A DNA stretch of 64,000 nucleotides from Kineosporia succinea (GTDB lineage: Bacteria; Actinomycetota; Actinomycetes; Actinomycetales; Kineosporiaceae). The notes below the pieces were generated by a model. That model ran no database searches. It was not told where the DNA came from and worked only from the letters and a program-made list of their open reading frames with translations. A program made the translations under genes and the position numbers. The stretch lies in NCBI RefSeq assembly GCF_030811555.1, contig NZ_JAUSQZ010000001.1:3779241-3843240 (forward strand), in the 5' to 3' direction. Below are positions 1 through 64,000 of the stretch, piece after piece (position 1 is the stretch's first letter; each line of letters starts with the position of its first letter).

Positions 1-187
1 CCGCCTCCGGCGCCACGTCGACCGGGCTGATCAGGTAGACGAACGACGTCGCCATCGCCGCGATCCCGCGCAACGGCAGCCGGTACTTGTAGATCACCCA
101 GAGGCCTGCGACCAGCAGCCCGAGCGCGATCAGCACCAGGGCCGCGACGAACCCCCCGACGACCCACAGAGCGGTGTTGTCACCCAT
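1..187 (-). CDS. DUF1232 (YkvA-like) membrane protein, N-terminal part
   Basis: The reading frame runs off the left edge of the window, so only the first 62 codons are seen. It starts at an ATG with GGAAGGGG a few bases upstream. The peptide has a short polar N-terminus, one long hydrophobic segment at about residues 7-30 (WVVGGFVAALVLIALGLL), then a basic stretch and the sequence YLISPVDVAPE. The SPxDhhP-type motif is the hallmark of the DUF1232 family, small membrane-associated proteins of unknown function. The assignment rests on that motif and on the membrane segment; the rest of the protein is missing. Confidence 0.6.
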   Translation of the reverse strand, partial: MGDNTALWVVGGFVAALVLIALGLLVAGLWVIYKYRLPLRGIAAMATSFVYLISPVDVAPEA

Positions 188-341
188 CTCGTGCCCCTTC
201 CCTCGTTGATCCTCATTGTGTGGCAGAACCGGCCCCTGGGCAGATCGACGTTCCCGGAGGGCTCGAGCGTTACGAGAGTGATGCACGATCCGGGCCGGAT
301 AGAGGCGAGTGGGGCAAACGGGTCGGGGATACGGTGCTGAG

Positions 342-1235
342 GTGAATCTTGGTCGTGCCGGCTCAGCCCTCCTTGCCCTGACCCTCTCCCTCGGCCTCGC
401 CGGGTGCGAGGTCACCAACGACGTCGGCGGGTCCACCGTCTCCGGCTCCGACTCGAAGGCCAAGGCCTACAGCGGCCAGTCCGCCACCAAGGTCCTCGAC
501 ACCCTCTCGGTGAAGGGCCGCTCCGCGAACACCGGGTACGACCGCGACCAGTTCGGCACGGCCTGGAAGGACGTCGACCACAACGGCTGCGACACCCGCA
601 ACGACATCCTCAAGCGCGACCTGACCGGCGAGAAGTTCCGCGACGGCACCAAGGAGTGCGTGGTCGTCAGCGGCACCCTGGAGGACCGGTACACCGGCGA
701 GACCATCAAGTTCACCAAGGAGAAGGCCTCGCTGGTGCAGATCGACCACCTGGTCGCGCTGCAGAACGCCTGGGTCACGGGCGCCTCGCAGTGGACCGAG
801 GAGAAGCGCACCGAGCTGGCCAACGACCCGCTGAACCTGATGGCGGCCGACGGCTCGAGCAACTCCTCGAAGGGTGCGGGCGACGCCGCCACCTGGCTGC
901 CGCCGAACAAGGCGTTCCGCTGCGACTACGTGGCCCGGCAGATCGCGGTCAAGGCGAAGTACGGCAACTGGGTCACCAAGGGTGAGAAGTCGGCCATGAG
1001 TGGAGTGCTCGAGGGTTGCCCCGACCAGAAGGTGCCGACCGCCAAGGACGCCGAGAGCAGTGCGGGGGCCGACAGCAGCAGTGGCGACGCGGGGAGCGAC
1101 AATGGGGGAGACGTCGAGACCCCCGGTGCCTTCTGCTCGGACGAGGGCGCGAAGGCCGAGGACTCCGACGGTGACACCCTGACCTGCAGCGTGAAGGGCG
1201 ACGACGACCGCGCCCGCTGGCGTTCGGCGAACTGA
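342..1235 (+). CDS. Secreted HNH nuclease lipoprotein (DUF1524 / GmrSD C-terminal type)
   Basis: An N-terminal hydrophobic stretch ends in the lipobox LAGC, so the product is probably lipidated and exported. The body has the HNH-like core of the DUF1524 family: a DHLVAL segment with the catalytic His, NDPLNL, and then a lysine in SSKGAGDAATW before a WLPP motif. Such proteins are metal-dependent nucleases, and extracellular versions may act in DNA scavenging or defence; that role is inference. A Ser/Gly/Asp-rich linker of about 45 residues precedes a short C-terminal Cys-containing segment (FCSDEG...LTCSV). The start is uncertain: GTG 342 gives a compact signal peptide, while an in-frame GTG at 309 would add 11 residues. 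Confidence 0.75.
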   Translation: MNLGRAGSALLALTLSLGLAGCEVTNDVGGSTVSGSDSKAKAYSGQSATKVLDTLSVKGRSANTGYDRDQFGTAWKDVDHNGCDTRNDILKRDLTGEKFRDGTKECVVVSGTLEDRYTGETIKFTKEKASLVQIDHLVALQNAWVTGASQWTEEKRTELANDPLNLMAADGSSNSSKGAGDAATWLPPNKAFRCDYVARQIAVKAKYGNWVTKGEKSAMSGVLEGCPDQKVPTAKDAESSAGADSSSGDAGSDNGGDVETPGAFCSDEGAKAEDSDGDTLTCSVKGDDDRARWRSAN

Positions 1236-1253
1236 CGCGCACAGCCTTCGCGA

Positions 1254-1272
1254 GTAGGTTAGGCATACCTCA
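1254..1272. promoter_or_regulatory. Predicted DtxR/IdeR iron box
   Basis: The 19 bases read GTAGGTTAGGCATACCTCA and match about 15 of 19 positions of the actinobacterial iron box TTAGGTTAGGCTAACCTAA, including both AGG/CCT arms. The site ends 20 bases before the ATG of the siderophore-interacting protein, where a bound Fe-repressor would block transcription. Iron repression of that gene is therefore likely. Confidence 0.7.
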
Positions 1273-1292
1273 CTTTGGAAGGTGGTACCCCC

Positions 1293-2171
1293 ATGTCCAT
1301 GGCTTCCCGCGTGGCCGACGGCGTTCGCAACCGGGTCGGTGGCCGTGGTGAGGGCCGCGGCGGTGCGTCCCTGGCCGCCACGGTGGCCCGCACCGAGCAG
1401 CTCAGCCCGACCATGGTCCGCGTCGTCTTCACCGGCGACGACCTGGCGAAGTTCGAGATGAACGACTCCACCGACGCCTACGTCAAACTGATCTACCCGC
1501 GTCCGGGGGTGGAGTACCCGCAGCCGCTCGACATGCGCGCCATCCGCAACCAGATGGCGCCCGAACAGTGGCCGCAGAACCGCACGTACACGGTGCGCGC
1601 CTGGGACGCCGAGTCCCACGAGCTCACCGTCGACTTCGTGGTGCACGGCGACGAGGGCCTGGCCGGTCCCTGGGCGCGTGACGCGAAGCCCGGCGACCAG
1701 ATCTGGGTGGCCGGCCCGGGCGGCGGTTACCGTCCCGACCCGTCCGCCGACTGGCACCTGTTCGTCGCCGACGAGAGCGCGCTCCCGGCGGTCGCGGCCG
1801 CCCTCGAGGTGCTGCCCGCCGAGGCGAAGGGCATCGCGCTGATCGAGATCCACGACGCCACCTCGCAGTTCGAGCTCACCGCCCCGGCCGGTGTCGAGAT
1901 CCGCTGGCTGCTCGACACCGACGCCGGCCGGGCTCCCGGCACCGTGCTGATCGAGGCGGTCACCGCCCTCGAGTTCCCCGAGGGGACCGTGCACGCCTTC
2001 GTGCACGGTGAGGCCGCGGCCGTCCGTGACCTGCGCCGGTTCCTCAAGCGCGAGCGCGGCGTGAAGAACACGCAGATGTCGGTCTCCGGTTATTGGCGGG
2101 TCGGCGCCAACGACGAGGAGTGGCGTGCGGTGAAGGGCGACTTCAACCGCACCGCCGACGAAGAGGGCTGA
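1293..2171 (+). CDS. Siderophore-interacting protein (ferric-siderophore reductase)
   Basis: This is a 292-residue flavoprotein of the SIP/ViuB family, which reduces ferric siderophores in the cytoplasm to release iron. The FAD-binding beta-barrel carries the family motif RTYTVRAWD, followed by LTVDFVVHGDEGLAGPWA and the nucleotide-domain signature LFVADESALPA. The C-terminal domain ends with the typical GYWR motif. ATG 1293 is chosen because GGAAGG lies about ten bases upstream; an upstream TTG would overlap that ribosome site. The iron box just upstream supports the function. No siderophore biosynthesis or uptake genes lie nearby. It ends three bases from the convergent GH13 gene. Confidence 0.9.
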   Translation: MSMASRVADGVRNRVGGRGEGRGGASLAATVARTEQLSPTMVRVVFTGDDLAKFEMNDSTDAYVKLIYPRPGVEYPQPLDMRAIRNQMAPEQWPQNRTYTVRAWDAESHELTVDFVVHGDEGLAGPWARDAKPGDQIWVAGPGGGYRPDPSADWHLFVADESALPAVAAALEVLPAEAKGIALIEIHDATSQFELTAPAGVEIRWLLDTDAGRAPGTVLIEAVTALEFPEGTVHAFVHGEAAAVRDLRRFLKRERGVKNTQMSVSGYWRVGANDEEWRAVKGDFNRTADEEG

Positions 2172-2174
2172 GGC

Positions 2175-3809
2175 CTACCGCAGGCGGCGGCTGGACGGTG
2201 AGTCCAGCCGCAGCCAGCGGTAGCCGTAGCGCCCCAGCTCGACCGGGGTCGCGACCGGCCCGGTGCCGTTGCCCAGCAGATCGATCACGGGGTGGTCGAG
2301 TTCCAGCGGCACGCTCACCGGTTCGGGGCCCAGGTTGTGGACGCCGATGAGCGCCGTGTCCTCCCAGGTCACCTTGTGCGCGAACACCTGCGGGTGAGGC
2401 TGTTCGAGGATCTCCAGCTCGCCCCAGCCCAGCTCCGGGCTGCTGCGGTAGCGCGAGATCAGCAGCCGCACGAAGTTCAGCAGCGAGTCCGGGTCGGAGC
2501 GCTGGTCCTCCACGTTCACGGCCTCCGGACCGAACCGGCCGGTGACCACCGGAGCCGCGCACCCGTCGTCCTTGCGTGAGAAGCCGCCCGAGGCCGTCCA
2601 CTGCATCTGGGTGCGCACCGCACTGCGGTCACCGGCGTCCAGGTTCTCGCCCATGCCGATCTCCTCGCCGTAGAACAGCACCGGCGTGCCCGGCAGCGTG
2701 AAGAGCAGGCTGTAGACCATCCGGAGGCGATCGGCGTCGCCGTCGAGCATCGGGGGCAGCCGCCGGATCAGCCCGCGGCCGAACACCTGCATGCGTTCCT
2801 CCGGGCCGAACGCGTCGAACACCTCCTGCCGCTCGTCCTCGCTCAGCTTGTCGAGCGTCAGCTCGTCGTGGTTGCGCACGAACGTGCCCCACTGGCAGCC
2901 GTCGGGCAGGGGCGGCCGGTCGGTCAGGGCCTTGGCCAGCGGCGCCGCGTCCTGCCGGGCCAGCGCCAGGTAGAGGTTCTGCATGGTGATGAAGTCGAAC
3001 TGCAGCGTGAGCTCGCCGCCCTCGGCGCCGCCGAAGAACTCCAGCTGCTGCTCGAACGGCACGTTCACCTCGCCGAGCAGGATCGCGTCACCGGAGCGCC
3101 GGTTCAGGAACGCCCGAAGGTGCCGCACCACCTCGTGCGGATCGGGCAGGGCGCCGGGTGACTCGCCGAGCGGGTCGATGAAGAACGGCACCGCGTCGAC
3201 CCGGAACCCGCTCACCCCGAGGGCCAGCCAGAACCCCACGATGCGCGCGATCTCGTCCCGCACCGCCGGATTGGTGACGTTGAGGTCGGGCTGGTGCCTG
3301 TAGAAGTGGTGCAGGTAGTACTGCCCAGTCTTCTCGTCGAGGGTCCAGACCGAGGTCTCCTGGTCGGGGAACACCGGCTCGGGCTGCTTTCCGGCCGGCG
3401 GCTCGTCGACCCACACGTACCAGTCCCGGTAGGGCGAGTCCTTGCTCTCCCGGGCCGCGACGAACCAGGGGTGCTGGTCGGAGGTGTGGTTGACGACCAG
3501 GTCGACGATCACCCGGATCCCGCGGTCGTGCGCCGTCCGGATCGCCTCGACCAGGTCGCCGTGCGTGCCCAGCCGGGGATCGACGCCGTAGAAGTCGGTG
3601 ATGTCGTAGCCGTCGTCGCGATCCGGGGTGGGGTAGAAGGGCATCAGCCACAGGCAGGTCACGCCCAGCTCGGCCAGGTAGTCGATGCGCTGCGCCAGAC
3701 CGGCCAGGTCACCGGTGCCGTCGTCGTTCCAGTCCAGAAATGTCTCGACGTCGAGGCAGTACATCACCGCTGTTTTCCACCACATGTCCGCCGTGTCCGT
3801 GATCCGCAT
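2175..3809 (-). CDS. GH13 alpha-amylase family protein, trehalose-synthase-like
   Basis: A 544-residue cytoplasmic (beta/alpha)8 glycoside hydrolase. Visible GH13 regions are DLVVNHTS (about 103-110), GFRVDA with nucleophile Asp205, LLGEVN with acid/base Glu247, and VRNHDE with the transition-state Asp315. The opening WWKTAVMYCLDVETF and the GYDITDFYGVDP block resemble trehalose synthase and related alpha-glucosidases, but the protein is shorter than typical TreS and its N-terminus differs, so the substrate is not settled. Actinobacterial relatives are annotated only as alpha-amylase family protein. No strong ribosome site precedes ATG 3809; ATG 3785 is an alternative. No glgE, glgB or maltokinase gene is adjacent. 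Confidence 0.85.
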   Translation of the reverse strand: MRITDTADMWWKTAVMYCLDVETFLDWNDDGTGDLAGLAQRIDYLAELGVTCLWLMPFYPTPDRDDGYDITDFYGVDPRLGTHGDLVEAIRTAHDRGIRVIVDLVVNHTSDQHPWFVAARESKDSPYRDWYVWVDEPPAGKQPEPVFPDQETSVWTLDEKTGQYYLHHFYRHQPDLNVTNPAVRDEIARIVGFWLALGVSGFRVDAVPFFIDPLGESPGALPDPHEVVRHLRAFLNRRSGDAILLGEVNVPFEQQLEFFGGAEGGELTLQFDFITMQNLYLALARQDAAPLAKALTDRPPLPDGCQWGTFVRNHDELTLDKLSEDERQEVFDAFGPEERMQVFGRGLIRRLPPMLDGDADRLRMVYSLLFTLPGTPVLFYGEEIGMGENLDAGDRSAVRTQMQWTASGGFSRKDDGCAAPVVTGRFGPEAVNVEDQRSDPDSLLNFVRLLISRYRSSPELGWGELEILEQPHPQVFAHKVTWEDTALIGVHNLGPEPVSVPLELDHPVIDLLGNGTGPVATPVELGRYGYRWLRLDSPSSRRLR

Positions 3810-3990
3810 GATTGCGATTTATCACTTCTGGGCAACATCCGCGCTTTCACAGGCACACGTCCAGCAGAACTCATTCGCCGGGCGTACTGTTGGCCGTGCG
3901 GTCAATGGAGATACGCGGTGACTGATGATTTGCCATCCGTGCTCTCGGCCCGACCGTGCCGTTGGAGAAGGAGATGGGGGTCAACCCGCG

Positions 3991-4326
3991 ATGGACCCGA
4001 AACACCTGGTGGACGAGGCACTGCGCCGTTTCACCGTCATGCAGCTCGCAGCGAACTCCGGTGACGCTGCCGTGGTCGAGGAGCCGGCCGCCCGTGAACT
4101 CGTGGCCGCTTTCCAGCACCTCGCGAAGCTTGACGGCTGGGCCAAGGTGGCCATCGACCGCCTCGTCGTAGATCCTGAGAATGCCCGGGCGACAGCCGAT
4201 CTCAAGCTGAGCATGGATCATGCCGCGCGTCTGCACCCACAGTTCCTGCGTACGCTCTCGCAGGTCTGCGCGGCGTCGGGCACGGTGCTCGCGCCGCCCG
4301 CGCAGGCGCCGGGGCAGGTGTCCTGA
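3991..4326 (+). CDS. Hypothetical protein, 111 residues
   Basis: A small, mainly helical, mildly acidic protein with no signal peptide or membrane segment (MDPKHLVDEALRRFTVMQLA...). The ATG is preceded by a purine-rich GGAGAAGGAGATGGGGG tract, which supports this start over upstream alternatives. I do not recognise the family. It stands alone, divergent from the GH13 gene and followed by a perfect 36-base palindrome that may end its transcript. A coding call is supported by the ribosome site, actinobacterial codon bias and the stop just before the palindrome. Confidence 0.6.
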   Translation: MDPKHLVDEALRRFTVMQLAANSGDAAVVEEPAARELVAAFQHLAKLDGWAKVAIDRLVVDPENARATADLKLSMDHAARLHPQFLRTLSQVCAASGTVLAPPAQAPGQVS

Positions 4327-4360
4327 CCGGTTCCGGCCGGTCGCGTCGTTCATTTCAAGA

Positions 4361-4396
4361 AAAGCTGTCCGGACACATATGTGTCCGGACAGCTTT
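4361..4396. repeat. Perfect 36-bp palindrome containing two TGTCCGGACA sites
   Basis: The 36 bases are exactly self-complementary (half-site AAAGCTGTCCGGACACAT). The palindrome embeds two copies of TGTCCGGACA whose starts are 16 bases apart (4366 and 4382). It lies 34 bases after the small upstream gene and about 310 before the beta-glucosidase gene. It is followed by CTTTCTTTG, so it could act as a loopless terminator. The repeated decamer suggests a double operator instead, and both roles are possible. Confidence 0.8.
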
Positions 4397-4465
4397 CTTT
4401 GTCGAAAACTTTTCTTCTCCATTCGTGCCGGATGCGGGTGTGCCCGTGCTGAATAGCTGACTATC

Positions 4466-4475
4466 TGTCCGGACA
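4466..4475. promoter_or_regulatory. TGTCCGGACA candidate operator upstream of the beta-glucosidase gene
   Basis: The exact palindromic decamer seen twice in the 36-bp palindrome occurs again here, extended to CTGTCCGGACAG. It lies about 230 bases before the GH1 start, in an unusually AT-rich patch (GAATAGCTGACTATC). The regulator is unknown. Confidence 0.5.
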
Positions 4476-4707
4476 GCATTTCGTTCGGTATTGGGTCACG
4501 CAATGTAGAGGGTCCGTGATCCGTTCGTGTGCATTCCCGCGCACGGTGCGTGTGCGGTTCAGCAGAACAATGGTGGACGTCCGCGAGGGCAGGGTGACCG
4601 GGGAAGTGGTTCCGTCGCGCGGGGTGAGCTTGCATGCTGAGCACGTACCTCGGCGCCCCGGTGCCGGGGTGCGAGCTCGGCACGAGTCCTCGACCCGATG
4701 GAGAGAC

Positions 4708-6138
<1,431 letters not shown>

Positions 6139-6150
6139 ACCGGGTGCAGA

Positions 6151-6187
6151 GGGGCGAGGACGGGCCGGTCCTCGCCCCCTGTTTTTG
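6151..6187 (+). terminator. Intrinsic terminator after the beta-glucosidase gene
   Basis: An 11-bp perfect stem (GGGGCGAGGAC with GTCCTCGCCCC), a six-base loop and a following CTGTTTTTG tract form a standard rho-independent terminator 13 bases after the stop codon. Confidence 0.9.
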
Positions 6188-6246
6188 CTCCGGAGGCGAG
6201 TAAAAAACGAAAGGTGCCGCCGCGTCCGTCATTTGACGTGTCCAGC

Positions 6247-6256
6247 TGTCCGGACA
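6247..6256. promoter_or_regulatory. TGTCCGGACA candidate operator before a small gene
   Basis: An exact copy of the decamer found upstream of the GH1 gene. It lies between the GH1 terminator and the 68-residue protein gene, about 125 bases before that gene's start, so it could regulate that gene. The flanks (AGC ... ACA) differ from the other copies. Confidence 0.45.
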
Positions 6257-6381
6257 ACACAGGGTGAGGGGGAGGTCACATCCCGGAAGGGGTAACACTA
6301 TCGTCGAAGTGACCGTTAATGGAGGTGGCGGCGCGACCGCCGCCCCGCGTCACTCGCGGTGGAACCGACCGAAAGGCAACC

Positions 6382-6588
6382 GTGATCACGAATCTGCGCA
6401 ATCACCTCAATGAGCGACGTATCGTGCGGCAGCGCTCGCGCCGGCTGGCCGAGGAGCTCGCCAGCTACAGCACCCCGGCCGAGCGCCAGGAGCTCGACGC
6501 GATCCTGAGCCGGCACACCGAGGCCGAGATCGCCGAGCTGGAGACGGTTCTCAACCAGCAGGCCGCGGCCCGGGCCGTGCACCTGTAA
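6382..6588 (+). CDS. Small conserved actinobacterial protein, 68 residues
   Basis: A short, highly charged helical protein (MITNLRNHLNERRIVRQRSRRLAEELASYSTPAERQELD...). It has no membrane segment. Similar short proteins with the pattern RRLAEELASYSTPAER...L..IL..H are common in actinobacteria and have no known function; that is from memory. The GTG start follows GAAAGG with a short spacer. It is a single gene with its own terminator, preceded by a TGTCCGGACA site. Confidence 0.65.
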   Translation: MITNLRNHLNERRIVRQRSRRLAEELASYSTPAERQELDAILSRHTEAEIAELETVLNQQAAARAVHL

Positions 6589-6634
6589 CACAACCCCTTG
6601 GCGGCGCGCCGATGACGCAGCGCCCCTGATAATG

Positions 6635-6668
6635 CGGCGACACGAAGACGTGTCGCCGTTGTTGTTTT
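6635..6668 (+). terminator. Intrinsic terminator after the 68-residue gene
   Basis: A 10-bp stem CGGCGACACG/CGTGTCGCCG closes on the tetraloop AAGA and is followed by TTGTTGTTTT. It separates the small gene from the convergent dihydrolipoamide dehydrogenase gene. Confidence 0.9.
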
Positions 6669-6737
6669 GCCCACCGGACGGTGAAAGACCAGCGGCCGAG
6701 ACCCTTTCGGGACCCGGCCGCCTCGGTGCGCGAGAGA

Positions 6738-8138
6738 TCAGAAGTTGATCATGTGCCCGGCCAGGCCGTGCACCGCTTCCTTCACGGCCTCGCTCAGCGT
6801 CGGGTGGGCGTGCACGTTGCGGGAGATCTCGTGCACCGTGAGGTCCCACTGCTGGGCCAGGGTCAGCTCGGGCAGCAGCTCGGTGACCTCGGGGCCGATC
6901 AGGTGGCCGCCGATGAGCTCGCCGTACTTGGCGTCGGCGATCAGCTTCACGAAGCCGACCGGCTCGGCCAGGCCGTGGGCCTTGCCGTTGGCCGTGAACG
7001 GGAACTTGGACACCTTGACGTCGTAACCCTTTTCGCGGGCCTGGGCCTCGGTGTAGCCGAAGCTGGCGACCTGCGGGTTGCAGAACGTGGCGCGCGGGAT
7101 CATCGCGTAGTCGAGCGTCATGGTCTCGGCGCCGGCGATGGTCTCGGCCGCGATGATGCCCTGCGACTCGGCGACGTGGGCGAGCATCAGCTTCGAGGTC
7201 ACGTCACCGATGGCGTAGATGCCCGGGACGTTGGTGCGCAGGTGGTCGTCGACCTCGATGGCACCGCGCTCGGTGAGGGCGACCCCGGTGTTCTCCAGGC
7301 CGTAACCCTTGGTGCGGGCGACGAAACCGATGGCCTGCATGACCTTGTCGGTCTCGAGCACCTGCTGCGTGCCGTCTTTGGTGACGGTGACGCGGACCGG
7401 GCCGGAGCCGTCTTCGATCGAGTCCACGCGGGTGCCGGTGAGGATCTTGATCCCGGCCTTCTTGTACCGCTTGGTGAGCTCGGCGGAGACGTCCGCGTCC
7501 TCGAGGGGGAGGATGCGGTCGAGGAACTCGACGATCGTGACGTCGACGCCGTAGTTGCTGAGCACGTAGGCGAACTCGATGCCGATGGCACCGGCGCCCG
7601 CGATGATGATGCTCTTCGGCAGCTCGGACGTCATGATCTGCTCTTCGTAGGTCACGACCCGCTCGGACAGGGTCGTGCCGGGGAGCAGGCGGGTGGTGGC
7701 ACCCGCGGCGATGATGGCGTTGTCGAAGGTGACCGTGTCCTCGCCACCGTCGTTGAGCTTGACCGTGAGGGTGTGGGCGTCGACGAACGAGCCCCAGCCG
7801 TTCAGCTCGTCGATGCCGTTCTTCTTCATCAGGAAGTGAACGCCCTTGACGCGGCCGTCGGCCACCGAGCGGCTGCGCTGGAACGCGGCCTTGAAGTCGA
7901 AGGTCACCGAACCGTCGATCTGGATGCCGAAGGTCTTGGCCTCGTGCTGCACGGTGTGCGCCAGATCGGCGTTGCGGAGCAGCGCCTTCGAGGGGATGCA
8001 CCCCACGTTGAGGCAGACGCCGCCCCAGTACTTGCTCTCGACGATGGCCACCCGCTTGCCGAGTTGTGCCGCACGGATGGCGGCGACATAGCCGCCGGGG
8101 CCGGCTCCCAGAACGATGACGTCGTAATGACCAGGCAT
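6738..8138 (-). CDS. lpdA: Dihydrolipoyl dehydrogenase (E3)
   Basis: A 466-residue pyridine-nucleotide disulfide oxidoreductase. It reoxidises dihydrolipoamide for 2-oxoacid dehydrogenase complexes and glycine cleavage. The FAD motif [10 protein letters not shown], the redox pair Cys42/Cys47 in [13 protein letters not shown], the NAD-binding [10 protein letters not shown], the second FAD motif YAIGDV and the C-terminal HAHPTLSE with the catalytic His are all present. Two in-frame ATGs six bases apart (8138, 8144) compete; a TAACGT sequence sits eight bases before the inner one. No dehydrogenase E1 or E2 gene is next to it. It is divergent from the protease gene. Confidence 0.92.
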
Positions 8139-8364
8139 GTCCATACACGTTAGTCGTCGCCGAACGCGACCCGCGCGCAGGTCCAGCGTGTTGCCGGGGC
8201 GTGATCGGGACCACTCGGCGCGCAAAATCTCTGCGCTTTGTGACTGGTGGGTTACTTTGGGGCATCTGGGTCTTGTGATCTTGGCGGACAAATCGGAACA
8301 TAAGGGCTCTTCCGGGCAATCCGGACGTGTTCCCTGACATTCACGTCTCCCGAGAGGATCCACC

Positions 8365-9459
8365 GTGAAACCACGCCGTCTGCTTGTTGGCCTGGCCACT
8401 TCCAGTCTCGTCGCCATTGCGCTCGCCGCACCCGCAACGTCCGCGGGTGCCTCGATCGGCATCGGCAACGTCCCCACTGATGAACTGGTGGCCGTGTCGG
8501 CCGCGCAGAAGGAGTCCGTGAAGCAGGACCAGGCGGCCGACGCCCTGGTCAAGACGCTCGGGAAGGAGAGTGCGGGCGTCTACTACGAGGGCTCGACCCT
8601 CAAGGCCTCGGTGACCACGAAGGCCGCGCTGAAGAAGGCCGAGGCGGCCGGGGCCACCGCGACCGTGGTGAAGAACTCGACGGCGCAGCTGACCTCGGCG
8701 GTGGCCACGCTCGACGAGTCGGTCAAGCTGCCGGGCACGTCGTACGGCATCGACCCGGCGACGAACAAGGTGCTGGTCACGGTGGACAGCACGGTGACCG
8801 GGGCGAAACTGGCCAAGGTGAAGGCCGCGGTGGCGGACCTGGGCTCGAAGGCCACGCTGGAGCAGGTCTCCGGCACCTTCACCAAGAAGATCGCGGGTGG
8901 CCAGGCCATCTACGGCGGTGGGTACCGCTGTTCACTGGGCTTCAACGTGGTGAGCGGCTCGACCTACTACTTCCTGACCGCCGGGCACTGTGGTGAGGTG
9001 GCGAGCACCTGGTACTCGAACTCCGCGCAGACCACGGTGCTCGGGCCGACGGTGAGCTACTCGTTCCCGGGCAACGACTACGCCCTGGTGCGGTACAGCA
9101 GCTCGACGACCGCCCACCCGGGAACGGTCTACACCTACAACGGCTCGCAGGAGATCTCCAGCGCGGGCACGCCGACGGTCGGCCAGACCGTCTACCGCAG
9201 CGGTAGCACCACCGGCGTGCACAGCGGCCGGGTGACCGGGCTCAACACCACCGTCAACTACAGCGACGGCACGTCGGTCTCGCAGGCCATCCGCACCACG
9301 GTCTGCGCCGAGGGTGGCGACAGCGGTGGCTCGCTCTACTCGGGCACCGTGGCCTACGGGCTGACCTCGGGCGGCAGCGGTAACTGCACCTCCGGCGGGA
9401 TCACGTACTTCCAGCCGGTTCCGGAGGCCCTCAGCGCCTACGGGGTGAGCATCTACTGA
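8365..9459 (+). CDS. Secreted streptogrisin-like serine protease with propeptide (S1 family)
   Basis: A 364-residue exported preproprotein. A Sec signal peptide (MKPRRLLVG... to ATSAGA, about 1-29) is followed by an alpha-lytic-type propeptide to about residue 185, then the chymotrypsin-fold domain beginning near [15 protein letters not shown]. The catalytic triad reads His208 (TAGHC), Asp238 (NDYALVRY) and Ser320 ([12 protein letters not shown]). Cysteine pairs suggest disulfides, as in streptogrisins and alpha-lytic protease. The propeptide is expected to act as an intramolecular chaperone and be cleaved off. The GTG start follows GAGAGGA. A strong terminator follows, so the gene is monocistronic. 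Confidence 0.93.
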
Positions 9460-9489
9460 TGCGCTGAGGCTCTCGAGAAGGGGGCATAC

Positions 9490-9535
9490 GTGAGGACGCC
9501 GGTGAGCCCTGACCGCCGGCGTCCTCACTCTTTTG
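9490..9535 (+). terminator. Intrinsic terminator after the secreted protease gene
   Basis: A 13-bp perfect stem (GTGAGGACGCCGG with CCGGCGTCCTCAC), a 13-base loop and a TCTTTTGT tail. The ACGTGAGGACGCC part recurs in the hairpin at 58634. Confidence 0.9.
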
Positions 9536-9896
9536 TGGTCCCGTCGGTGGCCCCGGCCCGGGGCGGTAACCCTCCCCCTCCTGGCGGGATGCCGTGAAGG
9601 GGGCGGATCGGGCATGATCGGGCTCTGACGCGACCCGGATCCCGGCCGGGCATAGCCTGGCCGCGGAGAAGGGTGGTCCGCGTCGGCTCGTCCCCGCGAC
9701 GGGGGACTGGAAAACTAAGTCACTGGCGACGCAACCGGCACAGGGGTCTCGTGCGTCAGACTCCGGGTTCGCCGGGTGACGACTCGCGGGCCGTAATGAA
9801 TTGATCGGACAAAAGCCACGCGTTCGGGGCGATCCGGTTCAGGTGGATCGCTGCTGTCGCGTACCGTAGTACCCGGTAGAGGGAAGGAGCGTTGCC
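9536..9896. other. Intergenic region with no recognised gene or RNA
   Basis: About 360 bases precede the TTG-started membrane protein. The stretch has several short GC-rich complementary segments and an unusual GGAAAACTAAGTCACTGGC patch near 9708. I could not match it to any riboswitch consensus I know. A long 5' leader is possible but not shown. Confidence 0.3.
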
Positions 9897-11705
9897 TTGT
9901 CGGACCCGGCGCGCCTGTCGCAGGAATCGGGCAACCAGCTCATCGAGGGTGTGAACGCGGCGGAGTCGCCGACCGGGACACTTGAGTACGCCTCGGCATC
10001 GGCCGAGACTGCACAGGATCTCGGCAGCCTCACGGCCACCTCGGTGGCCGATCTTTCTACTGACACGTCTTCTTCCAGCTCATCGGGTGGTTCTGGGCCA
10101 GTGCGACTGATCGGCGGAGACGAGACCTCCGAGGCGATGCAGATGGCGGAGGCAGGCGCGGGATCGCTCGCCCCGGACTCCGGCGGGTCCAGGGAGGAGT
10201 TGTTCTCCACCTCGAACCTGCCCGCGGTGACCGGCGGCGGTCCCGACAGCGGCGGTCTGTCGATGTCGGCCGCCTCGGTCGGGGCGGCGCTGGCGGCGAC
10301 CGGCGCGCCTCTCAATGTGCCGTCCGTCTCATCGGCGTCCCCGGCGTCCGGCTCGTTGCCCACGGGTTCCGAGCCCGAGCTGGGGCCCTCGACCGAGCCC
10401 TACACGGTGCAGCCCGAACCGGCCCGCGCGGCCTTCGGCGCCCCCGGTCCGGACCCCGACCGGGGTGACCCGCGCGCACGCCGCTCTCCCGAGACCGGTG
10501 GCTTCGTGCCGCGCGAGATGGTCGCCCGGCGCCGGGCCGCCGAAGCGATGACCCGCGCGATCGTGATGGCCCCGCCGCTGCCGCCGTCGATGATGAGCGC
10601 GGCCCAGCAGCAGATGCAGGCCCCGCCCAGCGGTTCGGTTCCGCAGCCCGGCCACCAGCCCACCGATCCGGCCGCGGCTGCCGCGGCCGCCGCGCGCCAG
10701 CAGGCCGGTCCGCGGGCCGGCCGCAAGCGCAAGGGCCGCAAGCACGGCGCCCACACCGCCGGCATCCCGTTGGTCGGGCCGGGCACGGGTTCGCAGCCCA
10801 CCCAGCCGCCCACCGGTTCGATGCCGACGGCGCCGGGCACCGGCTCGATGCCGATCGGCTACAACCACCAGGGCTATCCCCAGCAGGGTTACCCGCAGCC
10901 GGGCTACCCGCAGGGCTACCCGCAGCCGGGCTATCCCCAGGGCTACGCGCCGCAGGGGTACGCGCCCCCGGGGTACCAGCAGCAGACCTACCAGCAGCCG
11001 CTGGGCTATCAGCAGGCCGCGCCCACGGGCTCGATGCCGCTCAACGCGATGGGGTCGGTGGGCGTGCCCACCGCTCCGCCGCAGCCGCAGATGCCGGCCA
11101 TGCGCCCGCCGCGGCAGCCCTCGGGCGGTTCCCGCCTGGCCATGTTCGCCGGGGTCGTGGTGGTGATCGGCGCGATCATCGCCGGAGTCATCTTCAGCAA
11201 CCGCGACAACGCCGACGACGCCGCGGCCAACGCGGGCCCCACCACCTCGTCCGCCCCCTCGGCCTCGAGCGGTGCGGCGCCGGTCAAGGCGGTGAGTCTC
11301 GACTTCACCGCCTCGTCGTTCGCTCCCGACGGCCAGGGCGGCATCGACGAGGCTGGCGGTGTCTACAAGTCGAGCTGGTACACCAAGCCCAACATCGGCG
11401 GCCTGAAAGAGGGCGTCGGCCTGGTGCTCGACCTGGGTGCGGCCAAGCAGGTCTCCTCGGTCGACTTCACCGTCAACGGCGCCACCGTGGCCGGGCTGCG
11501 GTCGGCCGACACGCTGTCCAACTCCGACCTCACCGCCTACACCAGCGTGGTGAAGCAGAAGGAGGTCTCCGGCAAGGTGTCGCTCGACGCCTCGCAGGGG
11601 GGCGTGCACCAGTACTGGATGATCTGGGTCACGAACATGGCTCCGAAGGGCGACGGCACCTACATCGTCGAGATCTCCGACCTGAAGGTGAACGGCGTCA
11701 AGTAG
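9897..11705 (+). CDS. Single-pass membrane protein with disordered cytoplasmic tail and extracytoplasmic discoidin-like domain
   Basis: A 602-residue protein. Residues 1-270 are Ser/Gly/Pro/Ala-rich and probably disordered. Then come a basic patch (RKRKGRKHG), TGSMP repeats and GYPQ/GYPQPGYPQG repeats up to about residue 375. A single membrane helix (AMFAGVVVVIGAIIAGVIF, about 418-437) leads to a C-terminal domain with LDFTASSFAPDGQGG...LVLDLG...VSSVDFTVNG. That domain resembles the one at the end of actinobacterial MurJ-linked protein kinases; this is from memory. The TTG start is supported by GGGAAGGAG eight bases upstream. Likely an envelope protein; the function is unknown. No kinase domain is present. 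Confidence 0.7.
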   Translation: MSDPARLSQESGNQLIEGVNAAESPTGTLEYASASAETAQDLGSLTATSVADLSTDTSSSSSSGGSGPVRLIGGDETSEAMQMAEAGAGSLAPDSGGSREELFSTSNLPAVTGGGPDSGGLSMSAASVGAALAATGAPLNVPSVSSASPASGSLPTGSEPELGPSTEPYTVQPEPARAAFGAPGPDPDRGDPRARRSPETGGFVPREMVARRRAAEAMTRAIVMAPPLPPSMMSAAQQQMQAPPSGSVPQPGHQPTDPAAAAAAAARQQAGPRAGRKRKGRKHGAHTAGIPLVGPGTGSQPTQPPTGSMPTAPGTGSMPIGYNHQGYPQQGYPQPGYPQGYPQPGYPQGYAPQGYAPPGYQQQTYQQPLGYQQAAPTGSMPLNAMGSVGVPTAPPQPQMPAMRPPRQPSGGSRLAMFAGVVVVIGAIIAGVIFSNRDNADDAAANAGPTTSSAPSASSGAAPVKAVSLDFTASSFAPDGQGGIDEAGGVYKSSWYTKPNIGGLKEGVGLVLDLGAAKQVSSVDFTVNGATVAGLRSADTLSNSDLTAYTSVVKQKEVSGKVSLDASQGGVHQYWMIWVTNMAPKGDGTYIVEISDLKVNGVK

Positions 11706-11716
11706 GTCTTCGTGTT

Positions 11717-11757
11717 CAGAAGTGGCACGGCCCGTTCCCCGGGCCGTGCCACTTCTG
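11717..11757. terminator. Bidirectional terminator hairpin
   Basis: A 17-bp perfect stem (CAGAAGTGGCACGGCCC and its complement) with the seven-base loop GTTCCCC lies between the convergent ends of two genes. There is no clear T tract, as is common in high-GC actinobacteria. Confidence 0.75.
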
Positions 11758-11776
11758 CGTCCGGCGCGTCCGTTCC

Positions 11777-12127
11777 TCAGATCCGTGACCGCAGCCCCTC
11801 GAGCACGTGGTCGGCGAGCGGCCAGCGGGGCACCACCCCGTCGACCGTGACCGCCACGGCCCCGCGGTAGGTACGCAGCCAGGTCACCCCGTCGTAGTCC
11901 AGGACCGAGGTGGGACGGGCCAGCCAGCGGCGCAGGGCGTCGCGGTCGAACACGGCATAGCAGACGTCGTCGATCCAGCACTCGACGTACGCCCGGAAGA
12001 TGCGCAGCTCGAGCGTGACCGCGCCGCCGCCGGCGTCGCGCAGGTCGATCGCCAGGCCTGCCATGCCTTCAGGGTGATTCAAGCCGGTAGCCCCGGGCGA
12101 GGTCGGGAGATGGCACGCGACGTGCAT
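11777..12127 (-). CDS. Small conserved protein with AV[FI]DRxxxRxWLxRP motif, paralogue 1
   Basis: A 116-residue soluble protein (or 95 residues if translation starts at ATG 12064). It has an alternating beta-strand pattern, VTLELRIFRAYVECWIDDVCYAVFDRDALRRWLARP, then a conserved D.V.W and a G..V..DG..P segment. I do not recognise the family by name. The protein at 37455 in this window has the same motif order, so the two are distant paralogues. It lies downstream of, and on the same strand as, the Wzz/BY-kinase gene with an 84-base gap. Confidence 0.6.
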   Translation of the reverse strand: MHVACHLPTSPGATGLNHPEGMAGLAIDLRDAGGGAVTLELRIFRAYVECWIDDVCYAVFDRDALRRWLARPTSVLDYDGVTWLRTYRGAVAVTVDGVVPRWPLADHVLEGLRSRI

Positions 12128-12211
12128 CCCCGAGGGAGTGGTACGCGTCGCGGCGCCGAGCCCGTTTTCGCCCGGGCGGCTGGCAGGTGGTGGCGGCTGG
12201 CAGGCGGCGGC

Positions 12212-13651
12212 TCAGGCCGTGGAGGCCGGGGAGTTTTCCGGGGCGGGCAGGGTCACGCTGGAGGGACGCACGGCCGGGGCCGAGGCCTTGGTGGTCGTGG
12301 TCTCGCCGTACCCGTATCCGTAGCCGTACCCGTCATAGCCGCCGCGCCGCTTGCGCTGGGGGGCGAAGTTCAGCACCGAGCCCAGCAGTTTCGCGTTCAC
12401 CGCGTCGAGGGCCTGCAGCGCCCGGTTGGCGTCTTCCTTGCGGGTCTTGCCGTGCCGCAGCACCAGCACCGCGCCGTCGGCGGCGGCCGCGAGCACCGCC
12501 GCGTCGGTGACCGGCAGCAGGGGCGGCGCGTCGACCACGACCACGTCGTAGTGGTCGGCCAGGGTGGCCAGCAGGTCGGCCATCTGCTGAGAACCCAGCA
12601 GTTCCGAGGGGTTCGGGGGAGTGGGGCCGGAGGGCAGCACGGCCAGGGTGTCGCGGCCGTAGACCGTGACCACGTCGCGCAGGTCGTGACGCCCGGCGAG
12701 CACCGTGGTCAGGCCGGCCCCGCTGCTGATGCCCAGGTACTGGCCCACGCTGGGCTTGCGCAGGTCGCCGTCCACCAGCACCACCCGGGCTCCGCCGAGG
12801 GCCAGGGTGAGCGCGAGATTGCAGGCGGAGGTGCTCTTTCCCTCGTTCGGCAGCGGTGAGGTGACCACGATGACGCGGGGCGGGGAGTCGACGTCGGCGA
12901 ACTGCAGGTTGGTGCGCAGCGTACGGAACGCCTCGGCCCGGGCCCCCTGCTCGTCCGCGTCGACCAGGGGCTGGCGGCTGGTGCCGGCATCGAACGGCAC
13001 CACGCCGAGAGGCACCGCGCCGGTGAGCTTCTCGATGTCCGAGACGCCGCTCACCGAGGTGTTCAGGGCGTCACGCAGCACGGCCGCGCCGATGCCCAGG
13101 CCGAGCCCGACGAGCAGGCCGAGCGCCAGGTTCAGCGGCACCCGCGGGGAGACCGGTGAGGTGGGCACCTGGGCGTCTTCGACGACGGACAGGCGCACCG
13201 GCGAACCGGACTGCCCGGGAAGGCGTTCCAGCATGGCCACGTAGTTGGGGAAGCGGGCGGCGATGCCGTCGGCGATGACCTTGGCGCGGTCGGGCACGGT
13301 GTCGGTCACGGTGATCTCGAGCAGCACCGTGTCGGTCGGCGCGGTGACGCTGATCTGGCTCGCCGAGACCGGCACGCCGTAGGTCGAGCGGACCTCTTCG
13401 AGCACCTTGGGGCTGGTGACCACGTCGGCGTACGACTTGATGCGCTGCTGGACGAAGGTGCTGCCCTGGCTCATCTGGGACACGCTGTCCTGCCCGTCGC
13501 CGGTGATGCCGACGAACATCTGCGTGGTGGCCGAGTAGGTGCGTACCTGGCGGCTCGTGTAGGCCCAGGCCGCGCCCAGGCCGAGAGCGGCGAGCAGCAG
13601 GACGACCAGCCACTGCCGTCGCAGCACGTGCAGGTACTGAACGATGGTCAC
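12212..13651 (-). CDS. Polysaccharide co-polymerase / BY-type tyrosine autokinase (Wzz-CpsD fusion)
   Basis: A 479-residue membrane protein. It likely controls chain length of an exported polysaccharide by phosphorylation cycles. The N-terminal Wzz domain has two membrane helices (about 14-32 and 175-195) around an extracytoplasmic segment. The cytoplasmic kinase domain has Walker A NEGKST, Walker A' VVLVDGDLRKPS and Walker B DVVVVDAPP. A Tyr-rich tail GGYDGYGYGYGYGE near the end is the expected autophosphorylation cluster. The GTG start has GGGGGG upstream. A TGTCCGGACA palindrome lies 21 bases before the start. No glycosyltransferase, flippase or phosphatase gene is adjacent, so its partners must be elsewhere. 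Confidence 0.9.
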   Translation of the reverse strand: MTIVQYLHVLRRQWLVVLLLAALGLGAAWAYTSRQVRTYSATTQMFVGITGDGQDSVSQMSQGSTFVQQRIKSYADVVTSPKVLEEVRSTYGVPVSASQISVTAPTDTVLLEITVTDTVPDRAKVIADGIAARFPNYVAMLERLPGQSGSPVRLSVVEDAQVPTSPVSPRVPLNLALGLLVGLGLGIGAAVLRDALNTSVSGVSDIEKLTGAVPLGVVPFDAGTSRQPLVDADEQGARAEAFRTLRTNLQFADVDSPPRVIVVTSPLPNEGKSTSACNLALTLALGGARVVLVDGDLRKPSVGQYLGISSGAGLTTVLAGRHDLRDVVTVYGRDTLAVLPSGPTPPNPSELLGSQQMADLLATLADHYDVVVVDAPPLLPVTDAAVLAAAADGAVLVLRHGKTRKEDANRALQALDAVNAKLLGSVLNFAPQRKRRGGYDGYGYGYGYGETTTTKASAPAVRPSSVTLPAPENSPASTA

Positions 13652-13671
13652 GCGGGACCCCCCAAGGGCAG

Positions 13672-13681
13672 TGTCCGGACA
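13672..13681. promoter_or_regulatory. TGTCCGGACA candidate operator at the BY-kinase start
   Basis: The fifth exact copy of the decamer lies 21 bases before the GTG of the Wzz/BY-kinase gene, and a partial second copy (TGTCCA) follows two bases on. The position is right for repression of that gene. Confidence 0.5.
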
Positions 13682-14092
13682 TCTGTCCAGGGCTGAAGGC
13701 CGGCGCTGAACGGCCTTCATGCTATCGACGCACAAAGGCGCTGACCGGCGTTGTGACAATCCGTTCGGGCCATGGCCGCATAGGTATTTCGGTCATCGGA
13801 ATACCCGGAGTATGGAATGCTGACCGCTTCCGGTCCGGTTCTGCCCGTGCAAGCGATGGCGGCGGAATTGTCTCGGAAAAGTGCGCATGGATATTGCCCT
13901 CGAATTGCACGCTGCAGTGCAAGTGTGCGGCGGGTGTGCGTGGAGGTGCGCATGGGCACTGCACTGCTGATGCACCACGAAACTCAACACGTCAGCTTGT
14001 GGAGAAAGCGGTGAATTCGTGCCTATGCTGACAATTGCTGCAAGCGCAGTAGGTGTCGGCGGACCATATTTGCGCGATTGACGGGGGTCATC
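13682..14092. other. Divergent promoter region between the BY-kinase and HTH-TPR genes
   Basis: About 410 bases, clearly less GC-rich than the flanks, with no convincing coding frame. It contains the inverted repeat TTGCAC-N6-GTGCAA (13905-13922) and several GTGCGCATG/GTGCA-type echoes up to 13975. This is a plausible control region for either gene. Confidence 0.4.
13905..13922. promoter_or_regulatory. Inverted repeat TTGCAC-N6-GTGCAA
   Basis: Six-base perfect arms around GCTGCA form an 18-bp operator-like element about 170 bases upstream of the HTH-TPR gene. The cognate regulator is unknown; autoregulation by the HTH-TPR protein is one possibility. Confidence 0.4.
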
Positions 14093-15757
14093 GTGATGAC
14101 GGTGGAACGCTGGACAGGGCACGAGGCGTGGGCTTTGCGTCGGGCTCTGAGAATGACCGTGGTGGGATTCGCCGAATATCTCGGTGTCGGCACCCGCACG
14201 GTGAGCAAGTGGGAGGCACGCGGCGCTGACATCGAACCGATGCCAGAGCTGCAGGCGGTGCTGGACACCGCCCTGGCCCGGGCCGACCGGGCCAGTGCCG
14301 AGCGGTTCCGGCTGCTGATCCAGGCCGGCACGGCGGCGCGAGCCGCCGCGGGCCGGCGGCGCAGCACTGCGGAGAAGTCGCCCTCCTCACCGGCACCGGT
14401 GGCTCCGGTGTCCCCGGTGGCGAGGTCGGCGGGTCCCGGGCGTTCGGTCCGGGCCACCCGGGTCGGCCAGAACCTGGCCGACACCGCAGGCCGGGGTGTG
14501 GGCATCGCCCGGACCTCGGTGCGCGACCGCACGAACATGCCCGGCCGGCTCCGGCCGGCGCGCCGTCGTCCGGGTGCTCCCGGCGACCTGTCACCGGTGG
14601 CTCCGGTGCCGGGTCCCGGCACACCGGGTTCCGGCGTGACGGGTGTTCCGGGTATCGCCCCGGTGACGCACGACTGGCTGACCGACCCTCTGGTCCAGCT
14701 GCGGGCGTCCGACTCCGTGCCGGAGGGCGGTGCGCCCACGGTCGCGCCGTCGTTCGCCTGTTCCCCGCCCGAGGGCTGGGGGGCGAGCTGGCAGGAGCAC
14801 CGGGGCCAGGGTCTGTCCGAACCGCCGGGAGGTCTGCTGGCGGTCGGGCGCAGCGATGTCGAGGCGGTGCACGAGACCGTCTCCTTCTTCAGTCGCGTCG
14901 ACCAGCGCCGGGGTGGTGGTCATGCCCGCACCGCGGTGCTGCAGTACCTCACCTCCGACGTGTCGGCGTTCCTGCATGGGCGGTTCACCGACGACTCGGT
15001 CCGGCGGCAGATGTTCGCCGCGGCCGGGGAGCTGGCCGCTCTGGTGGGCTGGATGTCGTACGACGACGCGGAGCACCAGACCGCCCAGTGGGCCTATGCG
15101 ATCGCGGTCAAGCTGGCCACCGAGGCCGGTGACGATCCACTCGCCGGGTTCGCCCTGAGGGCGATGTCCCGGCAGGTGCTCGACCTCGGTCAGCCGGAGC
15201 GGGCGCTCGACCTGGCCGCCGCGTCGGTCAGCGGCGACCGCTACCGGCGGGCGGTGCCCCGTGAGCGGGCGCTGCTGTCTCTGGGCCAGGCCCGGGCTCT
15301 CGCGATGGCGGGCGACCGGCAGGCGGCCACGGTGGCGGTGAAGCAGGCCGAGGCGGAACTCGCCGCGGCCGGGCTGTCCGGCTCCGAGCCCGACCGGGTG
15401 TTCTTCGTGAGTGAGGCCTCGCTGGCTCACCAGTCCGGGTGTGTGCTGCGTGACTTCGGAGACCTGCGCGGTGCGCTCGAGGCCTTCGAGCGCTCGGTGC
15501 AGATCCGGCCGCGCTCGAAGTTCCCGCGGGCGCACGCCATCACCCTGGGCGACCTGGGCGACGTGCAGGCCCGGCTGGGGCATCACGACCGGGCGGTCAC
15601 CACCTGGTCGCAGGCGCTCGACGCGATGTCGGGCGTGCGCTCGGCCCGCACCCGCGCCATCGCCCGTCGCATCCGGGTGATGACGGCCAGCAAGCCGGTG
15701 CGGGTCGCCGGGTCGGAAGAACTGGCGGCCCGGGTGGAGCACTACCTGGCCGGCTGA
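14093..15757 (+). CDS. HTH-TPR regulator, paralogue 1
   Basis: A 554-residue cytoplasmic protein. An N-terminal XRE-like helix-turn-helix (about 1-64) reads ERWTGHEAWALRRALRM...GTRTVSKWEARGADIEP. A long Pro/Ala/Arg-rich linker follows (about 80-215), then a helical TPR-like region to the C-terminus (SPGVGHARTA-like start, ALDLAAASV..., ALEAFERSVQIRP). The HTH is about 75 percent identical over 64 residues to that of the protein at 31869. Such proteins are probable DNA-binding sensors whose TPRs bind a peptide or protein; the ligand is unknown. The GTG start aligns with the paralogue's ATG; ATG 14096 is equally possible. GGGGG lies just upstream. Confidence 0.8.
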   Translation: MMTVERWTGHEAWALRRALRMTVVGFAEYLGVGTRTVSKWEARGADIEPMPELQAVLDTALARADRASAERFRLLIQAGTAARAAAGRRRSTAEKSPSSPAPVAPVSPVARSAGPGRSVRATRVGQNLADTAGRGVGIARTSVRDRTNMPGRLRPARRRPGAPGDLSPVAPVPGPGTPGSGVTGVPGIAPVTHDWLTDPLVQLRASDSVPEGGAPTVAPSFACSPPEGWGASWQEHRGQGLSEPPGGLLAVGRSDVEAVHETVSFFSRVDQRRGGGHARTAVLQYLTSDVSAFLHGRFTDDSVRRQMFAAAGELAALVGWMSYDDAEHQTAQWAYAIAVKLATEAGDDPLAGFALRAMSRQVLDLGQPERALDLAAASVSGDRYRRAVPRERALLSLGQARALAMAGDRQAATVAVKQAEAELAAAGLSGSEPDRVFFVSEASLAHQSGCVLRDFGDLRGALEAFERSVQIRPRSKFPRAHAITLGDLGDVQARLGHHDRAVTTWSQALDAMSGVRSARTRAIARRIRVMTASKPVRVAGSEELAARVEHYLAG

Positions 15758-15800
15758 GCGCGCTGATCCGCCGATCCACAACTGAACACGGCTCCGGTTC

Positions 15801-15829
15801 GGGACCCGGCCACGCGCCGGCCGGGTCCC
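15801..15829 (+). terminator. Terminator hairpin after HTH-TPR gene
   Basis: GGGACCCGG pairs with CCGGGTCCC nine for nine, with inner GC-rich sequence, 43 bases after the stop. There is no T tract. Confidence 0.6.
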
Positions 15830-15848
15830 CTCCGGACGAGAACCTCGG

Positions 15849-15907
15849 CGCACAGAACCTGAAACGCGCAGAGCCTGAACCGCACAGAACCTGAAACGCG
15901 CAGAGCC
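15849..15907. repeat. 27-bp exact direct repeat, two copies
   Basis: A 27-base unit beginning CGCACAGAACCTGAAACGCG occurs twice without mismatch (15849-15875 and 15881-15907), separated by TGAAC. Both copies lie between a hairpin and a 36-bp palindrome. Confidence 0.9.
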
Positions 15908-15909
15908 GA

Positions 15910-15945
15910 ATGGTGGACGCGTCGGTGCACCGACGCGTCCACCAT
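15910..15945. repeat. Perfect 36-bp palindrome
   Basis: Exactly self-complementary with half-site ATGGTGGACGCGTCGGTG. It has the same length as the palindrome at 4361 but an unrelated sequence. It lies in the gap between the HTH-TPR gene and the next membrane protein gene. A loopless terminator, an operator or a cruciform are all possible. Confidence 0.85.
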
Positions 15946-16034
15946 CGGGTTGCGCTCGTGGCTGGCTCCCGACCTCCCAGCCGTCTCCCAGGCGGCTCGG
16001 GGCATCCCCGAAGTTGCCCGGGCGAACATCAAGC

Positions 16035-17012
16035 ATGCTGATGTTCATCTTCACCGCGTTGCTCATCGCCGGTGCGGTGGGCTGGTTCACCAGTCGCCGG
16101 GCACCGGTCCCGGTCCAGTCCCACCCGGTCGATCACCGCCCGGTCTACGGCACCCCGCCCGGCTACGGCCAGAGCCCCACGTACGGCCAGAGCCCCACGT
16201 ACGGCCAGGCCCCCACGTACGGCCAGAGCCCTACCTACACGCGGGATTCCACGTACGTCCCGGGCCCGGCCGACGGGCGGTCCAGCTACGGGCAGGCAAG
16301 CTACGGGCAGCCCAGTTACGGCCAGGCCGCCGGTCCCGACCTCGCCGACGCCCGCGCCGAGGCCTCGCACTGGGTCGACCGTCTCGGCGGCGGCGTCACC
16401 GCGCTCGAGGGCCTGAACGCCGACGGGTCCGATGTCGCGGCCCGGCAGTCGGTGTCCGAGGCCGCCGAACGGCACGCGTCCGCCCGCCGTCAGCTGGCCG
16501 AGGCGGTCTCGGCCAAGCAGGTCCAGCTGGCCGGGCGCACCGCGATCGAGGGCCTGCACTACCTCCGCTCGGCCCGAACCGCCCTCGGCCTCGACCCGGG
16601 CCCCCAGGTGCCGCAGGAGAGCGCCGTCACCACCGTCGAGGGCACGCGGCGGGTCACCGTGGACAACGAGGAGTACGTCGCCTCGAACCGGCCCGGCGAC
16701 TCCACGCCGTACTACTACCCGGGCGGGCAGGTGCAGGGCCGCAACGTCCCGGCCGGCTGGTACAGCAAGCCCTGGTGGAAGACGGCCATGGTCGCCGGGG
16801 CCGCCGGTATCGGCTCGATGCTGGTGCTGGACGCCCTCTTCGGCAACCACGGCCACGGAGGGCTCGGCGGCTTCGGCAGCTTCGGCGGAGTCGGCGGACC
16901 GGGCGGGCACCACGGCCCGCACGACGGCGGCGACTTCTTCGGAGGTGGGCAGGGTGGTCCCGGTGGCGGACCGGGTGGATTCGGCGGCTTCGACGACGGA
17001 TTCGGATTCTGA
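16035..17012 (+). CDS. Membrane-anchored protein with YGQSPT repeats and Gly-rich tail
   Basis: A 325-residue protein. It has an N-terminal membrane segment (MLMFIFTALLIAGAVGWF), tandem YGQSPTYGQSPTYGQAPTYG repeats and SYGQ repeats (about 40-95), and a helical segment rich in Ala/Glu (about 105-200). A conserved-looking VDNEEYVASNRPG...PYYYPGG...VPAGWYSKPWWKTA block follows. Next come a second hydrophobic stretch (AMVAGAAGIGSMLVLDALF) and a Gly/His/Phe-rich C-terminus. Similar actinobacterial proteins with a PWWKTA...GG(F)GG end are annotated as DUF1542-type or hypothetical; I cannot name a function. The ribosome site is weak, and a TTG seven codons upstream is an alternative start. Confidence 0.65.
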   Translation: MLMFIFTALLIAGAVGWFTSRRAPVPVQSHPVDHRPVYGTPPGYGQSPTYGQSPTYGQAPTYGQSPTYTRDSTYVPGPADGRSSYGQASYGQPSYGQAAGPDLADARAEASHWVDRLGGGVTALEGLNADGSDVAARQSVSEAAERHASARRQLAEAVSAKQVQLAGRTAIEGLHYLRSARTALGLDPGPQVPQESAVTTVEGTRRVTVDNEEYVASNRPGDSTPYYYPGGQVQGRNVPAGWYSKPWWKTAMVAGAAGIGSMLVLDALFGNHGHGGLGGFGSFGGVGGPGGHHGPHDGGDFFGGGQGGPGGGPGGFGGFDDGFGF

Positions 17013-17199
17013 TCCAGGCGGGGGACGGCCCCTACAGCGACCGTCCCGGACCGCCGATCACCTTCTGGTCCCCGGTGCTTTCCCCGGCGGTCATCTGGCG
17101 CGACCCCGGGTTCCTCACCGATGATGACAAGACAGGCACTCAGGGTCACCGCCGATCCGCACCGACACCGCAGGCAATCGTCCGCAGCGGAGGCAGATC

Positions 17200-17625
17200 G
17201 TGGAGCTACACCTGATCGCGAGCCGGGTGCTCGGCGTGGTGCCGCGTAACCCCGCCGAGCTGCACGACAAGCTCAGCCACGCGATGACCGTGCTGAGCCA
17301 GGAGCCGGCCATGCGCTGGTCGTGCGTCGCCCTGATCGCCTCGGGCGTCGCCCTGGCCCTGGTGCGGCGCTGGAGTCACACACTGGTCGCCGTGCTCGCG
17401 CTCGCCGTCACCAGTTACGTGTGGCTGCAGGTGAGTCATGTTCGTGAGGGCGTGATCCTGTACGAGTTCTCCCGAGAGCACGGGCTCACCGAGGCCGACC
17501 TGCTGGTGCCGGTCGTGGTCTCGATCTCGGTGCTGCTGTGGCTGATCGGGCAGGCGGTGTGGCGGCGCCGGGGACCCCGCGAGGTCTACCAGGAGACCCG
17601 CACCGTCTCCGTCTCCTCGTCCTGA
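17200..17625 (+). CDS. Small integral membrane protein, 141 residues
   Basis: Three hydrophobic segments are visible: WSCVALIASGVALALV (about 39-54), HTLVAVLALAVTSYVWLQV (about 59-77) and VPVVVSISVLLWLIGQAVW (about 103-121). The tail is basic and Ser-rich. The GTG start follows AGCGGAGGCAG, a good ribosome site. I do not recognise a family, and no catalytic motif is present. It is separated from the upstream membrane protein by about 190 bases with no gene in between. Confidence 0.6.
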   Translation: MELHLIASRVLGVVPRNPAELHDKLSHAMTVLSQEPAMRWSCVALIASGVALALVRRWSHTLVAVLALAVTSYVWLQVSHVREGVILYEFSREHGLTEADLLVPVVVSISVLLWLIGQAVWRRRGPREVYQETRTVSVSSS

Positions 17626-17745
17626 AGTCTCGAAGCCCCTGAAGCCCCTGAAGCCTCGAGGACCTCGAAGCCCCGAGGACCTCGAAGGCCTGCGGAACTT
17701 CGAAGCCCTGGTAGCCCCGAAGTCTCCCGAAGGAGACCTCAGCCC
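17626..17745. repeat. Degenerate GAAGCCCCT / GAGGACCTC tandem repeats
   Basis: A short run of imperfect repeats (CTGAAGCCCCTGAAGCCCCT, CGAGGACCTCGAAGCCCC) occupies the convergent junction between the small membrane protein gene and the molybdopterin oxidoreductase gene. It slightly overlaps the latter's 3' end. Inverted GAGG/CCTC pieces could form weak hairpins. Confidence 0.6.
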
Positions 17746-18449
17746 TCGATGCCCTGCCCGGAAGGCCCGTCCGTACCCGGCGACTGCGACGGCAGCCGGC
17801 CCGGATGCGTCTCCTGGTACGACCACCGTTCCTCGGCCCACACCTGTCCCCGCAGGTGGTAGCCCCGTTCCTCCCAGAAGCCCCGGCGGGGCTGGAGCAG
17901 GTACTCCCAGCCCCGGAACCACTTGGGCCCCTTCCACGAGTACAGGTGCGGAATGATCAGCCGTACGGGGTAACCGTGCTCGGGCGTCAGGTCCTCGCCG
18001 TCCTGCCGGAAGGCGAGGATCGCGTTGTCGGCGAGCAGGTCGTCCACCCGCACGTTCGCGCTGTAGCCGTACTGCCCGTAGACGATCACGTCGCTGATGC
18101 CGGGCAGCGGCGGGTAGGCCTCCACCACGTCACGGGCGAAGACGCCCTCCCACAGGTTGTCGAGGGTGGTGAACTTGCCCGCGCAGTGCATGTCGGCCGT
18201 GAGTGCCGCCTTCGGCAGCTGCTCCAGCTCGCCCAGCGTGACCACGAAGCTCTCGTCGCTCTTCGTCGCCCCGCCGAAACTCATCGACCAGGTCTCGCGG
18301 TCACGGACCCGGGGCACGGGGCCGTAGTGGCGCACGGGACGGTCCACGCGCCCGGTCTGGCCGGGTGGCAGAGGACGGTCGTCCGGCGGCTCACCGTGAG
18401 CATGATGGTCGTCCGGTCCCTCCTGCATCCCGCCCCTCATCCCGCCCAT
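17739..18449 (-). CDS. Molybdopterin-dependent oxidoreductase, sulfite-oxidase fold
   Basis: About 236 residues of the Oxidored_molyb (YedY/sulfite oxidase) family, which carry one-electron or oxo-transfer redox chemistry on a Mo cofactor. Visible motifs are FVVTLGELEQLPK, the Mo-ligand cysteine in ADMHCAGKFT, GANVR-like YSANVRVDDLL, and GYPVRLIIPHLYSWKGPKWFRGWE. The W..EERGYHLRG.VWAEERWSYQ end is typical of actinobacterial sulfite oxidase-like proteins. No Tat signal is visible, so it is probably cytoplasmic. The start is uncertain: several in-frame ATGs near 18428-18449 are possible. It lies downstream of modABC on the same strand, which fits a shared need for molybdenum. Confidence 0.82.
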   Translation of the reverse strand: MGGMRGGMQEGPDDHHAHGEPPDDRPLPPGQTGRVDRPVRHYGPVPRVRDRETWSMSFGGATKSDESFVVTLGELEQLPKAALTADMHCAGKFTTLDNLWEGVFARDVVEAYPPLPGISDVIVYGQYGYSANVRVDDLLADNAILAFRQDGEDLTPEHGYPVRLIIPHLYSWKGPKWFRGWEYLLQPRRGFWEERGYHLRGQVWAEERWSYQETHPGRLPSQSPGTDGPSGQGIEG

Positions 18450-18564
18450 CAGGTCTCGTCCCCGGCCGGGGTCCGTACGACGTTCAAATACCGACCGGCG
18501 TCCACCATGTTCGACGCTGACGGCCCATTCGCCCAATCGGCAGGTGGGCGGGGTCTCGGACTCT

Positions 18565-18578
18565 ACTGACCAGTCAGT
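18565..18578. promoter_or_regulatory. Inverted repeat ACTGAC-CA-GTCAGT
   Basis: Perfect six-base arms with a two-base centre lie about 115 bases upstream of the Mo-oxidoreductase start, in the gap after modC. The shape (6-2-6) suits a TetR- or GntR-type operator. No matching regulator gene is identified. Confidence 0.4.
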
Positions 18579-18729
18579 CAAAGACGGTAACCCGGCCCGT
18601 TTCTGTGGCGGGCGTCGTCCGTGACGGGCCGGATGCGTCCGGTCATGTCCGCAGTTGACCCAGGCAGATCCTGCCGGGAACCGGGTCCGGATCGGATCTG
18701 GTCGCCGACGGCGGACGCGAGGGCGCGGC

Positions 18730-19842
18730 TCAGGGAGCCGGGTACGCCGTCACTTCGGTCGCCTTGGCCGACAACCGCACCGGCTGCCCGGGCGACAGGC
18801 GCAGCTCCGCCACGGCCGCCGCGGTGACGTCGACGAGGGCGTCCGGCGCCCCGCTCACTGCCACCCGCACCCGGTCGGTCAGCAGTTCCACGCCGCTCAC
18901 GGTGCCGCTCCAGACGTTGCGCGGCGATCCGGCCGGCAGCTCTCCCAGGTGCAGCGAGATCGAGGTGGGCGCCAGCACCGCCAGCACCCGCGCGTCCACC
19001 GGCAGGTCGGTGGGGGATGCGAACAGCTCTCCACCCCCGTCCAGCGCGATCCGGCCCTGAGCCGGGGCGATCAGCCGCCCGCTGTAGAGGTTGAGGCCCA
19101 TCAGCCGGGCCACGTACTCGGTCACCGGCCGCCGGGCCACCTCGGAGGGGGTGCCGGTCTGGGCGATGCGCCCGTCCTCGAGCACCAGGATGCGGTCGGC
19201 CAGCACCAGCGCCTCGAGCGGATCGTGGGTGACCACGATGCTCGGGCCGGCGAACTCGGCCAGCCGGCGCCGCAGCTCGGCACGGATCTCCAGCCGGGTG
19301 CGGGCGTCGAGGGCGGCCAGCGGCTCGTCGAGCAGCATCATGGCCGGCCCGGAGGCCAGCGCCCGGGCCAGGGCTACCCGCTGGGCCTGCCCGCCGGACA
19401 GCTGCGAGGGCCTCCGGGAGGCCAGGGCCTGAAGTCCCACCACCGCGAGCACCTCGGCGGCCGCGGCCCGCGCCACGGTGCGGCGGGCACCCCGGGAACG
19501 GGCCGCGAAGGCCACGTTGTCGAGCACGGACAGGTGCGGGAACAGCCGGTAGTCCTGGAACACCAGGCCCACCCGCCGGTCGGTGGTGGGCACGAAAAGG
19601 CCTGCGGCCGGGTCGTCCCAGCGAGTTCCGCCGACCTCGATGTGCCCCTCGCGCAGGGCCAGCAGCCCGGCGAGAGACCGGAGCAGGGTGGTCTTCCCGG
19701 CGCCGTTGGGCCCGATCACGGCCAGCACCTCACCCGGCCCCACACGCAGCCGGGCGCGCAGCTCGAAGGTGCCCCGGCCCACCACCACGTCGGCGTTCAG
19801 TTCACCGGTGGTGCCCCCCGTGGTGGTCGCCCTCGCGCTCAC
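18730..19842 (-). CDS. modC: Molybdate ABC transporter ATP-binding protein
   Basis: A 370-residue ABC ATPase that energises molybdate import. Walker A GPNGAGKTT, signature LSGGQAQRVALARAL, Walker B MMLLDEPLAALD and the switch His in VVTHD are all visible. The last 80 or so residues form a TOBE/Mop oxyanion-binding domain (VSGVELLTDRVRVAV...VDVTAAAVAELRLSPGQPV). Translation starts at a GTG that overlaps the modB stop by four bases (GTGA), so the two are coupled. It is the last gene of the mod operon. Confidence 0.93.
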   Translation of the reverse strand: MSARATTTGGTTGELNADVVVGRGTFELRARLRVGPGEVLAVIGPNGAGKTTLLRSLAGLLALREGHIEVGGTRWDDPAAGLFVPTTDRRVGLVFQDYRLFPHLSVLDNVAFAARSRGARRTVARAAAAEVLAVVGLQALASRRPSQLSGGQAQRVALARALASGPAMMLLDEPLAALDARTRLEIRAELRRRLAEFAGPSIVVTHDPLEALVLADRILVLEDGRIAQTGTPSEVARRPVTEYVARLMGLNLYSGRLIAPAQGRIALDGGGELFASPTDLPVDARVLAVLAPTSISLHLGELPAGSPRNVWSGTVSGVELLTDRVRVAVSGAPDALVDVTAAAVAELRLSPGQPVRLSAKATEVTAYPAP

Positions 19843-20654
19843 AGGGCGCCTCCGTTGATCCAGCGGTTGCGCAGCAGGGCCAGCGCGGCCACCGAGACGA
19901 GCAGCATCACCAGGCTCAGGGCGATGCCCGCGTCCGGGTCGTTCTGGATCAGCAGGTAGACCTTCAGCGGCATGGTCTGGGTGGTGCCCGGGAAGTTTCC
20001 GGCGAAGGTGATCGTGGCGCCGAACTCGCCCAGGGCCCGGGCCCAGGTGAGCACGCTGCCCGCGATCAGGCTGGGCGCGATCAGCGGCAGCGTGACCCGG
20101 CGGAAGGTGGCGAACGGTTTCGAGCCGAGCGTGGCCGCGGCCTCTTCCAGCCCGCGGTCGGCGGTGCGCAGCGCGCCCTCCACCGCGACCACGAGAAATG
20201 GCATGGCCACGAAGGTCTCGGCGATGACGACGGCCGTGGTGGTGAACGGCAGGGTGTAGCCGAACCAGGCCTCGAGGTGCTGCCCGACGATGCCGCGGCG
20301 GCCCAGGGCCAGCAGCAGGGCGACACCGCCGACCACCGGCGGCAGCACCAGCGGCAGCGTGACCAGGGCCCGCAGCACGCTGATGCCGGGCCGCCGGCTG
20401 CGGGCCAGCACGAAGGCCAGCGGCACGCCCAGCACCAGCGACAGGCCGGTGGCCGCGGTCGCCGCGAACAGTGAGAGCCGGAGCGCCTGAAGCACTTCCG
20501 GTTCGGACAGCAACTGCGGCAGATCGGCCCAGGGAGCCCGCAGCAGCAGTCCGGCCAGGGGGAGCAGGAGGAACAGCACCGCGATCAGCGCGGGCAGCAG
20601 CATCGGCCAGGGAGTACGGCTGCCCGGCTGCGGATCGCGGTCCCGCGCTCTCAT
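19839..20654 (-). CDS. modB: Molybdate ABC transporter permease
   Basis: A 271-residue inner-membrane permease with about six hydrophobic segments (first at LLPALIAVLFLLLPLAGLL). The cytoplasmic coupling motif is EAAATLGSKPFATFRRVTLPLIAPSLIAG, the EAA loop of ModB/CysT-type permeases. It forms the channel for molybdate or tungstate passed on by ModA. The start overlaps the modA stop by one base (TGATG), and the end overlaps modC by four, indicating translational coupling along the operon. Confidence 0.93.
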   Translation of the reverse strand: MRARDRDPQPGSRTPWPMLLPALIAVLFLLLPLAGLLLRAPWADLPQLLSEPEVLQALRLSLFAATAATGLSLVLGVPLAFVLARSRRPGISVLRALVTLPLVLPPVVGGVALLLALGRRGIVGQHLEAWFGYTLPFTTTAVVIAETFVAMPFLVVAVEGALRTADRGLEEAAATLGSKPFATFRRVTLPLIAPSLIAGSVLTWARALGEFGATITFAGNFPGTTQTMPLKVYLLIQNDPDAGIALSLVMLLVSVAALALLRNRWINGGAL

Positions 20655-21427
20655 CAGGGCTTGCTGAATCCGGCCGTCCCGAGCTCGGCCGAACCCTGGT
20701 CGGACAGCACGTAGTCGACGAAAGCCTTGGCCAGTGCCGCGTTCTCGGTGTCCTTGAGGGTGGCGATCGGGTAGGCGGTGCTGGCGTTGTCCTCGGCCGG
20801 GATCTCCACGCCGACCACGTCGTCGCCGGCGGCCTTGACGTCGGTCACGTAGACCAGGCCGGCATCCGCCTCGCCGAGCGTGATCTTCGAGAGGGTCGAC
20901 TTCACGTCTTCCTCGTTGCTGACCGGGGTCACACTGAGGCCGGCGTTCTCGAACACCTTGCGGGCGCTGACGCCGCAGGGCACCTCCTCGGCGCAGAGCA
21001 CGACCTTCACGTCCTTGTTCGCCAGGTCGTCGAGGGAGTCGACCTTCGCCGGGTTGTCGGCCGGGACCGCGATCTCCATCGTGTTGTTCGCGAACGTGAC
21101 CGGGTCGGAGGCGTTCCCGGCCTCGACGACCTGGTCCATGTTCTTGGTGGCGGCCGAGGCGAACACGTCGGCCGGGGCGCCGGAGTCGATCTGCTCGGCC
21201 AGGCCGGAGCTCGGGCCGAAGCTGAACGTGACCTTGGTGCCCGGGTTCTCGGACTCGAAGGCCTGGCCCAGGGCGGTGAACGACTCGGTCAGCGAGGCGG
21301 CGGCGAACACCGTGATCTCACCGCTCAGGCCCGGGGCGGCACTGGTCTCGCCGTCGGAGGAACTGCCGCAGGCGGCAAGACTCGCGACGGCCAGCACGGC
21401 CACCGCTCCGGACATGACTCTACGCAC
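20654..21427 (-). CDS. modA: Molybdate-binding lipoprotein
   Basis: A 257-residue extracytoplasmic solute-binding protein. The signal peptide ends in the lipobox SLAAC (about residues 17-21), followed by a GSSSDGE linker. The family start EITVFAAASLTESF and the GPSSGLAEQIDSGAPADVFASA loop form the oxyanion pocket of ModA. A GLVYVTDVKAAG segment near residue 190 is also typical. GTG start with TTGAGGAG seven bases before it. It is the first transporter gene, 25 bases after the TOBE regulator. Confidence 0.94.
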   Translation of the reverse strand: MRRVMSGAVAVLAVASLAACGSSSDGETSAAPGLSGEITVFAAASLTESFTALGQAFESENPGTKVTFSFGPSSGLAEQIDSGAPADVFASAATKNMDQVVEAGNASDPVTFANNTMEIAVPADNPAKVDSLDDLANKDVKVVLCAEEVPCGVSARKVFENAGLSVTPVSNEEDVKSTLSKITLGEADAGLVYVTDVKAAGDDVVGVEIPAEDNASTAYPIATLKDTENAALAKAFVDYVLSDQGSAELGTAGFSKP

Positions 21428-21452
21428 CGTGTACTCCTCAAGGGTTTTCGGA

Positions 21453-21863
21453 TCAGGAAGGATCGGGGACCTCGACCACGACGTTCGTGGACTTGATCGA
21501 GGCGACGGCGAGAGCGCCCGGTTCCAGGCCCAGTTCGTCGGCGGCCTCGCGGCTCATCAGCGAAACCACCCGGAAGGGCCCGGCCTGGATCTCGACCTGG
21601 GCCATCACGGTGTCCCGCACCACGCGGGTGACGAGGCCGGTGAAGCGGTTGCGGGCCGAGGAGAGGCCCAGCCCGTCCTGGTCGGGGGCGGGGCTCTCGG
21701 AGGCGAGTTGCTCGGCGAACCGGGCCAGGTCGGCACCCTCCACGGCGCGGCGCCCGGCCTCGTCGGTGGTGGTGGGCAGGCGGCCGGAGTCGGCCCAGCG
21801 GCGGATGGTGTCGTCGCTGACGCCGAGGAGCTGTGCGGCCTGCCGGATACGGAACCTGGTCAC
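21453..21863 (-). CDS. TOBE-domain molybdate-responsive HTH regulator
   Basis: A 136-residue protein with two parts. An N-terminal MerR/excisionase-like helix-turn-helix reads FRIRQAAQLLGVSDDTIRRWADSGRLPT. A C-terminal Mop/TOBE domain reads SARNRFTGLVTRVVRDTVMAQVEIQAGPFRVVSLMSREAADELGLEPGALAVASIKSTNVVVEV. Proteins of this architecture sit at the head of actinobacterial modABC operons and likely sense molybdate, in place of ModE; regulation of this operon is inference. The GTG start is chosen because TATGCT lies seven bases upstream, the spacing of a leaderless mRNA, and because the family usually begins there. ATG 21875 is an alternative. Confidence 0.85.
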   Translation of the reverse strand: MTRFRIRQAAQLLGVSDDTIRRWADSGRLPTTTDEAGRRAVEGADLARFAEQLASESPAPDQDGLGLSSARNRFTGLVTRVVRDTVMAQVEIQAGPFRVVSLMSREAADELGLEPGALAVASIKSTNVVVEVPDPS

Positions 21864-21870
21864 ATCCGCG

Positions 21871-21876
21871 AGCATA
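21871..21876 (-). promoter_or_regulatory. -10 element TATGCT of a probable leaderless mod operon mRNA
   Basis: TATGCT followed by seven bases and then GTG places the predicted transcription start on or next to the start codon. No clear -35 hexamer is present. Confidence 0.5.
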
Positions 21877-21969
21877 ACCGCAGGTACGGACCAGGAGCTC
21901 GCCGAGTGACCGTAGTTGCGGATTCGTGGCCGGGAAGTGACCTGGAGTACGGCCCGGGGCCGGCTCAGC

Positions 21970-22275
21970 TCACAGGCGGGTGGCCGGTACCCGCACGGTG
22001 ATCAGCCGGAGGTCGTCGGCCAGTTCGTCGATACCGGCGCGCTCGAGGGGGCCGGCCACGATCAGCGCGTGCAGCCGGTGCTTCTCGCCCAGGGCCCGCA
22101 CCACCTCGAGCGTCTCGGACTCGGCGCGCAGCGTGTCGTCGAGGTCGAAGGTGTCGAGCAGGGCGTAGCCCTCGGACCCGGCACACAGGGCGATCTCGAT
22201 GCGGGCCCGCCGCCGGTGCGCCTCGGTCGCGCCGGGACGCACCCGGAACAGGCCGACGGCGAGGGAATGTGCCAT
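21970..22275 (-). CDS. Hypothetical protein, 101 residues
   Basis: A small soluble protein (MAHSLAVGLFRVRPGATEAHRRRARIEIALCAGSEGYALLDTFDLDD...). The layout of strand, helix, E..ETLE.VR.L...H...AL.V.GP resembles a small alpha/beta domain such as the resolvase N-terminal fold, but no catalytic Ser is evident, so this is only a hint. The start is uncertain; longer versions beginning at 22338 or 22356 are open. It is divergent from the MFS gene with under 100 bases between them and convergent with nothing. Confidence 0.5.
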   Translation of the reverse strand: MAHSLAVGLFRVRPGATEAHRRRARIEIALCAGSEGYALLDTFDLDDTLRAESETLEVVRALGEKHRLHALIVAGPLERAGIDELADDLRLITVRVPATRL

Positions 22276-22360
22276 GTCACCAGAATCGGCCGGGGTCGCG
22301 GCGGACAGCGATGTTCCACCGGTGAACCCCTGATGCATCGTGCCCTCCCGGCCCATCGGT

Positions 22361-22366
22361 TAGGTT
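22361..22366 (+). promoter_or_regulatory. -10 element TAGGTT of a probable leaderless MFS mRNA
   Basis: TAGGTT lies six bases before the GTG start, and no Shine-Dalgarno sequence is present. The arrangement fits leaderless transcription, common in actinobacteria. Confidence 0.45.
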
Positions 22367-22372
22367 CGCCGA

Positions 22373-23656
22373 GTGCCACCCGTCAGCCGGATCTTTCGCG
22401 CCGCCACCCCGTCCACCGCCGCTCTCGTGATCGTCACCGGGGTCGGTCCGATCGCCACCGACTCCTACGTCGCCGCGCTCCCGGCCCTCCAGGAGTCGCT
22501 GCGCACCTCGGCCGCCACGGCCCAGCTCACCCTGACGGCCTTCATCGTCGGCATCGCGGCCGGGCAGATCGCCTTCGGCCCCGTCAGTGACGGCCTGGGC
22601 CGCCGGCGTCTGCTGCTCGGCGGGGCGGCGGTGTTCACGCTGGCCTCGCTGCTCTGTGCCCTCGCACCGACCGGGCCCGTGCTGGTCGCGATGCGGTTGC
22701 TGCAGGGCCTCGCGGCGGGGGCGGGCATCGCGGTGGGCCGGGCCGTGGTCGGCGACGCCTACCCGCCCGCCGAGGCCGCCCAGCGCTACGGCACGCTCGC
22801 GTCCATCACCTTCCTCGGCCCGGTGCTCGCCCCGGCCGCGGGCGGCGCCGTGCTGGCGGTGGGCGACTGGCGCACCCTCTTCGGCGTGCTCACCGCCTTC
22901 GGGGTGCTGATGGTGCTCGCCACGCTGACCGGGCTGCCCGAGACGCTGCCGCCGGAGCAGCGGCGCGGCGGGGGCCTGCGGGCGAACGGGGCCCGGATGC
23001 TCGACCTCGGACGCGACCGGAACTTCATGCAGCACGTGCTGCTGCAGTGCGTGGTCGTCGCCGGGTTCTTCACCTACATCGGCGGCTCGTCGTTCGTGCT
23101 GCAGGAGGTCTACGGGATCTCGGAGAGCACCTACGCCCTGGTGTTCGCCGTGAACGCCGCCGCGATGGCCTGTGCCAGTACCGCTTTCCGGTTCCTGGTG
23201 GCGCGGGTCGGACCGGCCGCGCTGCGGCTGACCGGCATGAGCGCCTCGACCGCGGCCGCGCTCGGGCTGCTGGGCTGTGCGGTGGCCGAACGACTCACGC
23301 CGGGCCCGCCGCCCCTGCCCCTGGTCTGGGTGCTCCTCACGGTGCTGGTCGCCGGCATGGGCCTGACCATCCCGGCCGCGACCGCCCTGGCCCAGCAGGC
23401 GGGTGACCGCTCACGCGGCACCGCGGCCGCGCTCGCCGGTGGCCTGGCGTTCTTCGCGGGCGCCGCGGTGACGCCGCTGACCGGGGTGATCGGCTACGAC
23501 ACCCTGCTGCCGATGGCTGGTCTGATGAGCGGGTTCTTCGTGCTCTCGGCCGTCCTGCTGGCCCGGATGCGGCGCCCGGATCCGGTTCCGGCTGTTGCGC
23601 CGGGGGCCACTCGAGGCACGATGAAGGTGGCCGGGGCGAAAGACGTTCCGGGGTGA
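22373..23656 (+). CDS. MFS multidrug exporter, Bcr/CflA family (DHA1)
   Basis: A 427-residue inner-membrane protein with about 12 hydrophobic segments. It opens with VTGVGPIATDSYVAALPALQESL, the Bcr/CflA signature (the D.Y..alP motif). The loop 2-3 motif A is GPVSDGLGRRRLLLGGAAVF. It probably exports hydrophobic drugs or metabolites by proton antiport; the substrate is not predictable. The GTG start has no ribosome site but a -10-like TAGGTT six bases upstream. No regulator gene is adjacent on the same strand. Confidence 0.88.
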   Translation: MPPVSRIFRAATPSTAALVIVTGVGPIATDSYVAALPALQESLRTSAATAQLTLTAFIVGIAAGQIAFGPVSDGLGRRRLLLGGAAVFTLASLLCALAPTGPVLVAMRLLQGLAAGAGIAVGRAVVGDAYPPAEAAQRYGTLASITFLGPVLAPAAGGAVLAVGDWRTLFGVLTAFGVLMVLATLTGLPETLPPEQRRGGGLRANGARMLDLGRDRNFMQHVLLQCVVVAGFFTYIGGSSFVLQEVYGISESTYALVFAVNAAAMACASTAFRFLVARVGPAALRLTGMSASTAAALGLLGCAVAERLTPGPPPLPLVWVLLTVLVAGMGLTIPAATALAQQAGDRSRGTAAALAGGLAFFAGAAVTPLTGVIGYDTLLPMAGLMSGFFVLSAVLLARMRRPDPVPAVAPGATRGTMKVAGAKDVPG

Positions 23657-23692
23657 CCGGGGGGTCCGCGAACCGCTGCCGTGCCGCCGGTC

Positions 23693-24052
23693 TCAGTGAC
23701 GGCGCCGGCCCTTGCGCTGGGGGTGGCCGTGATCGACCCAGTCGACCCACCGGTCGGACCGGTGCAGACCGCCCCGCGAGCGGCGGTGCGGCGACACCCG
23801 CACCCGCAGGATCGCCGGCGACTGCTCGCTCGGCGTCACCGAGACGATGTCGGGCAGCGCCCGGATCATCCGGCTGGCCGTGCCGTCTTGCCACTGACCC
23901 GCGTGCGCGTGCAGGTAGACCACCAGAACGTCGGGTTCGATGACGTCTTCGCTGATGTCCAGCAGGGCCAGGCCCCGGCTGCGCAGCTCGCGGCTCAGCA
24001 GCTCGGCCCGCATCTCCATCTCGGCCCCGCCGTCCGCGCGAGGTTCGTTCAT
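23693..24052 (-). CDS. Hypothetical basic protein, 119 residues
   Basis: A small protein with an acidic, helical N-terminal half (MNEPRADGGAEMEMRAELLSRELR) and a central strand-rich part (DVLVVYLHAHAGQWQDGTASRMIRAL...SEQSPAILRVRVS). The C-terminus is Arg/His-rich (HRRSRGGLHRSDRWVDWVDHGHPQRKGRRRH). I do not recognise the family. The start at ATG 24052 is preferred over a TTG seven codons upstream. It ends 36 bases from the convergent MFS gene. Confidence 0.5.
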   Translation of the reverse strand: MNEPRADGGAEMEMRAELLSRELRSRGLALLDISEDVIEPDVLVVYLHAHAGQWQDGTASRMIRALPDIVSVTPSEQSPAILRVRVSPHRRSRGGLHRSDRWVDWVDHGHPQRKGRRRH

Positions 24053-24362
24053 GCTCGTGATCAGCCCCCTCAAGACGAGCAGCCCGCAAAAGGCAGGAGC
24101 CAGGGGCCCCGGCGCGAGAGACCCCTGGGAGGGCGAGACCAGCGATGGGTGATGGTCCCCAACCGCTGGCCCCGCCGATCTAGGTGGCCGACCCCCGTTT
24201 GCTCGGCCACACCACCAGGGTCGTACGGCGGAGGTGGGGAGTCATCCGTTCGATGAGGACAGTGCGAATGTCCCCATTGCCCCTTTGGCGGTGGGTGATG
24301 CTGTCTCATCTGTTGACCGAAGAATCAGCAGACTCACTTTTCAGCAGGGAGGCACGAGCAGG
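24053..24362. other. Divergent intergenic region
   Basis: About 310 bases between a minus-strand hypothetical gene and the plus-strand HAD gene. No coding frame is convincing. The right half is relatively AT-rich (TGTTGACCGAAGAATCAGCAG) and probably carries the HAD promoter. The left half has a short hairpin around AGGGGCCCC. Confidence 0.3.
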
Positions 24363-25040
24363 ATGATCCGTTCGGTCGTGTTCGACGTTGGCGAGACACT
24401 CCTGGACGACACCTCGGAGTGGGGCCGGTGGGCGGACTGGATCGGTGTGCCCCGGCACACCTTCTCCGCCGTGATGGGGGCCGTGGTGACGGCCGGACGC
24501 GACAACGGTGAGACGTTCCAGTACTTCCGGCCGGGATTCGACATCCCGCGGGAACGTCAGCTGCGCGAGGAGGCCGGGGTGGGTGAGTGCATCGCCGAGA
24601 CCGACCTCTACCCGGACGTGCGCCCGGCGCTGCACTCACTGCGCGAGGCCGGGTACTGGGTGGGCGTCTCGGGCAATCAGTCCGGGCGGGCGGGGGAGCT
24701 GCTGCGCGAGCTCGACCTGCCGGTGGACGCGGTGGCCGTGTCAGGTGACATCGGCCTGATCAAGCCGTCGAGGGCGTACTTCGACTGGCTCGCCGGGTGG
24801 GCGCCGGGGGAGCGCGACGAGATTCTCTACGTCGGCGACCACCGGGACTTCGACGTGGTTCCCGCCGTGGCCCAGGGCTTCCACGCCGCCCTGGTGCGGC
24901 GTGGGCCCTGGGGTCACCTCTGGGCGGACGACGAGGAGGTCAAGCGGACGGCGGACTGGGTGGTGGGCTCCCTGCGGGAACTGCCCGCCCTGCTCGGACC
25001 GCGGGAACCGGCCGGGCCGGAGCCAGTACCTCACGGGTGA
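24363..25040 (+). CDS. HAD-superfamily hydrolase
   Basis: A 225-residue soluble phosphatase-type protein. Motif I VVFDVGETLLDD places the nucleophile at Asp8, with Glu in place of the second Asp, as in some HAD subfamilies. Motif II is VSGN, motif III the Lys in LIKPSRAYF, and motif IV VGDHRDFDV. A helical cap lies at about residues 20-85. It likely dephosphorylates a small metabolite; the substrate is unknown. The ATG follows GGGAGG at a good distance. The last 101 bases overlap the 3' end of the convergent XRE-TPR gene. Confidence 0.85.
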   Translation: MIRSVVFDVGETLLDDTSEWGRWADWIGVPRHTFSAVMGAVVTAGRDNGETFQYFRPGFDIPRERQLREEAGVGECIAETDLYPDVRPALHSLREAGYWVGVSGNQSGRAGELLRELDLPVDAVAVSGDIGLIKPSRAYFDWLAGWAPGERDEILYVGDHRDFDVVPAVAQGFHAALVRRGPWGHLWADDEEVKRTADWVVGSLRELPALLGPREPAGPEPVPHG

Positions 25041-26295
25041 AGCCCTCCACCGCCGCGGCCCGCACCGAGCTGGTGCCGGCCAGGGCGGTGAGGGTGCTGT
25101 GCACGTCGGGATCCACGCGCACGTTCTGGGGGGCGATCCGCTGGGCCGAGCGGAGCGTCTCCAGAACGTCGTCGTGCTGCCCGATCGCGAACTGGGCGCG
25201 GGCCAGGTCGACGTAGAAGTGCGAGCGGCGCTCGGCCGGCAGGGTGGGCGGAGGGGCCCAGCCGCGGGCCGTGTCGAGCGCGACCTGGGGCGCGTTCAGC
25301 TCGACGGCGGTGGACACCTCGTGGATGCGCACCGACTCCGGGCCGAACGCGGTGCCGGCCCAGATGCCCTCGGTGACCTGGGCGGCGGTGGTCTTGGCCT
25401 CGTCGAGGTGGTCCCAGGCCTTCTCCGGCAGCCCGGCCCGGGCGGCGGCGATGGCGGCCCGCATGTGCAGTGAGCCGTACTGCGCGAGCATCTCCGGCGG
25501 CCCGCCGGGCTCGCGCGCCCGCACCGCCTCGGCGGCGCGCTCGAGCATGATCCGCCCGGCCCGCGGCTCGCGGCCCAGGAAGAACGACTCGGCCCGCACG
25601 TACGAGGTGGCGGCCACGCTGTACGGGTCGCCGGTCTGCTGCGCGGCCCAGCCCATGATGTGGATCAGCCGGCCGGACAGGTCGTGCAGACCGAGCTTGG
25701 CCGCGACCGCGTCGGCCGCCCGCCAGGCCTGCACCAGCATCCGGGCCAGCTCCTGCTGCTCGGTCTCGGTGCTGCGCTCGATCAGGGCGCGGGTCAGCTC
25801 GGGGATCAGGTCGGGCAGCGTGGTGAGCAGCTGCCGGTACTCCGAGTTGAGCCGCTCGTCGACGAGAACGCTGGTGGCGGAACGCAGTTCGACGAGGCTG
25901 CGGACCGGCCCGTCGTCGGGCAGGTCGTACAGGTCGGCGAGCCGGTGCAGCGCGCTGATGCCCGGCCCGTCGGCGGTGACCAGGCCGAGCCCGGAGTCCA
26001 GCCGCCGGGGCCGGGACTCGAGACGGCGCTCGGCCAGGTCGAACTCGAGCGCGGCGGTGGCCAGGCGCACCAGCTCGCCCTCGGCCCCCAGGACGTCGTC
26101 GAGGCGCCGGGCGACGTCGGGCTGGGGACGGCGTTCGGCACGCTCCATCTTGGCGATGAGCGTGCCGCTGACGTGCACGGCGCGGCCCAGCTGGGACTGG
26201 GCCATACCGGCCTGGGTGCGGTAGGTGCGCAGGCGGGCGCCGAATCGGGCGAGCCTGGAGGCGTCGGGGTCGAGATCGCGCAACGGCTGTGGCAT
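24940..26295 (-). CDS. XRE-family HTH regulator with TPR-like C-terminus
   Basis: A 451-residue cytoplasmic regulator. The XRE helix-turn-helix covers about residues 15-75 (FGARLRTYRTQAGMAQSQLGRAVHVSGTLIAKMERAERRPQPD). The remainder is helical with repeats resembling TPRs (e.g. WAAQQTGDPYSVAATSYVRAESFF, ARAQFAIGQHDDVLETL). Such actinobacterial proteins often control antibiotic or developmental genes next to them; the target here is unclear. The ATG has GGGAGG seven bases upstream. Its C-terminal, Pro/Ala-rich tail is encoded in the region overlapping the HAD gene. Confidence 0.85.
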   Translation of the reverse strand: MPQPLRDLDPDASRLARFGARLRTYRTQAGMAQSQLGRAVHVSGTLIAKMERAERRPQPDVARRLDDVLGAEGELVRLATAALEFDLAERRLESRPRRLDSGLGLVTADGPGISALHRLADLYDLPDDGPVRSLVELRSATSVLVDERLNSEYRQLLTTLPDLIPELTRALIERSTETEQQELARMLVQAWRAADAVAAKLGLHDLSGRLIHIMGWAAQQTGDPYSVAATSYVRAESFFLGREPRAGRIMLERAAEAVRAREPGGPPEMLAQYGSLHMRAAIAAARAGLPEKAWDHLDEAKTTAAQVTEGIWAGTAFGPESVRIHEVSTAVELNAPQVALDTARGWAPPPTLPAERRSHFYVDLARAQFAIGQHDDVLETLRSAQRIAPQNVRVDPDVHSTLTALAGTSSVRAAAVEGFTREVLAPARPVPAVRAGRAVPAGSPPPSPPSA

Positions 26296-26756
26296 GGCTG
26301 GCCTCCCATCAAAGGTCCAGTCGCAGCCATGCCCCGCGCTGTGTCAGCGTGCGCACGCTGCTGTCATCACAATATGCAACCCTGTACAAAAGGGTAAGTC
26401 CGAAATCGCCCCTTTTCGCGAGACCGCCCGGTCTCCCGGGTCTTCTCTGACCGCCCGTCCAAGGAACTTCCTACCGGGTTCCCCATCGGTAGTCTGCCAA
26501 GGCATTGTGTGGCCAGGCGTGTCGCGGCTACGCAGGGGCAGCTGGAGGGCGGGGCCGCGGTGGGGCTCGAAGCTGTCCGTCACTGCGGCCCCGCCGGTAG
26601 ACGGGGCAGAGTCGGGGGTGGCCTGCCGACGCGGAGATACTGCCAGTGGCAATGCGTTACGAGACATCGTTGACAGGTACACGAAGGGGACAGTCGGGCT
26701 GTCCGCTCGTGGCGGTGGGGAACCGCAGTCCGGCCGGCCGGGGCAGTGAGCGGGCC

Positions 26757-26783
26757 GGGTCGTGCGGTCCGGGTCGTGCGGTC
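26757..26783. repeat. GGGTCGTGCGGTCC duplication
   Basis: A 13-14 base unit is repeated twice in tandem (GGGTCGTGCGGTCC GGGTCGTGCGGTCC-like), just before the 19-bp array. Confidence 0.6.
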
Positions 26784-26815
26784 CGGCCGCCCGGTTCTGC
26801 CGGGCGGGGTGGTTG

Positions 26816-26872
26816 GGTGAGGCCGGGGCGGTTCGGTGAGGCCGGGGCGGTTCGGTGAGGCCGGGGCGGTTC
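26816..26872. repeat. Three exact 19-bp tandem repeats
   Basis: The unit GGTGAGGCCGGGGCGGTTC occurs three times head to tail without mismatch (26816, 26835, 26854). A fourth degenerate copy (GGTCAGGCCGGGCGG) runs into the last codons of the minus-strand flavoprotein gene. Confidence 0.95.
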
Positions 26873-26874
26873 GG

Positions 26875-28092
26875 TCAGGCCGGGCGGGTCACCGGCATTC
26901 CGCTCAGGCCGCGCAGCAGCCACCGGGCCGGGGCGTAACGCAGCACCCGGGCCACGTTGGTCTGGCCGCGGGTGAGGCGCTGGAACTCGCGCCATCCCAG
27001 CGGGGTACGGGTCAGCAGGGCGTGCATGACCGACGGGTGTCGCTCGAAAGCCTGCAGAAACACCCGGCCCGCCTCCATCTCCGGTTCCAGCTCCTGGTTG
27101 ACGCGCATCGTGTAATCGCGCACCAGGCGGCTGAAATCGCCCGTGCTGGGCGGCATCCCGGTCGGGCCGGCGGCCTTTCCGGCGCACTCGCCGGCGATCC
27201 TCCCGGAGCGCAGGGCGAACGAGATGCCCTCGCGGGTCCAGGGTTCCAGTAGTCCGGCGGCGTCGCCGGCGACCAGTACCGGGCCCTGCCCGAGCGGGGA
27301 GTCGGTGGTGCGGCAGCGGGTCAGGTGGCCGGACTCGTGCAGCACCTCGGCGTCGGCCAGACCCTGCTGCTCGGTGAAATTCCGGAGGTACGAACGGGCT
27401 TCGTCGGAGGTGCCGCGCCGGGCGATGACCCCGACGGTGATCGTGTCGCCCTTCGGGAACACCCAGCCGTAGGAGCCGGGGATCGGGCCCCAGTCCATGT
27501 GGATGCGCCCGGCCCAGGTGCGCCGGTGCTGCTCGGTGGCCCGCAGCTCGTACTCCAGGCCGAGGTCGACCTGCCCGAGCGTGACGCCCACGTGCCGGGC
27601 GATGCGGCTGGCGCTGCCGTCGGCGCCGACCACGTAGCGGGCGCGGATCGGCCCGACCGAGGTGGAGAGCAGGGCGCCGTCGACGTCCTGGGTCACGGCG
27701 GTCACGGTGACGCCCGAGCGCACCTGTGCCCCCAGGGAGGCGGCGTGGTCGAGCAGGGCGGCGTCGAACTCGCTGCGGTCGACCAGGCTCAGCAGGCGGC
27801 GGCGCGAACTGCGGTTCGCCGGGCGCTGGCCGAGGGCGGTGAACGAGGCCCGGGCGATCTCCTGCCGTACCGGTACTCGCGGCAGGTCGAGGCCCTCGAG
27901 CTCGGCCAGGCTGACGCCGATCAGGCCGCCGCCGCAGGTCTTGTACCGGGGGAACGAGGCCCGGTCGACGATCAGGGTGCGGGCACCCATCCGGGCCGCC
28001 GCGGCCGCGGCACTGCTGCCGGCCGGGCCGGCCCCGACCACGACGACGTCGTACCCGGTTCTGTCGTCCTGCTGGTTACCGTTGCCGCCCAT
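26875..28092 (-). CDS. Geranylgeranyl-reductase family FAD-dependent oxidoreductase
   Basis: A 405-residue flavoprotein. The N-terminal dinucleotide motif is DVVVVGAGPAGSSAAAAAA, followed by FPRYKTCGGGL. The second FAD contact VLVAGDAAGLLEPWTREGISFALRSGR is the signature of the geranylgeranyl reductase (GGR/ChlP) group. Members reduce prenyl double bonds or oxidise lipids; in actinobacteria one role is menaquinone saturation. The exact substrate is inference. It begins near the junction with the kdpE gene and stands alone. A degenerate copy of the downstream tandem repeat overlaps its stop. Confidence 0.85.
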   Translation of the reverse strand: MGGNGNQQDDRTGYDVVVVGAGPAGSSAAAAAARMGARTLIVDRASFPRYKTCGGGLIGVSLAELEGLDLPRVPVRQEIARASFTALGQRPANRSSRRRLLSLVDRSEFDAALLDHAASLGAQVRSGVTVTAVTQDVDGALLSTSVGPIRARYVVGADGSASRIARHVGVTLGQVDLGLEYELRATEQHRRTWAGRIHMDWGPIPGSYGWVFPKGDTITVGVIARRGTSDEARSYLRNFTEQQGLADAEVLHESGHLTRCRTTDSPLGQGPVLVAGDAAGLLEPWTREGISFALRSGRIAGECAGKAAGPTGMPPSTGDFSRLVRDYTMRVNQELEPEMEAGRVFLQAFERHPSVMHALLTRTPLGWREFQRLTRGQTNVARVLRYAPARWLLRGLSGMPVTRPA

Positions 28093-28165
28093 TGCCGCAC
28101 TCTAGCCAGATCGTCTGAACGCCCGATGGTAAGTGGCACCTAACTTCCTGGGACCGGTGATGGTC

Positions 28166-28837
28166 TCAGGGCTGGAACCGGTATCCCATCCCCGGCTCGG
28201 TCAGCAGGTGCACCGGCCGGGTCGGGTCCTTCTCCAGCTTGCGCCGCAGCTGCGCCATGTATTGCCGCACGTTCTGCGTCTCGGCCCGGTAGGTCGGCCC
28301 CCAGACCTTCTCCAGCAGGTACCGCTGGCTCAGCAGCTTGCCCGGTTCGGTCACCACCGCCGCCAGCAGCTGCCACTCGGTGCGGGTCAGATGCACGTCC
28401 TCCGGCTCGATCGTGTGCGTCGCCAGATCGACCGTGTGGTCGCCGATCCGCACCTCGCCCGGCGCGTCCCCGGCGTCGCCCTGCCGCCGCGTCACCACCC
28501 GGATCCGGGCCAGCAGCTCGTCCACGCTGAACGGCTTGGTCACGTAGTCGTCGGCCCCCGCGTCGAGCGCGTGCACCTTGTCGTGGCTGTCGGCCCGGCC
28601 GGACAGCACGATCACCGGCACCCGCGTCCACGACCGCAGCCGCCGGATCACCTCCACGCCGTCCAGGTCGGGCAGGCCCAGGTCGAGCACCACGATGTCG
28701 GGCCGGTCCTCGCGGGCGGAGTCCAGCGCACCCTGCCCGGTGCCGGCCGTGACCACCTCGTACTGCCGGGCCAGCAGGTTGATCCGCAGCACCCGGATCA
28801 TCTGGGGCTCGTCGTCCACCACCAGGATCCGGGTCAT
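28166..28837 (-). CDS. kdpE: Response regulator KdpE
   Basis: A 223-residue OmpR/PhoB-type regulator. The receiver has the acidic pair in VVDDEP, phosphoacceptor Asp52 in VVLDLGLPDLDG, and the switch Lys in YVTKPF. The C-terminal winged helix ends LLTEPGMGYRFQP, typical of KdpE. It partners KdpD to turn on high-affinity K+ uptake. Its ATG overlaps the kdpD stop by four bases. No kdpFABC genes follow; the next gene is the flavoprotein. Confidence 0.92.
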   Translation of the reverse strand: MTRILVVDDEPQMIRVLRINLLARQYEVVTAGTGQGALDSAREDRPDIVVLDLGLPDLDGVEVIRRLRSWTRVPVIVLSGRADSHDKVHALDAGADDYVTKPFSVDELLARIRVVTRRQGDAGDAPGEVRIGDHTVDLATHTIEPEDVHLTRTEWQLLAAVVTEPGKLLSQRYLLEKVWGPTYRAETQNVRQYMAQLRRKLEKDPTRPVHLLTEPGMGYRFQP

Positions 28838-31371
28838 GACGGCACCTGCACGAGGGTCAAGATCATGGTCAGGCCTCCGCCGGGAGTGGTGTCGGGGGTC
28901 AGGCTCCCACCCATCGCCTCGGCCAGGCCACGGGACAGGGCCAGGCCGAGCCCGACGCCGGTGCCGTTGTCCCGGTCGCCGAGCCGCTGGAAGGGGAGGA
29001 AGACGTCGTCCCACATCTGCGCGGGAATGCCCGGCCCGCGGTCGATCACCCGGGTCTCGACCTCACCGGCGTGCGCGCCGACCACGATCATCGGGGGACT
29101 GCCGGGCGGGCTGTGCCGCACCGCGTTGCGCAGCAGGTTCACGAGCACCCGCTCGATCAGCACCGGGTCCCCGGTCACCTCCAGGAACTCCTCCGGGAGG
29201 TGTACCTCGACGTCCCGGCCGTCGGGCCCGAGCTCGTCGAGCGCCATCGACACGGTCTCGGCGATGCTCGTCGGCTGCGGGTGCACGCCCAGCGCCCCGG
29301 CCTGCAGCCGGCTCATGTCGAGCAGGTTGTCGACCAGCCGGGTGAGCCGGTCGAGCGACTCCTCGACGCTGGCCAGCAGCTCCTCCCGGTCACCGGCGCT
29401 GAAGGTCACGCCCGGGGCGCGCAGGCCCCCGACCGCCGCCTTCGCCGACGCGAGAGGCGTCCTCAGATCGTGACTGACCGCCGACAGCAGGGCCGTGCGC
29501 ATGCGGTCCACCTCGGCCAGCGGGCCGGCCGCGGCAGCCTCCTCACTGAGCTGCTGCTGCCGCATCGCGACCACCGCCTGGTGGGCGAAAGCCTGTACCA
29601 CGCGCCGGTCCTCGGCCGCCAGCGGGTGCCCGCACAGCACCAGCGACACCTCCTCGCCGACCCGGACCTCGGCGTCCCCCTCGCCGGGAGCGCCCAGCGG
29701 CCGGCCCACCGACGCCACCACCCGCCAGGCGTCCGGATCGTGCTGACGGTCGGGGCTGGGCGCCGCGTCCGGCCGGAGCTGCAGCAGCGTGGCGCCGCCG
29801 AACTGGAAGGTCTCGCGCAGCTGGGTGAGCAGCGCGGGCAGCGGCTCGGCACCTCGCAGCACGCTCCCGGCCAGCGTGGACAGCGTCTCGGCCTCGGCCC
29901 GCGCGGCCGCCGCCTCCCGGGTGCGCCGTGCGGCCCGGTCGACCGTCGCGCTCACCGCCATCGCGACCACCAGGAAGACCACCAGCGCGAGCACGTTCTC
30001 GCCGGAGGCGATGGTCACCCCGTGCAGCGGCGGGGCGAAGAAGAAGTTGAGCAGGAACGTTCCCAGGACCACGGCGACCAGGGCCGGCCACAGCCCTCCG
30101 ACCAGGGCCACGATCACCACCGCGGCCAGGTAGAGCAGGACGTCGCTGTCCAGCGAGACGCGGTCGCGCAACCGGATCAGCAGCGCGGTCAGCGCGGCCG
30201 TCCCGACGGTCGCGACGAACAGGCCGGCGAGCCGGCGGTCGCGGCTCAGCGCGTTCTCACCCTTCGCCGTCGCGCGCCCCCGGGCCACCTCCCCGTGGGT
30301 GACCAGGTGCACGTCGATGGGGCCGGAACCGTTCGCGGTGGTGGTGCCCACCCCGGGCGACAGCAGGGCCGAGAACCGGCTGCGCCGCGACACTCCCAGC
30401 ACCAGCTCGGTGGCGTTGACGCCCCGGGCGAAGTCGAGCAGGGCCTTCGGCACGTCGTTGCCGACCACCTGGTGGTAGGTGCCGCCGAGGTCTTCGACGA
30501 GCGTGCGCTGCGCCACCAGATGCGCGTGCGAACCCCCACTGCTGCTCAGCCCGTCATTGCGGGCCACGTGCACCGCCAGCAGATCAGCCCCCCGAGAGCG
30601 GCTGGCCAGCCGGGCCGCCCGCCGGATCAGCGTCTCCCCCTCCGGCCCACCCGTCAGCGCCACCACGACCCGCTCCCGCGCCTCCCAGGTCTCCGAGATC
30701 CCCTGCGCGGCACGATAACTGGACAACTCGTCGTCGACCTTGTCGGCCAGCCACAACAACGCCAGCTCCCGCAGCGCCGTCAGGTTCCCCACCCGGAAAT
30801 AATTCCCCAGCGCCGCGTCGATCTTCTCCGGCCGGTAGATGTTGCCGTGCGCCATCCGCCGCCGGATCGCCTCCGGCGCCATGTCCACCAACTCGATCGC
30901 CTCGGCCCGGCGCACCACCTCGTCCGGCACCGTCTCACGCTGCGGCACCCCGGTGATCTGCCGCACCACATCGTTGATCGACTCCAGATGCTGCACATTC
31001 ACCGTCGTCAGCACCGTCATCCCGGCATCCAGCAGCTCTTCGATGTCCTGCCAGCGCTTGGCGTTGCGCGAGCCCGGCACATTCGTGTGCGCCAGCTCAT
31101 CGACCAGCACCACCTCCGCCCCCCGCTGCAGCACCGCCCCCACATCCATCTCGGTGAACGTCGCACCCCGGTACGAGACCGTCCGCCGCGGAAGCACCTC
31201 CAGACCGGCGACCATCGCCTCGGTCTGCTCCCGGCCATGAGTCTCGACGTACCCGACCACCACGTCCGTACCCCGCTCCCGGCGCCGGTGGCCCTCCTCG
31301 AGCATCTTGTACGTCTTACCCACACCAGGAGCCGCCCCCAGGTGCACCCGCAGCTGACCGGCCACTGTCAT
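28834..31371 (-). CDS. kdpD: K+-sensing histidine kinase KdpD
   Basis: An 845-residue membrane kinase with full KdpD architecture. The N-terminal KdpD domain has Walker-like GAAPGVGKTYKML (about 12-24). A USP domain follows at about 230-360 (RVVVALTGGPEGETLIRRAARLA). Four membrane helices lie at about 385-490 (LFVATVGTAALTALLIRL, VLLYLAAVVIVALVGGLW, VVLGTFLLNFFF). A GAF-like part comes next, then HisKA with His634 in SHDLRTPL and HATPase with N, G1 and G2 boxes (RNAVRH, DRGPGIP, GVGLGLALSRGL). It senses K+ limitation. The start is either ATG 31371 or GTG 31365, since GACGAGGG directly abuts the ATG. Confidence 0.93.
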   Translation of the reverse strand: MTVAGQLRVHLGAAPGVGKTYKMLEEGHRRRERGTDVVVGYVETHGREQTEAMVAGLEVLPRRTVSYRGATFTEMDVGAVLQRGAEVVLVDELAHTNVPGSRNAKRWQDIEELLDAGMTVLTTVNVQHLESINDVVRQITGVPQRETVPDEVVRRAEAIELVDMAPEAIRRRMAHGNIYRPEKIDAALGNYFRVGNLTALRELALLWLADKVDDELSSYRAAQGISETWEARERVVVALTGGPEGETLIRRAARLASRSRGADLLAVHVARNDGLSSSGGSHAHLVAQRTLVEDLGGTYHQVVGNDVPKALLDFARGVNATELVLGVSRRSRFSALLSPGVGTTTANGSGPIDVHLVTHGEVARGRATAKGENALSRDRRLAGLFVATVGTAALTALLIRLRDRVSLDSDVLLYLAAVVIVALVGGLWPALVAVVLGTFLLNFFFAPPLHGVTIASGENVLALVVFLVVAMAVSATVDRAARRTREAAAARAEAETLSTLAGSVLRGAEPLPALLTQLRETFQFGGATLLQLRPDAAPSPDRQHDPDAWRVVASVGRPLGAPGEGDAEVRVGEEVSLVLCGHPLAAEDRRVVQAFAHQAVVAMRQQQLSEEAAAAGPLAEVDRMRTALLSAVSHDLRTPLASAKAAVGGLRAPGVTFSAGDREELLASVEESLDRLTRLVDNLLDMSRLQAGALGVHPQPTSIAETVSMALDELGPDGRDVEVHLPEEFLEVTGDPVLIERVLVNLLRNAVRHSPPGSPPMIVVGAHAGEVETRVIDRGPGIPAQMWDDVFLPFQRLGDRDNGTGVGLGLALSRGLAEAMGGSLTPDTTPGGGLTMILTLVQVPS

Positions 31372-31868
31372 CCCTCGTCCACTGTCACTTCGATCCCGAG
31401 CGCACCCGTCCCGAGCTGGCCTCCGGTGGTGCACCTGCCAATGGTGGACGTGCCGGTCGCCTCAGGTCGGGACCGTCACCGCCGGGACGGCTGGGTCGCG
31501 GATCGGCAGACCCGGTTCGAGCCTGCACCAGCACATCTCAGCACGAAGAGGAAGGGCAGGTGCGTTGACAGTTTCTTGACAGGACTTGCAGCGATCCCGA
31601 CGGCTTCTTGACACCTGGCCCCGGAGATGAGTGTCAAGCGTTTGACCTGGGGTGATCCAAAGCACAGCGGCTCGTGACCGGTCGTCATCGGTGCCCTCAA
31701 ACGTCCCTCTCGGTAGCCGTCAGTCACGAGTCGTGACGGATATGGCAACGGCAATGCAATGCCTCTGGGGAAACCGTCAAACCCGACTTAACCTGATTCG
31801 GGATTTCGGGGACCGCTCCAGGCTCACAAGGTCGATGGCGTTCCGAGCGGGAAAGGGTGGGTGGTCGC
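31372..31868. other. Divergent control region between kdpD and the second HTH-TPR gene
   Basis: About 500 bases without a convincing gene, with base composition less GC-rich than neighbours. It carries several TTGACA/TGTCAA elements (described separately) and the AT-richer patch GGCAACGGCAATGCAATGCC near 31745. Confidence 0.4.
31565..31637. promoter_or_regulatory. Cluster of TTGACA boxes with one inverted copy
   Basis: TTGACA occurs at 31565, 31576 and 31608, and TGTCAA at 31632. The second and third share the longer TTCTTGACA. The boxes could be -35 elements for the plus-strand regulator, or binding sites for a regulator of kdpD or of the HTH-TPR gene. Confidence 0.45.
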
Positions 31869-33080
31869 ATGATCGCGGTCGAGCGCTGGACAGGACGGGA
31901 GACCCGGGCACTGCGCCGGGCGCTGAGGATGACGGTGATCGGTTTCGCCGATCACCTCGGCGTCGCCGTGCGGACGGTGAGCAACTGGGAGGCCCGGGGT
32001 GCCGACATCGAGCCGCTGCCGGAGATGCAGGCGGCACTCGACACGGCGCTGAGCCGGGCCAGCCGCGAGTCGGTGCACCGGTTCCAGGCCTTCCTGGGCA
32101 CCGGGGAACCGGCCGAGTTCGACCCGCTGCCGCCGGCCGAGGGTCGCCGCGGTGCGGTGCGGCCCTCCCTGCCGGTCAGCGCGCAGATCATCGACGAGCT
32201 CACCACGCTGCGGGCCTCACTGGTCCGTTCCGACTCCATGCTGGGCCCGGGCCGTCTGATCGCGACGGTGGGGGAACAGGTGTCGAACGTGCAGGACATG
32301 CTGGGTTCCGCACGGGGGGACCTCAGGCACCGCGTGTTCGACCTGGCCACCCTCTACGCCGAGTTCCAGGGATGGCTGTTCGAGGACGCCGGTCAGTCGG
32401 CCCGCAGCGCGGTGTGGACGGGGCGCTCGGTGGAGTGGGCCCAGGCCAGTGAGAACACCGACCTGGCGGCCTACACGCTGATGCGCCGCGCCCAGCAGGC
32501 GGCCGCCTCGCAGGAGTCGTCGCTGGCCGTCGGGCTGGGTGAGGCGGCGGAGCGGAAGGCCGGTTCGGTTCCCCGCATCCGGGCCGCGGCGGCCCAGCAG
32601 CGGGCGGCCGGGCTGGCGATCGAGGGCGACTCCACGGGAGCTCTCAAGGCGATGGACGACGCGCTCGAGCTGGTGCAGGACGACCCGGGCCCCGAGCCCG
32701 GCGACCCCTGGTCGCTGGCCGAGTGGTGCACCGCCGACTACGTGGCCGCGCAGCGCGCGAACGTGCTGATCACGCTGGGCCAGGCGCAGGAGGCGGTGGA
32801 CTCCTACGACCGCGCGCTCACCGAGTGGCCGCAGGAGTACCGGCGCGAGCGAGGCCTGCACATGGCCCGCAAGTCCAAGGCGCTGGCCATGCTGCGCCGT
32901 ATCGACGAGGCGGTGGACGCGGGCAACCAGGCGCTGGAGATCGCGGTGGACACCGGGTCGCGGCGCACGCTCGACGAGCTGCAGGCGATGACCGACGTGG
33001 CCGCCGACCAGGACATCGCCGACCGCCGGGTGATCGAGTTCGGTGAGTCGCTCGTGGGGGCCGTGCAGGTGGGGAGCTGA
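31869..33080 (+). CDS. HTH-TPR regulator, paralogue 2
   Basis: A 403-residue cytoplasmic protein. Its N-terminal XRE-like domain (VERWTGRETRALRRALRM...VRTVSNWEARGADIEP) is about 75 percent identical over 64 residues to the protein at 14093. The linker is shorter than in the paralogue. The rest is helical and TPR-like (LADLATLYAEFQGWLFEDAGQSARS..., ALITLGQAQEAVDSYDRAL). Its stop codon shares a base with the start of the RibD-type reductase (TGATG), so both are translated together. That coupling suggests linked function, or use of the reductase as an output. The ATG is preceded by AAGGGTGGGTGG. Confidence 0.82.
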   Translation: MIAVERWTGRETRALRRALRMTVIGFADHLGVAVRTVSNWEARGADIEPLPEMQAALDTALSRASRESVHRFQAFLGTGEPAEFDPLPPAEGRRGAVRPSLPVSAQIIDELTTLRASLVRSDSMLGPGRLIATVGEQVSNVQDMLGSARGDLRHRVFDLATLYAEFQGWLFEDAGQSARSAVWTGRSVEWAQASENTDLAAYTLMRRAQQAAASQESSLAVGLGEAAERKAGSVPRIRAAAAQQRAAGLAIEGDSTGALKAMDDALELVQDDPGPEPGDPWSLAEWCTADYVAAQRANVLITLGQAQEAVDSYDRALTEWPQEYRRERGLHMARKSKALAMLRRIDEAVDAGNQALEIAVDTGSRRTLDELQAMTDVAADQDIADRRVIEFGESLVGAVQVGS

Positions 33081-33796
33081 TGTCCCTGGACGACCTGGTC
33101 GGCCGCAGTGAGTGGGCGGCGGTGAACGCCCGGGGCCGTCCGTTCGTGGTGTACAAGTTCGCCGCCACGCTCGACGGCCGCATCGCCGCGGCCGACGGCA
33201 CCAGTCAGTGGATCACCGGTGCGGCCAGCCGGGCCGAGGTGCACCTGCTGCGGGCCGGCTGTGACGCGACGGTGGTCGGCTCGGGCACCCAGCGGGCCGA
33301 CGACCCGAACCTGGCCGTGCGGGGCAACGACGATCCCCGGCTCGACCTGTCGGCCGTGGTGGCGAAGGGGCAGCCGTACCGGGTCGTGGTCGACACCAAT
33401 GCCCGGACTCCTTTCGGGGCCAGGGTTCTCGACGACTCGGCGCCGACCATCGTGGCGGTGGCGCCGGACGCCCGGGCCGACCATCTGGCGGGGGCCGAGG
33501 TGGTGCGGATTCCGCGTGCAGCGCCGGGACTCTCGGTGCCGGCGCTGCTGGAGGCCCTGTACGCGCGGGGTATTCGCGGCGTGTTCCTCGAGGGCGGGCC
33601 CACGCTGGCCGGGTCGTTCATCGCGGCCCGGCTGGTCGACCGGGTGATCAACTACGTGGCCCCGGCGCTGCTCGGCTCGGGCAAGAGCGGGCTTCTCGAC
33701 GCCGGGATCGGCACCATGGCCGACATCCTGCGGCTGGAGCTGCTCGACGTGGCCCGCTCCGGGCCGGACCTGCGGCTGGTGGCGCGGCCCGCCTAG
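33080..33796 (+). CDS. RibD C-terminal-type pyrimidine reductase (dihydrofolate-reductase fold)
   Basis: A 238-residue NADPH-dependent reductase matching the RibD reductase domain. Conserved pieces are YKFAATLDGRIAAADGTSQWITG, the substrate/NADPH segment VVGSGTQRADDPNLAVR, RVVVDTNARTPFGARVL and FLEGGPTLAGSFI. In riboflavin synthesis this domain reduces the ribosyl side chain of the deaminated pyrimidine; here the deaminase domain is absent. It may be half of a split RibD or a general dihydrofolate-reductase-like enzyme. It is coupled to the upstream HTH-TPR regulator. No other rib gene is nearby. Confidence 0.85.
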   Translation: MSLDDLVGRSEWAAVNARGRPFVVYKFAATLDGRIAAADGTSQWITGAASRAEVHLLRAGCDATVVGSGTQRADDPNLAVRGNDDPRLDLSAVVAKGQPYRVVVDTNARTPFGARVLDDSAPTIVAVAPDARADHLAGAEVVRIPRAAPGLSVPALLEALYARGIRGVFLEGGPTLAGSFIAARLVDRVINYVAPALLGSGKSGLLDAGIGTMADILRLELLDVARSGPDLRLVARPA

Positions 33797-33807
33797 GTTT
33801 TCGGGTT

Positions 33808-34176
33808 TCAGAGCTTCATGCAGGCCTGGCCGCGCGTGCCGCGCACCAGTCGTTCACCGTCTTCGTCGTTCACGGTGACCTGCTCGATGCTGCGGTGCGC
33901 GTAGGCCAGGCCGGTGGCGGAGTCGCAGACCAGCAGGGCCAGGTCGGCCTGGTCGCCGGACAAAGCGGTGCTGATCGAGACGCCGGAGCAGTCGGTGCGC
34001 ACCTCGATCGACCGCACCCGCGGGTCGCTCATGGTCTCGGCCAGCTCGGTGCCGTCGGGGCAGGACTCGGGGGTGGCCACCGGGCTCGGGATGCTGCCGT
34101 GCTGAGCGCCGGACGATGAGGTGCACCCGGCGATCGACAGCACCAGCAGGCCGATCAGGAATCCCGAAGACCTCAT
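33808..34176 (-). CDS. Small secreted lipoprotein
   Basis: A 122-residue lipoprotein. The signal peptide ends with the lipobox SIAGC at residues 14-18, then a Ser-rich linker. The mature domain has two or three pairs of cysteines (SCPDG, TDCSG, LLVCDS, GQACMKL) and no known catalytic motif. It is the last gene of the deacetylase/methyltransferase/glycosyltransferase operon, and its ATG overlaps the preceding stop by four bases. A role at the cell surface in the same process is inference. Confidence 0.75.
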   Translation of the reverse strand: MRSSGFLIGLLVLSIAGCTSSSGAQHGSIPSPVATPESCPDGTELAETMSDPRVRSIEVRTDCSGVSISTALSGDQADLALLVCDSATGLAYAHRSIEQVTVNDEDGERLVRGTRGQACMKL

Positions 34177-34955
34177 GGCTGCGAGCGTAGTGCCTGACGG
34201 GGGACGGCCCGGGCGAAAGTGCCGGCCGGGGTGGACTGGGCCGATGCCAGCCGCCCCAGGAGTTCACCCAGGCCACCGGCGGCCCGGGCGGCCTGCCGGC
34301 CACTGGTGCCGACCACGATCTCCGGGGCGGAGACGCTGTGCCGTCCCCGTTCCCGCAGGGCCGCGAGCAGCGCGTGCTCCTCGCCCGGCACCTGGTCGGG
34401 CCAGCCGCCCGCCTCCAGGTACGCGTCCGCCCGCACTCCCAGGTTGGCCGCGTAGACGTGCGGGCCGGTGGTGCGCAGCAGGTGGTTGTAGGCCTCCCGG
34501 GCAGTGCGGGACACCGCGCTCTCGCCGTCCTCCCAGCCCGAGACCCGCACGTGCCCGGCCACCGCGTGCGCCCCGGTGGCGGCCCACCGGCCGTACTGCC
34601 GCAGCCAGTCGGCGGGCACCCGGCTGTCGGCGTCGGTCGACAGCAGCCAGGTGCGGTCGAACGGCACGCCGTAGGCGGCGAGCAGGTGCAGCGCGGCCAT
34701 GTTGCCGGCCGACCGGGCGGTGGCGACGGTGCCGTGCCCGAGCCTCAGCACCCGGCCCTCGGAACGACCGGACAGACGTGACAACTGCCGCCGGGCAACC
34801 GCTTCGGTGTCGTCGGAACAACGGTGGGCGACCAGGACGACGGCCACCGGAACGCCCGCTCCGCGAACCGCGGTGACGACGGAGTCGAGGCAGTCGCCGA
34901 CCAGTTCGGCCTCGTCCTGGGCCGGGACGACGACCGCGAAGGCCTCCGGGGTCAT
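34173..34955 (-). CDS. GT2-family glycosyltransferase
   Basis: A 260-residue inverting GT-A glycosyltransferase. It starts FAVVVPAQDEAELVGDCLDSV, with the nucleotide-sugar pocket VAHRCSDDTEAVA and the DxD-like LLSTDADSRVPADW. The acceptor-side motif ED is present as VPGEEHALLAALRERG. No membrane helix is seen, so it acts at the cytoplasmic face. It probably adds a sugar to the product modified by the neighbouring deacetylase and methyltransferase. ATG overlaps the upstream stop by four bases, as does its stop with the lipoprotein start. Confidence 0.85.
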   Translation of the reverse strand: MTPEAFAVVVPAQDEAELVGDCLDSVVTAVRGAGVPVAVVLVAHRCSDDTEAVARRQLSRLSGRSEGRVLRLGHGTVATARSAGNMAALHLLAAYGVPFDRTWLLSTDADSRVPADWLRQYGRWAATGAHAVAGHVRVSGWEDGESAVSRTAREAYNHLLRTTGPHVYAANLGVRADAYLEAGGWPDQVPGEEHALLAALRERGRHSVSAPEIVVGTSGRQAARAAGGLGELLGRLASAQSTPAGTFARAVPRQALRSQP

Positions 34956-35512
34956 GGCTTCCTGAACACGTCGAGCACGAATTCCTCGTCGTGGTGGGTG
35001 ATCAGGTGACGCCATCCCGGCCGGGCCCGGAGCTGGACGTGGGTGTCGTCGCCGCTGAGGTGGGTGTCGTGCGACGAGGAACGCCAGTGCACGACGATCA
35101 GGTCGCCCCCCGGCTCCAGCATGTCCCAGGCCAGCCGCAGGGTGTTCTCGCGGTCGGAATCGTCGAGGTAGTAGAGGATCTCGGAGAGGACGACGAGGTC
35201 GGGAGAGCCGGGCAGGTCCGGTTGCGCGGGCAGTTGGTGGACGCTCCAGGCCACGTTCTCGGGGACGTCGCCCGAGCGGGCCCCGGCGACCGCGGTGGGG
35301 CTGAGGTCGGAGGCGTGCACCTGATCGGCCCGGGTGGCCAGCATCCGGCTGAGGACGCCGATGGAACAGGCAGGTTCCCAGGCCAGGCGGTAGCGCTCGC
35401 GGGGGAGGCAGGCCAGGGTGATCCGGTACTTGCGCTGCTCGTACCAGGAATCGCGGTATCCCCAGGGATCGATGTCGTCCCGGTAGCGCTGCTCGAAATC
35501 GGTTTCTCTCAC
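34952..35512 (-). CDS. NodS-type SAM-dependent methyltransferase
   Basis: A 186-residue class I methyltransferase. FEQRYRDDIDPWGYRDSWYEQRKY at the N-terminus is the NodS-family opening. The SAM-binding motif I is WEPACSIGVLSRMLA (residues 45-59), with Ala where Gly is usual. VHASDLSPTAVAGAR and DLVVLSEILYYLDDSD follow. NodS N-methylates the deacetylated glucosamine end of Nod factors, so here it likely methylates an amine exposed by the adjacent PIG-L deacetylase; this is inference. The GTG start overlaps the deacetylase stop by four bases. Related proteins are sometimes fused to the deacetylase. Confidence 0.85.
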   Translation of the reverse strand: MRETDFEQRYRDDIDPWGYRDSWYEQRKYRITLACLPRERYRLAWEPACSIGVLSRMLATRADQVHASDLSPTAVAGARSGDVPENVAWSVHQLPAQPDLPGSPDLVVLSEILYYLDDSDRENTLRLAWDMLEPGGDLIVVHWRSSSHDTHLSGDDTHVQLRARPGWRHLITHHDEEFVLDVFRKP

Positions 35513-36285
35513 GGAAGTTGCGGATTCCTCGGGATGAAGAACGGTTCCAGGCCGTCGGCGAACAGCTCGAGCACGTGGTCGGGCAGCACCGGGCCGTAAC
35601 CGGTGAAGGGGGAACGGATCTGGCTGACGTGCGCCTGGATCGCGCGGCGCTTGGCCTGGCGCTCGGCGGTGGACAGGCAGACCACGCTGAGCGTGCTGTC
35701 GTCGACGCGGGCGTCGTCGGGGCGCATCGAGTGGCGCATCCAGATCGGGTACTGCCACAGCTCGAGACCGGCCCGGGCCGCGGCGATCCGGGCGGCGCGG
35801 CCCACCGCCTGGTGGTCGGGGTGCGGGTCGTCGGGCCAGGGGGCGAGCACCAGCCCGCCGTCGGGCAGCAGGTCGGCCAGGCGCTGCGTGATCTCCTGCT
35901 CGTGCTCGGTGGCCTCGCCGTCGGGGATGTCGAGAAACACCGGCTGGGCGCCGTGGCGGCCGAGTTCGCGGATCGCGGCCCAGGTCTCGCGGCGCCGGGT
36001 GCGCACGAGCTCCTGGCGCTGGGCCGGGTTGGCCGAGGGGTAGCCGGCGGCGCCGTCGGTCACGATCGCGACGGTGAGCGAGCAGCCCGCGGCGCTGAGG
36101 CGGTGCAGCAGGCCACCCGCACCCAGCGACTCGTCGTCGGGGTGCGGGGCGATCATGGTCACCGGCTGCCCGGCCACGACCGGCAGCAGGCGGGGTGACG
36201 GGGCGGCCTCGAGTTTGGGGCGCCACAGACCGGGAGGCAGCCCCGGGGCGGTGACCTCGACCGGGGCGGGCAGCTGATCGGTCAC
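35509..36285 (-). CDS. PIG-L/LmbE-family deacetylase
   Basis: A 258-residue zinc-dependent N-acetyl hydrolase. The metal motif APHPDDE (residues 46-52) and the later PWPDDPHPDHQAVG give the expected His/Asp ligands. Members deacetylate N-acetylglucosaminyl lipids, GlcNAc-Ins or antibiotics. In this operon the likely substrate is an acetylamino sugar that is next methylated. The GTG start overlaps the acyl-CoA dehydrogenase-like stop by four bases and the end overlaps the methyltransferase start, giving a continuous translational chain. Confidence 0.87.
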   Translation of the reverse strand: MTDQLPAPVEVTAPGLPPGLWRPKLEAAPSPRLLPVVAGQPVTMIAPHPDDESLGAGGLLHRLSAAGCSLTVAIVTDGAAGYPSANPAQRQELVRTRRRETWAAIRELGRHGAQPVFLDIPDGEATEHEQEITQRLADLLPDGGLVLAPWPDDPHPDHQAVGRAARIAAARAGLELWQYPIWMRHSMRPDDARVDDSTLSVVCLSTAERQAKRRAIQAHVSQIRSPFTGYGPVLPDHVLELFADGLEPFFIPRNPQLP

Positions 36286-37379
36286 CGGAACGTCCTTCCC
36301 AGCAGCGTGCCGGTGCCGAGCAGGTGCGCGCCGACCTGCTCGTAGTCGGCCTCGCCGTGGTGCTGGCGCGCGTAGACCTCGAGATCGGCCAGCCGGTGGG
36401 CGAATCCACCGTCACGGCAGAGCCCGTTCGGCCCGCTCACCCGGGGCGCCCGGGTGAGCACCTCGAGCACGGCCAGTTCGACGGCGCTGCGGGCCGCGGT
36501 CATCCCGGCCAGGTCGATTTCCCGCTCCTGGCGGGCAATCTCGGTCAGGAGAGCGTCGGCCGCCGTGATCGCGACCGACATCGCACCGAGGTGGGCGAGC
36601 TGGTGCGGGGAGGCCCGTTCGGGCCGGACGGTGTCGAGCAGGGAACGCAGGACGCCGTGAGCGCCTCCCAGCCACACCGCGGCGACGCCGACCCCACCGA
36701 TCGCGAAACCTGGCCGCTCGAGGTAGAAACCGGGGCCGCCGACGGCGTCGGCCTCGCTCACGCGCAGGTCGTGCACCTGGATGTCGACACTGCGACTGGC
36801 GTCCATCCCCAGTGACGGCCAGGTGCCGTCCTGGCGGACCAGAGCGGACGTCTGCACCGGAACGTCCACCATGATCTTGCCCTGGTCGGTGGAGATCACG
36901 GTGAGCGCGCGGTCGAGGAACCAGGCGCCGGAGCAGAACCGCATCGTGCCCTCGACGACCCAGCCCTCACCGTCGCGGCGGGCGGTCAGGCCGGTGCCGC
37001 CCGAGGCGGACGCCCAGACGCCGTAGACCGCACCGGGCACCGGGGTGCGGTCGGCCTCGTGCAGGATGCGCAGAGCGTCGATGTGGCCCTCGGCCAGCCG
37101 GGCCACGGCCAGGTCGGCGTGGCCCAGGGCGGCCAGCGTCTGCCACAACGGCAGCAGCGGGCCGGTGGTGATCGGCGAGCCGGCCAGGGTGGTGGTCAGG
37201 TCGCGGACGACCTCGGCCACCCGGTCGGCGGCGTCCGGGGCGGAACGGTCGACGGGCGCCGGGACGGCGCCGGGCAGCAGGCTTCGGTTCCCGGAGCCGG
37301 ACCGCGAGAGAAGGCTCGAGGCAACCGGGTCCGGGAGGGCGGCAACGGTCGGATCGCTCAGCACTCCCACGCGATGCAT
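36282..37379 (-). CDS. Acyl-CoA dehydrogenase-family protein
   Basis: A 365-residue flavoprotein of the acyl-CoA/acyl-ACP dehydrogenase fold. Typical features are the helical N-terminal region, the beta domain with VYGVWASASGGTGLTARRDGEGWVVEGTMRFCSGA, and the C-terminal four-helix bundle (GGVGVAAVWLGGAHGVLRSLLD...). The usual conserved ends are weakly kept, so the substrate may not be a plain acyl-CoA. It heads the operon with deacetylase, methyltransferase and glycosyltransferase. It may oxidise an acyl chain or an amine on the product. The start is uncertain (ATG 37379 or GTG 37370). Confidence 0.8.
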   Translation of the reverse strand: MHRVGVLSDPTVAALPDPVASSLLSRSGSGNRSLLPGAVPAPVDRSAPDAADRVAEVVRDLTTTLAGSPITTGPLLPLWQTLAALGHADLAVARLAEGHIDALRILHEADRTPVPGAVYGVWASASGGTGLTARRDGEGWVVEGTMRFCSGAWFLDRALTVISTDQGKIMVDVPVQTSALVRQDGTWPSLGMDASRSVDIQVHDLRVSEADAVGGPGFYLERPGFAIGGVGVAAVWLGGAHGVLRSLLDTVRPERASPHQLAHLGAMSVAITAADALLTEIARQEREIDLAGMTAARSAVELAVLEVLTRAPRVSGPNGLCRDGGFAHRLADLEVYARQHHGEADYEQVGAHLLGTGTLLGRTFR

Positions 37380-37410
37380 CCTGACGCCGGTGGGGCGATC
37401 CGGCCCGTCC

Positions 37411-37444
37411 AGATGGCCCCCGGCCCGGCCGGGGCGAGGGCCAT
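37411..37444. terminator. Hairpin between the small motif protein and the operon
   Basis: GATGGCCC pairs with GGGCCATC around a GC-rich loop, right after the stop of the minus-strand small protein. It likely ends that transcript before the acyl-CoA dehydrogenase operon begins. Confidence 0.55.
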
Positions 37445-37454
37445 CCGGGACGAG

Positions 37455-37835
37455 CTAGATGACGTTGTCGAGCCGCTGCACGACGAAGTCGGGCACCGCG
37501 TAGGTGAGACCCCCGATGACGATGTAGATCCCGTCGGCCTCGCTCTGCCAGACCACGTCGTCCACGGGCAGAGGGGTGCCCGGGCGCAGCAGCCAGTCGC
37601 GGAAGTCGCCGCGGTCGATGACCGCGCGCTTGCGGGTGCCGTAGGTGATCGTCATCTCGGACAGGGCGACGTCGACGACCACGGTGCCCACGCGCCAGCC
37701 GCGCCCGTTCTTGGCGTCGAAGCTGAGCCGGCCCGTCCAGGCCTCGAGATTGATCGTCACCGCGCTCTCACGGATCGGGCTGTAGCTGGTCGAGACACCC
37801 CCGATGGTGCTCATGCTCCTGCTGACCTCGCTCAT
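37455..37835 (-). CDS. Small conserved protein with AV[FI]DRxxxRxWLxRP motif, paralogue 2
   Basis: A 126-residue soluble protein. A Ser-rich N-terminus is followed by strand-rich sequence and RAVIDRGDFRDWLLRPGTPLPVDDVVW, the same motif order as the protein at 11777. About one third of residues match in the shared 58-residue block by eye. GGAGG eight bases before the ATG supports the start. I cannot name the family. It is divergent from the XRE-TPR/kinase pair across a 730-bp gap. Confidence 0.65.
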   Translation of the reverse strand: MSEVSRSMSTIGGVSTSYSPIRESAVTINLEAWTGRLSFDAKNGRGWRVGTVVVDVALSEMTITYGTRKRAVIDRGDFRDWLLRPGTPLPVDDVVWQSEADGIYIVIGGLTYAVPDFVVQRLDNVI

Positions 37836-38563
37836 GACCGAACCTCCATGACCTGTATACCGGTGGTGCTGTGCACTGCTCTCGTCACTCCTGTCGAAGT
37901 GCCACTTGGGCGCTATCGGTGTAAGGCCGTCTCCCGTTACGGCCCGTGGACGATTCGCCCGAACGGATGTCCCGGGATTGGCCCGGGGGTATGAGAATTC
38001 GACACAGCGTTCCGGGGAGATGCCTGAAAGTCACCGGCTGATTCCCCCGTCGCGGTATCGGTGCGGTGTCGAACCTGCGGCCGGAACGCACCGGCAGGCA
38101 GATTCCCGCGTCCGATTGCACTGATGAATGGCAATGCGGCATTCCTGAATATCGCCTGAGTGGCGGTACTCACGGCTGTGGCCCTCCGGGCCGACCCCCT
38201 GGCTGGGGAGGTGAGGACCGGGAGGACGAGCCGGCGCCGGGACGGGTGGAGGGTGTCGGCGGGTGACTGTCACCCGCCCCGGCGCTGTTCCAAGAGCATT
38301 GCTCCTGACGCCGTTCCGGGTACAGCCGCCGGGGGGAGCGGCTCGGCTGGCCGGTGGCGCCGGTCGCGGGTGACTCGTCCGGCTAGGCGGCGTGGCAAGG
38401 CAACCGGAACAGGCTGCCCATACAGGACAAACGGGATGTACCCGTCGGGTGCCTAGTCGGGCTAGTCGGCTTGGCTGCATTCTGGGCGGAGTTGTTAGCC
38501 ATTCCGTGACGGATCCCCTACCGTCGGTCAAGACGGGGAAAACGGGGAAACAGGAGTCGAGCG
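37836..38563. other. Long intergenic region
   Basis: About 730 bases without a convincing gene. The left part (37850-38160) is less GC-rich. The middle holds a 9-bp hairpin (38258-38278, GGCGGGTGA/TCACCCGCC). The right end has CCTAGTCGGGCTAGTCGGCTTGG and leads to the XRE-TPR gene. A regulatory RNA is possible but unsupported. Confidence 0.35.
38258..38278. other. Strong small hairpin in long gap
   Basis: GGCGGGTGA pairs perfectly with TCACCCGCC around CTG. There is no T tract. It may be a terminator, a transcription-factor site, or part of a leader. Confidence 0.5.
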
Positions 38564-39943
38564 ATGAACGTGGAACCACGAAGTCCACTGCCCGCCGACG
38601 AGGTCTGGGAGCGCCTGGACATGCGCCGCGCTCTCGCGGCCCGCGATCTGGGCACGGTCTTCCGGCTGCTCCAGAAGCACGGTACTTCTCAGCGAACCAT
38701 CGCGGCCCTCACCGGGATGTCGTCGTCCGAGGTGTACGAGGTGCTGCGGGGTCGCCGGGTGATGGCCTACGAGGTGCTCTGCCGGGTCGCCGACGGCTTC
38801 GGCGTCCCGCGCGGATACCTCGGGCTGGCCTACGACACTGACACGGCGACCTGGCTCGACGCCAACCTGGTGCCGGCCCAGACCCGCACCGACCATGAAG
38901 ACGACGCGCGGGGCCACGCCCTCCTGGCCTACGCCGCCGAGGTCACGGTCGGCACGGCCGGTGAGCTGTCGCCGGAGTGGGCGTCGGTGCCGGCCGCCGC
39001 CACCCCGCTGCCCGGCCAGGTCGGGCCCGAGGACGTGGAACAGGCTGAGGCGGTCACGGCGCAACTGCGTCACCTCGACTACCGGTTCGGGGGCGGAGCC
39101 TGTCGCGACGCGGTGTCGGCGCACGCCCGCTGGGTCGACAAGCTGTGCGAGCTGCCGTCCCGGCCGGCCACCCAGACCCGCCTGTGGATCGCGGCCGCCG
39201 ACGTGCACAACCTGGCCGGGTGGACGGCATTCGACGTCGGTCTCTACACCGTGGCCGGGCGGCACCTGGCCCTCGCGCTCGACTTCGCCCGGCAGGCCGG
39301 CCTGCCCTCGCTCACGGCCAACGTGCTCTACCGCGCCGGGCGGGTCTACCTGCACCGCAAGCGGGTGAGCGAGGCCCTGCGCTTCTTCCAGCTGGGCCAG
39401 CTCGCCGCGCAGGACTCCGGCTCCCGCCGCACCGTGGCCATGCTCTGCGCCAACATCGCCTGGACCTACGCCGAGATGGGAGACGAGGCCCAGGCCATCA
39501 TCCACCTGAACCGGGCCTCCGACGAGTTCTCCCGGGCGGAGGACACCGACAGCGAGCCCTGGGTGCAGTTCTTCGCGGAGCTCGACGTGATGGCGCTCGA
39601 CGGCATGACCAAGCTGGCGATGGCCCGCACCAACGAGGCCCACGCCGGGCCCGCGCGGCTGGCGCTCGAGCGCAGCGTGGCCGAGCGCACCGACGTGATG
39701 GCCCGCAGCCTCGCCTTCGAGCAGGGCGCACTGGCCACGGCCTGCCTGCTCACGCACGACAGCCAGGCCGCCCTGGAGTTCGGGGAGCTCGCCCTGGGGC
39801 AGGCGCACCGGCTGCGTTCGCGCCGGGTCACCGACCGGCTGGCCCCGCTGCGCGACCTGTCGCTCGGCCTCGCCGACCGCGGTCCCGCGGGCGACGCCGT
39901 GCGCGACCTGGGGCGGCGGATCGAGCAGGTTCTCGTCTCGTGA
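38564..39943 (+). CDS. XRE-type HTH regulator with TPR domain
   Basis: A 459-residue cytoplasmic protein. The helix-turn-helix lies at about residues 25-85 (LGTVFRLLQKHGTSQRTIAALTGMSSSEVYEVLRGRRVMAYEVLCRVADGFGVPRGYLG). A TPR-like region follows (about 190-440), with paired helices such as NLAGWTAFDVGLYTVAGRHLALALDFA and ALRFFQLGQLAAQDSGSRRTVAMLCANIAWTY. ACAGGAG precedes the ATG. Its stop overlaps the next gene's GTG by four bases. In streptomycetes such proteins often accompany a kinase or metabolite-sensing partner; that is from memory. Confidence 0.87.
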   Translation: MNVEPRSPLPADEVWERLDMRRALAARDLGTVFRLLQKHGTSQRTIAALTGMSSSEVYEVLRGRRVMAYEVLCRVADGFGVPRGYLGLAYDTDTATWLDANLVPAQTRTDHEDDARGHALLAYAAEVTVGTAGELSPEWASVPAAATPLPGQVGPEDVEQAEAVTAQLRHLDYRFGGGACRDAVSAHARWVDKLCELPSRPATQTRLWIAAADVHNLAGWTAFDVGLYTVAGRHLALALDFARQAGLPSLTANVLYRAGRVYLHRKRVSEALRFFQLGQLAAQDSGSRRTVAMLCANIAWTYAEMGDEAQAIIHLNRASDEFSRAEDTDSEPWVQFFAELDVMALDGMTKLAMARTNEAHAGPARLALERSVAERTDVMARSLAFEQGALATACLLTHDSQAALEFGELALGQAHRLRSRRVTDRLAPLRDLSLGLADRGPAGDAVRDLGRRIEQVLVS

Positions 39944-40983
39944 ACCCGGCCGAGACCAGTCCCGGGCTCGACCGTCCCGCACTGGATCCGGCAGAGATCA
40001 CCACCACGGTGAATGCTGCCTGCCGGATTCTGGGCCTCGACCCCCGCGACCACACCGTTCTCAAGTTCACCAACAACGCGGTGCTGCGCCTGCCCCGGGC
40101 CGGCGTGGTGATCCGGATCGCCGGGTCCGCGGCCGTGGGCGAGCGGGCCCGGCGGGTGGTGCACGTCGCCCGGCTGCTCGAGCGGCACGGGGTGCCCGCC
40201 GTGCGCCTGGCCCAGCCCGACGACCAGCCGATGATGGTCCGCGGGCACGAGGTCACGCTCTGGCACGACGTCCGCCCGGTGCGCGACGCCGAGCCCGCCG
40301 ACCTCGCGGTGCTGCTGAAGGCGGTGCACGCGGTGCCCCTCGCGACCCCGGCCGCCCCGGTGGTGCCGGCCCGTCGCGGTCGCAGCCGCCGGCGTCCCTC
40401 GGTGCCCGGGCAGAACACCGGGCCCATCCCGGTGCAGTCACCCTCGCCCGCGGCCTCCCTGGTGCGCTGGGAACCGGTCGCCGGGATCCGCCGGCGCATC
40501 GCCTCGGCCGGGCCGCTGGCCCTCGAAGACCTGGCCTTCCTGCAGGCCGAGACCGACGCGGTGGCCGAGCAGCTCGCGGCGCTCAAGGAGCTGGAGCCGC
40601 TGCTGCCGCCCGGCCTGATCCACGGCGACTCGTTCCTCGGCAACGTCATCGTGGGCGAGAACGGGCCGGTGCTGTGCGATTTCGACTCCACCTGCTGGGG
40701 GCCGCGCGAGTGGGACCTGACGCCGATCGCGGTCGGGGCCCTGCGCTTCGACTACGGCGGCGACCCGGCCTCCCGGTTCGTCCTCGCCTACGGGCACGAC
40801 GTGCAGAACTGGCCCGGGTTCCCGGTGCTGCGCCGGCTGCGTGAGCTGCAGCTGGTCACCAGCGTGCTGCCGGTGCTGGCGGCCAATCCGGGGTTGCGGC
40901 CGCAGTGGCGCTTCCGGGTCGACAGCCTCCGTCGAGGAGACGCGTCGGCGCGGTGGAGTACCTACGGTCAGGTCTCGGTCTGA
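39940..40983 (+). CDS. Aminoglycoside-phosphotransferase-fold kinase
   Basis: A 347-residue cytoplasmic small-molecule kinase. The catalytic loop HGDSFLGNVIV starts at His228 (Asp230, Asn235), and the Mg-binding DFDST lies at residues 247-251. The N-terminal lobe has FTNNAVLRLPRAGVVIRIA. A Pro/Arg-rich insertion lies at about 138-165. APH-fold enzymes phosphorylate antibiotics, choline or sugars; the substrate here is not predictable. It is translated from a GTG that overlaps the XRE-TPR stop by four bases, so it may be its output or modulator. Confidence 0.82.
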   Translation: MNPAETSPGLDRPALDPAEITTTVNAACRILGLDPRDHTVLKFTNNAVLRLPRAGVVIRIAGSAAVGERARRVVHVARLLERHGVPAVRLAQPDDQPMMVRGHEVTLWHDVRPVRDAEPADLAVLLKAVHAVPLATPAAPVVPARRGRSRRRPSVPGQNTGPIPVQSPSPAASLVRWEPVAGIRRRIASAGPLALEDLAFLQAETDAVAEQLAALKELEPLLPPGLIHGDSFLGNVIVGENGPVLCDFDSTCWGPREWDLTPIAVGALRFDYGGDPASRFVLAYGHDVQNWPGFPVLRRLRELQLVTSVLPVLAANPGLRPQWRFRVDSLRRGDASARWSTYGQVSV

Positions 40984-40994
40984 CTCGTTCCCGA

Positions 40995-41031
40995 CCGGGC
41001 GAGCCCACCCACGGGGGGTGGGTTCGCCCGG
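40995..41031 (+). terminator. Intrinsic terminator after APH-fold kinase
   Basis: A 15-bp stem with one G-T pair (CCGGGCGAGCCCACC with GGTGGGTTCGCCCGG) and a seven-base loop, followed by GTTTCACC, separates the kinase from the DUF4132-like gene. Confidence 0.8.
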
Positions 41032-41072
41032 GTTTCACCGGTCTGGCTCTCAAGATTGTCGGTGGGCGTTGG

Positions 41073-41078
41073 TAGCGT
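41073..41078 (+). promoter_or_regulatory. -10 element TAGCGT for the DUF4132-like gene
   Basis: TAGCGT followed by seven bases and the GTG start suggests a leaderless mRNA and the promoter of the whole five-gene locus. No ribosome site is present. Confidence 0.45.
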
Positions 41079-41085
41079 CCGCGAC

Positions 41086-41937
41086 GTGAGTTGGACGAAG
41101 ACCGCGAGTGGGCACGAAGTCGCTCTGGACGAGGGCGTTCTGCGGTGCCGCAACAGCTCGGGCCGCCTGCTGAAGAGCGTTCCCGCGTCACTGAAAGACG
41201 ACCCGGTGGTGGTGCAGCTGCGCCAGGTCGCCGAATGGCTCACCCGGCACGAGGCCAGTTGCCTCGCCCAGGTCGAGACCTGGATGGTCCGTTCGCTGCC
41301 GGTGCCGCTCGGCCTGCTCACCGAGGTCTGGCCCGACGAGTCCTGGCAGCGGGCCCTGCGCGACCTCGTGGTGCGGTCGTCGGCGGGCGGTGAGCTCGGC
41401 CTGCTGCGCGCGGTCGACGCCGAGAAGGGCATCGGGCTGGTCACTCTCGAGGGTGACACGGTGTTCGTGCCCGCCCCCGAGGTGGAGATCCCGCACCCGG
41501 TGCTGCTGGCCGACCTCGACGAGCTGCGCGAGTTCGTCACCGACCTGGGTGTCGAGCAGACCGTCTCGCAGCTGTTCCGCGAGATCACGCCGCGCCCGTC
41601 CGGCCTGCGCCCGCGTGACACCTCGCTGAGCGACTTCTCCGGCGGCGCGTTCGGCGAGCTGAGGTTCCTCACCGGCCGGGCCAACTCACTGGGATACGCG
41701 GTGCGCGGTGGCTACGCCTCGCTGCGCGTCTGGGAGGGCGGGCGCCCGCTCGACGCCCGTTACTGGCTCGGGTCCGACGCCCCCGAGGGCCCGGCCTGGA
41801 CCGGTGAGCTCGGCTGGGTCGACGAGGCGTCGCGCCCGGTCCCGCTCACCGAGGTCGGGCCGGTGGCCTGGTCCGAGGGCGCTCGCATGGCGGCCCGCAT
41901 CTTCGCGGGCCGCACCACCGAAGACGAGGCGGCATGA
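41086..41937 (+). CDS. DUF4132-like protein, first gene of the MoxR/VWA/SWIM locus
   Basis: A 283-residue soluble protein. The core EIPHPVLLADLDELREFVTDLGVEQTVSQLFREI and the end PVPLTEVGPVAWSEGARMAARIF resemble the C-terminal domain of DUF4132 (E. coli YehI), whose N-terminal parts are absent here. The resemblance is from memory and needs a profile search. It may contact the giant protein encoded next, with whose gene it overlaps by four bases (ATGA). The GTG start is favoured by a -10-like TAGCGT seven bases upstream and the lack of a ribosome site. Confidence 0.68.
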   Translation: MSWTKTASGHEVALDEGVLRCRNSSGRLLKSVPASLKDDPVVVQLRQVAEWLTRHEASCLAQVETWMVRSLPVPLGLLTEVWPDESWQRALRDLVVRSSAGGELGLLRAVDAEKGIGLVTLEGDTVFVPAPEVEIPHPVLLADLDELREFVTDLGVEQTVSQLFREITPRPSGLRPRDTSLSDFSGGAFGELRFLTGRANSLGYAVRGGYASLRVWEGGRPLDARYWLGSDAPEGPAWTGELGWVDEASRPVPLTEVGPVAWSEGARMAARIFAGRTTEDEAA

Positions 41938-44900
41938 GCAGGCAGACGCGGGAGAAGCTGATCGAAGCCGGCGCGGTGGTGGCCGGCCCGGCCCCGGAGT
42001 CGTCGCTCGACGGCACCGACACGATGACGGCCCGGGCCTACCGGCATCCGGCCCTGGGCGATCGGGCGGTGGTCCGGCTGGTGCCCGAGACCCTGGGCGG
42101 TGCCGAGGATCTCGCCGTCGAGTTCCTCGGGTTCGAGCCCGCCCGGCCCCCGGTCGCGGTCGGCACGGGCCGGCGTCAGGCCCTCGGCTTCCCGGCCTGG
42201 GCCCTGGTCAACGACCCGGCCAACGGTCACCACGCGCTGGCGCTGGTGAAAGACCTCGAGCGGCTGGCCCGGCAGGCCAAGGGCCGCCCGGGCGCCGCGA
42301 AAGACGGCTTCGACGAGCTGGCCGCCCGGCTCGGTGCCTCGGTGCCGCACTTCCTGCCCACGTTCTACGAGCAGGCCGGCCGCGCGTTCCTGGCGGTCGA
42401 CAACAAACAGAGCGCGGCCACGATGTTCGGCAAGGCCCGCGAGGCCGAGCGGGTGCACGCCCTGCCGATCGACGAGGCCCGGCAGCGCGACGTCTTCCTG
42501 GAGTTCGCGTTCAACGGCGCCCTGAGCGGCAAGTCACTCACCCAGTACGCGAAAGACCTGGCGCAGCGCACCGATCCGGTCGCCGCCTACGAGCTGTTCC
42601 GGCAGGTCTGCGCCGAGCGCGTCGCCGGTGGCCTGCCGCCCTACGCCGGCATGGCCGACGACCTGCGCCGCCTGGTCAAGGCGGCCGAGCTGGGGCAGGC
42701 CGCCGAGGAGGAGAAGGTCGTCCGCGAGCTGCTCGACTCACCCGCGCTGCCGCACGCCCCGCTGCCGTTCTGGAAGTCCTACGCCGCCGCGCTGCAGCGC
42801 CTGTCGGCGAAAGAGCCGGCGGTGCGCCGAAGTCTGCTCTCCCTCTTCCCCCAGGGCGACCAGACCGGCACCGAAGACTTCTGGTTCACCCTGCTGCACG
42901 ACACCGGTTCGCTGGCCGGGCTCACCGAGCTCGACGGGGTGCCCGAAGCGGCCCGGCCCGAAGACGGCTCGGCCGGCTGGCTCGCCCGGGCCGTGCTCTG
43001 GCGGGCCCGGGGCTGGCGCACCACCCGGCGCTCGCCGCGGCTGCTCTCCCTGGCCCAGGCGATGGTGCCCCGGCTGCAGGCCGAGAACGTGCCGTTGCGG
43101 CTGCTCGACAAGGGCGTCGACCTCGACCTGCTCGACCTGGTGCTCGCCCACGGCCTGCGCGTGCAGTTGCCCGAAGGGCGCCCGGTGGCCAAGTTCGGCC
43201 TCAAGCGCTGGCGCGAAGACCAGTCACCGGGTCGTCGTGACCTGGTGAGCCTGGCGGCAACCGACTGGGCGCGGGAGCCGATGCGGCTGGGCATCGACGA
43301 GGCCATGCGCGACCGCTACGGGTTCCGGCCCGATGCGGCGGGCCGCAAACCGCTCGACGACCTGCGTCCGTTCTACGAGACCCGGGGCCCCCGCGAGGCT
43401 CTCGGCGACTGGCTCGACGAGACGGCCACGGCCGTGACCGGTGGGGCGCTGCCGGCGCTGACCGACACGCTCGACCGGCTGCGGCTGGTGGCCCACGGCG
43501 AGGTGCTCGGGGTGCGGCCCGACGCGTATCCCCGGCTGAGCGGCGCCGACGTCGCCGGGGCACTGGCCCGCACGCTGCGGATCGGGCTGTTCGACGAGTT
43601 CGGCTGGCCCGCGCTCGAAGAGGCGGTGGCCGAGTTCCCGGTGCCCAAGCCACATCCCAACGGCTACACCGAAGAGCCGTTCACCGTCGCCGACTCCTGG
43701 CCCGCGCTCGTGCTCCACAACAAGCTCATGGCCGTGGTGGTGGGCCCACGGGAGATCCTGCTGCGTCACACGTTCCGTATCCCGAAAGACGTGCCGAGCT
43801 ACTACTCGCGCTCGGTGGTCTTCGTCGACGGGCGGCTGCTGGTGCTGTGGGACAGCGAGAGCGGGGTGCACGGCTACTGGGACGACCGGGCCGACGAGGT
43901 CTTCCGGGTCGCCGGGGCGATGCCGCAGCACCACTTCAGCCGCTTCGGCACGTCCGCGCCGCTGCCCGGTGGCGGGCGCACCTTCGGCGGGCGCCCGCTG
44001 CTGCCCGGCGACCGCACCGTGGGCAAGGCCCACGCCGTGGTGAGCGACGGCTCGGGCTGGTGGCGTCTCGACGGGGAGATGGTCAACGGCCGGGGCTGGC
44101 GCGAGTTCGACCCGGCCACCGGCGATCCGGGGCGGCTCTCACGTCCGGCGTTCTTCGAGGCCGGGCTGGAGGCCGACGGGTCGGTGCCGGCCGACGACTG
44201 GTGTGCCCTGGCCCCGGTGCCGCCCGGGTTGGAGGGCACGCCGTTCGGCACGGCCGGCGGGCTGCTGGGCTGGCGCTCGGTGCGGTCGGCCGACGGGTCG
44301 GGCGAAGCGGTCTCGGTCACCGGTGACGTGGCCCGGCTCAGGCCGGAGCTGATGAAGTCGTCCGGAATCCACTGGCAGCCCGGGGTCGTCGGCCCGATCC
44401 GGATGCCCGGCGGGGGTCCTGCGGTGGCGTTGCTGATCGCGGGCCGGGGCACGTCCGTCACGTTCTCCGACGGCGAGGTGGGCGGTAGCGACGTGCACAC
44501 CGGCCGGTCGTGCGACTACGCCAAGGGCACGCCACTCGTGCCGCCGGTGGTCTACTGGCACGCGCTGCGGGCGCGTGACGAGCAGGGGTCGGCGGCGCTG
44601 CGGGGCATCACCCGTGAGCAGGCCGCCGCGCTGGTCGAGGCCGCCCGGCGGGGCCGGGCCGAGAAGGCGGTGCGGCAGGTGCTGCCGCAGATCACCCACG
44701 AGAAGCTGGTTCTCGGGGTGGCGGGCGTGCTGGAGGTCGCGGTCGCGCAGGCGGAACGGGTGCGGTCGCTGCCCGAGCCGGTGAGCACGCGGCCGGTCGA
44801 GATCGTCAACACACCGGAGGCCGAGGAGCTTCCGGAGGCGGAGCCTCCCGCGGGGGCAGGTGTCGCGGTGCCGGCCACGGCCTCCGACCAGGATCTGGGC

Positions 44901-46967
44901 CGCGCGGTGGCCGGGCTCACCGAGAGGGCCACCTACTACGGCCACTACTCGGGAAGCCGCAGCAGTTACGAGACGCTGCCCAACCTGCGCGGGGTCGTCG
45001 CGGTGCTGACCGGCAACCCGCCGAAGAAGGGGCTGCTGTCCAAACTCGGCCTGGGCGCGAAGAAGCCGTCGTCGGCCGACGTGCCCACCACGTCCGTCGA
45101 CTGGTCCACCCCGGTGACCGGGGGGCTGGGCGCCCTGGCCCTGCGCGCGTCCCTGGCGACCACCCCGCCCGAAGTCCGGTCGGCCCTGATGGTGCTGCTG
45201 GCCGAGGTGGCCCGGCACCCGGTGCTGATCCCGGCGGCCGGGCACTGGCGCCGACTCAAGCTGGTCTCCGTGAAATCGTCCACGCCCCAGGCGATCCGCG
45301 ACCAGGAGGTCGAGCACGGCACGATGCTGCCCACCCGGGGTGGTCAGGCTTTCGCCTTCTTCTGGGACACCGAGTACCACGACGGTTCCTACCGGGGTGT
45401 GCTCACGGCCCTCGAACACGTCACCGAACCCGGTGATTTCGGCCCGGTTGACGGCTACCGCATCTCCCTCGAACGGGAGGGTGGCAGCTGGGGCAGCCCG
45501 GAGGCGATCCTCGCGCTGCTCGACCTGCTGGCGCAGCACGGGCCGGCGTCGTGGCGGCCGGAGGCGGTCGACGAGCTGGTGAACCGCACCGGCCTGACCC
45601 GCGCCGAGGCGGCGCTGTTGCTGGCCGGTCTGCTGCAGATCGACTCGTACGAGAACAACTTCCTGCCCAAGGAGGTCCGCGAGCTGCTCGGCCTGAAGGT
45701 GGCCGAGGCCAAGACGGCTCGAGACGCTCTGGTCGGGCGGCTCGACGTCGGGGCCCGGCTGCGGTTGCTGTCCGCGGCCATGCCCGACGAGCCCGCCGAC
45801 CTCTGGGAGAAGGGGCCCGATGTCGAGCGTCTGGCCCGGGAGTGGGTGGCACTGTTCGGGCGCCGGGTGCCGGTGGCCGACGAGCTGGTCGCCGCGTTCG
45901 CCGCCTCCCGCAAGGGCGCGTACACCGGGGCGCAGGACGCGGCAGCCGTGCTGCAGGCGATGGCCGCACCCGCCGCGACCGGATGGCTGAACGTCGACCT
46001 GACAGCGCGTTTCGAAGACAAGCGGCTCACCTACGACGGCGATTCCGGATTCTTGCCGAGGCACCTGTCCGACACCGTGATCGGGTTGCTGTGGCTGGCC
46101 TACCACCTGCCCCTGCACGATCCGCTCCGGCGCACGCTGCCCGAGGTTTACGACGCCCTGCGCCAACGGCTCGCCCACCCCGGTCTGCTGATGCTCTTCC
46201 GGCAGGCCGAGGGGCGCACGCTCGACGGATTGCGGCAGGTCTACGGTCTGCCGCCCGCGCCGGAGGGGCCGAACGCCCCCGAGGAGCTGCTGGACCTGGG
46301 GGGTGCGGGGTATCTGGTCAGCCGCCCCTGGAGGTCCGAGCTGTACGTGCGGCCGGCCGCTCTCGACGGGGCCGGGCAACCGCTGCTGGCCCTGGGCGAG
46401 GCCGTGCCCGACCAGTGGAGCTACCCGTTGCTCGTCGCCCGCGGTGAGGCGCTGGCGCGGCTGGTGGCCGAGCTGCGGGCGCCGGAGGTGACCGAGGGGT
46501 GGCTGCAGGATCCGGCGGTGAGTGTGCCCGATCTGGTCGAGCGGGTGAGCGCCCGCACCGGGCTCGACGCCGCGGCGGCCCGCTACTACCTGCAGTTGCT
46601 GGCGTTGCCCGATCCGACCGACAAGAACGTGCGGCTCTGGAACGGCTGGACGCCCCGTCGGCTCAAGGCCGCCACGTCCGCCCTGACCGAGGCCGGGCTG
46701 GTGGTCGAGGGCAGGCGGGCGCGGGCCGGGCGGTCGGTGTTTCTGCCGTCGGCCTGGCTCAACGTGAAGGCGCCGGGGCTGCCGTTGGAGGCGTGGAAGG
46801 TGCCGTTGCTCGGGCTGTCACCGGGTGGGGCGTCGCCGCTCGACCTGGCGGTGCCGGTGACGTCGGTGCGGGAGCTCTTCCGGCTGGCCTGGGAGCGGGT
46901 CGAGGGTGACGACGGGCCGCGCCTGGAGGCCCTGCGCACCGGACGCGCGGCGGGGCGGGCGCGATGA
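41934..46967 (+). CDS. Giant 1677-residue protein of unknown function in MoxR/VWA/SWIM locus
   Basis: A very long, mostly helical and soluble protein without signal peptide or membrane helix. The N-terminal third (about 1-330) contains the runs HPALGDRAVVRLVPETLGG, LVNDPANGHHALALVKDLERLAR and QAGRAFLAVDNKQSAATMFGKAREAERVHAL. A beta-rich middle (about 590-850) includes IPKDVPSYYSRSVVFVDGRLLVLWDS. A segment near 1000 has GHYSGSRSSYETLPNLRGVVAVLTG. I recall conserved streptomycete homologues of similar length with no assigned function. No catalytic motif stands out. It may be a scaffold or client-binding protein for the MoxR ATPase; this is inference from gene order. It is coupled to the upstream gene and followed after 46 bases by the ATPase gene. 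Confidence 0.82.
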   Translation: MSRQTREKLIEAGAVVAGPAPESSLDGTDTMTARAYRHPALGDRAVVRLVPETLGGAEDLAVEFLGFEPARPPVAVGTGRRQALGFPAWALVNDPANGHHALALVKDLERLARQAKGRPGAAKDGFDELAARLGASVPHFLPTFYEQAGRAFLAVDNKQSAATMFGKAREAERVHALPIDEARQRDVFLEFAFNGALSGKSLTQYAKDLAQRTDPVAAYELFRQVCAERVAGGLPPYAGMADDLRRLVKAAELGQAAEEEKVVRELLDSPALPHAPLPFWKSYAAALQRLSAKEPAVRRSLLSLFPQGDQTGTEDFWFTLLHDTGSLAGLTELDGVPEAARPEDGSAGWLARAVLWRARGWRTTRRSPRLLSLAQAMVPRLQAENVPLRLLDKGVDLDLLDLVLAHGLRVQLPEGRPVAKFGLKRWREDQSPGRRDLVSLAATDWAREPMRLGIDEAMRDRYGFRPDAAGRKPLDDLRPFYETRGPREALGDWLDETATAVTGGALPALTDTLDRLRLVAHGEVLGVRPDAYPRLSGADVAGALARTLRIGLFDEFGWPALEEAVAEFPVPKPHPNGYTEEPFTVADSWPALVLHNKLMAVVVGPREILLRHTFRIPKDVPSYYSRSVVFVDGRLLVLWDSESGVHGYWDDRADEVFRVAGAMPQHHFSRFGTSAPLPGGGRTFGGRPLLPGDRTVGKAHAVVSDGSGWWRLDGEMVNGRGWREFDPATGDPGRLSRPAFFEAGLEADGSVPADDWCALAPVPPGLEGTPFGTAGGLLGWRSVRSADGSGEAVSVTGDVARLRPELMKSSGIHWQPGVVGPIRMPGGGPAVALLIAGRGTSVTFSDGEVGGSDVHTGRSCDYAKGTPLVPPVVYWHALRARDEQGSAALRGITREQAAALVEAARRGRAEKAVRQVLPQITHEKLVLGVAGVLEVAVAQAERVRSLPEPVSTRPVEIVNTPEAEELPEAEPPAGAGVAVPATASDQDLGRAVAGLTERATYYGHYSGSRSSYETLPNLRGVVAVLTGNPPKKGLLSKLGLGAKKPSSADVPTTSVDWSTPVTGGLGALALRASLATTPPEVRSALMVLLAEVARHPVLIPAAGHWRRLKLVSVKSSTPQAIRDQEVEHGTMLPTRGGQAFAFFWDTEYHDGSYRGVLTALEHVTEPGDFGPVDGYRISLEREGGSWGSPEAILALLDLLAQHGPASWRPEAVDELVNRTGLTRAEAALLLAGLLQIDSYENNFLPKEVRELLGLKVAEAKTARDALVGRLDVGARLRLLSAAMPDEPADLWEKGPDVERLAREWVALFGRRVPVADELVAAFAASRKGAYTGAQDAAAVLQAMAAPAATGWLNVDLTARFEDKRLTYDGDSGFLPRHLSDTVIGLLWLAYHLPLHDPLRRTLPEVYDALRQRLAHPGLLMLFRQAEGRTLDGLRQVYGLPPAPEGPNAPEELLDLGGAGYLVSRPWRSELYVRPAALDGAGQPLLALGEAVPDQWSYPLLVARGEALARLVAELRAPEVTEGWLQDPAVSVPDLVERVSARTGLDAAAARYYLQLLALPDPTDKNVRLWNGWTPRRLKAATSALTEAGLVVEGRRARAGRSVFLPSAWLNVKAPGLPLEAWKVPLLGLSPGGASPLDLAVPVTSVRELFRLAWERVEGDDGPRLEALRTGRAAGRAR

Positions 46968-47013
46968 GGGCCGTGGGGTCGGGGAGACTGACGAGCGTGA
47001 CGGGAGCAGGACA

Positions 47014-48324
47014 GTGAGCGCGACGGTGACGCCGGGCGGTTCGGGGCCCTCCTCGGGTTCGGGGGCCGCCGGGCCGGGCAGCTCTGGGCCGGGCAACTCG
47101 GGGCCGGGCAACTCGGGGCCGGGCAACTCGGGGCCGGGCAGCTCGGGGCCGGGCAGCTCGGGGCCGGACGGATCGGCACCGGCCCCGGGCTCTCGGCAGG
47201 TCGACCCGCCGGAAGATCGCTACGCCGCCGAGCTGGAGTTCCTCGCCGCCTTCGACGACGGCGCCCGCCCACCCGGCTGGCATCTGACACCGCGGGCGGT
47301 GGTGACGTTCGTGGTCGGTAGTGAGCGGCCGCTGTCGCTGCCCGCCGGCCGTGAGCGCGAGGGCGTGCCGCGGCGGATGACGATCTCGGAGAAGTTCGTC
47401 GGTGAGCGGGCCCTGGTCGAACGGTGCGTGGTCACCCTGGCCGGTGAGCGCGGGCTGCTGCTGGTCGGTGAGCCCGGAACCGCCAAATCGATGCTGTCGG
47501 AGCTGCTCTCGGCCGCCGTGTGCGGCACGAGCGGCCTGGTCGTGCAGGGCACGGCCGGCACCACCGAAGACCAGCTCCGCTACGGCTGGAACTACGCGGC
47601 GCTGCTGGCACAGGGGCCGAGCCGGTCCGCGCTGGTGCCCTCGCCGGTGATGACCGCCATGTCGGCGGGGGCCGTGGCCCGGGTCGAAGAGGTCACGCGC
47701 TGCCTGCCCGAGGTACAGGACTCGCTGGTCAGCATCCTGTCCGACCGTCGCATCGCGGTGCCCGAGCTCCCGGGCGCCGACTCGGCCGTGCACGCCGCGC
47801 CGGGCTTCTGCCTGATCGCGACGGCGAACCTGCGTGACCGCGGGGTCTCGGAGATGTCGGCCGCGCTGAAGCGGCGGTTCAACTTCGAGCAGGTGCACCC
47901 GATCGCCGACATCGAGCTGGAGACCGCCCTGGTGCGGCGGCAGGCCACGGCCGTGCTCGAGCGGGTGCAGGCACCCTTCGCGGTCGACGACTCGGTGCTC
48001 GAGGTACTGGTCACGGCCTTCCGCGACCTGCGCAACGGCAGCACCGTCGAGGGCTGGGAGGTGGAGCGCCCGTCCACGGTGATGAGCACGGCCGAGGCGG
48101 TCTCGGTGGCGGCGGCGCTGGGGCTGGCCTCGGCGTACTTCCCGACCGGGCGGGACCCGCTGTCGCTGCTGCCCGGGCATCTGCTCGGCGTGGTGCGCAA
48201 AGACGACCCGGCCGACGCCGCGCGGCTGCTGGGCTACTGGGACGGCGCGGTGCGCCGCCGGGCCGAGCGCGGTGGCCGCCTCTGGCGTCAGGTGTGGGAA
48301 CTGCGCGACCGGCTCGAGACGTGA
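47014..48324 (+). CDS. MoxR-family AAA+ ATPase, YehL type
   Basis: A 436-residue ATPase. Residues 20-55 are repeats of GPGNS/GPGSS. The AAA+ core has Walker A GEPGTAKS (152-159), Walker B-like ARVEEVTR with Glu225/Glu226, and the motif FCLIATANLRDRGVSEMSAALKRRFNFEQ. The last is distinctive for the YehL subfamily of MoxR proteins. MoxR ATPases act as chaperones that remodel targets together with a VWA-domain partner, encoded next. GTG start with GGGAGCAGG upstream. The locus layout matches E. coli yehL with yehP and yehQ homologues. Confidence 0.9.
   Translation: MSATVTPGGSGPSSGSGAAGPGSSGPGNSGPGNSGPGNSGPGSSGPGSSGPDGSAPAPGSRQVDPPEDRYAAELEFLAAFDDGARPPGWHLTPRAVVTFVVGSERPLSLPAGREREGVPRRMTISEKFVGERALVERCVVTLAGERGLLLVGEPGTAKSMLSELLSAAVCGTSGLVVQGTAGTTEDQLRYGWNYAALLAQGPSRSALVPSPVMTAMSAGAVARVEEVTRCLPEVQDSLVSILSDRRIAVPELPGADSAVHAAPGFCLIATANLRDRGVSEMSAALKRRFNFEQVHPIADIELETALVRRQATAVLERVQAPFAVDDSVLEVLVTAFRDLRNGSTVEGWEVERPSTVMSTAEAVSVAAALGLASAYFPTGRDPLSLLPGHLLGVVRKDDPADAARLLGYWDGAVRRRAERGGRLWRQVWELRDRLET
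47071..47175. repeat. Seven 15-bp tandem repeats inside the MoxR gene
   Basis: The unit GGGCCGGGCAACTCG (or GGGCCGGGCAGCTCG) is repeated in frame, encoding GPGNS/GPGSS pentapeptides. The first and last units are slightly degenerate. Copy number may vary between strains. Confidence 0.95.
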
Positions 48325-48331
48325 CCTCCTG

Positions 48332-51300
48332 ATGGCGGCCCGGAAGAAGCTGCCCGACCCGCAGGCCGCGGTCGGCGAAATGGTGGCGGCACAGCCGTAT
48401 CTCATCGGGGTGCGGCACCATTCGCCGGCGCTGTCCGCGGTGATCCCGGCGCTGCTCGACGAACTGCGGCCGCAGTCGGTGCTGATCGAGATGCCACCCC
48501 AGTTCGAACGATGGACGACGTGGCTGGGGCACCCGGACACGATGGCCCCGGTCGCGCTGGCCGGGTCGGGAGAACCGCTGCCGTTCTACCCGTTCGCCGA
48601 TTTCTCGCCCGAGCTGGTGGCGATCCGGTGGGCGGTGGCGCGCGGGGTGCCGGTGGTGGCGTGCGACCTGCCGCTGGGTGACGAGGGCTGGGGCGGGCGT
48701 AGCCGGGCGAAGGGGCGCGGCAAGAAGAGCGCGGTGCACGAGGCGCCGTCCGGTGACCACTCGGAAACCGGCTCCGGGGCGCGAGAGCCGTTCGCCCAGG
48801 CCCTGCGTCGTTCCCAGACCGGCCGCGACGGCGACGACCTGTGGGACCGCGTCGTCGAGGCCCCGGCCCCCGGCGCCACGCCCGAGCAGGTTCGCCGCGC
48901 GGCCCTGGCCGTCGGCTGGGCCCTGCGCGCCGACGAGGCGGTCGACGGTCGTGTGGCCTCCGTCGACCTGCGGCGCGAGGCCCAGATGCGGGCCGTCGTC
49001 GCCGACCACCGGCGGCGGCACCCCGATCACCGCGTCGCCCTCCTGGTCGGGGCCTTTCACGCCCCCGCCCTCGTGAGCGCCGAGAACGTCGACCCGGCCA
49101 GCCAGACCGCCGAACTCGAGGCCCCGCGTCCGGTCGCCGAGGTGACCACGAGCCTGATCCCGTACGCAGACCCGTTGCTGGACAGTCGTTCCGGCTACCC
49201 CGCGGGCATCCGCGACCCCCGCTGGCAGGCCGAGACGGTGAGGGCGGGCGGAGATCCGGCGAAGGTGTCCGCGGCGGCGTCACGGGTGGCCGTGGAGGTC
49301 TGCGCCCAGATCCGCGAGGGCGGGCACCCGGCCGGGCCCGGGGAGGCCCGCGAGGTGGTGCGCCTGACCGAGGACCTGGCCCGGCTGCGCGGGCTCCCGG
49401 CGCCCGGGCGCAGCGAGATCGTCGAGGCGCTGAGCACGGTCCTGACCCAGGGCGAGACGCTGGGGCGCGGCCGGGTGGTGGCCCGGGCGATGGAGCGGGT
49501 GCTGGTCGGTGAGCGGCGCGGTCGCCTGGCCCCGGGCACTCCGCGGTCCGGGCTGGGGCCTTCGCTCGAGGCCCTGCTGAAAGAACTGAAGCTCCCGAAT
49601 CCCGAGGCACCGCAACGGAAAGAGCTCCGGCTCGACCCGTTGCGCAGCCCGCTCGACCGGCGCCGCGAGATCACCCTGCAGCGCACCCAGGCCTGCGGCA
49701 TCTACTTCGCGCTGCCCGGCGAGGTGCAGGGCGTGGGGGCGGCGGCCGCCCTCACCACGCTGTGGCTCGCCGAGTGGACGCCGTCCACGGCCGCGCTCAC
49801 CGAGATCGCCGGTCTGCTGGGCGTGACGCTCGAGCAGGCGTCCGACGGCACCCTGCGCCGGCAGCGGGAGCGCGAACGCGCCGAGGGCGGCAGCACGGCG
49901 TCCCAGGTGCTCGAGGGGCTGCTGTCCGCGGCCGAGTGCGGCCTGCCCGGGCTGACCGCCGAGCGTCTCGACGACACGGTGCGGGTGCTGCCCGCCACCG
50001 CCACGCTGCCCGAGCTGCTGATCGGCCTCGACCTGCTGAGCCGCCTCGAGCAGGACACCGTGCCCGGCCTGGTGGGCCATCCGCTGCCCGATCTCGGCCT
50101 GGTGATCGACGAGGTGCACTCGGCCGCGATCCGGCAGGTCGACGGGCTGGCCGGTTCCACCGACCCGGCCGACGCCCGCGCGCTGCTGGCCCTGGTGGTG
50201 CGGCACGACCGGCTCGGCACCGGCCTGCGGCTCGACGCCGCGCTGAAACGCCTGACGCACGAGGGCAGTCCGCTGATGCGGGGCGCCGGGGCGGCGGTGC
50301 GGGTGCTGCTCGGGCTCGACGACGCCGCCGACCTCGGCGACCGGGCCGCGGCCTGGCTCGACCTGGACGCGCCGCTCGAGCTCACGGCCCGGCTCTCCGG
50401 TCTGCTGATCGTGGCCGGTCCGCTGCTGGAGGCCGGGGGTGATGTGCTCGACCCGCTGCTGGCCCGGCTCGAGGTGATGCCCGATGACCTGTTCCTGCGC
50501 CGGCTGCCCGCCGTGCGGGGAGGTTTCGACGTGCTCACCCCGGCCGCGCGGGCCCGTCTGCTGGCGGCGGTGGAGTCCCGGCTCGACGACCGGCTCGACC
50601 TGGTCATGACCACCGATCCGGTGCTGCTCGGGCGCTGGGCGCAGGCCGACGCGCACGCCCTCGAGGCGCTGCGCGAACGCGGTCTGGCCTCGGCGGTGGC
50701 GCTCGCCCCGGCCGACCGCTGGCGTCTCGTGCTCGGGCAGAAGGGTGAGTTGCGGGGCCAGGCGAAGCGTTACGGTCAGGCGCTCGACGAGCTCTACGGG
50801 CAGGGCCGGGGCGAGGGGGCAGGCAGCGACTTGCAGGGCAGTGGTGCCGGTGACGGCCCGGGGTACCCGGGCGTGCGTGAGTGGTCCGAAGACCTCACCC
50901 AGCTCTTCGGCGCCACCGTTCGCGAGGAGGTGCTGGCCGCGGCGGCCGCCGGTGGGCGTGTCGACGCCGCCCTCGCGATCGACCCGGCGTCCGCGCGTCC
51001 GTCGGTGGAACTGCTCACCAGTGTGCTGTCGCTGGCGGGCGCGCTGCCCGAGCGCACGGTGGCGCGGTTGCGCCCGCTGGTGGCCAAGGTGGTCTCCGAT
51101 CTGACGCAAGAACTCTCGCGCACGCTGACCCCCGCGCTCACCGGCCTGACCTCGTCCCGCCCGACGCGCCGGGCGGGCGGCCCGATCGACCTGCACCGCA
51201 CCATCCGGGCCAACCTCAAGACCGCCCGCTACCGCCCCGACGGCACCGCCACCGTCATCCCCGAGCACCCCGTGTTCAAGACCCGCAGCAAACGCACCAC

Positions 51301-51796
51301 CGACTGGCGCATCATCCTGCTGGTCGACGTGTCCGGGTCGATGGAGGCGTCCACGGTCTGGTCGGCCATCACCGCGGCCGTGCTCTCCGGCGTGCCCGCG
51401 CTGACCACCCATCTGCTCGCCTTCTCCACCGAGGTCATCGATTTCACCGGCGTGGTCAGCGATCCGCTGTCGCTGCTGCTGGAGGTCTCGGTCGGTGGGG
51501 GCACCTCGATCGCGACCGGTCTGGCCGCGGCCCGCGAGCTGGTCACCGTGCCGAGCCGCACGATGGTCGTGGTGGTGAGCGACTTCGAGGAGGGCGGTTC
51601 GATCGGCCCGCTGCTGGCTCAGGTGCGCATGCTGGTGGACGCGGGGGTGCGCGTTCTCGGGTGCGCGGGTCTCGACGAGTCCGGCGCCGCGCGCTACAGC
51701 GTGTCCGTGGCGGGGCAGCTGGTCGGCGCCGGGATGCCGGTCGCCGCGCTGAGTCCGCTGGAGCTGGCGCGCTGGGTGGGGGAGCAGGTGCGATGA
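48332..51796 (+). CDS. DUF5682-VWA fusion protein
   Basis: A 1154-residue soluble protein. The N-terminal DUF5682-like part starts IGVRHHSPALSAV, with VLIEMPPQFE (Glu53). It later has SLRREAQMRAVVADHRRRHPDHRVALLVGAFHAPALV. These recall the GxxH, ExP, RE..M, GA.H pattern of TIKI/TraB/EreA-like metal enzymes; that comparison is inference. A long helical middle follows. The C-terminal VWA domain has the MIDAS motif DVSGSME (Asp999, Ser1001, Ser1003), the Thr in GGTSIATGL and the Asp in VVSDFEEGG. In related loci these are often two genes. The VWA domain is the expected partner of the MoxR ATPase. It overlaps the SWIM gene by four bases; the upstream gap is seven bases with no clear ribosome site. 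Confidence 0.85.
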   Translation: MAARKKLPDPQAAVGEMVAAQPYLIGVRHHSPALSAVIPALLDELRPQSVLIEMPPQFERWTTWLGHPDTMAPVALAGSGEPLPFYPFADFSPELVAIRWAVARGVPVVACDLPLGDEGWGGRSRAKGRGKKSAVHEAPSGDHSETGSGAREPFAQALRRSQTGRDGDDLWDRVVEAPAPGATPEQVRRAALAVGWALRADEAVDGRVASVDLRREAQMRAVVADHRRRHPDHRVALLVGAFHAPALVSAENVDPASQTAELEAPRPVAEVTTSLIPYADPLLDSRSGYPAGIRDPRWQAETVRAGGDPAKVSAAASRVAVEVCAQIREGGHPAGPGEAREVVRLTEDLARLRGLPAPGRSEIVEALSTVLTQGETLGRGRVVARAMERVLVGERRGRLAPGTPRSGLGPSLEALLKELKLPNPEAPQRKELRLDPLRSPLDRRREITLQRTQACGIYFALPGEVQGVGAAAALTTLWLAEWTPSTAALTEIAGLLGVTLEQASDGTLRRQRERERAEGGSTASQVLEGLLSAAECGLPGLTAERLDDTVRVLPATATLPELLIGLDLLSRLEQDTVPGLVGHPLPDLGLVIDEVHSAAIRQVDGLAGSTDPADARALLALVVRHDRLGTGLRLDAALKRLTHEGSPLMRGAGAAVRVLLGLDDAADLGDRAAAWLDLDAPLELTARLSGLLIVAGPLLEAGGDVLDPLLARLEVMPDDLFLRRLPAVRGGFDVLTPAARARLLAAVESRLDDRLDLVMTTDPVLLGRWAQADAHALEALRERGLASAVALAPADRWRLVLGQKGELRGQAKRYGQALDELYGQGRGEGAGSDLQGSGAGDGPGYPGVREWSEDLTQLFGATVREEVLAAAAAGGRVDAALAIDPASARPSVELLTSVLSLAGALPERTVARLRPLVAKVVSDLTQELSRTLTPALTGLTSSRPTRRAGGPIDLHRTIRANLKTARYRPDGTATVIPEHPVFKTRSKRTTDWRIILLVDVSGSMEASTVWSAITAAVLSGVPALTTHLLAFSTEVIDFTGVVSDPLSLLLEVSVGGGTSIATGLAAARELVTVPSRTMVVVVSDFEEGGSIGPLLAQVRMLVDAGVRVLGCAGLDESGAARYSVSVAGQLVGAGMPVAALSPLELARWVGEQVR

Positions 51797-53586
51797 GTCT
51801 TCCTCCGGCTGATCCCCGGCTGGTCGCCGAGACGATCGCGGCGTTGCCCGCGCGGCTCCAGAAGCGGCTCGACGCGGCGGTTTCCGGTGCCGCAGACTGG
51901 ACGTTCACCGACGGCACGGTGGTCATCGGCGCCGCCCGGGTGACGTTGCGGCCCGACGCCGGTGTGCTGCTCCAGGCTGAGAACGTGCTCTGCGACTGCC
52001 TTCTCGCACCGGCCTGTCTGCATCGCGCCGCGGTTCTCAGTGTCGCGCCGGTTGCCGAGGGGCCGATGGCGGACGCGCCGGTCACCGAACCGGAGGATCT
52101 CCCGGAGGAGTCCGGGTCACCTGAGGTGACCCGCACGGGGTCCGCAGAGCCGACACCCCCCGAAGGCGAGACGGAGGCGGCGGGTGCCGCCGCGTCCACC
52201 GTCGAAAGCACGGCCGAGACCTGGAAACCCGCTGAACGCGCGGCTGCCCGGATGATCTGGAACGCCGTGGGCCAGCTGCTCGAAGCCGGCCTGGCGGGTG
52301 CGGGCGCGGCCTTGCAGGGGCAGCTGCTGGCGGGCGTGCACCAGGCCCGGTTGCGTGCACTGCACCGGCTCGCGGCCGCGACCACCCGGGTGGTGACCGC
52401 CGTGCGCGCGGCGCGAGGTGACGACGTCTCGTTCTCGCTGCCGGCGCTGGTGTCCGACGTGCTGGAGGTGCTGTCGGTGGCGCACGCGATCGTCAGCGGC
52501 ACGGGCGATCCGGCGCGCTGGAGGGGCACGGCGCGCACGGTCTACAGCGACGTCGGCGGGCTACGGCTGGCGGGGCTCTGTCTGGAACCGGTGATCAGTG
52601 CGGCGGGTTACGCCGGGGTGGTGGTCTGGCTGACCGACGCCGAGGGGCGGTTGTGGTCGGTGTCGGATGTCAAACCCGGTGGTCCGGAACGGGTTCCGTC
52701 GTCGGCGGGAGGGCCGGTGGCGGTCGGGGAGACCGGTCTGTCGCATCGTGACCTGGCCCGGGCGGGCATGATCATGTCGGCGGCCACGGCCAATCCGGAG
52801 GGGCGACTGGGCGCGGGTAAGGGGGTGCAGGCGGTGCGTGCCGCCGGTGTGGGGTGGACGGAACCGCAGCTCCTGAGCCGCTTCGGCCCGCTCGGCAGGC
52901 CTCAGCGCGATGTGGTGGGGCGCCACCCGAAACTGCTGACGCTCACCGTGTGCGGGGCCGAACGCGACGCGGTGCTGGCCGTCGACGACGAGGGGGAGGG
53001 CGTGAGACTGGTGGTGCCGCCGGGCGACCATCGGCAGATTCATCGCGACAACCTGCGTCTGCTGGCTGAGAAACCCGGGCTGCGGGTGCTGGCGATCGCC
53101 CGTCCGCTGCCCGACGAGAACGGGGCCGCGCGTTTCCTGGGGGTGCCGGGCACGCTCGAGCTGCTCGCGATCGGTGGTGGTGACCTGCGCCTTCCCGCGG
53201 CGATGGGCGGGCACGCCGATCTCGGGTTCGACCGGCTGTCGGTGCGTTTCCTGCGTCCGTCCGGGCCGCCGCCACCCTTCCCGCCGGCCGGTGATGTGAT
53301 CGATCCGCTCCTGGCCTACCGGCGGCGGCTGGAACGGGTGGTCTCGGGCGGCCGGCGCACGCTGTCGGTGCCGGGGGTGCCCCAGGAGGTCCGTACCGAG
53401 GCGGCCGCGCTGCGCCGTGACCAGCTGGGCACCGCGGCGGTGCTGCTGGAGCGGCTGCTCGACGCCGCCCAGCCGGCCGGGCGGGACGTGTTCGGCCGGC
53501 TCACCGGCGACGGCGGGGGCGATCTGGCCCGGGCCTGGCTGTCGGCGGGCACCTATCAGCGAGAGCTGCTCACGGCACCGGTCTGA
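51793..53586 (+). CDS. SWIM zinc-finger protein
   Basis: A 597-residue soluble protein. The SWIM zinc motif CxCx5CxH reads CDCLLAPACLH with Cys67, Cys69, Cys75 and His77, after the DWTFTDGTVVIGAARVTL strand pattern that usually precedes it. The rest has acidic linker sequence (about 95-150), helices, and a C-terminal strand-rich region (GAERDAVLAVDDEGEGVRLVVPPGDHRQIHRDNLRLL). SWIM fingers bind DNA or protein; in the yehQ-type position the target is unknown. It is the last gene of the locus, started by ATGA overlap. Confidence 0.87.
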   Translation: MSLPPADPRLVAETIAALPARLQKRLDAAVSGAADWTFTDGTVVIGAARVTLRPDAGVLLQAENVLCDCLLAPACLHRAAVLSVAPVAEGPMADAPVTEPEDLPEESGSPEVTRTGSAEPTPPEGETEAAGAAASTVESTAETWKPAERAAARMIWNAVGQLLEAGLAGAGAALQGQLLAGVHQARLRALHRLAAATTRVVTAVRAARGDDVSFSLPALVSDVLEVLSVAHAIVSGTGDPARWRGTARTVYSDVGGLRLAGLCLEPVISAAGYAGVVVWLTDAEGRLWSVSDVKPGGPERVPSSAGGPVAVGETGLSHRDLARAGMIMSAATANPEGRLGAGKGVQAVRAAGVGWTEPQLLSRFGPLGRPQRDVVGRHPKLLTLTVCGAERDAVLAVDDEGEGVRLVVPPGDHRQIHRDNLRLLAEKPGLRVLAIARPLPDENGAARFLGVPGTLELLAIGGGDLRLPAAMGGHADLGFDRLSVRFLRPSGPPPPFPPAGDVIDPLLAYRRRLERVVSGGRRTLSVPGVPQEVRTEAAALRRDQLGTAAVLLERLLDAAQPAGRDVFGRLTGDGGGDLARAWLSAGTYQRELLTAPV

Positions 53587-53688
53587 ATACTGACCGCCCG
53601 TGAAAGGTGTGGCCTGTGCGGGTGATGGGTCGGTGAACCGGCGAGATCCGGCGCTGATGGCCGGTGTTGCCCCTAGACTGCGGGCATC

Positions 53689-54186
53689 GTGACCGAGCTG
53701 AGCAGCGACCTGGCGGAGGAACCCGCGCCGGAGGAGATCTCCGAGGAGCCGGAAACCGGTCTGCTGTCGCGCTGGTCGTTGCAGACCCCGGGTATCGACA
53801 TCTTCTGGCCGATCCTCGCGGTCGTGCTCACGACGGTCGTGATCGTGGTGGCCTCGGTCGCCCACTCGTCGATGGCCGCGGTGGGGGTGGGTGACCCGCG
53901 CACCGACTGGGCCGCCTCGCCCAGCCCGGCGATGGACGCGCCGTTCGTGGTGGTGCAGGTGTCCAGCCGCCCGACCCAGGCGCAGGCCCAGGCCGAGGCA
54001 CAGAAACTGATCATGGCGAAGTTCAACGCCGGGGTGCTGCGGTCGGACTTCTACGAGCCGATGAACAAGGGCTGGTACGTGGTGTTCGTCGGCCCGTTCG
54101 AGAACAGCACCGCCGGCAAGGCCCAGGCCGAGGCCGTCACCCGGCAGATCGAGGGCTCACTCGTGCGCACCCTGCGGCGGCGCTGA
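53689..54186 (+). CDS. SPOR-domain membrane protein
   Basis: A 165-residue single-pass protein. The N-terminus is acidic, then a membrane helix at about residues 42-60 (FWPILAVVLTTVVIVVASV). The C-terminal region PFVVVQVSSRPTQAQAQAEAQKLIMAKFNAGVLRSDFYEPMNKGWYVVFVGPFENSTAGKAQAEAV has the SPOR pattern that binds denuded septal peptidoglycan. It may work in cell division or envelope remodelling. The GTG start follows TAGACT by nine bases, with no ribosome site. It overlaps the convergent TetR gene by 30 bases. Confidence 0.82.
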   Translation: MTELSSDLAEEPAPEEISEEPETGLLSRWSLQTPGIDIFWPILAVVLTTVVIVVASVAHSSMAAVGVGDPRTDWAASPSPAMDAPFVVVQVSSRPTQAQAQAEAQKLIMAKFNAGVLRSDFYEPMNKGWYVVFVGPFENSTAGKAQAEAVTRQIEGSLVRTLRRR

Positions 54187-54807
54187 GAGCCCCACGGCGG
54201 GCAGGATCACCGTGTCGATGAGGTTGATGATCGACTCGCGTGAGGGGGCCTGGCGCTCGTAGAGCGAGCGGTACATCGCCATCGCCGGGCCGAGGGACGA
54301 CAGCAGCTCGATGTCGATGTCGGGGCGCACCTCGCAGCGGTCGATCGCCCGCTGCATGACTACGCGGTACGACTCGATGCGCGGCTTGATCATGATCTCG
54401 GTGAGCGTCTCGAGCAGCTGCGGCTCGCTGGACAGCATCGACGTGACGCCGAGCATGATCTTCAGGTGGCGGTTGCTGTCGCTGACCACCTTGGGCTTGA
54501 CCATGGCCACCAGGTCGCCGCGCAGCGTGCCGGTGTCGGGCGGCACGTAGGGGCCGCCGTCGGGCGTGACCGGGCGTTTCAGGCAGGCGATCGCGTCGAC
54601 CACCAGGTCGGCCTTGGACGACCAGCGGCGGTAGAGCGTGGCCTTGCCGGCCTTGGCCCGGGTGGCGACCATGTCGACGGTCATCGACTCGTAACCCACC
54701 TCGGCCAGCACGTCGAGTGCGGCGTCGAGAATCTCCGGGTCGCGGGAGTGGTCTCGCTTGCGCCCGAGCCGCGCCGGTTCGGCTGTCTTCGCGGTCTCGG
54801 TGGTCAT
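54157..54807 (-). CDS. TetR-family repressor
   Basis: A 216-residue regulator. The N-terminal helix-turn-helix reads ILDAALDVLAEVGYESMTVDMVATRAKAGKATLYRRWSSKADLV, preceded by a basic tail. The C-terminal ligand domain is all helical and divergent. It is divergently transcribed from an MFS exporter and the intergenic region carries five evenly spaced decamers, so it very likely represses the exporter and itself. AGAGGTG lies upstream of the ATG. The last 30 bases overlap the convergent SPOR gene. Confidence 0.9.
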   Translation of the reverse strand: MTTETAKTAEPARLGRKRDHSRDPEILDAALDVLAEVGYESMTVDMVATRAKAGKATLYRRWSSKADLVVDAIACLKRPVTPDGGPYVPPDTGTLRGDLVAMVKPKVVSDSNRHLKIMLGVTSMLSSEPQLLETLTEIMIKPRIESYRVVMQRAIDRCEVRPDIDIELLSSLGPAMAMYRSLYERQAPSRESIINLIDTVILPAVGLSAPPQGAHE

Positions 54808-54894
54808 GGCTGTGGCACCTCTGTCTCGTCGTCGGTCGGGCGGTCGCCGCCCCGCTCAGGACAACGACGCCCGGTTCCAAATCGTACCCGCGGT

Positions 54895-54968
54895 GTTCCG
54901 GAACGCCCAGGTTGCGGAACTCACACGTACCGGAACGGCGGATTCCCGGAACTCGATGGTTTCGGAAC
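54895..54968. promoter_or_regulatory. Five GTTCCGGAAC-type decamers at exact 16-bp pitch
   Basis: Decamers start at 54895 (GTTCCGGAAC, a perfect palindrome), 54911 (GTTGCGGAAC), 54927 (GTACCGGAAC), 54943 (TTCCCGGAAC) and 54959 (GTTTCGGAAC). The half CGGAAC is invariant and the pitch is exactly 16 bases. The linkers differ, so this is not a simple duplication. The array lies between the TetR and MFS genes and ends 28 bases before the MFS start, as a multi-site operator would. Confidence 0.9.
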
Positions 54969-54982
54969 TGCTGAGTCTCGTA

Positions 54983-54988
54983 TATGGT
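54983..54988 (+). promoter_or_regulatory. -10 element TATGGT of a probable leaderless MFS mRNA
   Basis: TATGGT lies seven bases before ATG 54996, and there is no ribosome site. The operator array ends 14 bases before this element. Confidence 0.5.
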
Positions 54989-54995
54989 TCCGGCT

Positions 54996-56507
54996 ATGTC
55001 CCAGTCCACTTCGGCCGCCTCGACGACGGCATCCTCAGCCCGCTGGCTGACGCTGACGACAGTCGCGCTGGCCCAGCTGATGGTCGTGCTGGACACGACC
55101 GTCGTGAACATCGCGCTGCCCTCCGCGCAGGCCGACCTCGGGTTCTCCGACGGCGACCGTCAGTGGATCGTCACCGCCTACTCCCTCGCCTTCGGCAGCC
55201 TGCTGCTGCTCGGCGGCCGGCTGTCCGACCTGATCGGGCGCCGCCGCACCTTCATCACCGCGCTGATCGGCTTCGCCGTGGCCTCGGCCCTGGGGGGTGC
55301 CGCGCCGTCGTTCGGTCTTCTGGTCGCTGCGCGGGCGCTGCAGGGTGTCTTCGGGGCGCTGCTCGCGCCCACCGCCCTGGCCGTGCTGGCCACCACCTTC
55401 GTCGACCCGGTCGAGCGGCGCCGGGCCTTCGGCATCTTCGGTGCCATCGCCGGTATGGGCGGCGCCATCGGCCTGCTCCTCGGCGGCGTGCTCACCGAGA
55501 ACCTCGACTGGCGCTGGAATCTGTACGTCAACTGCTTCATCGCCGTCATCGCGGTGGTCGGCGCGCTCTTCTTCCTGCCCCACGTGCAGCGCTCTGGCCC
55601 ACGCCCGAAGCTCGATGTACCCGGCACCGTGCTGGTCTCCGCCGCGCTCTTCGGCCTGGTCTACGGCTTCTCGCACGCCGAGACCGACGGCTGGGGCAAC
55701 GGCCTGACCATCGGGATGCTGATCGGCTCGGTCGTGCTGGGCACCGCGTTCGTGTGGTGGCAGACCCGCGCCGAGCACCCGCTGATGCCGCTGTCGATCG
55801 TGCTCGACCGCAACCGCTCCGCCTCCTACCTCTCGGTGCTGCTGGCCGGCATCGGCATGTTCGGCATCTTCCTGTTCCTCACCTACTACCTGCAGATCAC
55901 GCTGGGGTACTCGCCGATCAAGACGGGCCTGTCGTTCCTGCCGATGATCGTGGCGCTGGTGTTCACGGCGCAGATCTCGAGCAACTTCCTGCTGCCGCGG
56001 TTCGGCCCGCGCGTCATGGTGCCGTCGGGCATGGTCTTCGCCGCCGTCGGTGCGTTCTGGCTCACCGCGCTCGACCTGAACAGTGCCTACTTCCCGGGCA
56101 TCCTGTTCCCACTGGTGCTGATGGGCATGGGCTTCGGCCAGATGATGCCCGCGGCCATCCAGACCGCCACGCTCAACGTCGACCCGCGCTTCGCCGGTGT
56201 GGCCTCGGCGCTGGTGAACACCGGCCAGCAGGTGGGCGGTTCGCTGGGCACGGCGTTGATCAACACGCTGGCCGCGTCGGCCGCCACCTCCTACCTGGCG
56301 TCGCACCAGCCGGCCACCCAGGAGGTGCTGGCCCAGGCCCAGATCCAGAGCTACAGCACGGCGTACGCCTGGGTCGGCGGGTTCTTCGTGGCCGGTGCGG
56401 TGCTCGCGGCGCTGCTCTACCGCTCGCGCACCGAGACCGTGCAGGTGACGGCGACGACCGGGCCCGGCGCCGGGGCGTCAGACGCGGAGCCGGTGATCAT
56501 GCACTGA
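54996..56507 (+). CDS. MFS drug exporter, DHA2 (EmrB/QacA) family
   Basis: A 503-residue inner-membrane protein with about 14 hydrophobic segments. The opening ALAQLMVVLDTTVVNIALPSAQADLGF is the DHA2 motif, and motif A is LLLLGGRLSDLIGRRRTF. QATTLNVDPRFAGVASALVNTGQQVGGSLGTALINTLA-type sequence before the end is also typical. It likely exports drugs or a secondary metabolite by proton antiport. ATG 54996 is favoured over ATG 54984 because TATGGT lies seven bases upstream. Control by the divergent TetR protein is likely. Confidence 0.9.
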   Translation: MSQSTSAASTTASSARWLTLTTVALAQLMVVLDTTVVNIALPSAQADLGFSDGDRQWIVTAYSLAFGSLLLLGGRLSDLIGRRRTFITALIGFAVASALGGAAPSFGLLVAARALQGVFGALLAPTALAVLATTFVDPVERRRAFGIFGAIAGMGGAIGLLLGGVLTENLDWRWNLYVNCFIAVIAVVGALFFLPHVQRSGPRPKLDVPGTVLVSAALFGLVYGFSHAETDGWGNGLTIGMLIGSVVLGTAFVWWQTRAEHPLMPLSIVLDRNRSASYLSVLLAGIGMFGIFLFLTYYLQITLGYSPIKTGLSFLPMIVALVFTAQISSNFLLPRFGPRVMVPSGMVFAAVGAFWLTALDLNSAYFPGILFPLVLMGMGFGQMMPAAIQTATLNVDPRFAGVASALVNTGQQVGGSLGTALINTLAASAATSYLASHQPATQEVLAQAQIQSYSTAYAWVGGFFVAGAVLAALLYRSRTETVQVTATTGPGAGASDAEPVIMH

Positions 56508-56606
56508 GGTAAGCGCTCCGGCGACACGCTTGCCTGGTCGCGACACCGTGGCCGGCCCGCGGCCCCGTTGCTCTCGGCTACGACACCGTGGCCCGGCGGG
56601 GACACC

Positions 56607-56806
56607 TGAGGCCCTGAGCGCCTGAGCGCCTGAGCGCCTGAGGGCCTGAGGGCCTGAGGGCAGAGGGCCTGAGGGCCTGAGGGCAGAGGGCCTGAGGGCC
56701 GGAGGGCCTGAGGGCCGGAGGGCCTGAGGGCCTGAGGGCCGGAGAGCCGGAGAGCCAGAGAGCCAGAGGGCCGGAGAGCCAGAGGGCCGGAGAGCCAGAG
56801 AGCGCA
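56607..56806. repeat. Minisatellite of GCCTGAGGG-type units
   Basis: About 20 units of 8-10 bases (GCCTGAGCG, GCCTGAGGG, GCCGGAGGG, GCCAGAGAG) run head to tail over 200 bases. The units drift in sequence from left to right, as expected for slippage and point change. Confidence 0.9.
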
Positions 56807-56925
56807 GAACGGTACGGACCTGGTCGCCTCAGGCGTGGTGGTCCGGGCGGACGTCCCTGGTCGCGTATCGCGGCCAGGGACGTCCTGGGTTTGGGGGTCG
56901 TCGGCCAGCTGCATGGGGCGCGTAC

Positions 56926-57078
56926 GGCCGTGTGGGGCTGACGGCGGACGAAGGCGGCCCGGCGTGGCGGGGTGCAGCCGTGTGGGGCTGACGGCGGATG
57001 AGGGCGGCCCGGCGTGGCGGGGTGCGGCCGTGTGGGGCTGACGGCGGACGGGCGGCCTGGCGTGGCGGGCTGCGGCCG
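56926..57078. repeat. 50-bp tandem repeat, about three copies
   Basis: The block beginning GGCCGTGTGGGGCTGACGGC recurs at exact 50-base period (GTGTGGGG core at 56930, 56980 and 57030), with small changes and a shortened third copy. Confidence 0.9.
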
Positions 57079-57477
57079 TGGCGATGTGGCGGCGAATGCT
57101 GCGGCAACCACGTCGTTGATGCATTCTCGCTCCGGCTGGCCGCTGCCGCTGCCGCTCACATGGGGTGGGGAATACGGTCGCCAAAACTTCCGGACGATCG
57201 ACAAGGTTCAGGTCCACTTTCCTTATGTGACGACCGGGCAAATCAGAAACAAAACCCCCTGCCCTCCCGGCCCGGTCGGTGAACAGGCGTGCCCCGTACC
57301 GGGCTTCGACTCAGCGGCGGGCGTTGAGCCAGCGGTGATTCGGGCCCCGGGTCGCGGAAGAGACGCGCGCCGGGGACCGGCCTCCCATCAGGCCCGGAAC
57401 GTAACGGCCGGTTGAGGCGTCTGGAACGTGTGCGCCCGTCAAAAGGCGGCAAGCGGCACGGGTGGGAGGATCACGGC

Positions 57478-58629
57478 ATGGCACCCGCACCCCGGGACTG
57501 GTTCAGCAAACAGTTCGGCGAGACCTTCGACGACAAGGCCCGCGAGATCGGCCGGTTCAACCTGGCCATCTTCGGCAAGACCGGCGTGGGCAAGAGCACG
57601 CTGGTCAACGCCATCTTCGGCGAGGACGTGGCGGAGACGGGCATCGGTCAGCCGGTGACCCAGGGCAGTCATCTCTACCTGCATGCCGACGGGCACTTCG
57701 GCGTGCTCGACACCCGCGGCCTGGAGATCGGCACCGACGACGCCACGATCCTCGACGAGCTCGAGACCTACATCAAGGACATGCGTCGTCAGCCGCAGGC
57801 CGACCAGGTGCACGTGGCCTGGTACTGCGTGCGGGCCGGCGACCGGCGCTTCGAGGACACCGAGGAGGCCTTCATCCGCGGCCTCGACCGGCTCGGGCTT
57901 CCGGTGCTCATCGTGCTCACCCAGGTGCCGATGCGCGACGGGGAGTACCACCCCGACGCGATCGCCCTGCGTGACGCCATCGCCGAGCGCGACCTGCCGG
58001 TGAACGGGCAGATCTTCCTCACCAACGCCAAGGCCGACGACTTCGCCGGGCTCGAGGCGCACGGCCTTCAGGAGCTTCTGGATGCCACGTTTCTCGTCGC
58101 CCCGGCGGGAGTACAGGAAGCGCTCGTGGCTGCGCAGAAGATCGACCTGAGCCGCAAGCGCGCCTCGGCCGAGAAGGCCATCCGGGCCGCGGTCGGTGCG
58201 GCCGCGGCGGCCGGGGCCACGCCAATCCCGTTCTCCGACGCGGCGGTGCTCGTGCCGATCCAGCTGACGATGATGGCGACGATCTCGCACATCTACGACG
58301 TCGGCGTCGACCGTTCCACCGCGGGGGCCCTGGCCGCCACGGCGGCGGCCACCGCAGGCGGGCGCTCGCTGGTGACGGGCCTGATCAAGACCGTTCCGGG
58401 AGCGGGCACGCTGATCGGCGGCGGCATCGCGGCGGCCGTGGCCTCGGCCGTCACCTGGGCCGTCGGCCAGGCCTGGACCACCGTCTGCTCGCGCCTGTCG
58501 CAGGGCAAGCTGCAGGGAGTCTCGGGCGCGCTCGACAGCGACGCGATCCGCGAGCTCTTCCTCGACGAGTTCCGCGGCAACATGCGCAAGAAGCTGCCGG
58601 GCGGCTTCAAGTCCGTCGACCGCAAGTAG
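57478..58629 (+). CDS. Dynamin/Era-like GTPase with DUF697 domain
   Basis: A 383-residue P-loop GTPase. The G1 motif FGKTGVGKST covers residues 32-41, and G3 is DTRGLE at 78-83. The G4 segment LTQVPMRD is unusual, lacking NKxD. The C-terminal half (about 215-330) is Ala-rich and hydrophobic, with IPFSDAAVLVPIQLTMMATISHIYDVG and VPGAGTLIGGGIAAAVASAVTWAVG, matching DUF697, which is often membrane-associated. Proteins with this pair occur widely and are thought to act in stress or envelope processes; the role is not established. ATG with GGGAGGA eight bases upstream. It ends in a strong hairpin. Confidence 0.85.
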   Translation: MAPAPRDWFSKQFGETFDDKAREIGRFNLAIFGKTGVGKSTLVNAIFGEDVAETGIGQPVTQGSHLYLHADGHFGVLDTRGLEIGTDDATILDELETYIKDMRRQPQADQVHVAWYCVRAGDRRFEDTEEAFIRGLDRLGLPVLIVLTQVPMRDGEYHPDAIALRDAIAERDLPVNGQIFLTNAKADDFAGLEAHGLQELLDATFLVAPAGVQEALVAAQKIDLSRKRASAEKAIRAAVGAAAAAGATPIPFSDAAVLVPIQLTMMATISHIYDVGVDRSTAGALAATAAATAGGRSLVTGLIKTVPGAGTLIGGGIAAAVASAVTWAVGQAWTTVCSRLSQGKLQGVSGALDSDAIRELFLDEFRGNMRKKLPGGFKSVDRK

Positions 58630-58633
58630 AGCC

Positions 58634-58669
58634 CTCACGTGAGGACGCCCACCAGCGTCCTCACGTGAG
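58634..58669. terminator. Bidirectional terminator hairpin
   Basis: A 15-bp perfect stem (CTCACGTGAGGACGC and its complement) with a six-base loop lies between the convergent GTPase and PH-domain genes. It shares ACGTGAGGACGCC with the terminator at 9490. No T tract. Confidence 0.8.
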
Positions 58670-58714
58670 AAAGCCACGTCAGAAAAGCCAGGCGAGAAAG
58701 CCAGGCGAGAGAGC

Positions 58715-59311
58715 TCAGGCCTTACGCCGCCACCAGGCCTGCTCGGGCTCGGTGATCGGCACCCGTGACCCGGGCGCGGTGGCCTTCGTGGTCACCTTGC
58801 GCTCCGACGGCGCGAAGATGATCTGCGAGATCTGCTGGTAGTGCAGATCGGAGTCGGGAATGTAGTTGATGGTGCTGAGCGCCTGGTCCTGACCGGCGGA
58901 CTCCATCACGAACTTGCCGTAACCGAGGATCTGGCCGGTGACGGTGCGGTCGTACCGCATGTCGGTGACCTTGGACATCGGCATGATGTCGACCTGCCGG
59001 GTGATGATGCCGTGCACCAGCATGAGCCGGCGGTCGGTGGCCAGGAACAGCTCCTCGTACCACTCCCAGGCCTTGAGGATCAGCCGGCTGAGCAGCAGCA
59101 GCCACACCACGGTCAGGATCTGGACGAACAGCCCGCTGGCCGCGTTGCTCACCCAGGCCAGGATCAGAAGGCCGAACACGGCCGTGGCCGTCGGCTCGGC
59201 GAGCACCACCCAGTGCCGGCGCAGCATGAAGACGATCTGCTCGCTCGGGATGAGGTAGCGGTCCAGTTCCTTCGGAACTCCTGGGCCGAATCGTTCTGAA
59301 TGCCCCACCAT
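58715..59311 (-). CDS. Membrane protein with bacterial PH-like (DUF304) domain
   Basis: A 198-residue protein. Two adjacent hydrophobic segments occupy about residues 40-80 (AVFGLLILAWVSNAASGLF, ILTVVWLLLLSRLIL). The PH-like domain follows with YEELFLATDRRLMLVHGIITRQVDIMPMSKVTDMRYDRTVTGQILGYGKFVMESAG. Ligand and role are unknown. ATG 59311 is preferred because TAGAGT lies seven bases upstream with no ribosome site; GTG 59320 is possible. Confidence 0.82.
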   Translation of the reverse strand: MVGHSERFGPGVPKELDRYLIPSEQIVFMLRRHWVVLAEPTATAVFGLLILAWVSNAASGLFVQILTVVWLLLLSRLILKAWEWYEELFLATDRRLMLVHGIITRQVDIMPMSKVTDMRYDRTVTGQILGYGKFVMESAGQDQALSTINYIPDSDLHYQQISQIIFAPSERKVTTKATAPGSRVPITEPEQAWWRRKA

Positions 59312-59318
59312 GCGGACC

Positions 59319-59324
59319 ACTCTA
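59319..59324 (-). promoter_or_regulatory. -10 element TAGAGT of the PH-domain gene
   Basis: On the minus strand TAGAGT is followed by seven bases and the ATG, a leaderless arrangement. Confidence 0.5.
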
Positions 59325-59506
59325 GGCGAGCAGCGATGAATTGGCTGTCATCGACCCGGGAAAAGCAAGGCACTTTATTCCCACTGAATTACTCCTAGCA
59401 CTGCCGTGACAGCGCACCGCGACCATCACGTCCGCCATCACCCACCCGATGTGGTTGAGAGCGCGACCTATGCTGGCGCCCGAACCAGGAACCACAGGAG
59501 GCAGCC

Positions 59507-60898
59507 ATCAGCATCGACCAGCTCACCGCACTCCAGAGGGCGCTCCCCGGCGCGAAACTCGTGGTGGACCCCGACGTGCTGGCGAGCATCAGTCACGACG
59601 ACGCGGAATGGGCGCCGGTGGGCAAGGCCCTGGCCGCCCTGCGCGCCACCTCCACCCAGGAGGTCAGCGCCGCGGTGCGGGTTGCGGCCGAGCTCGGCAT
59701 CCCCGTCGTCGCCCGCGGGGCCGGCACCGGATTGTCCGGCGGGGCCAACGCGGTCGACGGCTGCCTGGTGATCGACCTGTCGCCGATGAACCAGATCCTC
59801 GAGATCGACGTCGAGAACATGATCTGCGTGGTCCAGCCCGGGGTGGTGAACGACGACCTCAAGGCCGCCGTCGCCCGGCACGGCCTCTGGTACCCGCCCG
59901 ACCCGGCCAGCGCGCCCTGGTCGACCATCGGCGGCAACGTCAGCACCAACGCGGGCGGCCTGTGCTGCCTCAAGTACGGCGTCACCCGCGACTACGTGCT
60001 CGGCCTCGAGGTCGTCGTCGGCGGTCCGGCGGGGGAGTACGGCACCGTCACCCACATCGGCCACCGCACCACCAAGGGCGTGGCCGGCTACGACCTGACC
60101 GGGCTCTTCGTCGGTTCGGAAGGCACCCTCGGCATCGTCACCGAGATCACCCTGCGCCTGCGCCCCGCCCGTCGTGAGGCCCCACGCACCGTCGTCGGCG
60201 CCTTTCCGAGCCTGGTCAAGGCCGGTGACGCGGTCGCGGCCGTCACGAGAGATGGCCTCCTGCCCACCGCCCTCGAGCTTCTCGACCGCGCCTGCCTCCA
60301 GGCCGTCGAGGACTGGAAGCACCTCGGTCTCGAGGCCGACGCCGAGGCCCTGCTGCTCGCCCAGATCGACACCCCCGGCGAGTCCGGGCAGGCCGAGGCG
60401 ACCGCCACCGCGGAGGCGTTCGAGGGGGCCGGAGCCCTGTGGGCCGCCGTCTCCACCGACGAGCAGGAGGCCGAGGCCCTCTTCGCCGCCCGCCGCCTGG
60501 CCTACCCGGCGCTGGAACGGCTCAGCCCGGTGCTCACCGAAGACGTCTGCGTGCCGCGCTCGCAGGTTCCCGCCATGCTCGCGGCGGTGGTCGAGATCGC
60601 CGAGCGGCACGGGGTTTCCATCGCCACCATCGCGCACGCCGGTGACGGCAACCTGCACCCGCTCATCCTCACCCCGCCGAACGACGACGCCGCCCGGGTG
60701 GCCGCGCAGGCGGCGTTCGAGGAGATCCTGGCCCGGGCGATCGCGGTCGGGGGCACGGTCAGCGGTGAACACGGCATCGGCCTGCTGAAACGTGAGGGGC
60801 TGCACCGCGAGCTGCCGCCGCCGGTGCTGGCGATGCAGGTGGCGCTGAAGCAGACCCTCGACCCGCTGGGGCTGTTCAACCCCGGTAAGGCTATTTAG
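59507..60898 (+). CDS. GlcD-type FAD-linked oxidase (D-lactate/glycolate oxidase family), apparent ATC start
   Basis: About 463 residues of the FAD_binding_4/VAO family, which oxidises D-2-hydroxy acids. GIPVVARGAGTGLSGGANAV and GGNVSTNAGGLCCLKYGVTRDYVLGLEVV are FAD-site signatures; HAGDGNLHP and GEHGIGLLK mark the C-terminal catalytic part. The family N-terminus (S..QLTALQRALPGAKLVVDPDVLASISHDD) continues upstream of GTG 59558/59561 to an ATC at 59507. That ATC lies five bases after a perfect AGGAGG. Initiation at ATC, or a one-base sequence error, is therefore likely. If not, translation starts at GTG 59561 with 445 residues. Confidence 0.8.
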   Translation: MSIDQLTALQRALPGAKLVVDPDVLASISHDDAEWAPVGKALAALRATSTQEVSAAVRVAAELGIPVVARGAGTGLSGGANAVDGCLVIDLSPMNQILEIDVENMICVVQPGVVNDDLKAAVARHGLWYPPDPASAPWSTIGGNVSTNAGGLCCLKYGVTRDYVLGLEVVVGGPAGEYGTVTHIGHRTTKGVAGYDLTGLFVGSEGTLGIVTEITLRLRPARREAPRTVVGAFPSLVKAGDAVAAVTRDGLLPTALELLDRACLQAVEDWKHLGLEADAEALLLAQIDTPGESGQAEATATAEAFEGAGALWAAVSTDEQEAEALFAARRLAYPALERLSPVLTEDVCVPRSQVPAMLAAVVEIAERHGVSIATIAHAGDGNLHPLILTPPNDDAARVAAQAAFEEILARAIAVGGTVSGEHGIGLLKREGLHRELPPPVLAMQVALKQTLDPLGLFNPGKAI

Positions 60899-61019
60899 AC
60901 GGGGCATTGAGGACGCGTCGGTCGCCCGGGCGTCCGGGGCTCCTAGGGGTGCCGTGCCCGGCCGGGCCACGGACCGAGCTCCCTTCCGGAATGCCGCAGA
61001 CCGTCCGAGACTGGACGCC

Positions 61020-61766
61020 ATGCGGAGTTTCGTGGTCACGGGCGGTGGACGCGGGGTCGGGCGGGCGATCGTGGAGCGGCTGCTCGCGAACGGCGACGCG
61101 GTGGTGGCGGTGGAGCTGGACGCCCGGGCGCTGGCCTGGGTGCCGACGCACCCGGCGGCGCAGCGGGTGATGGCGGTGCGGGGCGACGCCTCGCTGGAGG
61201 ACGTGGCCGAGCAGGCCGCGAAAATGGCCGCCGCGGTGGCGCCGCTGACCGGCTGGGTCAACAACGCCGCGCTGTTCCGCGACGCGTCGCTCGACTCGGC
61301 CGACGCGACAACCGTTCTCGACCTGATCACCAGCAACCTGGCTCCTGCGGTCACCGGCTGCGCGGTGGCGGTCAAGCACTACCTGGCCGCGGGCAGCGGG
61401 GGCTCGATCGTCAACGTGAGCAGCCATCAGGCCCAGCGCCCGGTGCGCGGGGCCCTGCCCTACGCCACGGCCAAGGCCGCGATCGAGGGTCTGACCCGGG
61501 CCGCGGCCGTCGACCACGGCCCGGCCGGGATCCGGGTCAACGCGGTGGCCCTGGGCTCGATCGAGACCGAGCGCAACCGGGGTTTCCTGGCCGGGGCCGA
61601 GGAGGTCATGGCCGAGCTGCACCCTCTCGGCCGGGCCGGGCTGGCCGAGGAGGTCGCCGACGCCGTGGCCTACCTGCTGTCCGACGCGTCGTCGTTCGTG
61701 ACCGGGGCCGTCCTGCCGGTGGACGGCGGCCGGGCGGCCAGAGGCCCCGACCCCGAGGAGAACTGA
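61020..61766 (+). CDS. Short-chain dehydrogenase/reductase
   Basis: A 248-residue NAD(P)-dependent oxidoreductase. TGGGRGVGRA is the cofactor motif (residues 7-16), NNAA follows, and the catalytic Ser is in VNVSSHQ with Tyr148 and Lys152 in YATAK. The C-terminal FVTGAVLPVDGG is typical of classical SDRs. The substrate is unknown. The ATG has no ribosome site; GAGACT lies seven bases upstream. It follows the GlcD-type gene on the same strand with 120 bases between. Confidence 0.88.
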   Translation: MRSFVVTGGGRGVGRAIVERLLANGDAVVAVELDARALAWVPTHPAAQRVMAVRGDASLEDVAEQAAKMAAAVAPLTGWVNNAALFRDASLDSADATTVLDLITSNLAPAVTGCAVAVKHYLAAGSGGSIVNVSSHQAQRPVRGALPYATAKAAIEGLTRAAAVDHGPAGIRVNAVALGSIETERNRGFLAGAEEVMAELHPLGRAGLAEEVADAVAYLLSDASSFVTGAVLPVDGGRAARGPDPEEN

Positions 61767-61863
61767 CTGTCCGCACCCTGCTGATCACCCGTGGTGGTCT
61801 AGGATCGCCGCGTAACGGGGTGAGCAGCAGCATTCGGACACGTGCCTACTCGGGGAGAGCGCC

Positions 61864-62400
61864 ATGAGCACCGACATACCGAAGATCGACGCCGAAGCAC
61901 GGCTCCAGGCGGTGCACCGGTTCACCGACGAGCTCGGTGCCCCGGAAGACGGCTCGTTCGACCGCATCGCGCAGATGGCCGCCAAGATCTTCGGCACCCC
62001 CATCGCCACGGTGAGCATCGTCGACGAAGACCGGGTCTGGTTCGCTGCCACCCAGGGGCTCGACGGCGTGAAGCAGGTCGGCACCGAGCCCGGTCTGTGT
62101 GCGTCGGTCGTGCACCACGACGGGCCCTACGTGGTGCAGGACGCCGAGAACGACCCGCGCACCGCCGACCATCCGCTGGTGACCGGCGACCTGGGGCTGC
62201 GCTTCTACGCCGCGGCGCCGATCGAGGTGGAGGGCCACGCGCTCGGCACCGTCAACGTGATCGACCAGAAGAGCCGGCCGCAGCTCGACCCGACGCAGAT
62301 CAGTCTGCTCGTCGACCTCGCCGCGACCGTGGCTCAGCTGATGGAGGTGCGGCTGGTCGCGCTCACCGCGATGAAGCAACGCAAGGTCGTGCAGGTCTGA
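61864..62400 (+). CDS. GAF-domain protein
   Basis: A 178-residue cytoplasmic protein made of one GAF domain (about 20-165). The segments FDRIAQMAAKIFGTPIATVSIVDEDRVWFAATQGLD and FYAAAPIEVEGHALGTVNVIDQKSRPQLD are typical for sensors of small molecules or light-linked cofactors. No output domain is present, so it may regulate a partner protein. GGGAGAG precedes the ATG. It stands alone. Confidence 0.85.
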   Translation: MSTDIPKIDAEARLQAVHRFTDELGAPEDGSFDRIAQMAAKIFGTPIATVSIVDEDRVWFAATQGLDGVKQVGTEPGLCASVVHHDGPYVVQDAENDPRTADHPLVTGDLGLRFYAAAPIEVEGHALGTVNVIDQKSRPQLDPTQISLLVDLAATVAQLMEVRLVALTAMKQRKVVQV

Positions 62401-62696
62401 TCCGGGGCTGGTTTCCGGGCCGCCTGGCCGGTGAGTGTTAAGAGCCTGTCAGGCGGCATATATAAAGTCTCCACATGAAGTGACCGGCGCGGTGCGGCGG
62501 TATTACATGGTCGCGAGCCCGCTGGTAAGCGGTCGGTCAGTGACTTCCGCAGCCTCGGAAAACCGCTGGTCCCGCCCGGTTTCGCTGCAGGTTCGAGCGC
62601 CGGCGAGGGCCGGGAACCGCGCGTCGACCCTGACCGTCTCGTGGTTCCCGGCCCTCGTCGGCCTCACCGTTCGCGCGCCCACCGACGTTCGTGCGC

Positions 62697-63731
62697 CTAT
62701 CGTCCGCTCGGCCATTCGTCCGGGTTGGAAGCTCTTTCGGGCTGGCCCTGCGTCAGGTCGACGATCAGGCCGAGGCCGCCGGTCCCGGAGGCACCGGAGC
62801 CGCCCCGGCCGAACGCGGTGTCCAGCACCGATCCGTCCGCCGCCCGCGACACGCTCAGCCCCTCCACCGACACGCTGCCCGGCCGCACCCGGAAGTCGCC
62901 GAAGATCTCCGGCAGTACGTTCGGCCCGGTGTAACGGATGAGCTGACGCAGGATCGCGATGCGCCAGATGTCCTGGTGCCCGGTGTCGTCGCGCAGGCGG
63001 CCGAACAGCGCGTCGAAAAGGGCCAGCAGCTCGGCGAACCGGTCGGTGTCCAGGCCCTGGCCGCTCTGCCGGGGCACGAACGCGACGGCGCTGCCGATGG
63101 TCCGGCGCAGTTGATCGTCGTCCATCTGCCGGATCTGCGGCAGCAGCGCGTGGGCGAGTTCGGCCACCTGGTCGCGCGCGGACTGCTGGGTGGCCCGCGA
63201 GCGCACCAGGATCGCCTTGCCCAGGATGTCGAACTCGGTGGCGCAGTCCGGGTCGAGGAATCCACGCGACGACAGGGGCAGCAGCCCGCGGGCCAGGCGT
63301 CCGAGCATCGTGCGGGCCCGGCGTTCGGGGGCGCGCACGAGCTGGGCCAGCATCAGGGCGAACCCGGTGACGACGGCGGCCGCCGGGGCGTAGGGCATCC
63401 AGCCCACCGGCGCGTAGCGGTCGATTCCCAGGTCCTGCCACCAGAACACTGCGCTGGTGGCCACGGCCCCGGCGGCGATCCAGGCGAGCAGGTCGAGCAC
63501 GGCGGCGGCGTACCCCCGACGGCCCCGGCGCCCGAAGCGCTCGGTGATCAGCCCGGCGGCGAGAGTGGCCCCGGCATCGAGGTCGGCCAGACGGTAGGGA
63601 TGGATGGCGCGGTCGACGGCGTCCGCCGCCTGCGCCCGCCGCAGCCGGCCCAGGCAGAAGGCACACAGCCCGAAGGCCACGACGGTCGCACCGAGCACGA
63701 CGTACAGGCCGATCATCTGGTCGTCGCTCAT
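62697..63731 (-). CDS. Membrane protein with cytoplasmic C-terminal domain
   Basis: A 344-residue protein. Hydrophobic segments occur at about 8-27 (GLYVVLGATVVAFGLCAFCLG), 77-97 (AVLDLLAWIAAGAVATSAVFW) and 115-133 (AAAVVTGFALMLAQLV). The C-terminal half is soluble and Asp/Arg-rich, ending in a Gly-rich tail. I do not recognise it. Its ATG overlaps the stop of the small upstream gene by four bases, so the pair is an operon. Confidence 0.7.
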   Translation of the reverse strand: MSDDQMIGLYVVLGATVVAFGLCAFCLGRLRRAQAADAVDRAIHPYRLADLDAGATLAAGLITERFGRRGRRGYAAAVLDLLAWIAAGAVATSAVFWWQDLGIDRYAPVGWMPYAPAAAVVTGFALMLAQLVRAPERRARTMLGRLARGLLPLSSRGFLDPDCATEFDILGKAILVRSRATQQSARDQVAELAHALLPQIRQMDDDQLRRTIGSAVAFVPRQSGQGLDTDRFAELLALFDALFGRLRDDTGHQDIWRIAILRQLIRYTGPNVLPEIFGDFRVRPGSVSVEGLSVSRAADGSVLDTAFGRGGSGASGTGGLGLIVDLTQGQPERASNPDEWPSGR

Positions 63732-64000
63732 GTCACCGCGTACGAGTAGCAGACCCGGTCACCGCGCAGGTGGCTCCGGATCCGGCCGGTCTGCTGCAGC
63801 ACGATCAGCGCGTGGGCCACGTCGTCGCGGTCGAACTGGGTGCCCAGGATGATGTCCACGACGTCGAGCTGCAGCCACGGACGCCGCGCCAGATAGGTCA
63901 TCACCTCGCGGGCGGTGCCGATGCGGTCCTGGCTCGGCACGAATCCGCGCGCGGCGGCTGCGGGCCGACGCTGCGGGTCGCGGCGGGGCGGCACGATGGG
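63728..64000 (-). CDS. Hypothetical small protein, N-terminus at or beyond window edge
   Basis: A 88-codon frame is seen to GTG 63994 and may continue past the edge. It has a basic, Pro/Arg-rich start, then helical sequence VMTYLARRPWLQLDVVDIILGTQFDRDDVAHALIVLQQTGRIRSHLRGDRVCYSYAV, which resembles a small winged-helix fold. Coupled by a four-base overlap to the membrane protein gene. Confidence 0.55.
   Translation of the reverse strand, partial: PIVPPRRDPQRRPAAAARGFVPSQDRIGTAREVMTYLARRPWLQLDVVDIILGTQFDRDDVAHALIVLQQTGRIRSHLRGDRVCYSYAVT

Follow-up and report, generated by a model that had tools for sequence, protein, structure and literature searches.

At positions 41086 to 53586 of the 64-kb stretch that we analyzed (the window) of the genome of Kineosporia succinea, a soil actinobacterium, five genes lie side by side on the plus strand. 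They code, in this order, for a DUF4132 protein, a giant of 1677 amino acids, a MoxR ATPase of the YehL type, a fusion of DUF5682 with VWA, and a protein that has a SWIM-like motif. A first-pass annotation of this DNA had listed five adjacent plus-strand genes, and all five ORFs are present. The features are as follows.

41056..41078, + strand: RecA-NDp/PafBC-type DNA-damage promoter site, TTGTCGGTG-N8-TAGCGT, an exact consensus match
41086..41937, + strand: gene 1, 283-amino-acid DUF4132 protein resembling the YehI C-terminal module (Pfam PF13569; hhalign)
41934..46967, + strand: gene 2, 1677-amino-acid giant without a known family (searches of Pfam, NCBIfam and PADLOC gave nothing above cut-off)
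42228..43628, + strand: giant residues ~99-565, predicted TPR-like helical solenoid (model)
43683..44498, + strand: giant residues ~584-855, strand-rich, read as a beta-propeller (model)
46518..46910, + strand: giant residues ~1529-1659, predicted winged-helix-like C-terminal region (model)
47014..48324, + strand: gene 3, YehL-type MoxR AAA+ ATPase, start codon uncertain (AAA_5; identity to YehL)
48332..51796, + strand: gene 4, DUF5682-VWA fusion, YehM and YehP in one chain (Pfam; similarity to YehM and YehP)
48443..51028, + strand: DUF5682 part of gene 4, in which RHHxP, E, E, D, RE and GxxH are invariant (alignment)
51116..51778, + strand: CoxE-type VWA domain of gene 4, MIDAS motif intact (Pfam)
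51793..53586, + strand: gene 5, 597-amino-acid protein with a SWIM-like CxCx5CxH motif near its N-terminus (motif)

Three of the four joins between the genes had been described as four-base overlaps or a seven-base gap, and this is confirmed. Genes 1 and 2 overlap by four bases (ATGA), as do genes 4 and 5, and seven bases separate genes 3 and 4; the gap between genes 2 and 3 is 46 bases if gene 3 starts at about 47014. Neither sigma-70-like promoters nor terminators were found between 40900 and 53800, and the five genes are probably co-transcribed.

Among the best 80 of 455 relatives of the giant (stretches of genome contigs), 63 loci contain the complete set of five with order and strand preserved, 15 are cut by contig ends, and just two are true exceptions (L117 is without genes 3-5, and L131 without gene 1). 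The DUF4132 protein and the giant are fused in one locus, L056. Scattered homologues that do not co-occur, which the first-pass annotation had named as the outcome that would speak against a single unit, are thus not what is seen. Judged by gene content and order, the five genes are one co-inherited unit.

The main new result is the DNA-damage promoter before this unit. The site ends 7 nt before the GTG start of gene 1, agrees exactly with the RecA-NDp consensus (tTGTCRgtg-8 nt-TannnT; PMC5656591), and is the sole exact match on either strand of the 64-kb window. A putative leaderless promoter had already been noted; an exact RecA-NDp site does lie before gene 1, its leaderless status is putative, and its connection with DNA damage had been overlooked. 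The site is kept across genera: of 78 rows of sequence preceding gene 1 in relatives, one of them mis-sliced (L126), 36 have it exactly, against 0 of 780 dinucleotide shuffles, and 68 have it with at most two mismatches, against 3 of 780. Across the 80 loci, 1.80 Mb in all, 36 exact sites precede gene 1 and one lies elsewhere. The K. succinea genome holds 15 exact sites, compared with 1 for a reversed control. Ten of the 14 others were scanned for families (L176, L178, L179 and L182 were left out), and among the ten downstream genes Nth, SbcD, RadA and LigA pass NCBIfam cut-offs. A Pup ligase and an adjacent pair of WYL regulator genes, candidates for PafBC, are encoded in the same genome. The promoter site suggests that the operon belongs to the PafBC/RecA-NDp DNA-damage regulon, a regulation that is predicted.

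The distribution of the site is uneven. It is absent, with five mismatches, from L073, the nearest giant locus outside Kineosporia among the best 80 of 455, and L084 and L098 have four mismatches. Thirteen of 24 sister loci without the giant carry the motif at up to one mismatch, and 17 of 21 such sites stand directly before a system gene; 11 of the 24 are without it (L068 has its first gene cut). The motif is also missing from four loci where DUF4132 stands alone (L169-L172), including one in the K. succinea genome itself. Actinobacterial SOS boxes gave little: at up to one mismatch they precede the giant operons in just 4 of the 78 rows, one of these being the mis-sliced L126. Separately, the Mycobacterium smegmatis VWA protein MSMEG_5511 was 1.6-fold lower in a pafBC deletion (PMC5656591); we take it as a lead only, not as an identified member of the family.

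The individual proteins were compared with those of the E. coli yeh genes. Gene 1 scores 88.8 bits for DUF4132 (cut-off 27) and aligns with positions 938-1205 of a YehI-like alignment at 98.1% hhalign probability. Gene 3 matches Pfam AAA_5 (124.5 bits, cut-off 22) and is 46.8% identical to YehL (E 9e-82); among its relatives GEPGTAKS and R.EE.TR are each found in 75/75 and ATANxRDxG in 74/75. This similarity, together with a neighbourhood of DUF5682, CoxE-type VWA and DUF4132 genes, places gene 3 among the MoxR AAA+ ATPases of the YehL subfamily. Seven MoxR subfamilies have been named, and their in vivo roles have been called unclear (PMC3893208). The fusion proposed for gene 4 is borne out, with DUF5682 (594.9 bits, cut-off 26) and VWA_CoxE (199.2 bits, cut-off 26.4) in a single chain that resembles YehM (26%, E 4e-16) and YehP (35%, E 8e-41). 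The VWA match extends to residue 1149 in this chain of 1154, and DxSGSM is present in 65 of 74 sequences, the remaining nine being chains cut by contig ends. Gene 5 carries the CxCx5CxH motif, and its relatives carry CxCxnCxH (65/65); the Pfam SWIM score of gene 5 is 11.2 bits, below the cut-off of 19.6. Its hhalign alignment with YehQ is colinear but non-significant (2.6%), and gene 5 is perhaps YehQ-like.

As the first-pass annotation had held, the closest layout is that of E. coli, where yehF (WGR), yehI (DUF4132), yehL (MoxR), yehM (DUF5682), yehP (VWA) and yehQ (SWIM) include homologous MoxR, DUF5682, VWA and DUF4132 modules on one strand and in similar order. Gene 1 corresponds to the C-terminal module of yehI, gene 3 to yehL, and gene 4 to yehM plus yehP. 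In contrast to E. coli, the DUF5682 and VWA parts are fused, gene 1 covers only residues 938-1205 of YehI rather than its full length of ~1200 amino acids, gene 5 has no significant similarity to YehQ, and a 1677-amino-acid protein without detectable YehI similarity is added.

Models of this giant suggest a candidate TPR-like solenoid, followed by a beta-propeller and, at the C-terminus, a winged-helix-like region, for which the match is weak. No solved relatives of its halves were found by sequence at E up to 1, and Foldseek at E <= 0.001 returned no match when both halves were compared with the PDB and the N half with BFVD. That the giant is a fused or extended YehI was considered and dropped, both halves reaching less than 1% hhalign probability against an eight-sequence YehI-like alignment. 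The earlier idea of a scaffold or client binder fares better, and a scaffold or recognition role fits the predicted architecture.

DUF5682, which went unmentioned in the literature searched, has R28, H29, H30, P32, E53, E94, D112, R215, E216, G240 and H243 in 29/29 aligned sequences from three phyla, the alignment leaving out 5 of 33 loci, all of a divergent type that was not picked up. The invariant His/Glu/Asp set bears a faint resemblance to the Tiki-superfamily (TraB, ChaN) hydrolases. Weak Pfam matches to ChaN (3/29, best 0.015) and TraB (1/29, 0.016) occur among other weak ones; hhalign against E. coli YbaP and one other TraB protein was non-significant, a DUF5682 profile search of the PDB gave no sensible match, and a search for TraB relatives on plasmids gave none. 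We do not call DUF5682 a proven Tiki hydrolase, the likeness lying in the motif alone and the profile comparisons being weak or non-significant.

We suggest, with a probability of roughly 0.55, that the products of the five genes make up a single AAA+ machine of the YehL-type MoxR class, inducible by DNA damage. Genotoxic stress would turn the operon on through PafBC. By analogy with known MoxR proteins, the gene 3 product would assemble into a hexameric ring and, as proposed for MoxR-vWA pairs, the MIDAS VWA domain would bind a client on which the ring pulls. The DUF5682 arm, with its Tiki-like residues, may act catalytically on this client, which the giant, the DUF4132 protein and the SWIM-like protein may recognize and hold. 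The client is probably a protein complex on damaged DNA, and the net job would be the ATP-driven remodelling or clearance of such complexes. If this is true, the response of bacteria to DNA damage would gain a remodelling machine powered by ATP. Such a machine retains three parts of the first-pass interpretation, namely the single unit, the yeh kinship and the giant as scaffold or recognition protein, and gives up its assignment to the ternary conflict class.

That assignment nevertheless deserves weighing, and we consider it unlikely that the unit is a ternary MoxR/vWA conflict system, for phage defence or suicide, that is triggered by DNA damage such as phage attack on the chromosome. The named taxa bearing the giant are mostly filamentous actinomycetes, which we counted in favour of such a system. 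MoxR relatives were found on 40 plasmid records, and the one opened (L192) carries a five-gene unit with the same layout. Moreover, the MoxR-vWA ternary conflict systems (VMAP, iSTAND, FtsH, beta-propeller; Kaur et al. 2020, PMC7159879), which are enriched in multicellular bacteria, share the MoxR-vWA pair and the GXXXTAKS P-loop (GEPGTAKS in gene 3), and their propeller type is reported to have a third component with TPR and propeller. However, DUF5682, DUF4132, SWIM and YehL do not occur in the main text of that paper. Unlike the MoxR-vWA-beta-propeller systems, gene 3 scores 22.3 bits for bpMoxR (PF20030), below the cut-off of 27, and gene 4 has no propeller after its VWA domain; a Pfam search of the five proteins gave no effector domain, and no variable domain was seen. 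The filing with conflict systems is therefore not supported. A PADLOC search of the genes gave one weak match (REase_II, E 0.047), relatives occur on a single, unannotated phage record, and the giant-protein tree mostly follows lineages. In a search of flanking ORFs for conserved neighbours that might hint at a client, none of the 14 clusters with most genera has a fixed place. Finally, a promoter of the DNA-damage type is a sign of genotoxic stress more than of conflict in itself.

The chaperones RavA-ViaA and CoxD-CoxE also combine a MoxR ATPase with a MIDAS VWA partner; the K. succinea unit differs in its DUF5682, DUF4132, SWIM-like and giant parts, and no adjoining client enzyme is seen. 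We weighed, and find slightly more doubtful than a conflict role, the maturation of a metal or cofactor enzyme in the manner of CoxD-CoxE, NorQ-NorD or Mg-chelatase. The 199-bit VWA_CoxE domain would suit this, as would the view that MoxR proteins mature specific complexes (PMC3893208), and the DUF4132/molR names hint at molybdate, to which MolR has been linked (PMC8533742). Yet moeA and moeB were unchanged in the Deinococcus study (PMC8533742), the 14 flanking clusters show no client enzyme as a recurrent neighbour, and the promoter is that of DNA-damage genes. Least credible of all is a reading of the motif as a generic, conserved promoter unconnected with damage, the unit having another stress or developmental role. 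The motif does contain an ordinary -10 element and is missing from some subtypes and lineages, but its concentration before gene 1 (36 exact sites against 1 elsewhere in 1.8 Mb), its position before nth, sbcD, radA and ligA in the same genome, and independent reports of damage regulation from two further phyla (PMC8533742, PMC11039860) argue against this.

The damage-inducible machine that we favour may have counterparts elsewhere. In Deinococcus radiodurans, DRA0166 (DUF4132) and DR2173 (WGR) are DdrO targets that rise with mitomycin C (PMC8533742), and molR is among the known LexA-regulated genes of E. coli (PMC11039860). With the actinobacterial damage promoter and this published damage control of DUF4132 and WGR relatives in two other phyla, a gene set so far unexplained becomes the subject of a hypothesis that can be tested. 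We tentatively propose, as a possibility well short of an even chance, that MoxR/VWA/DUF5682/DUF4132 systems of the YehL type form a DNA-damage-response machine shared across phyla. Control by PafBC in actinomycetes, by DdrO in Deinococcus and by LexA in E. coli would have arisen independently, and the MoxR ring of the machine would direct a Tiki-like hydrolase at complexes of proteins on damaged DNA. The K. succinea form would be an elaborate one, with a dedicated solenoid-propeller-winged-helix receptor. In E. coli the LexA-like site stands upstream of yehF instead of yehI or yehL, and another with a slightly better score sits inside yehM; no LexA-type boxes adjoin the operon in the Agrobacterium, Sinorhizobium, Methylobacterium and Iodobacter loci (three alpha- and one betaproteobacterial). 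A SWIM-(DUF5691)-MoxR-DUF5682-VWA operon, found on a Deinococcus taeanensis plasmid and in several actinobacteria, has homologous MoxR, DUF5682 and VWA proteins, but lacks the giant and the DUF4132 gene and keeps DUF5682 and VWA separate; DUF5691 is present in the Deinococcus operon, and the query used found none in the actinobacterial loci. In one actinobacterial family (f6), the same RecA-NDp site stands 7 nt before the SWIM gene in 7/7 loci.

At the level of sequence, the window holds a unit of five plus-strand genes with intact motifs, preceded by its own promoter site of the DNA-damage (PafBC) type, the RecA-NDp motif.

Features of the five-gene unit
41056-41078, plus strand: RecA-NDp site, TTGTCGGTG-GGCGTTGG-TAGCGT, exact match to the consensus
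From 41086 (first base of the unit), plus strand: gene 1, DUF4132 protein, 283 aa (Pfam)
Plus strand: gene 2, giant protein, 1677 aa, without family
Plus strand, start at 47014 uncertain: gene 3, MoxR-type AAA+ ATPase (Pfam)
Plus strand: gene 4, DUF5682-VWA fusion (Pfam)
To 53586 (last base of the unit), plus strand: gene 5, 597 aa, SWIM-like CxCx5CxH motif

Pfam backs the names of all products except SWIM, which in gene 5 stays under the cut-off (11.2 bits vs 19.6). The genes are joined by two four-base ATGA overlaps, one 7-base gap and, if 47014 is the start of gene 3, a 46-base gap between genes 2 and 3. A GPG(N/S)S-type repeat tract at the MoxR N-terminus (47071-47170), absent from six aligned giant-locus relatives, is probably a flexible linker. 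Two genes downstream, one for a SPOR-domain protein (53689-54186) and one for a DUF697-containing GTPase (57412-58629), showed no link with the unit.

Searching genome contigs with an alignment of the giant gave 455 confirmed relatives, and the best 80 of the 455 were kept; the nearest named among these 80 are Kineosporia sequences, with 64% and 68% over the best segment. All five genes occur in the same order on one strand in 63 of the 80 loci, a contig end cuts the unit in 15, and there are two real exceptions: L131, which is without gene 1, and L117 of Actinokineospora globicatena (9050-14776), which has genes 1 and 2 only, genes 3-5 being absent downstream. A start codon is available at the four-base-overlap position in 73/78 joins of genes 1 and 2, 53/75 of genes 2 and 3, and 56/65 measured joins of genes 4 and 5. 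Among 246 actinobacterial genomes, the giant was found in 7, with 19 genomes for DUF5682 and 13 for DUF4132 (12 of these 13 above the cut-off). In all seven giant genomes, Kineosporia succinea counted, the giant has a DUF4132 gene and the DUF5682-VWA fusion as neighbours. Flanking ORFs were clustered, and of the 14 clusters that span the most genera none has a fixed place beside the unit. Judged by gene order and co-occurrence, the five genes are one unit. A FastTree of 60 giants (each <80% identical to those already kept; midpoint root, support values not displayed) mostly tracks known lineages, and at least one horizontal transfer is likely, with Nonomuraea grouped with two Streptomyces.

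The promoter site is the sole exact RecA-NDp match on either strand of the window, and because only 7 nt separate its end from gene 1, a leaderless transcript is possible. The consensus, tTGTCRgtg-8 nt-TannnT, is that of LexA/RecA-independent damage genes (PMC5656591), and PafBC is reported to act through it (PMC6789036, PMC8223512). The best match 5' of gene 1 in 78 relatives has no mismatch in 36, one in 18, two in 14, three in 7, four in 2 and five in 1; these include L126, a contig-cut gene with a wrongly sliced upstream region that counts at three mismatches (n=77 without it), and leave out L129 and L131, where gene 1 was not found. In 780 dinucleotide shuffles there were no exact matches, one with one mismatch and two with two. 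A cruder control of 1560 random 290-base pieces from the same loci, which may include the site itself, gave 0.77% exact matches. Over both strands of the 80 loci (best of 455; 1,796,788 bases), gene 1 is preceded by an exact site in 36 cases, and a single one lies elsewhere. No RecA-NDp site (five mismatches) was seen at L073, which among the best 80 of 455 is the nearest giant locus from outside Kineosporia.

The K. succinea genome has 15 exact RecA-NDp sites, vs 1 for the reversed control pattern. For 10 of the 14 other sites, the downstream ORF (the longest starting within 260 nt) was scanned against NCBIfam: endonuclease III, SbcD, RadA and LigA came out over the cut-off, a ClgR-like regulator and a histidine kinase-like ORF below it, and four had no NCBIfam match. 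By this evidence, the motif marks predicted repair genes in this genome. Two of its seven WYL matches are adjacent genes, candidates for PafBC, about 4 kb beyond the Pup ligase gene (at 5177201) on the same strand; in mycobacteria, pafB and pafC adjoin pafA (PMC5656591).

Among 24 sister loci without the giant (23 actinobacterial, 1 Methylobacterium), 13 carry the motif with at most one mismatch. The 21 sites comprise 17 directly 5' of a system gene, 3 before small ORFs, which seem to head their operons, and 1 elsewhere. All seven loci of one family (f6) have an exact site 7 nt 5' of the SWIM gene and, before the MoxR gene on the opposite strand, a second one with one mismatch; an actinobacterial, E. 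coli-like locus has an exact site before its yehI. The motif (at most one mismatch) is absent from 11 of the 24, including L068, whose first gene is cut off.

Links to damage control are also seen in other phyla. In E. coli, LexA-like sites stand directly before yehF (7/20 mismatches to the LexA consensus) and inside yehM (6 mismatches), with none before yehI or yehL, so that for E. coli sequence by itself is weak evidence. No LexA-type site was found beside the operon in four other proteobacterial loci. The SWIM-DUF5691-MoxR-DUF5682-VWA operon of Deinococcus taeanensis has one RDRM-like site, with one mismatch to TTATG-N7-CATAA, which we take to be the RDRM pattern, and 2/15 to the published consensus (minus strand, hand count); its end lies some 20 nt upstream of the first gene, and no other such site occurs in the 19 kb. 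The E. coli molR region is presumably the yehF-yehH stretch. Published lists of E. coli genes under LexA control include molR (PMC11039860, PMC4576408). For Deinococcus radiodurans, a ChIP-seq and RNA-seq study counts as DdrO targets the WGR gene DR2173 and a putative operon, DRA0165-DRA0166, with DUF4132, and mitomycin C raises tagged DRA0166 and DR2173 in an irrE-dependent manner (PMC8533742). Taken together, the PafBC-, DdrO- and LexA-linked evidence suggests that the gene family has come into contact with three different damage regulators, though not in every lineage.

Among giant-locus relatives, GEPGTAKS of MoxR is kept in 75/75, DxSGSM of VWA in 65/74 (the nine misses being contig-cut chains), CxCxnCxH of gene 5 in 65/65 and RHHxP of DUF5682 in 73/74. 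DUF5682 was also aligned across subtypes, which span Actinomycetota, Deinococcota and three proteobacterial classes (alpha, beta and gamma); all 29 aligned sequences have RHHxP, two Glu, one Asp, RE and GxxH, a count that excludes 5 of 33 loci, all of divergent type and not picked up by the search. We take this invariant layout to resemble the Tiki superfamily (TraB, ChaN, EreA). Profile matches were weak, to ChaN in 3/29 (best E 0.015) and TraB in 1/29 (0.016), amid others equally weak, and hhalign against E. coli YbaP and one other TraB protein was not significant. We infer that DNA damage would induce the unit, that the MoxR ring and VWA would capture a client, as is argued for MoxR-vWA pairs (PMC7159879), that the giant, DUF4132 and SWIM-like proteins would recognise it and that DUF5682 would hydrolyse it. 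Our best guess for the client is a protein complex on damaged DNA.

The E. coli K-12 set comprises yehF (WGR), the pseudogene yehH, yehI (DUF4132), yehK, yehL, yehM, yehP and yehQ. Gene 3 matches YehL (46.8% identity, E 9e-82) and gene 4 both YehM (E 4e-16) and YehP (E 8e-41), and gene 1 aligns over nearly its full length to the C-terminal quarter of YehI (hhalign probability 98.1%). By the same measure the giant does not resemble YehI (<1%), and gene 5 has no significant similarity to YehQ (2.6%). In another genome (locus L056), a 1422-aa protein joins a DUF4132 part to both ends of the giant and leaves out the middle, and this fusion suggests that genes 1 and 2 are able to work as one chain; it has a RecA-NDp site with one mismatch. 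The MoxR subfamilies that have been given names include YehL (PMC3893208). Our literature search, with subscription papers and preprints outside it, found no paper mentioning DUF5682 and, in the portions of text it returned on DUF4132, YehL/MoxR, yeh/molR and MoxR with PafBC, mitomycin or SWIM, no treatment of a five-gene machine; as far as that search shows, the machine with the giant is a variant not found described.

Further relatives differ in whether they carry the motif. The K. succinea genome holds a second, divergent MoxR-VWA-DUF5682-like operon (3062000-3081000) with a one-mismatch RecA-NDp site and unknown ORFs at its front, two of them without a Pfam match. Its third relative, at about 5.4 Mb, is a YehI-like DUF4132 ORF of 1249 aa (L171, 6749-10498), without other system genes or the motif. 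Among six DUF4132 loci that lack the other system genes (L167-L172), exact sites occur in two, and the remaining four have none. Divergent VWA-MoxR operons in other genomes (L065, L202, L203) have exact sites, and the two front ORFs of L065 lack a Pfam match. Beside the L056 fusion, on the minus strand (838-3609), an ORF with Macro and ADP-ribosyltransferase domains carries an exact RecA-NDp site close to its 5' end (3332), and the same predicted damage response may include ADP-ribosylation.
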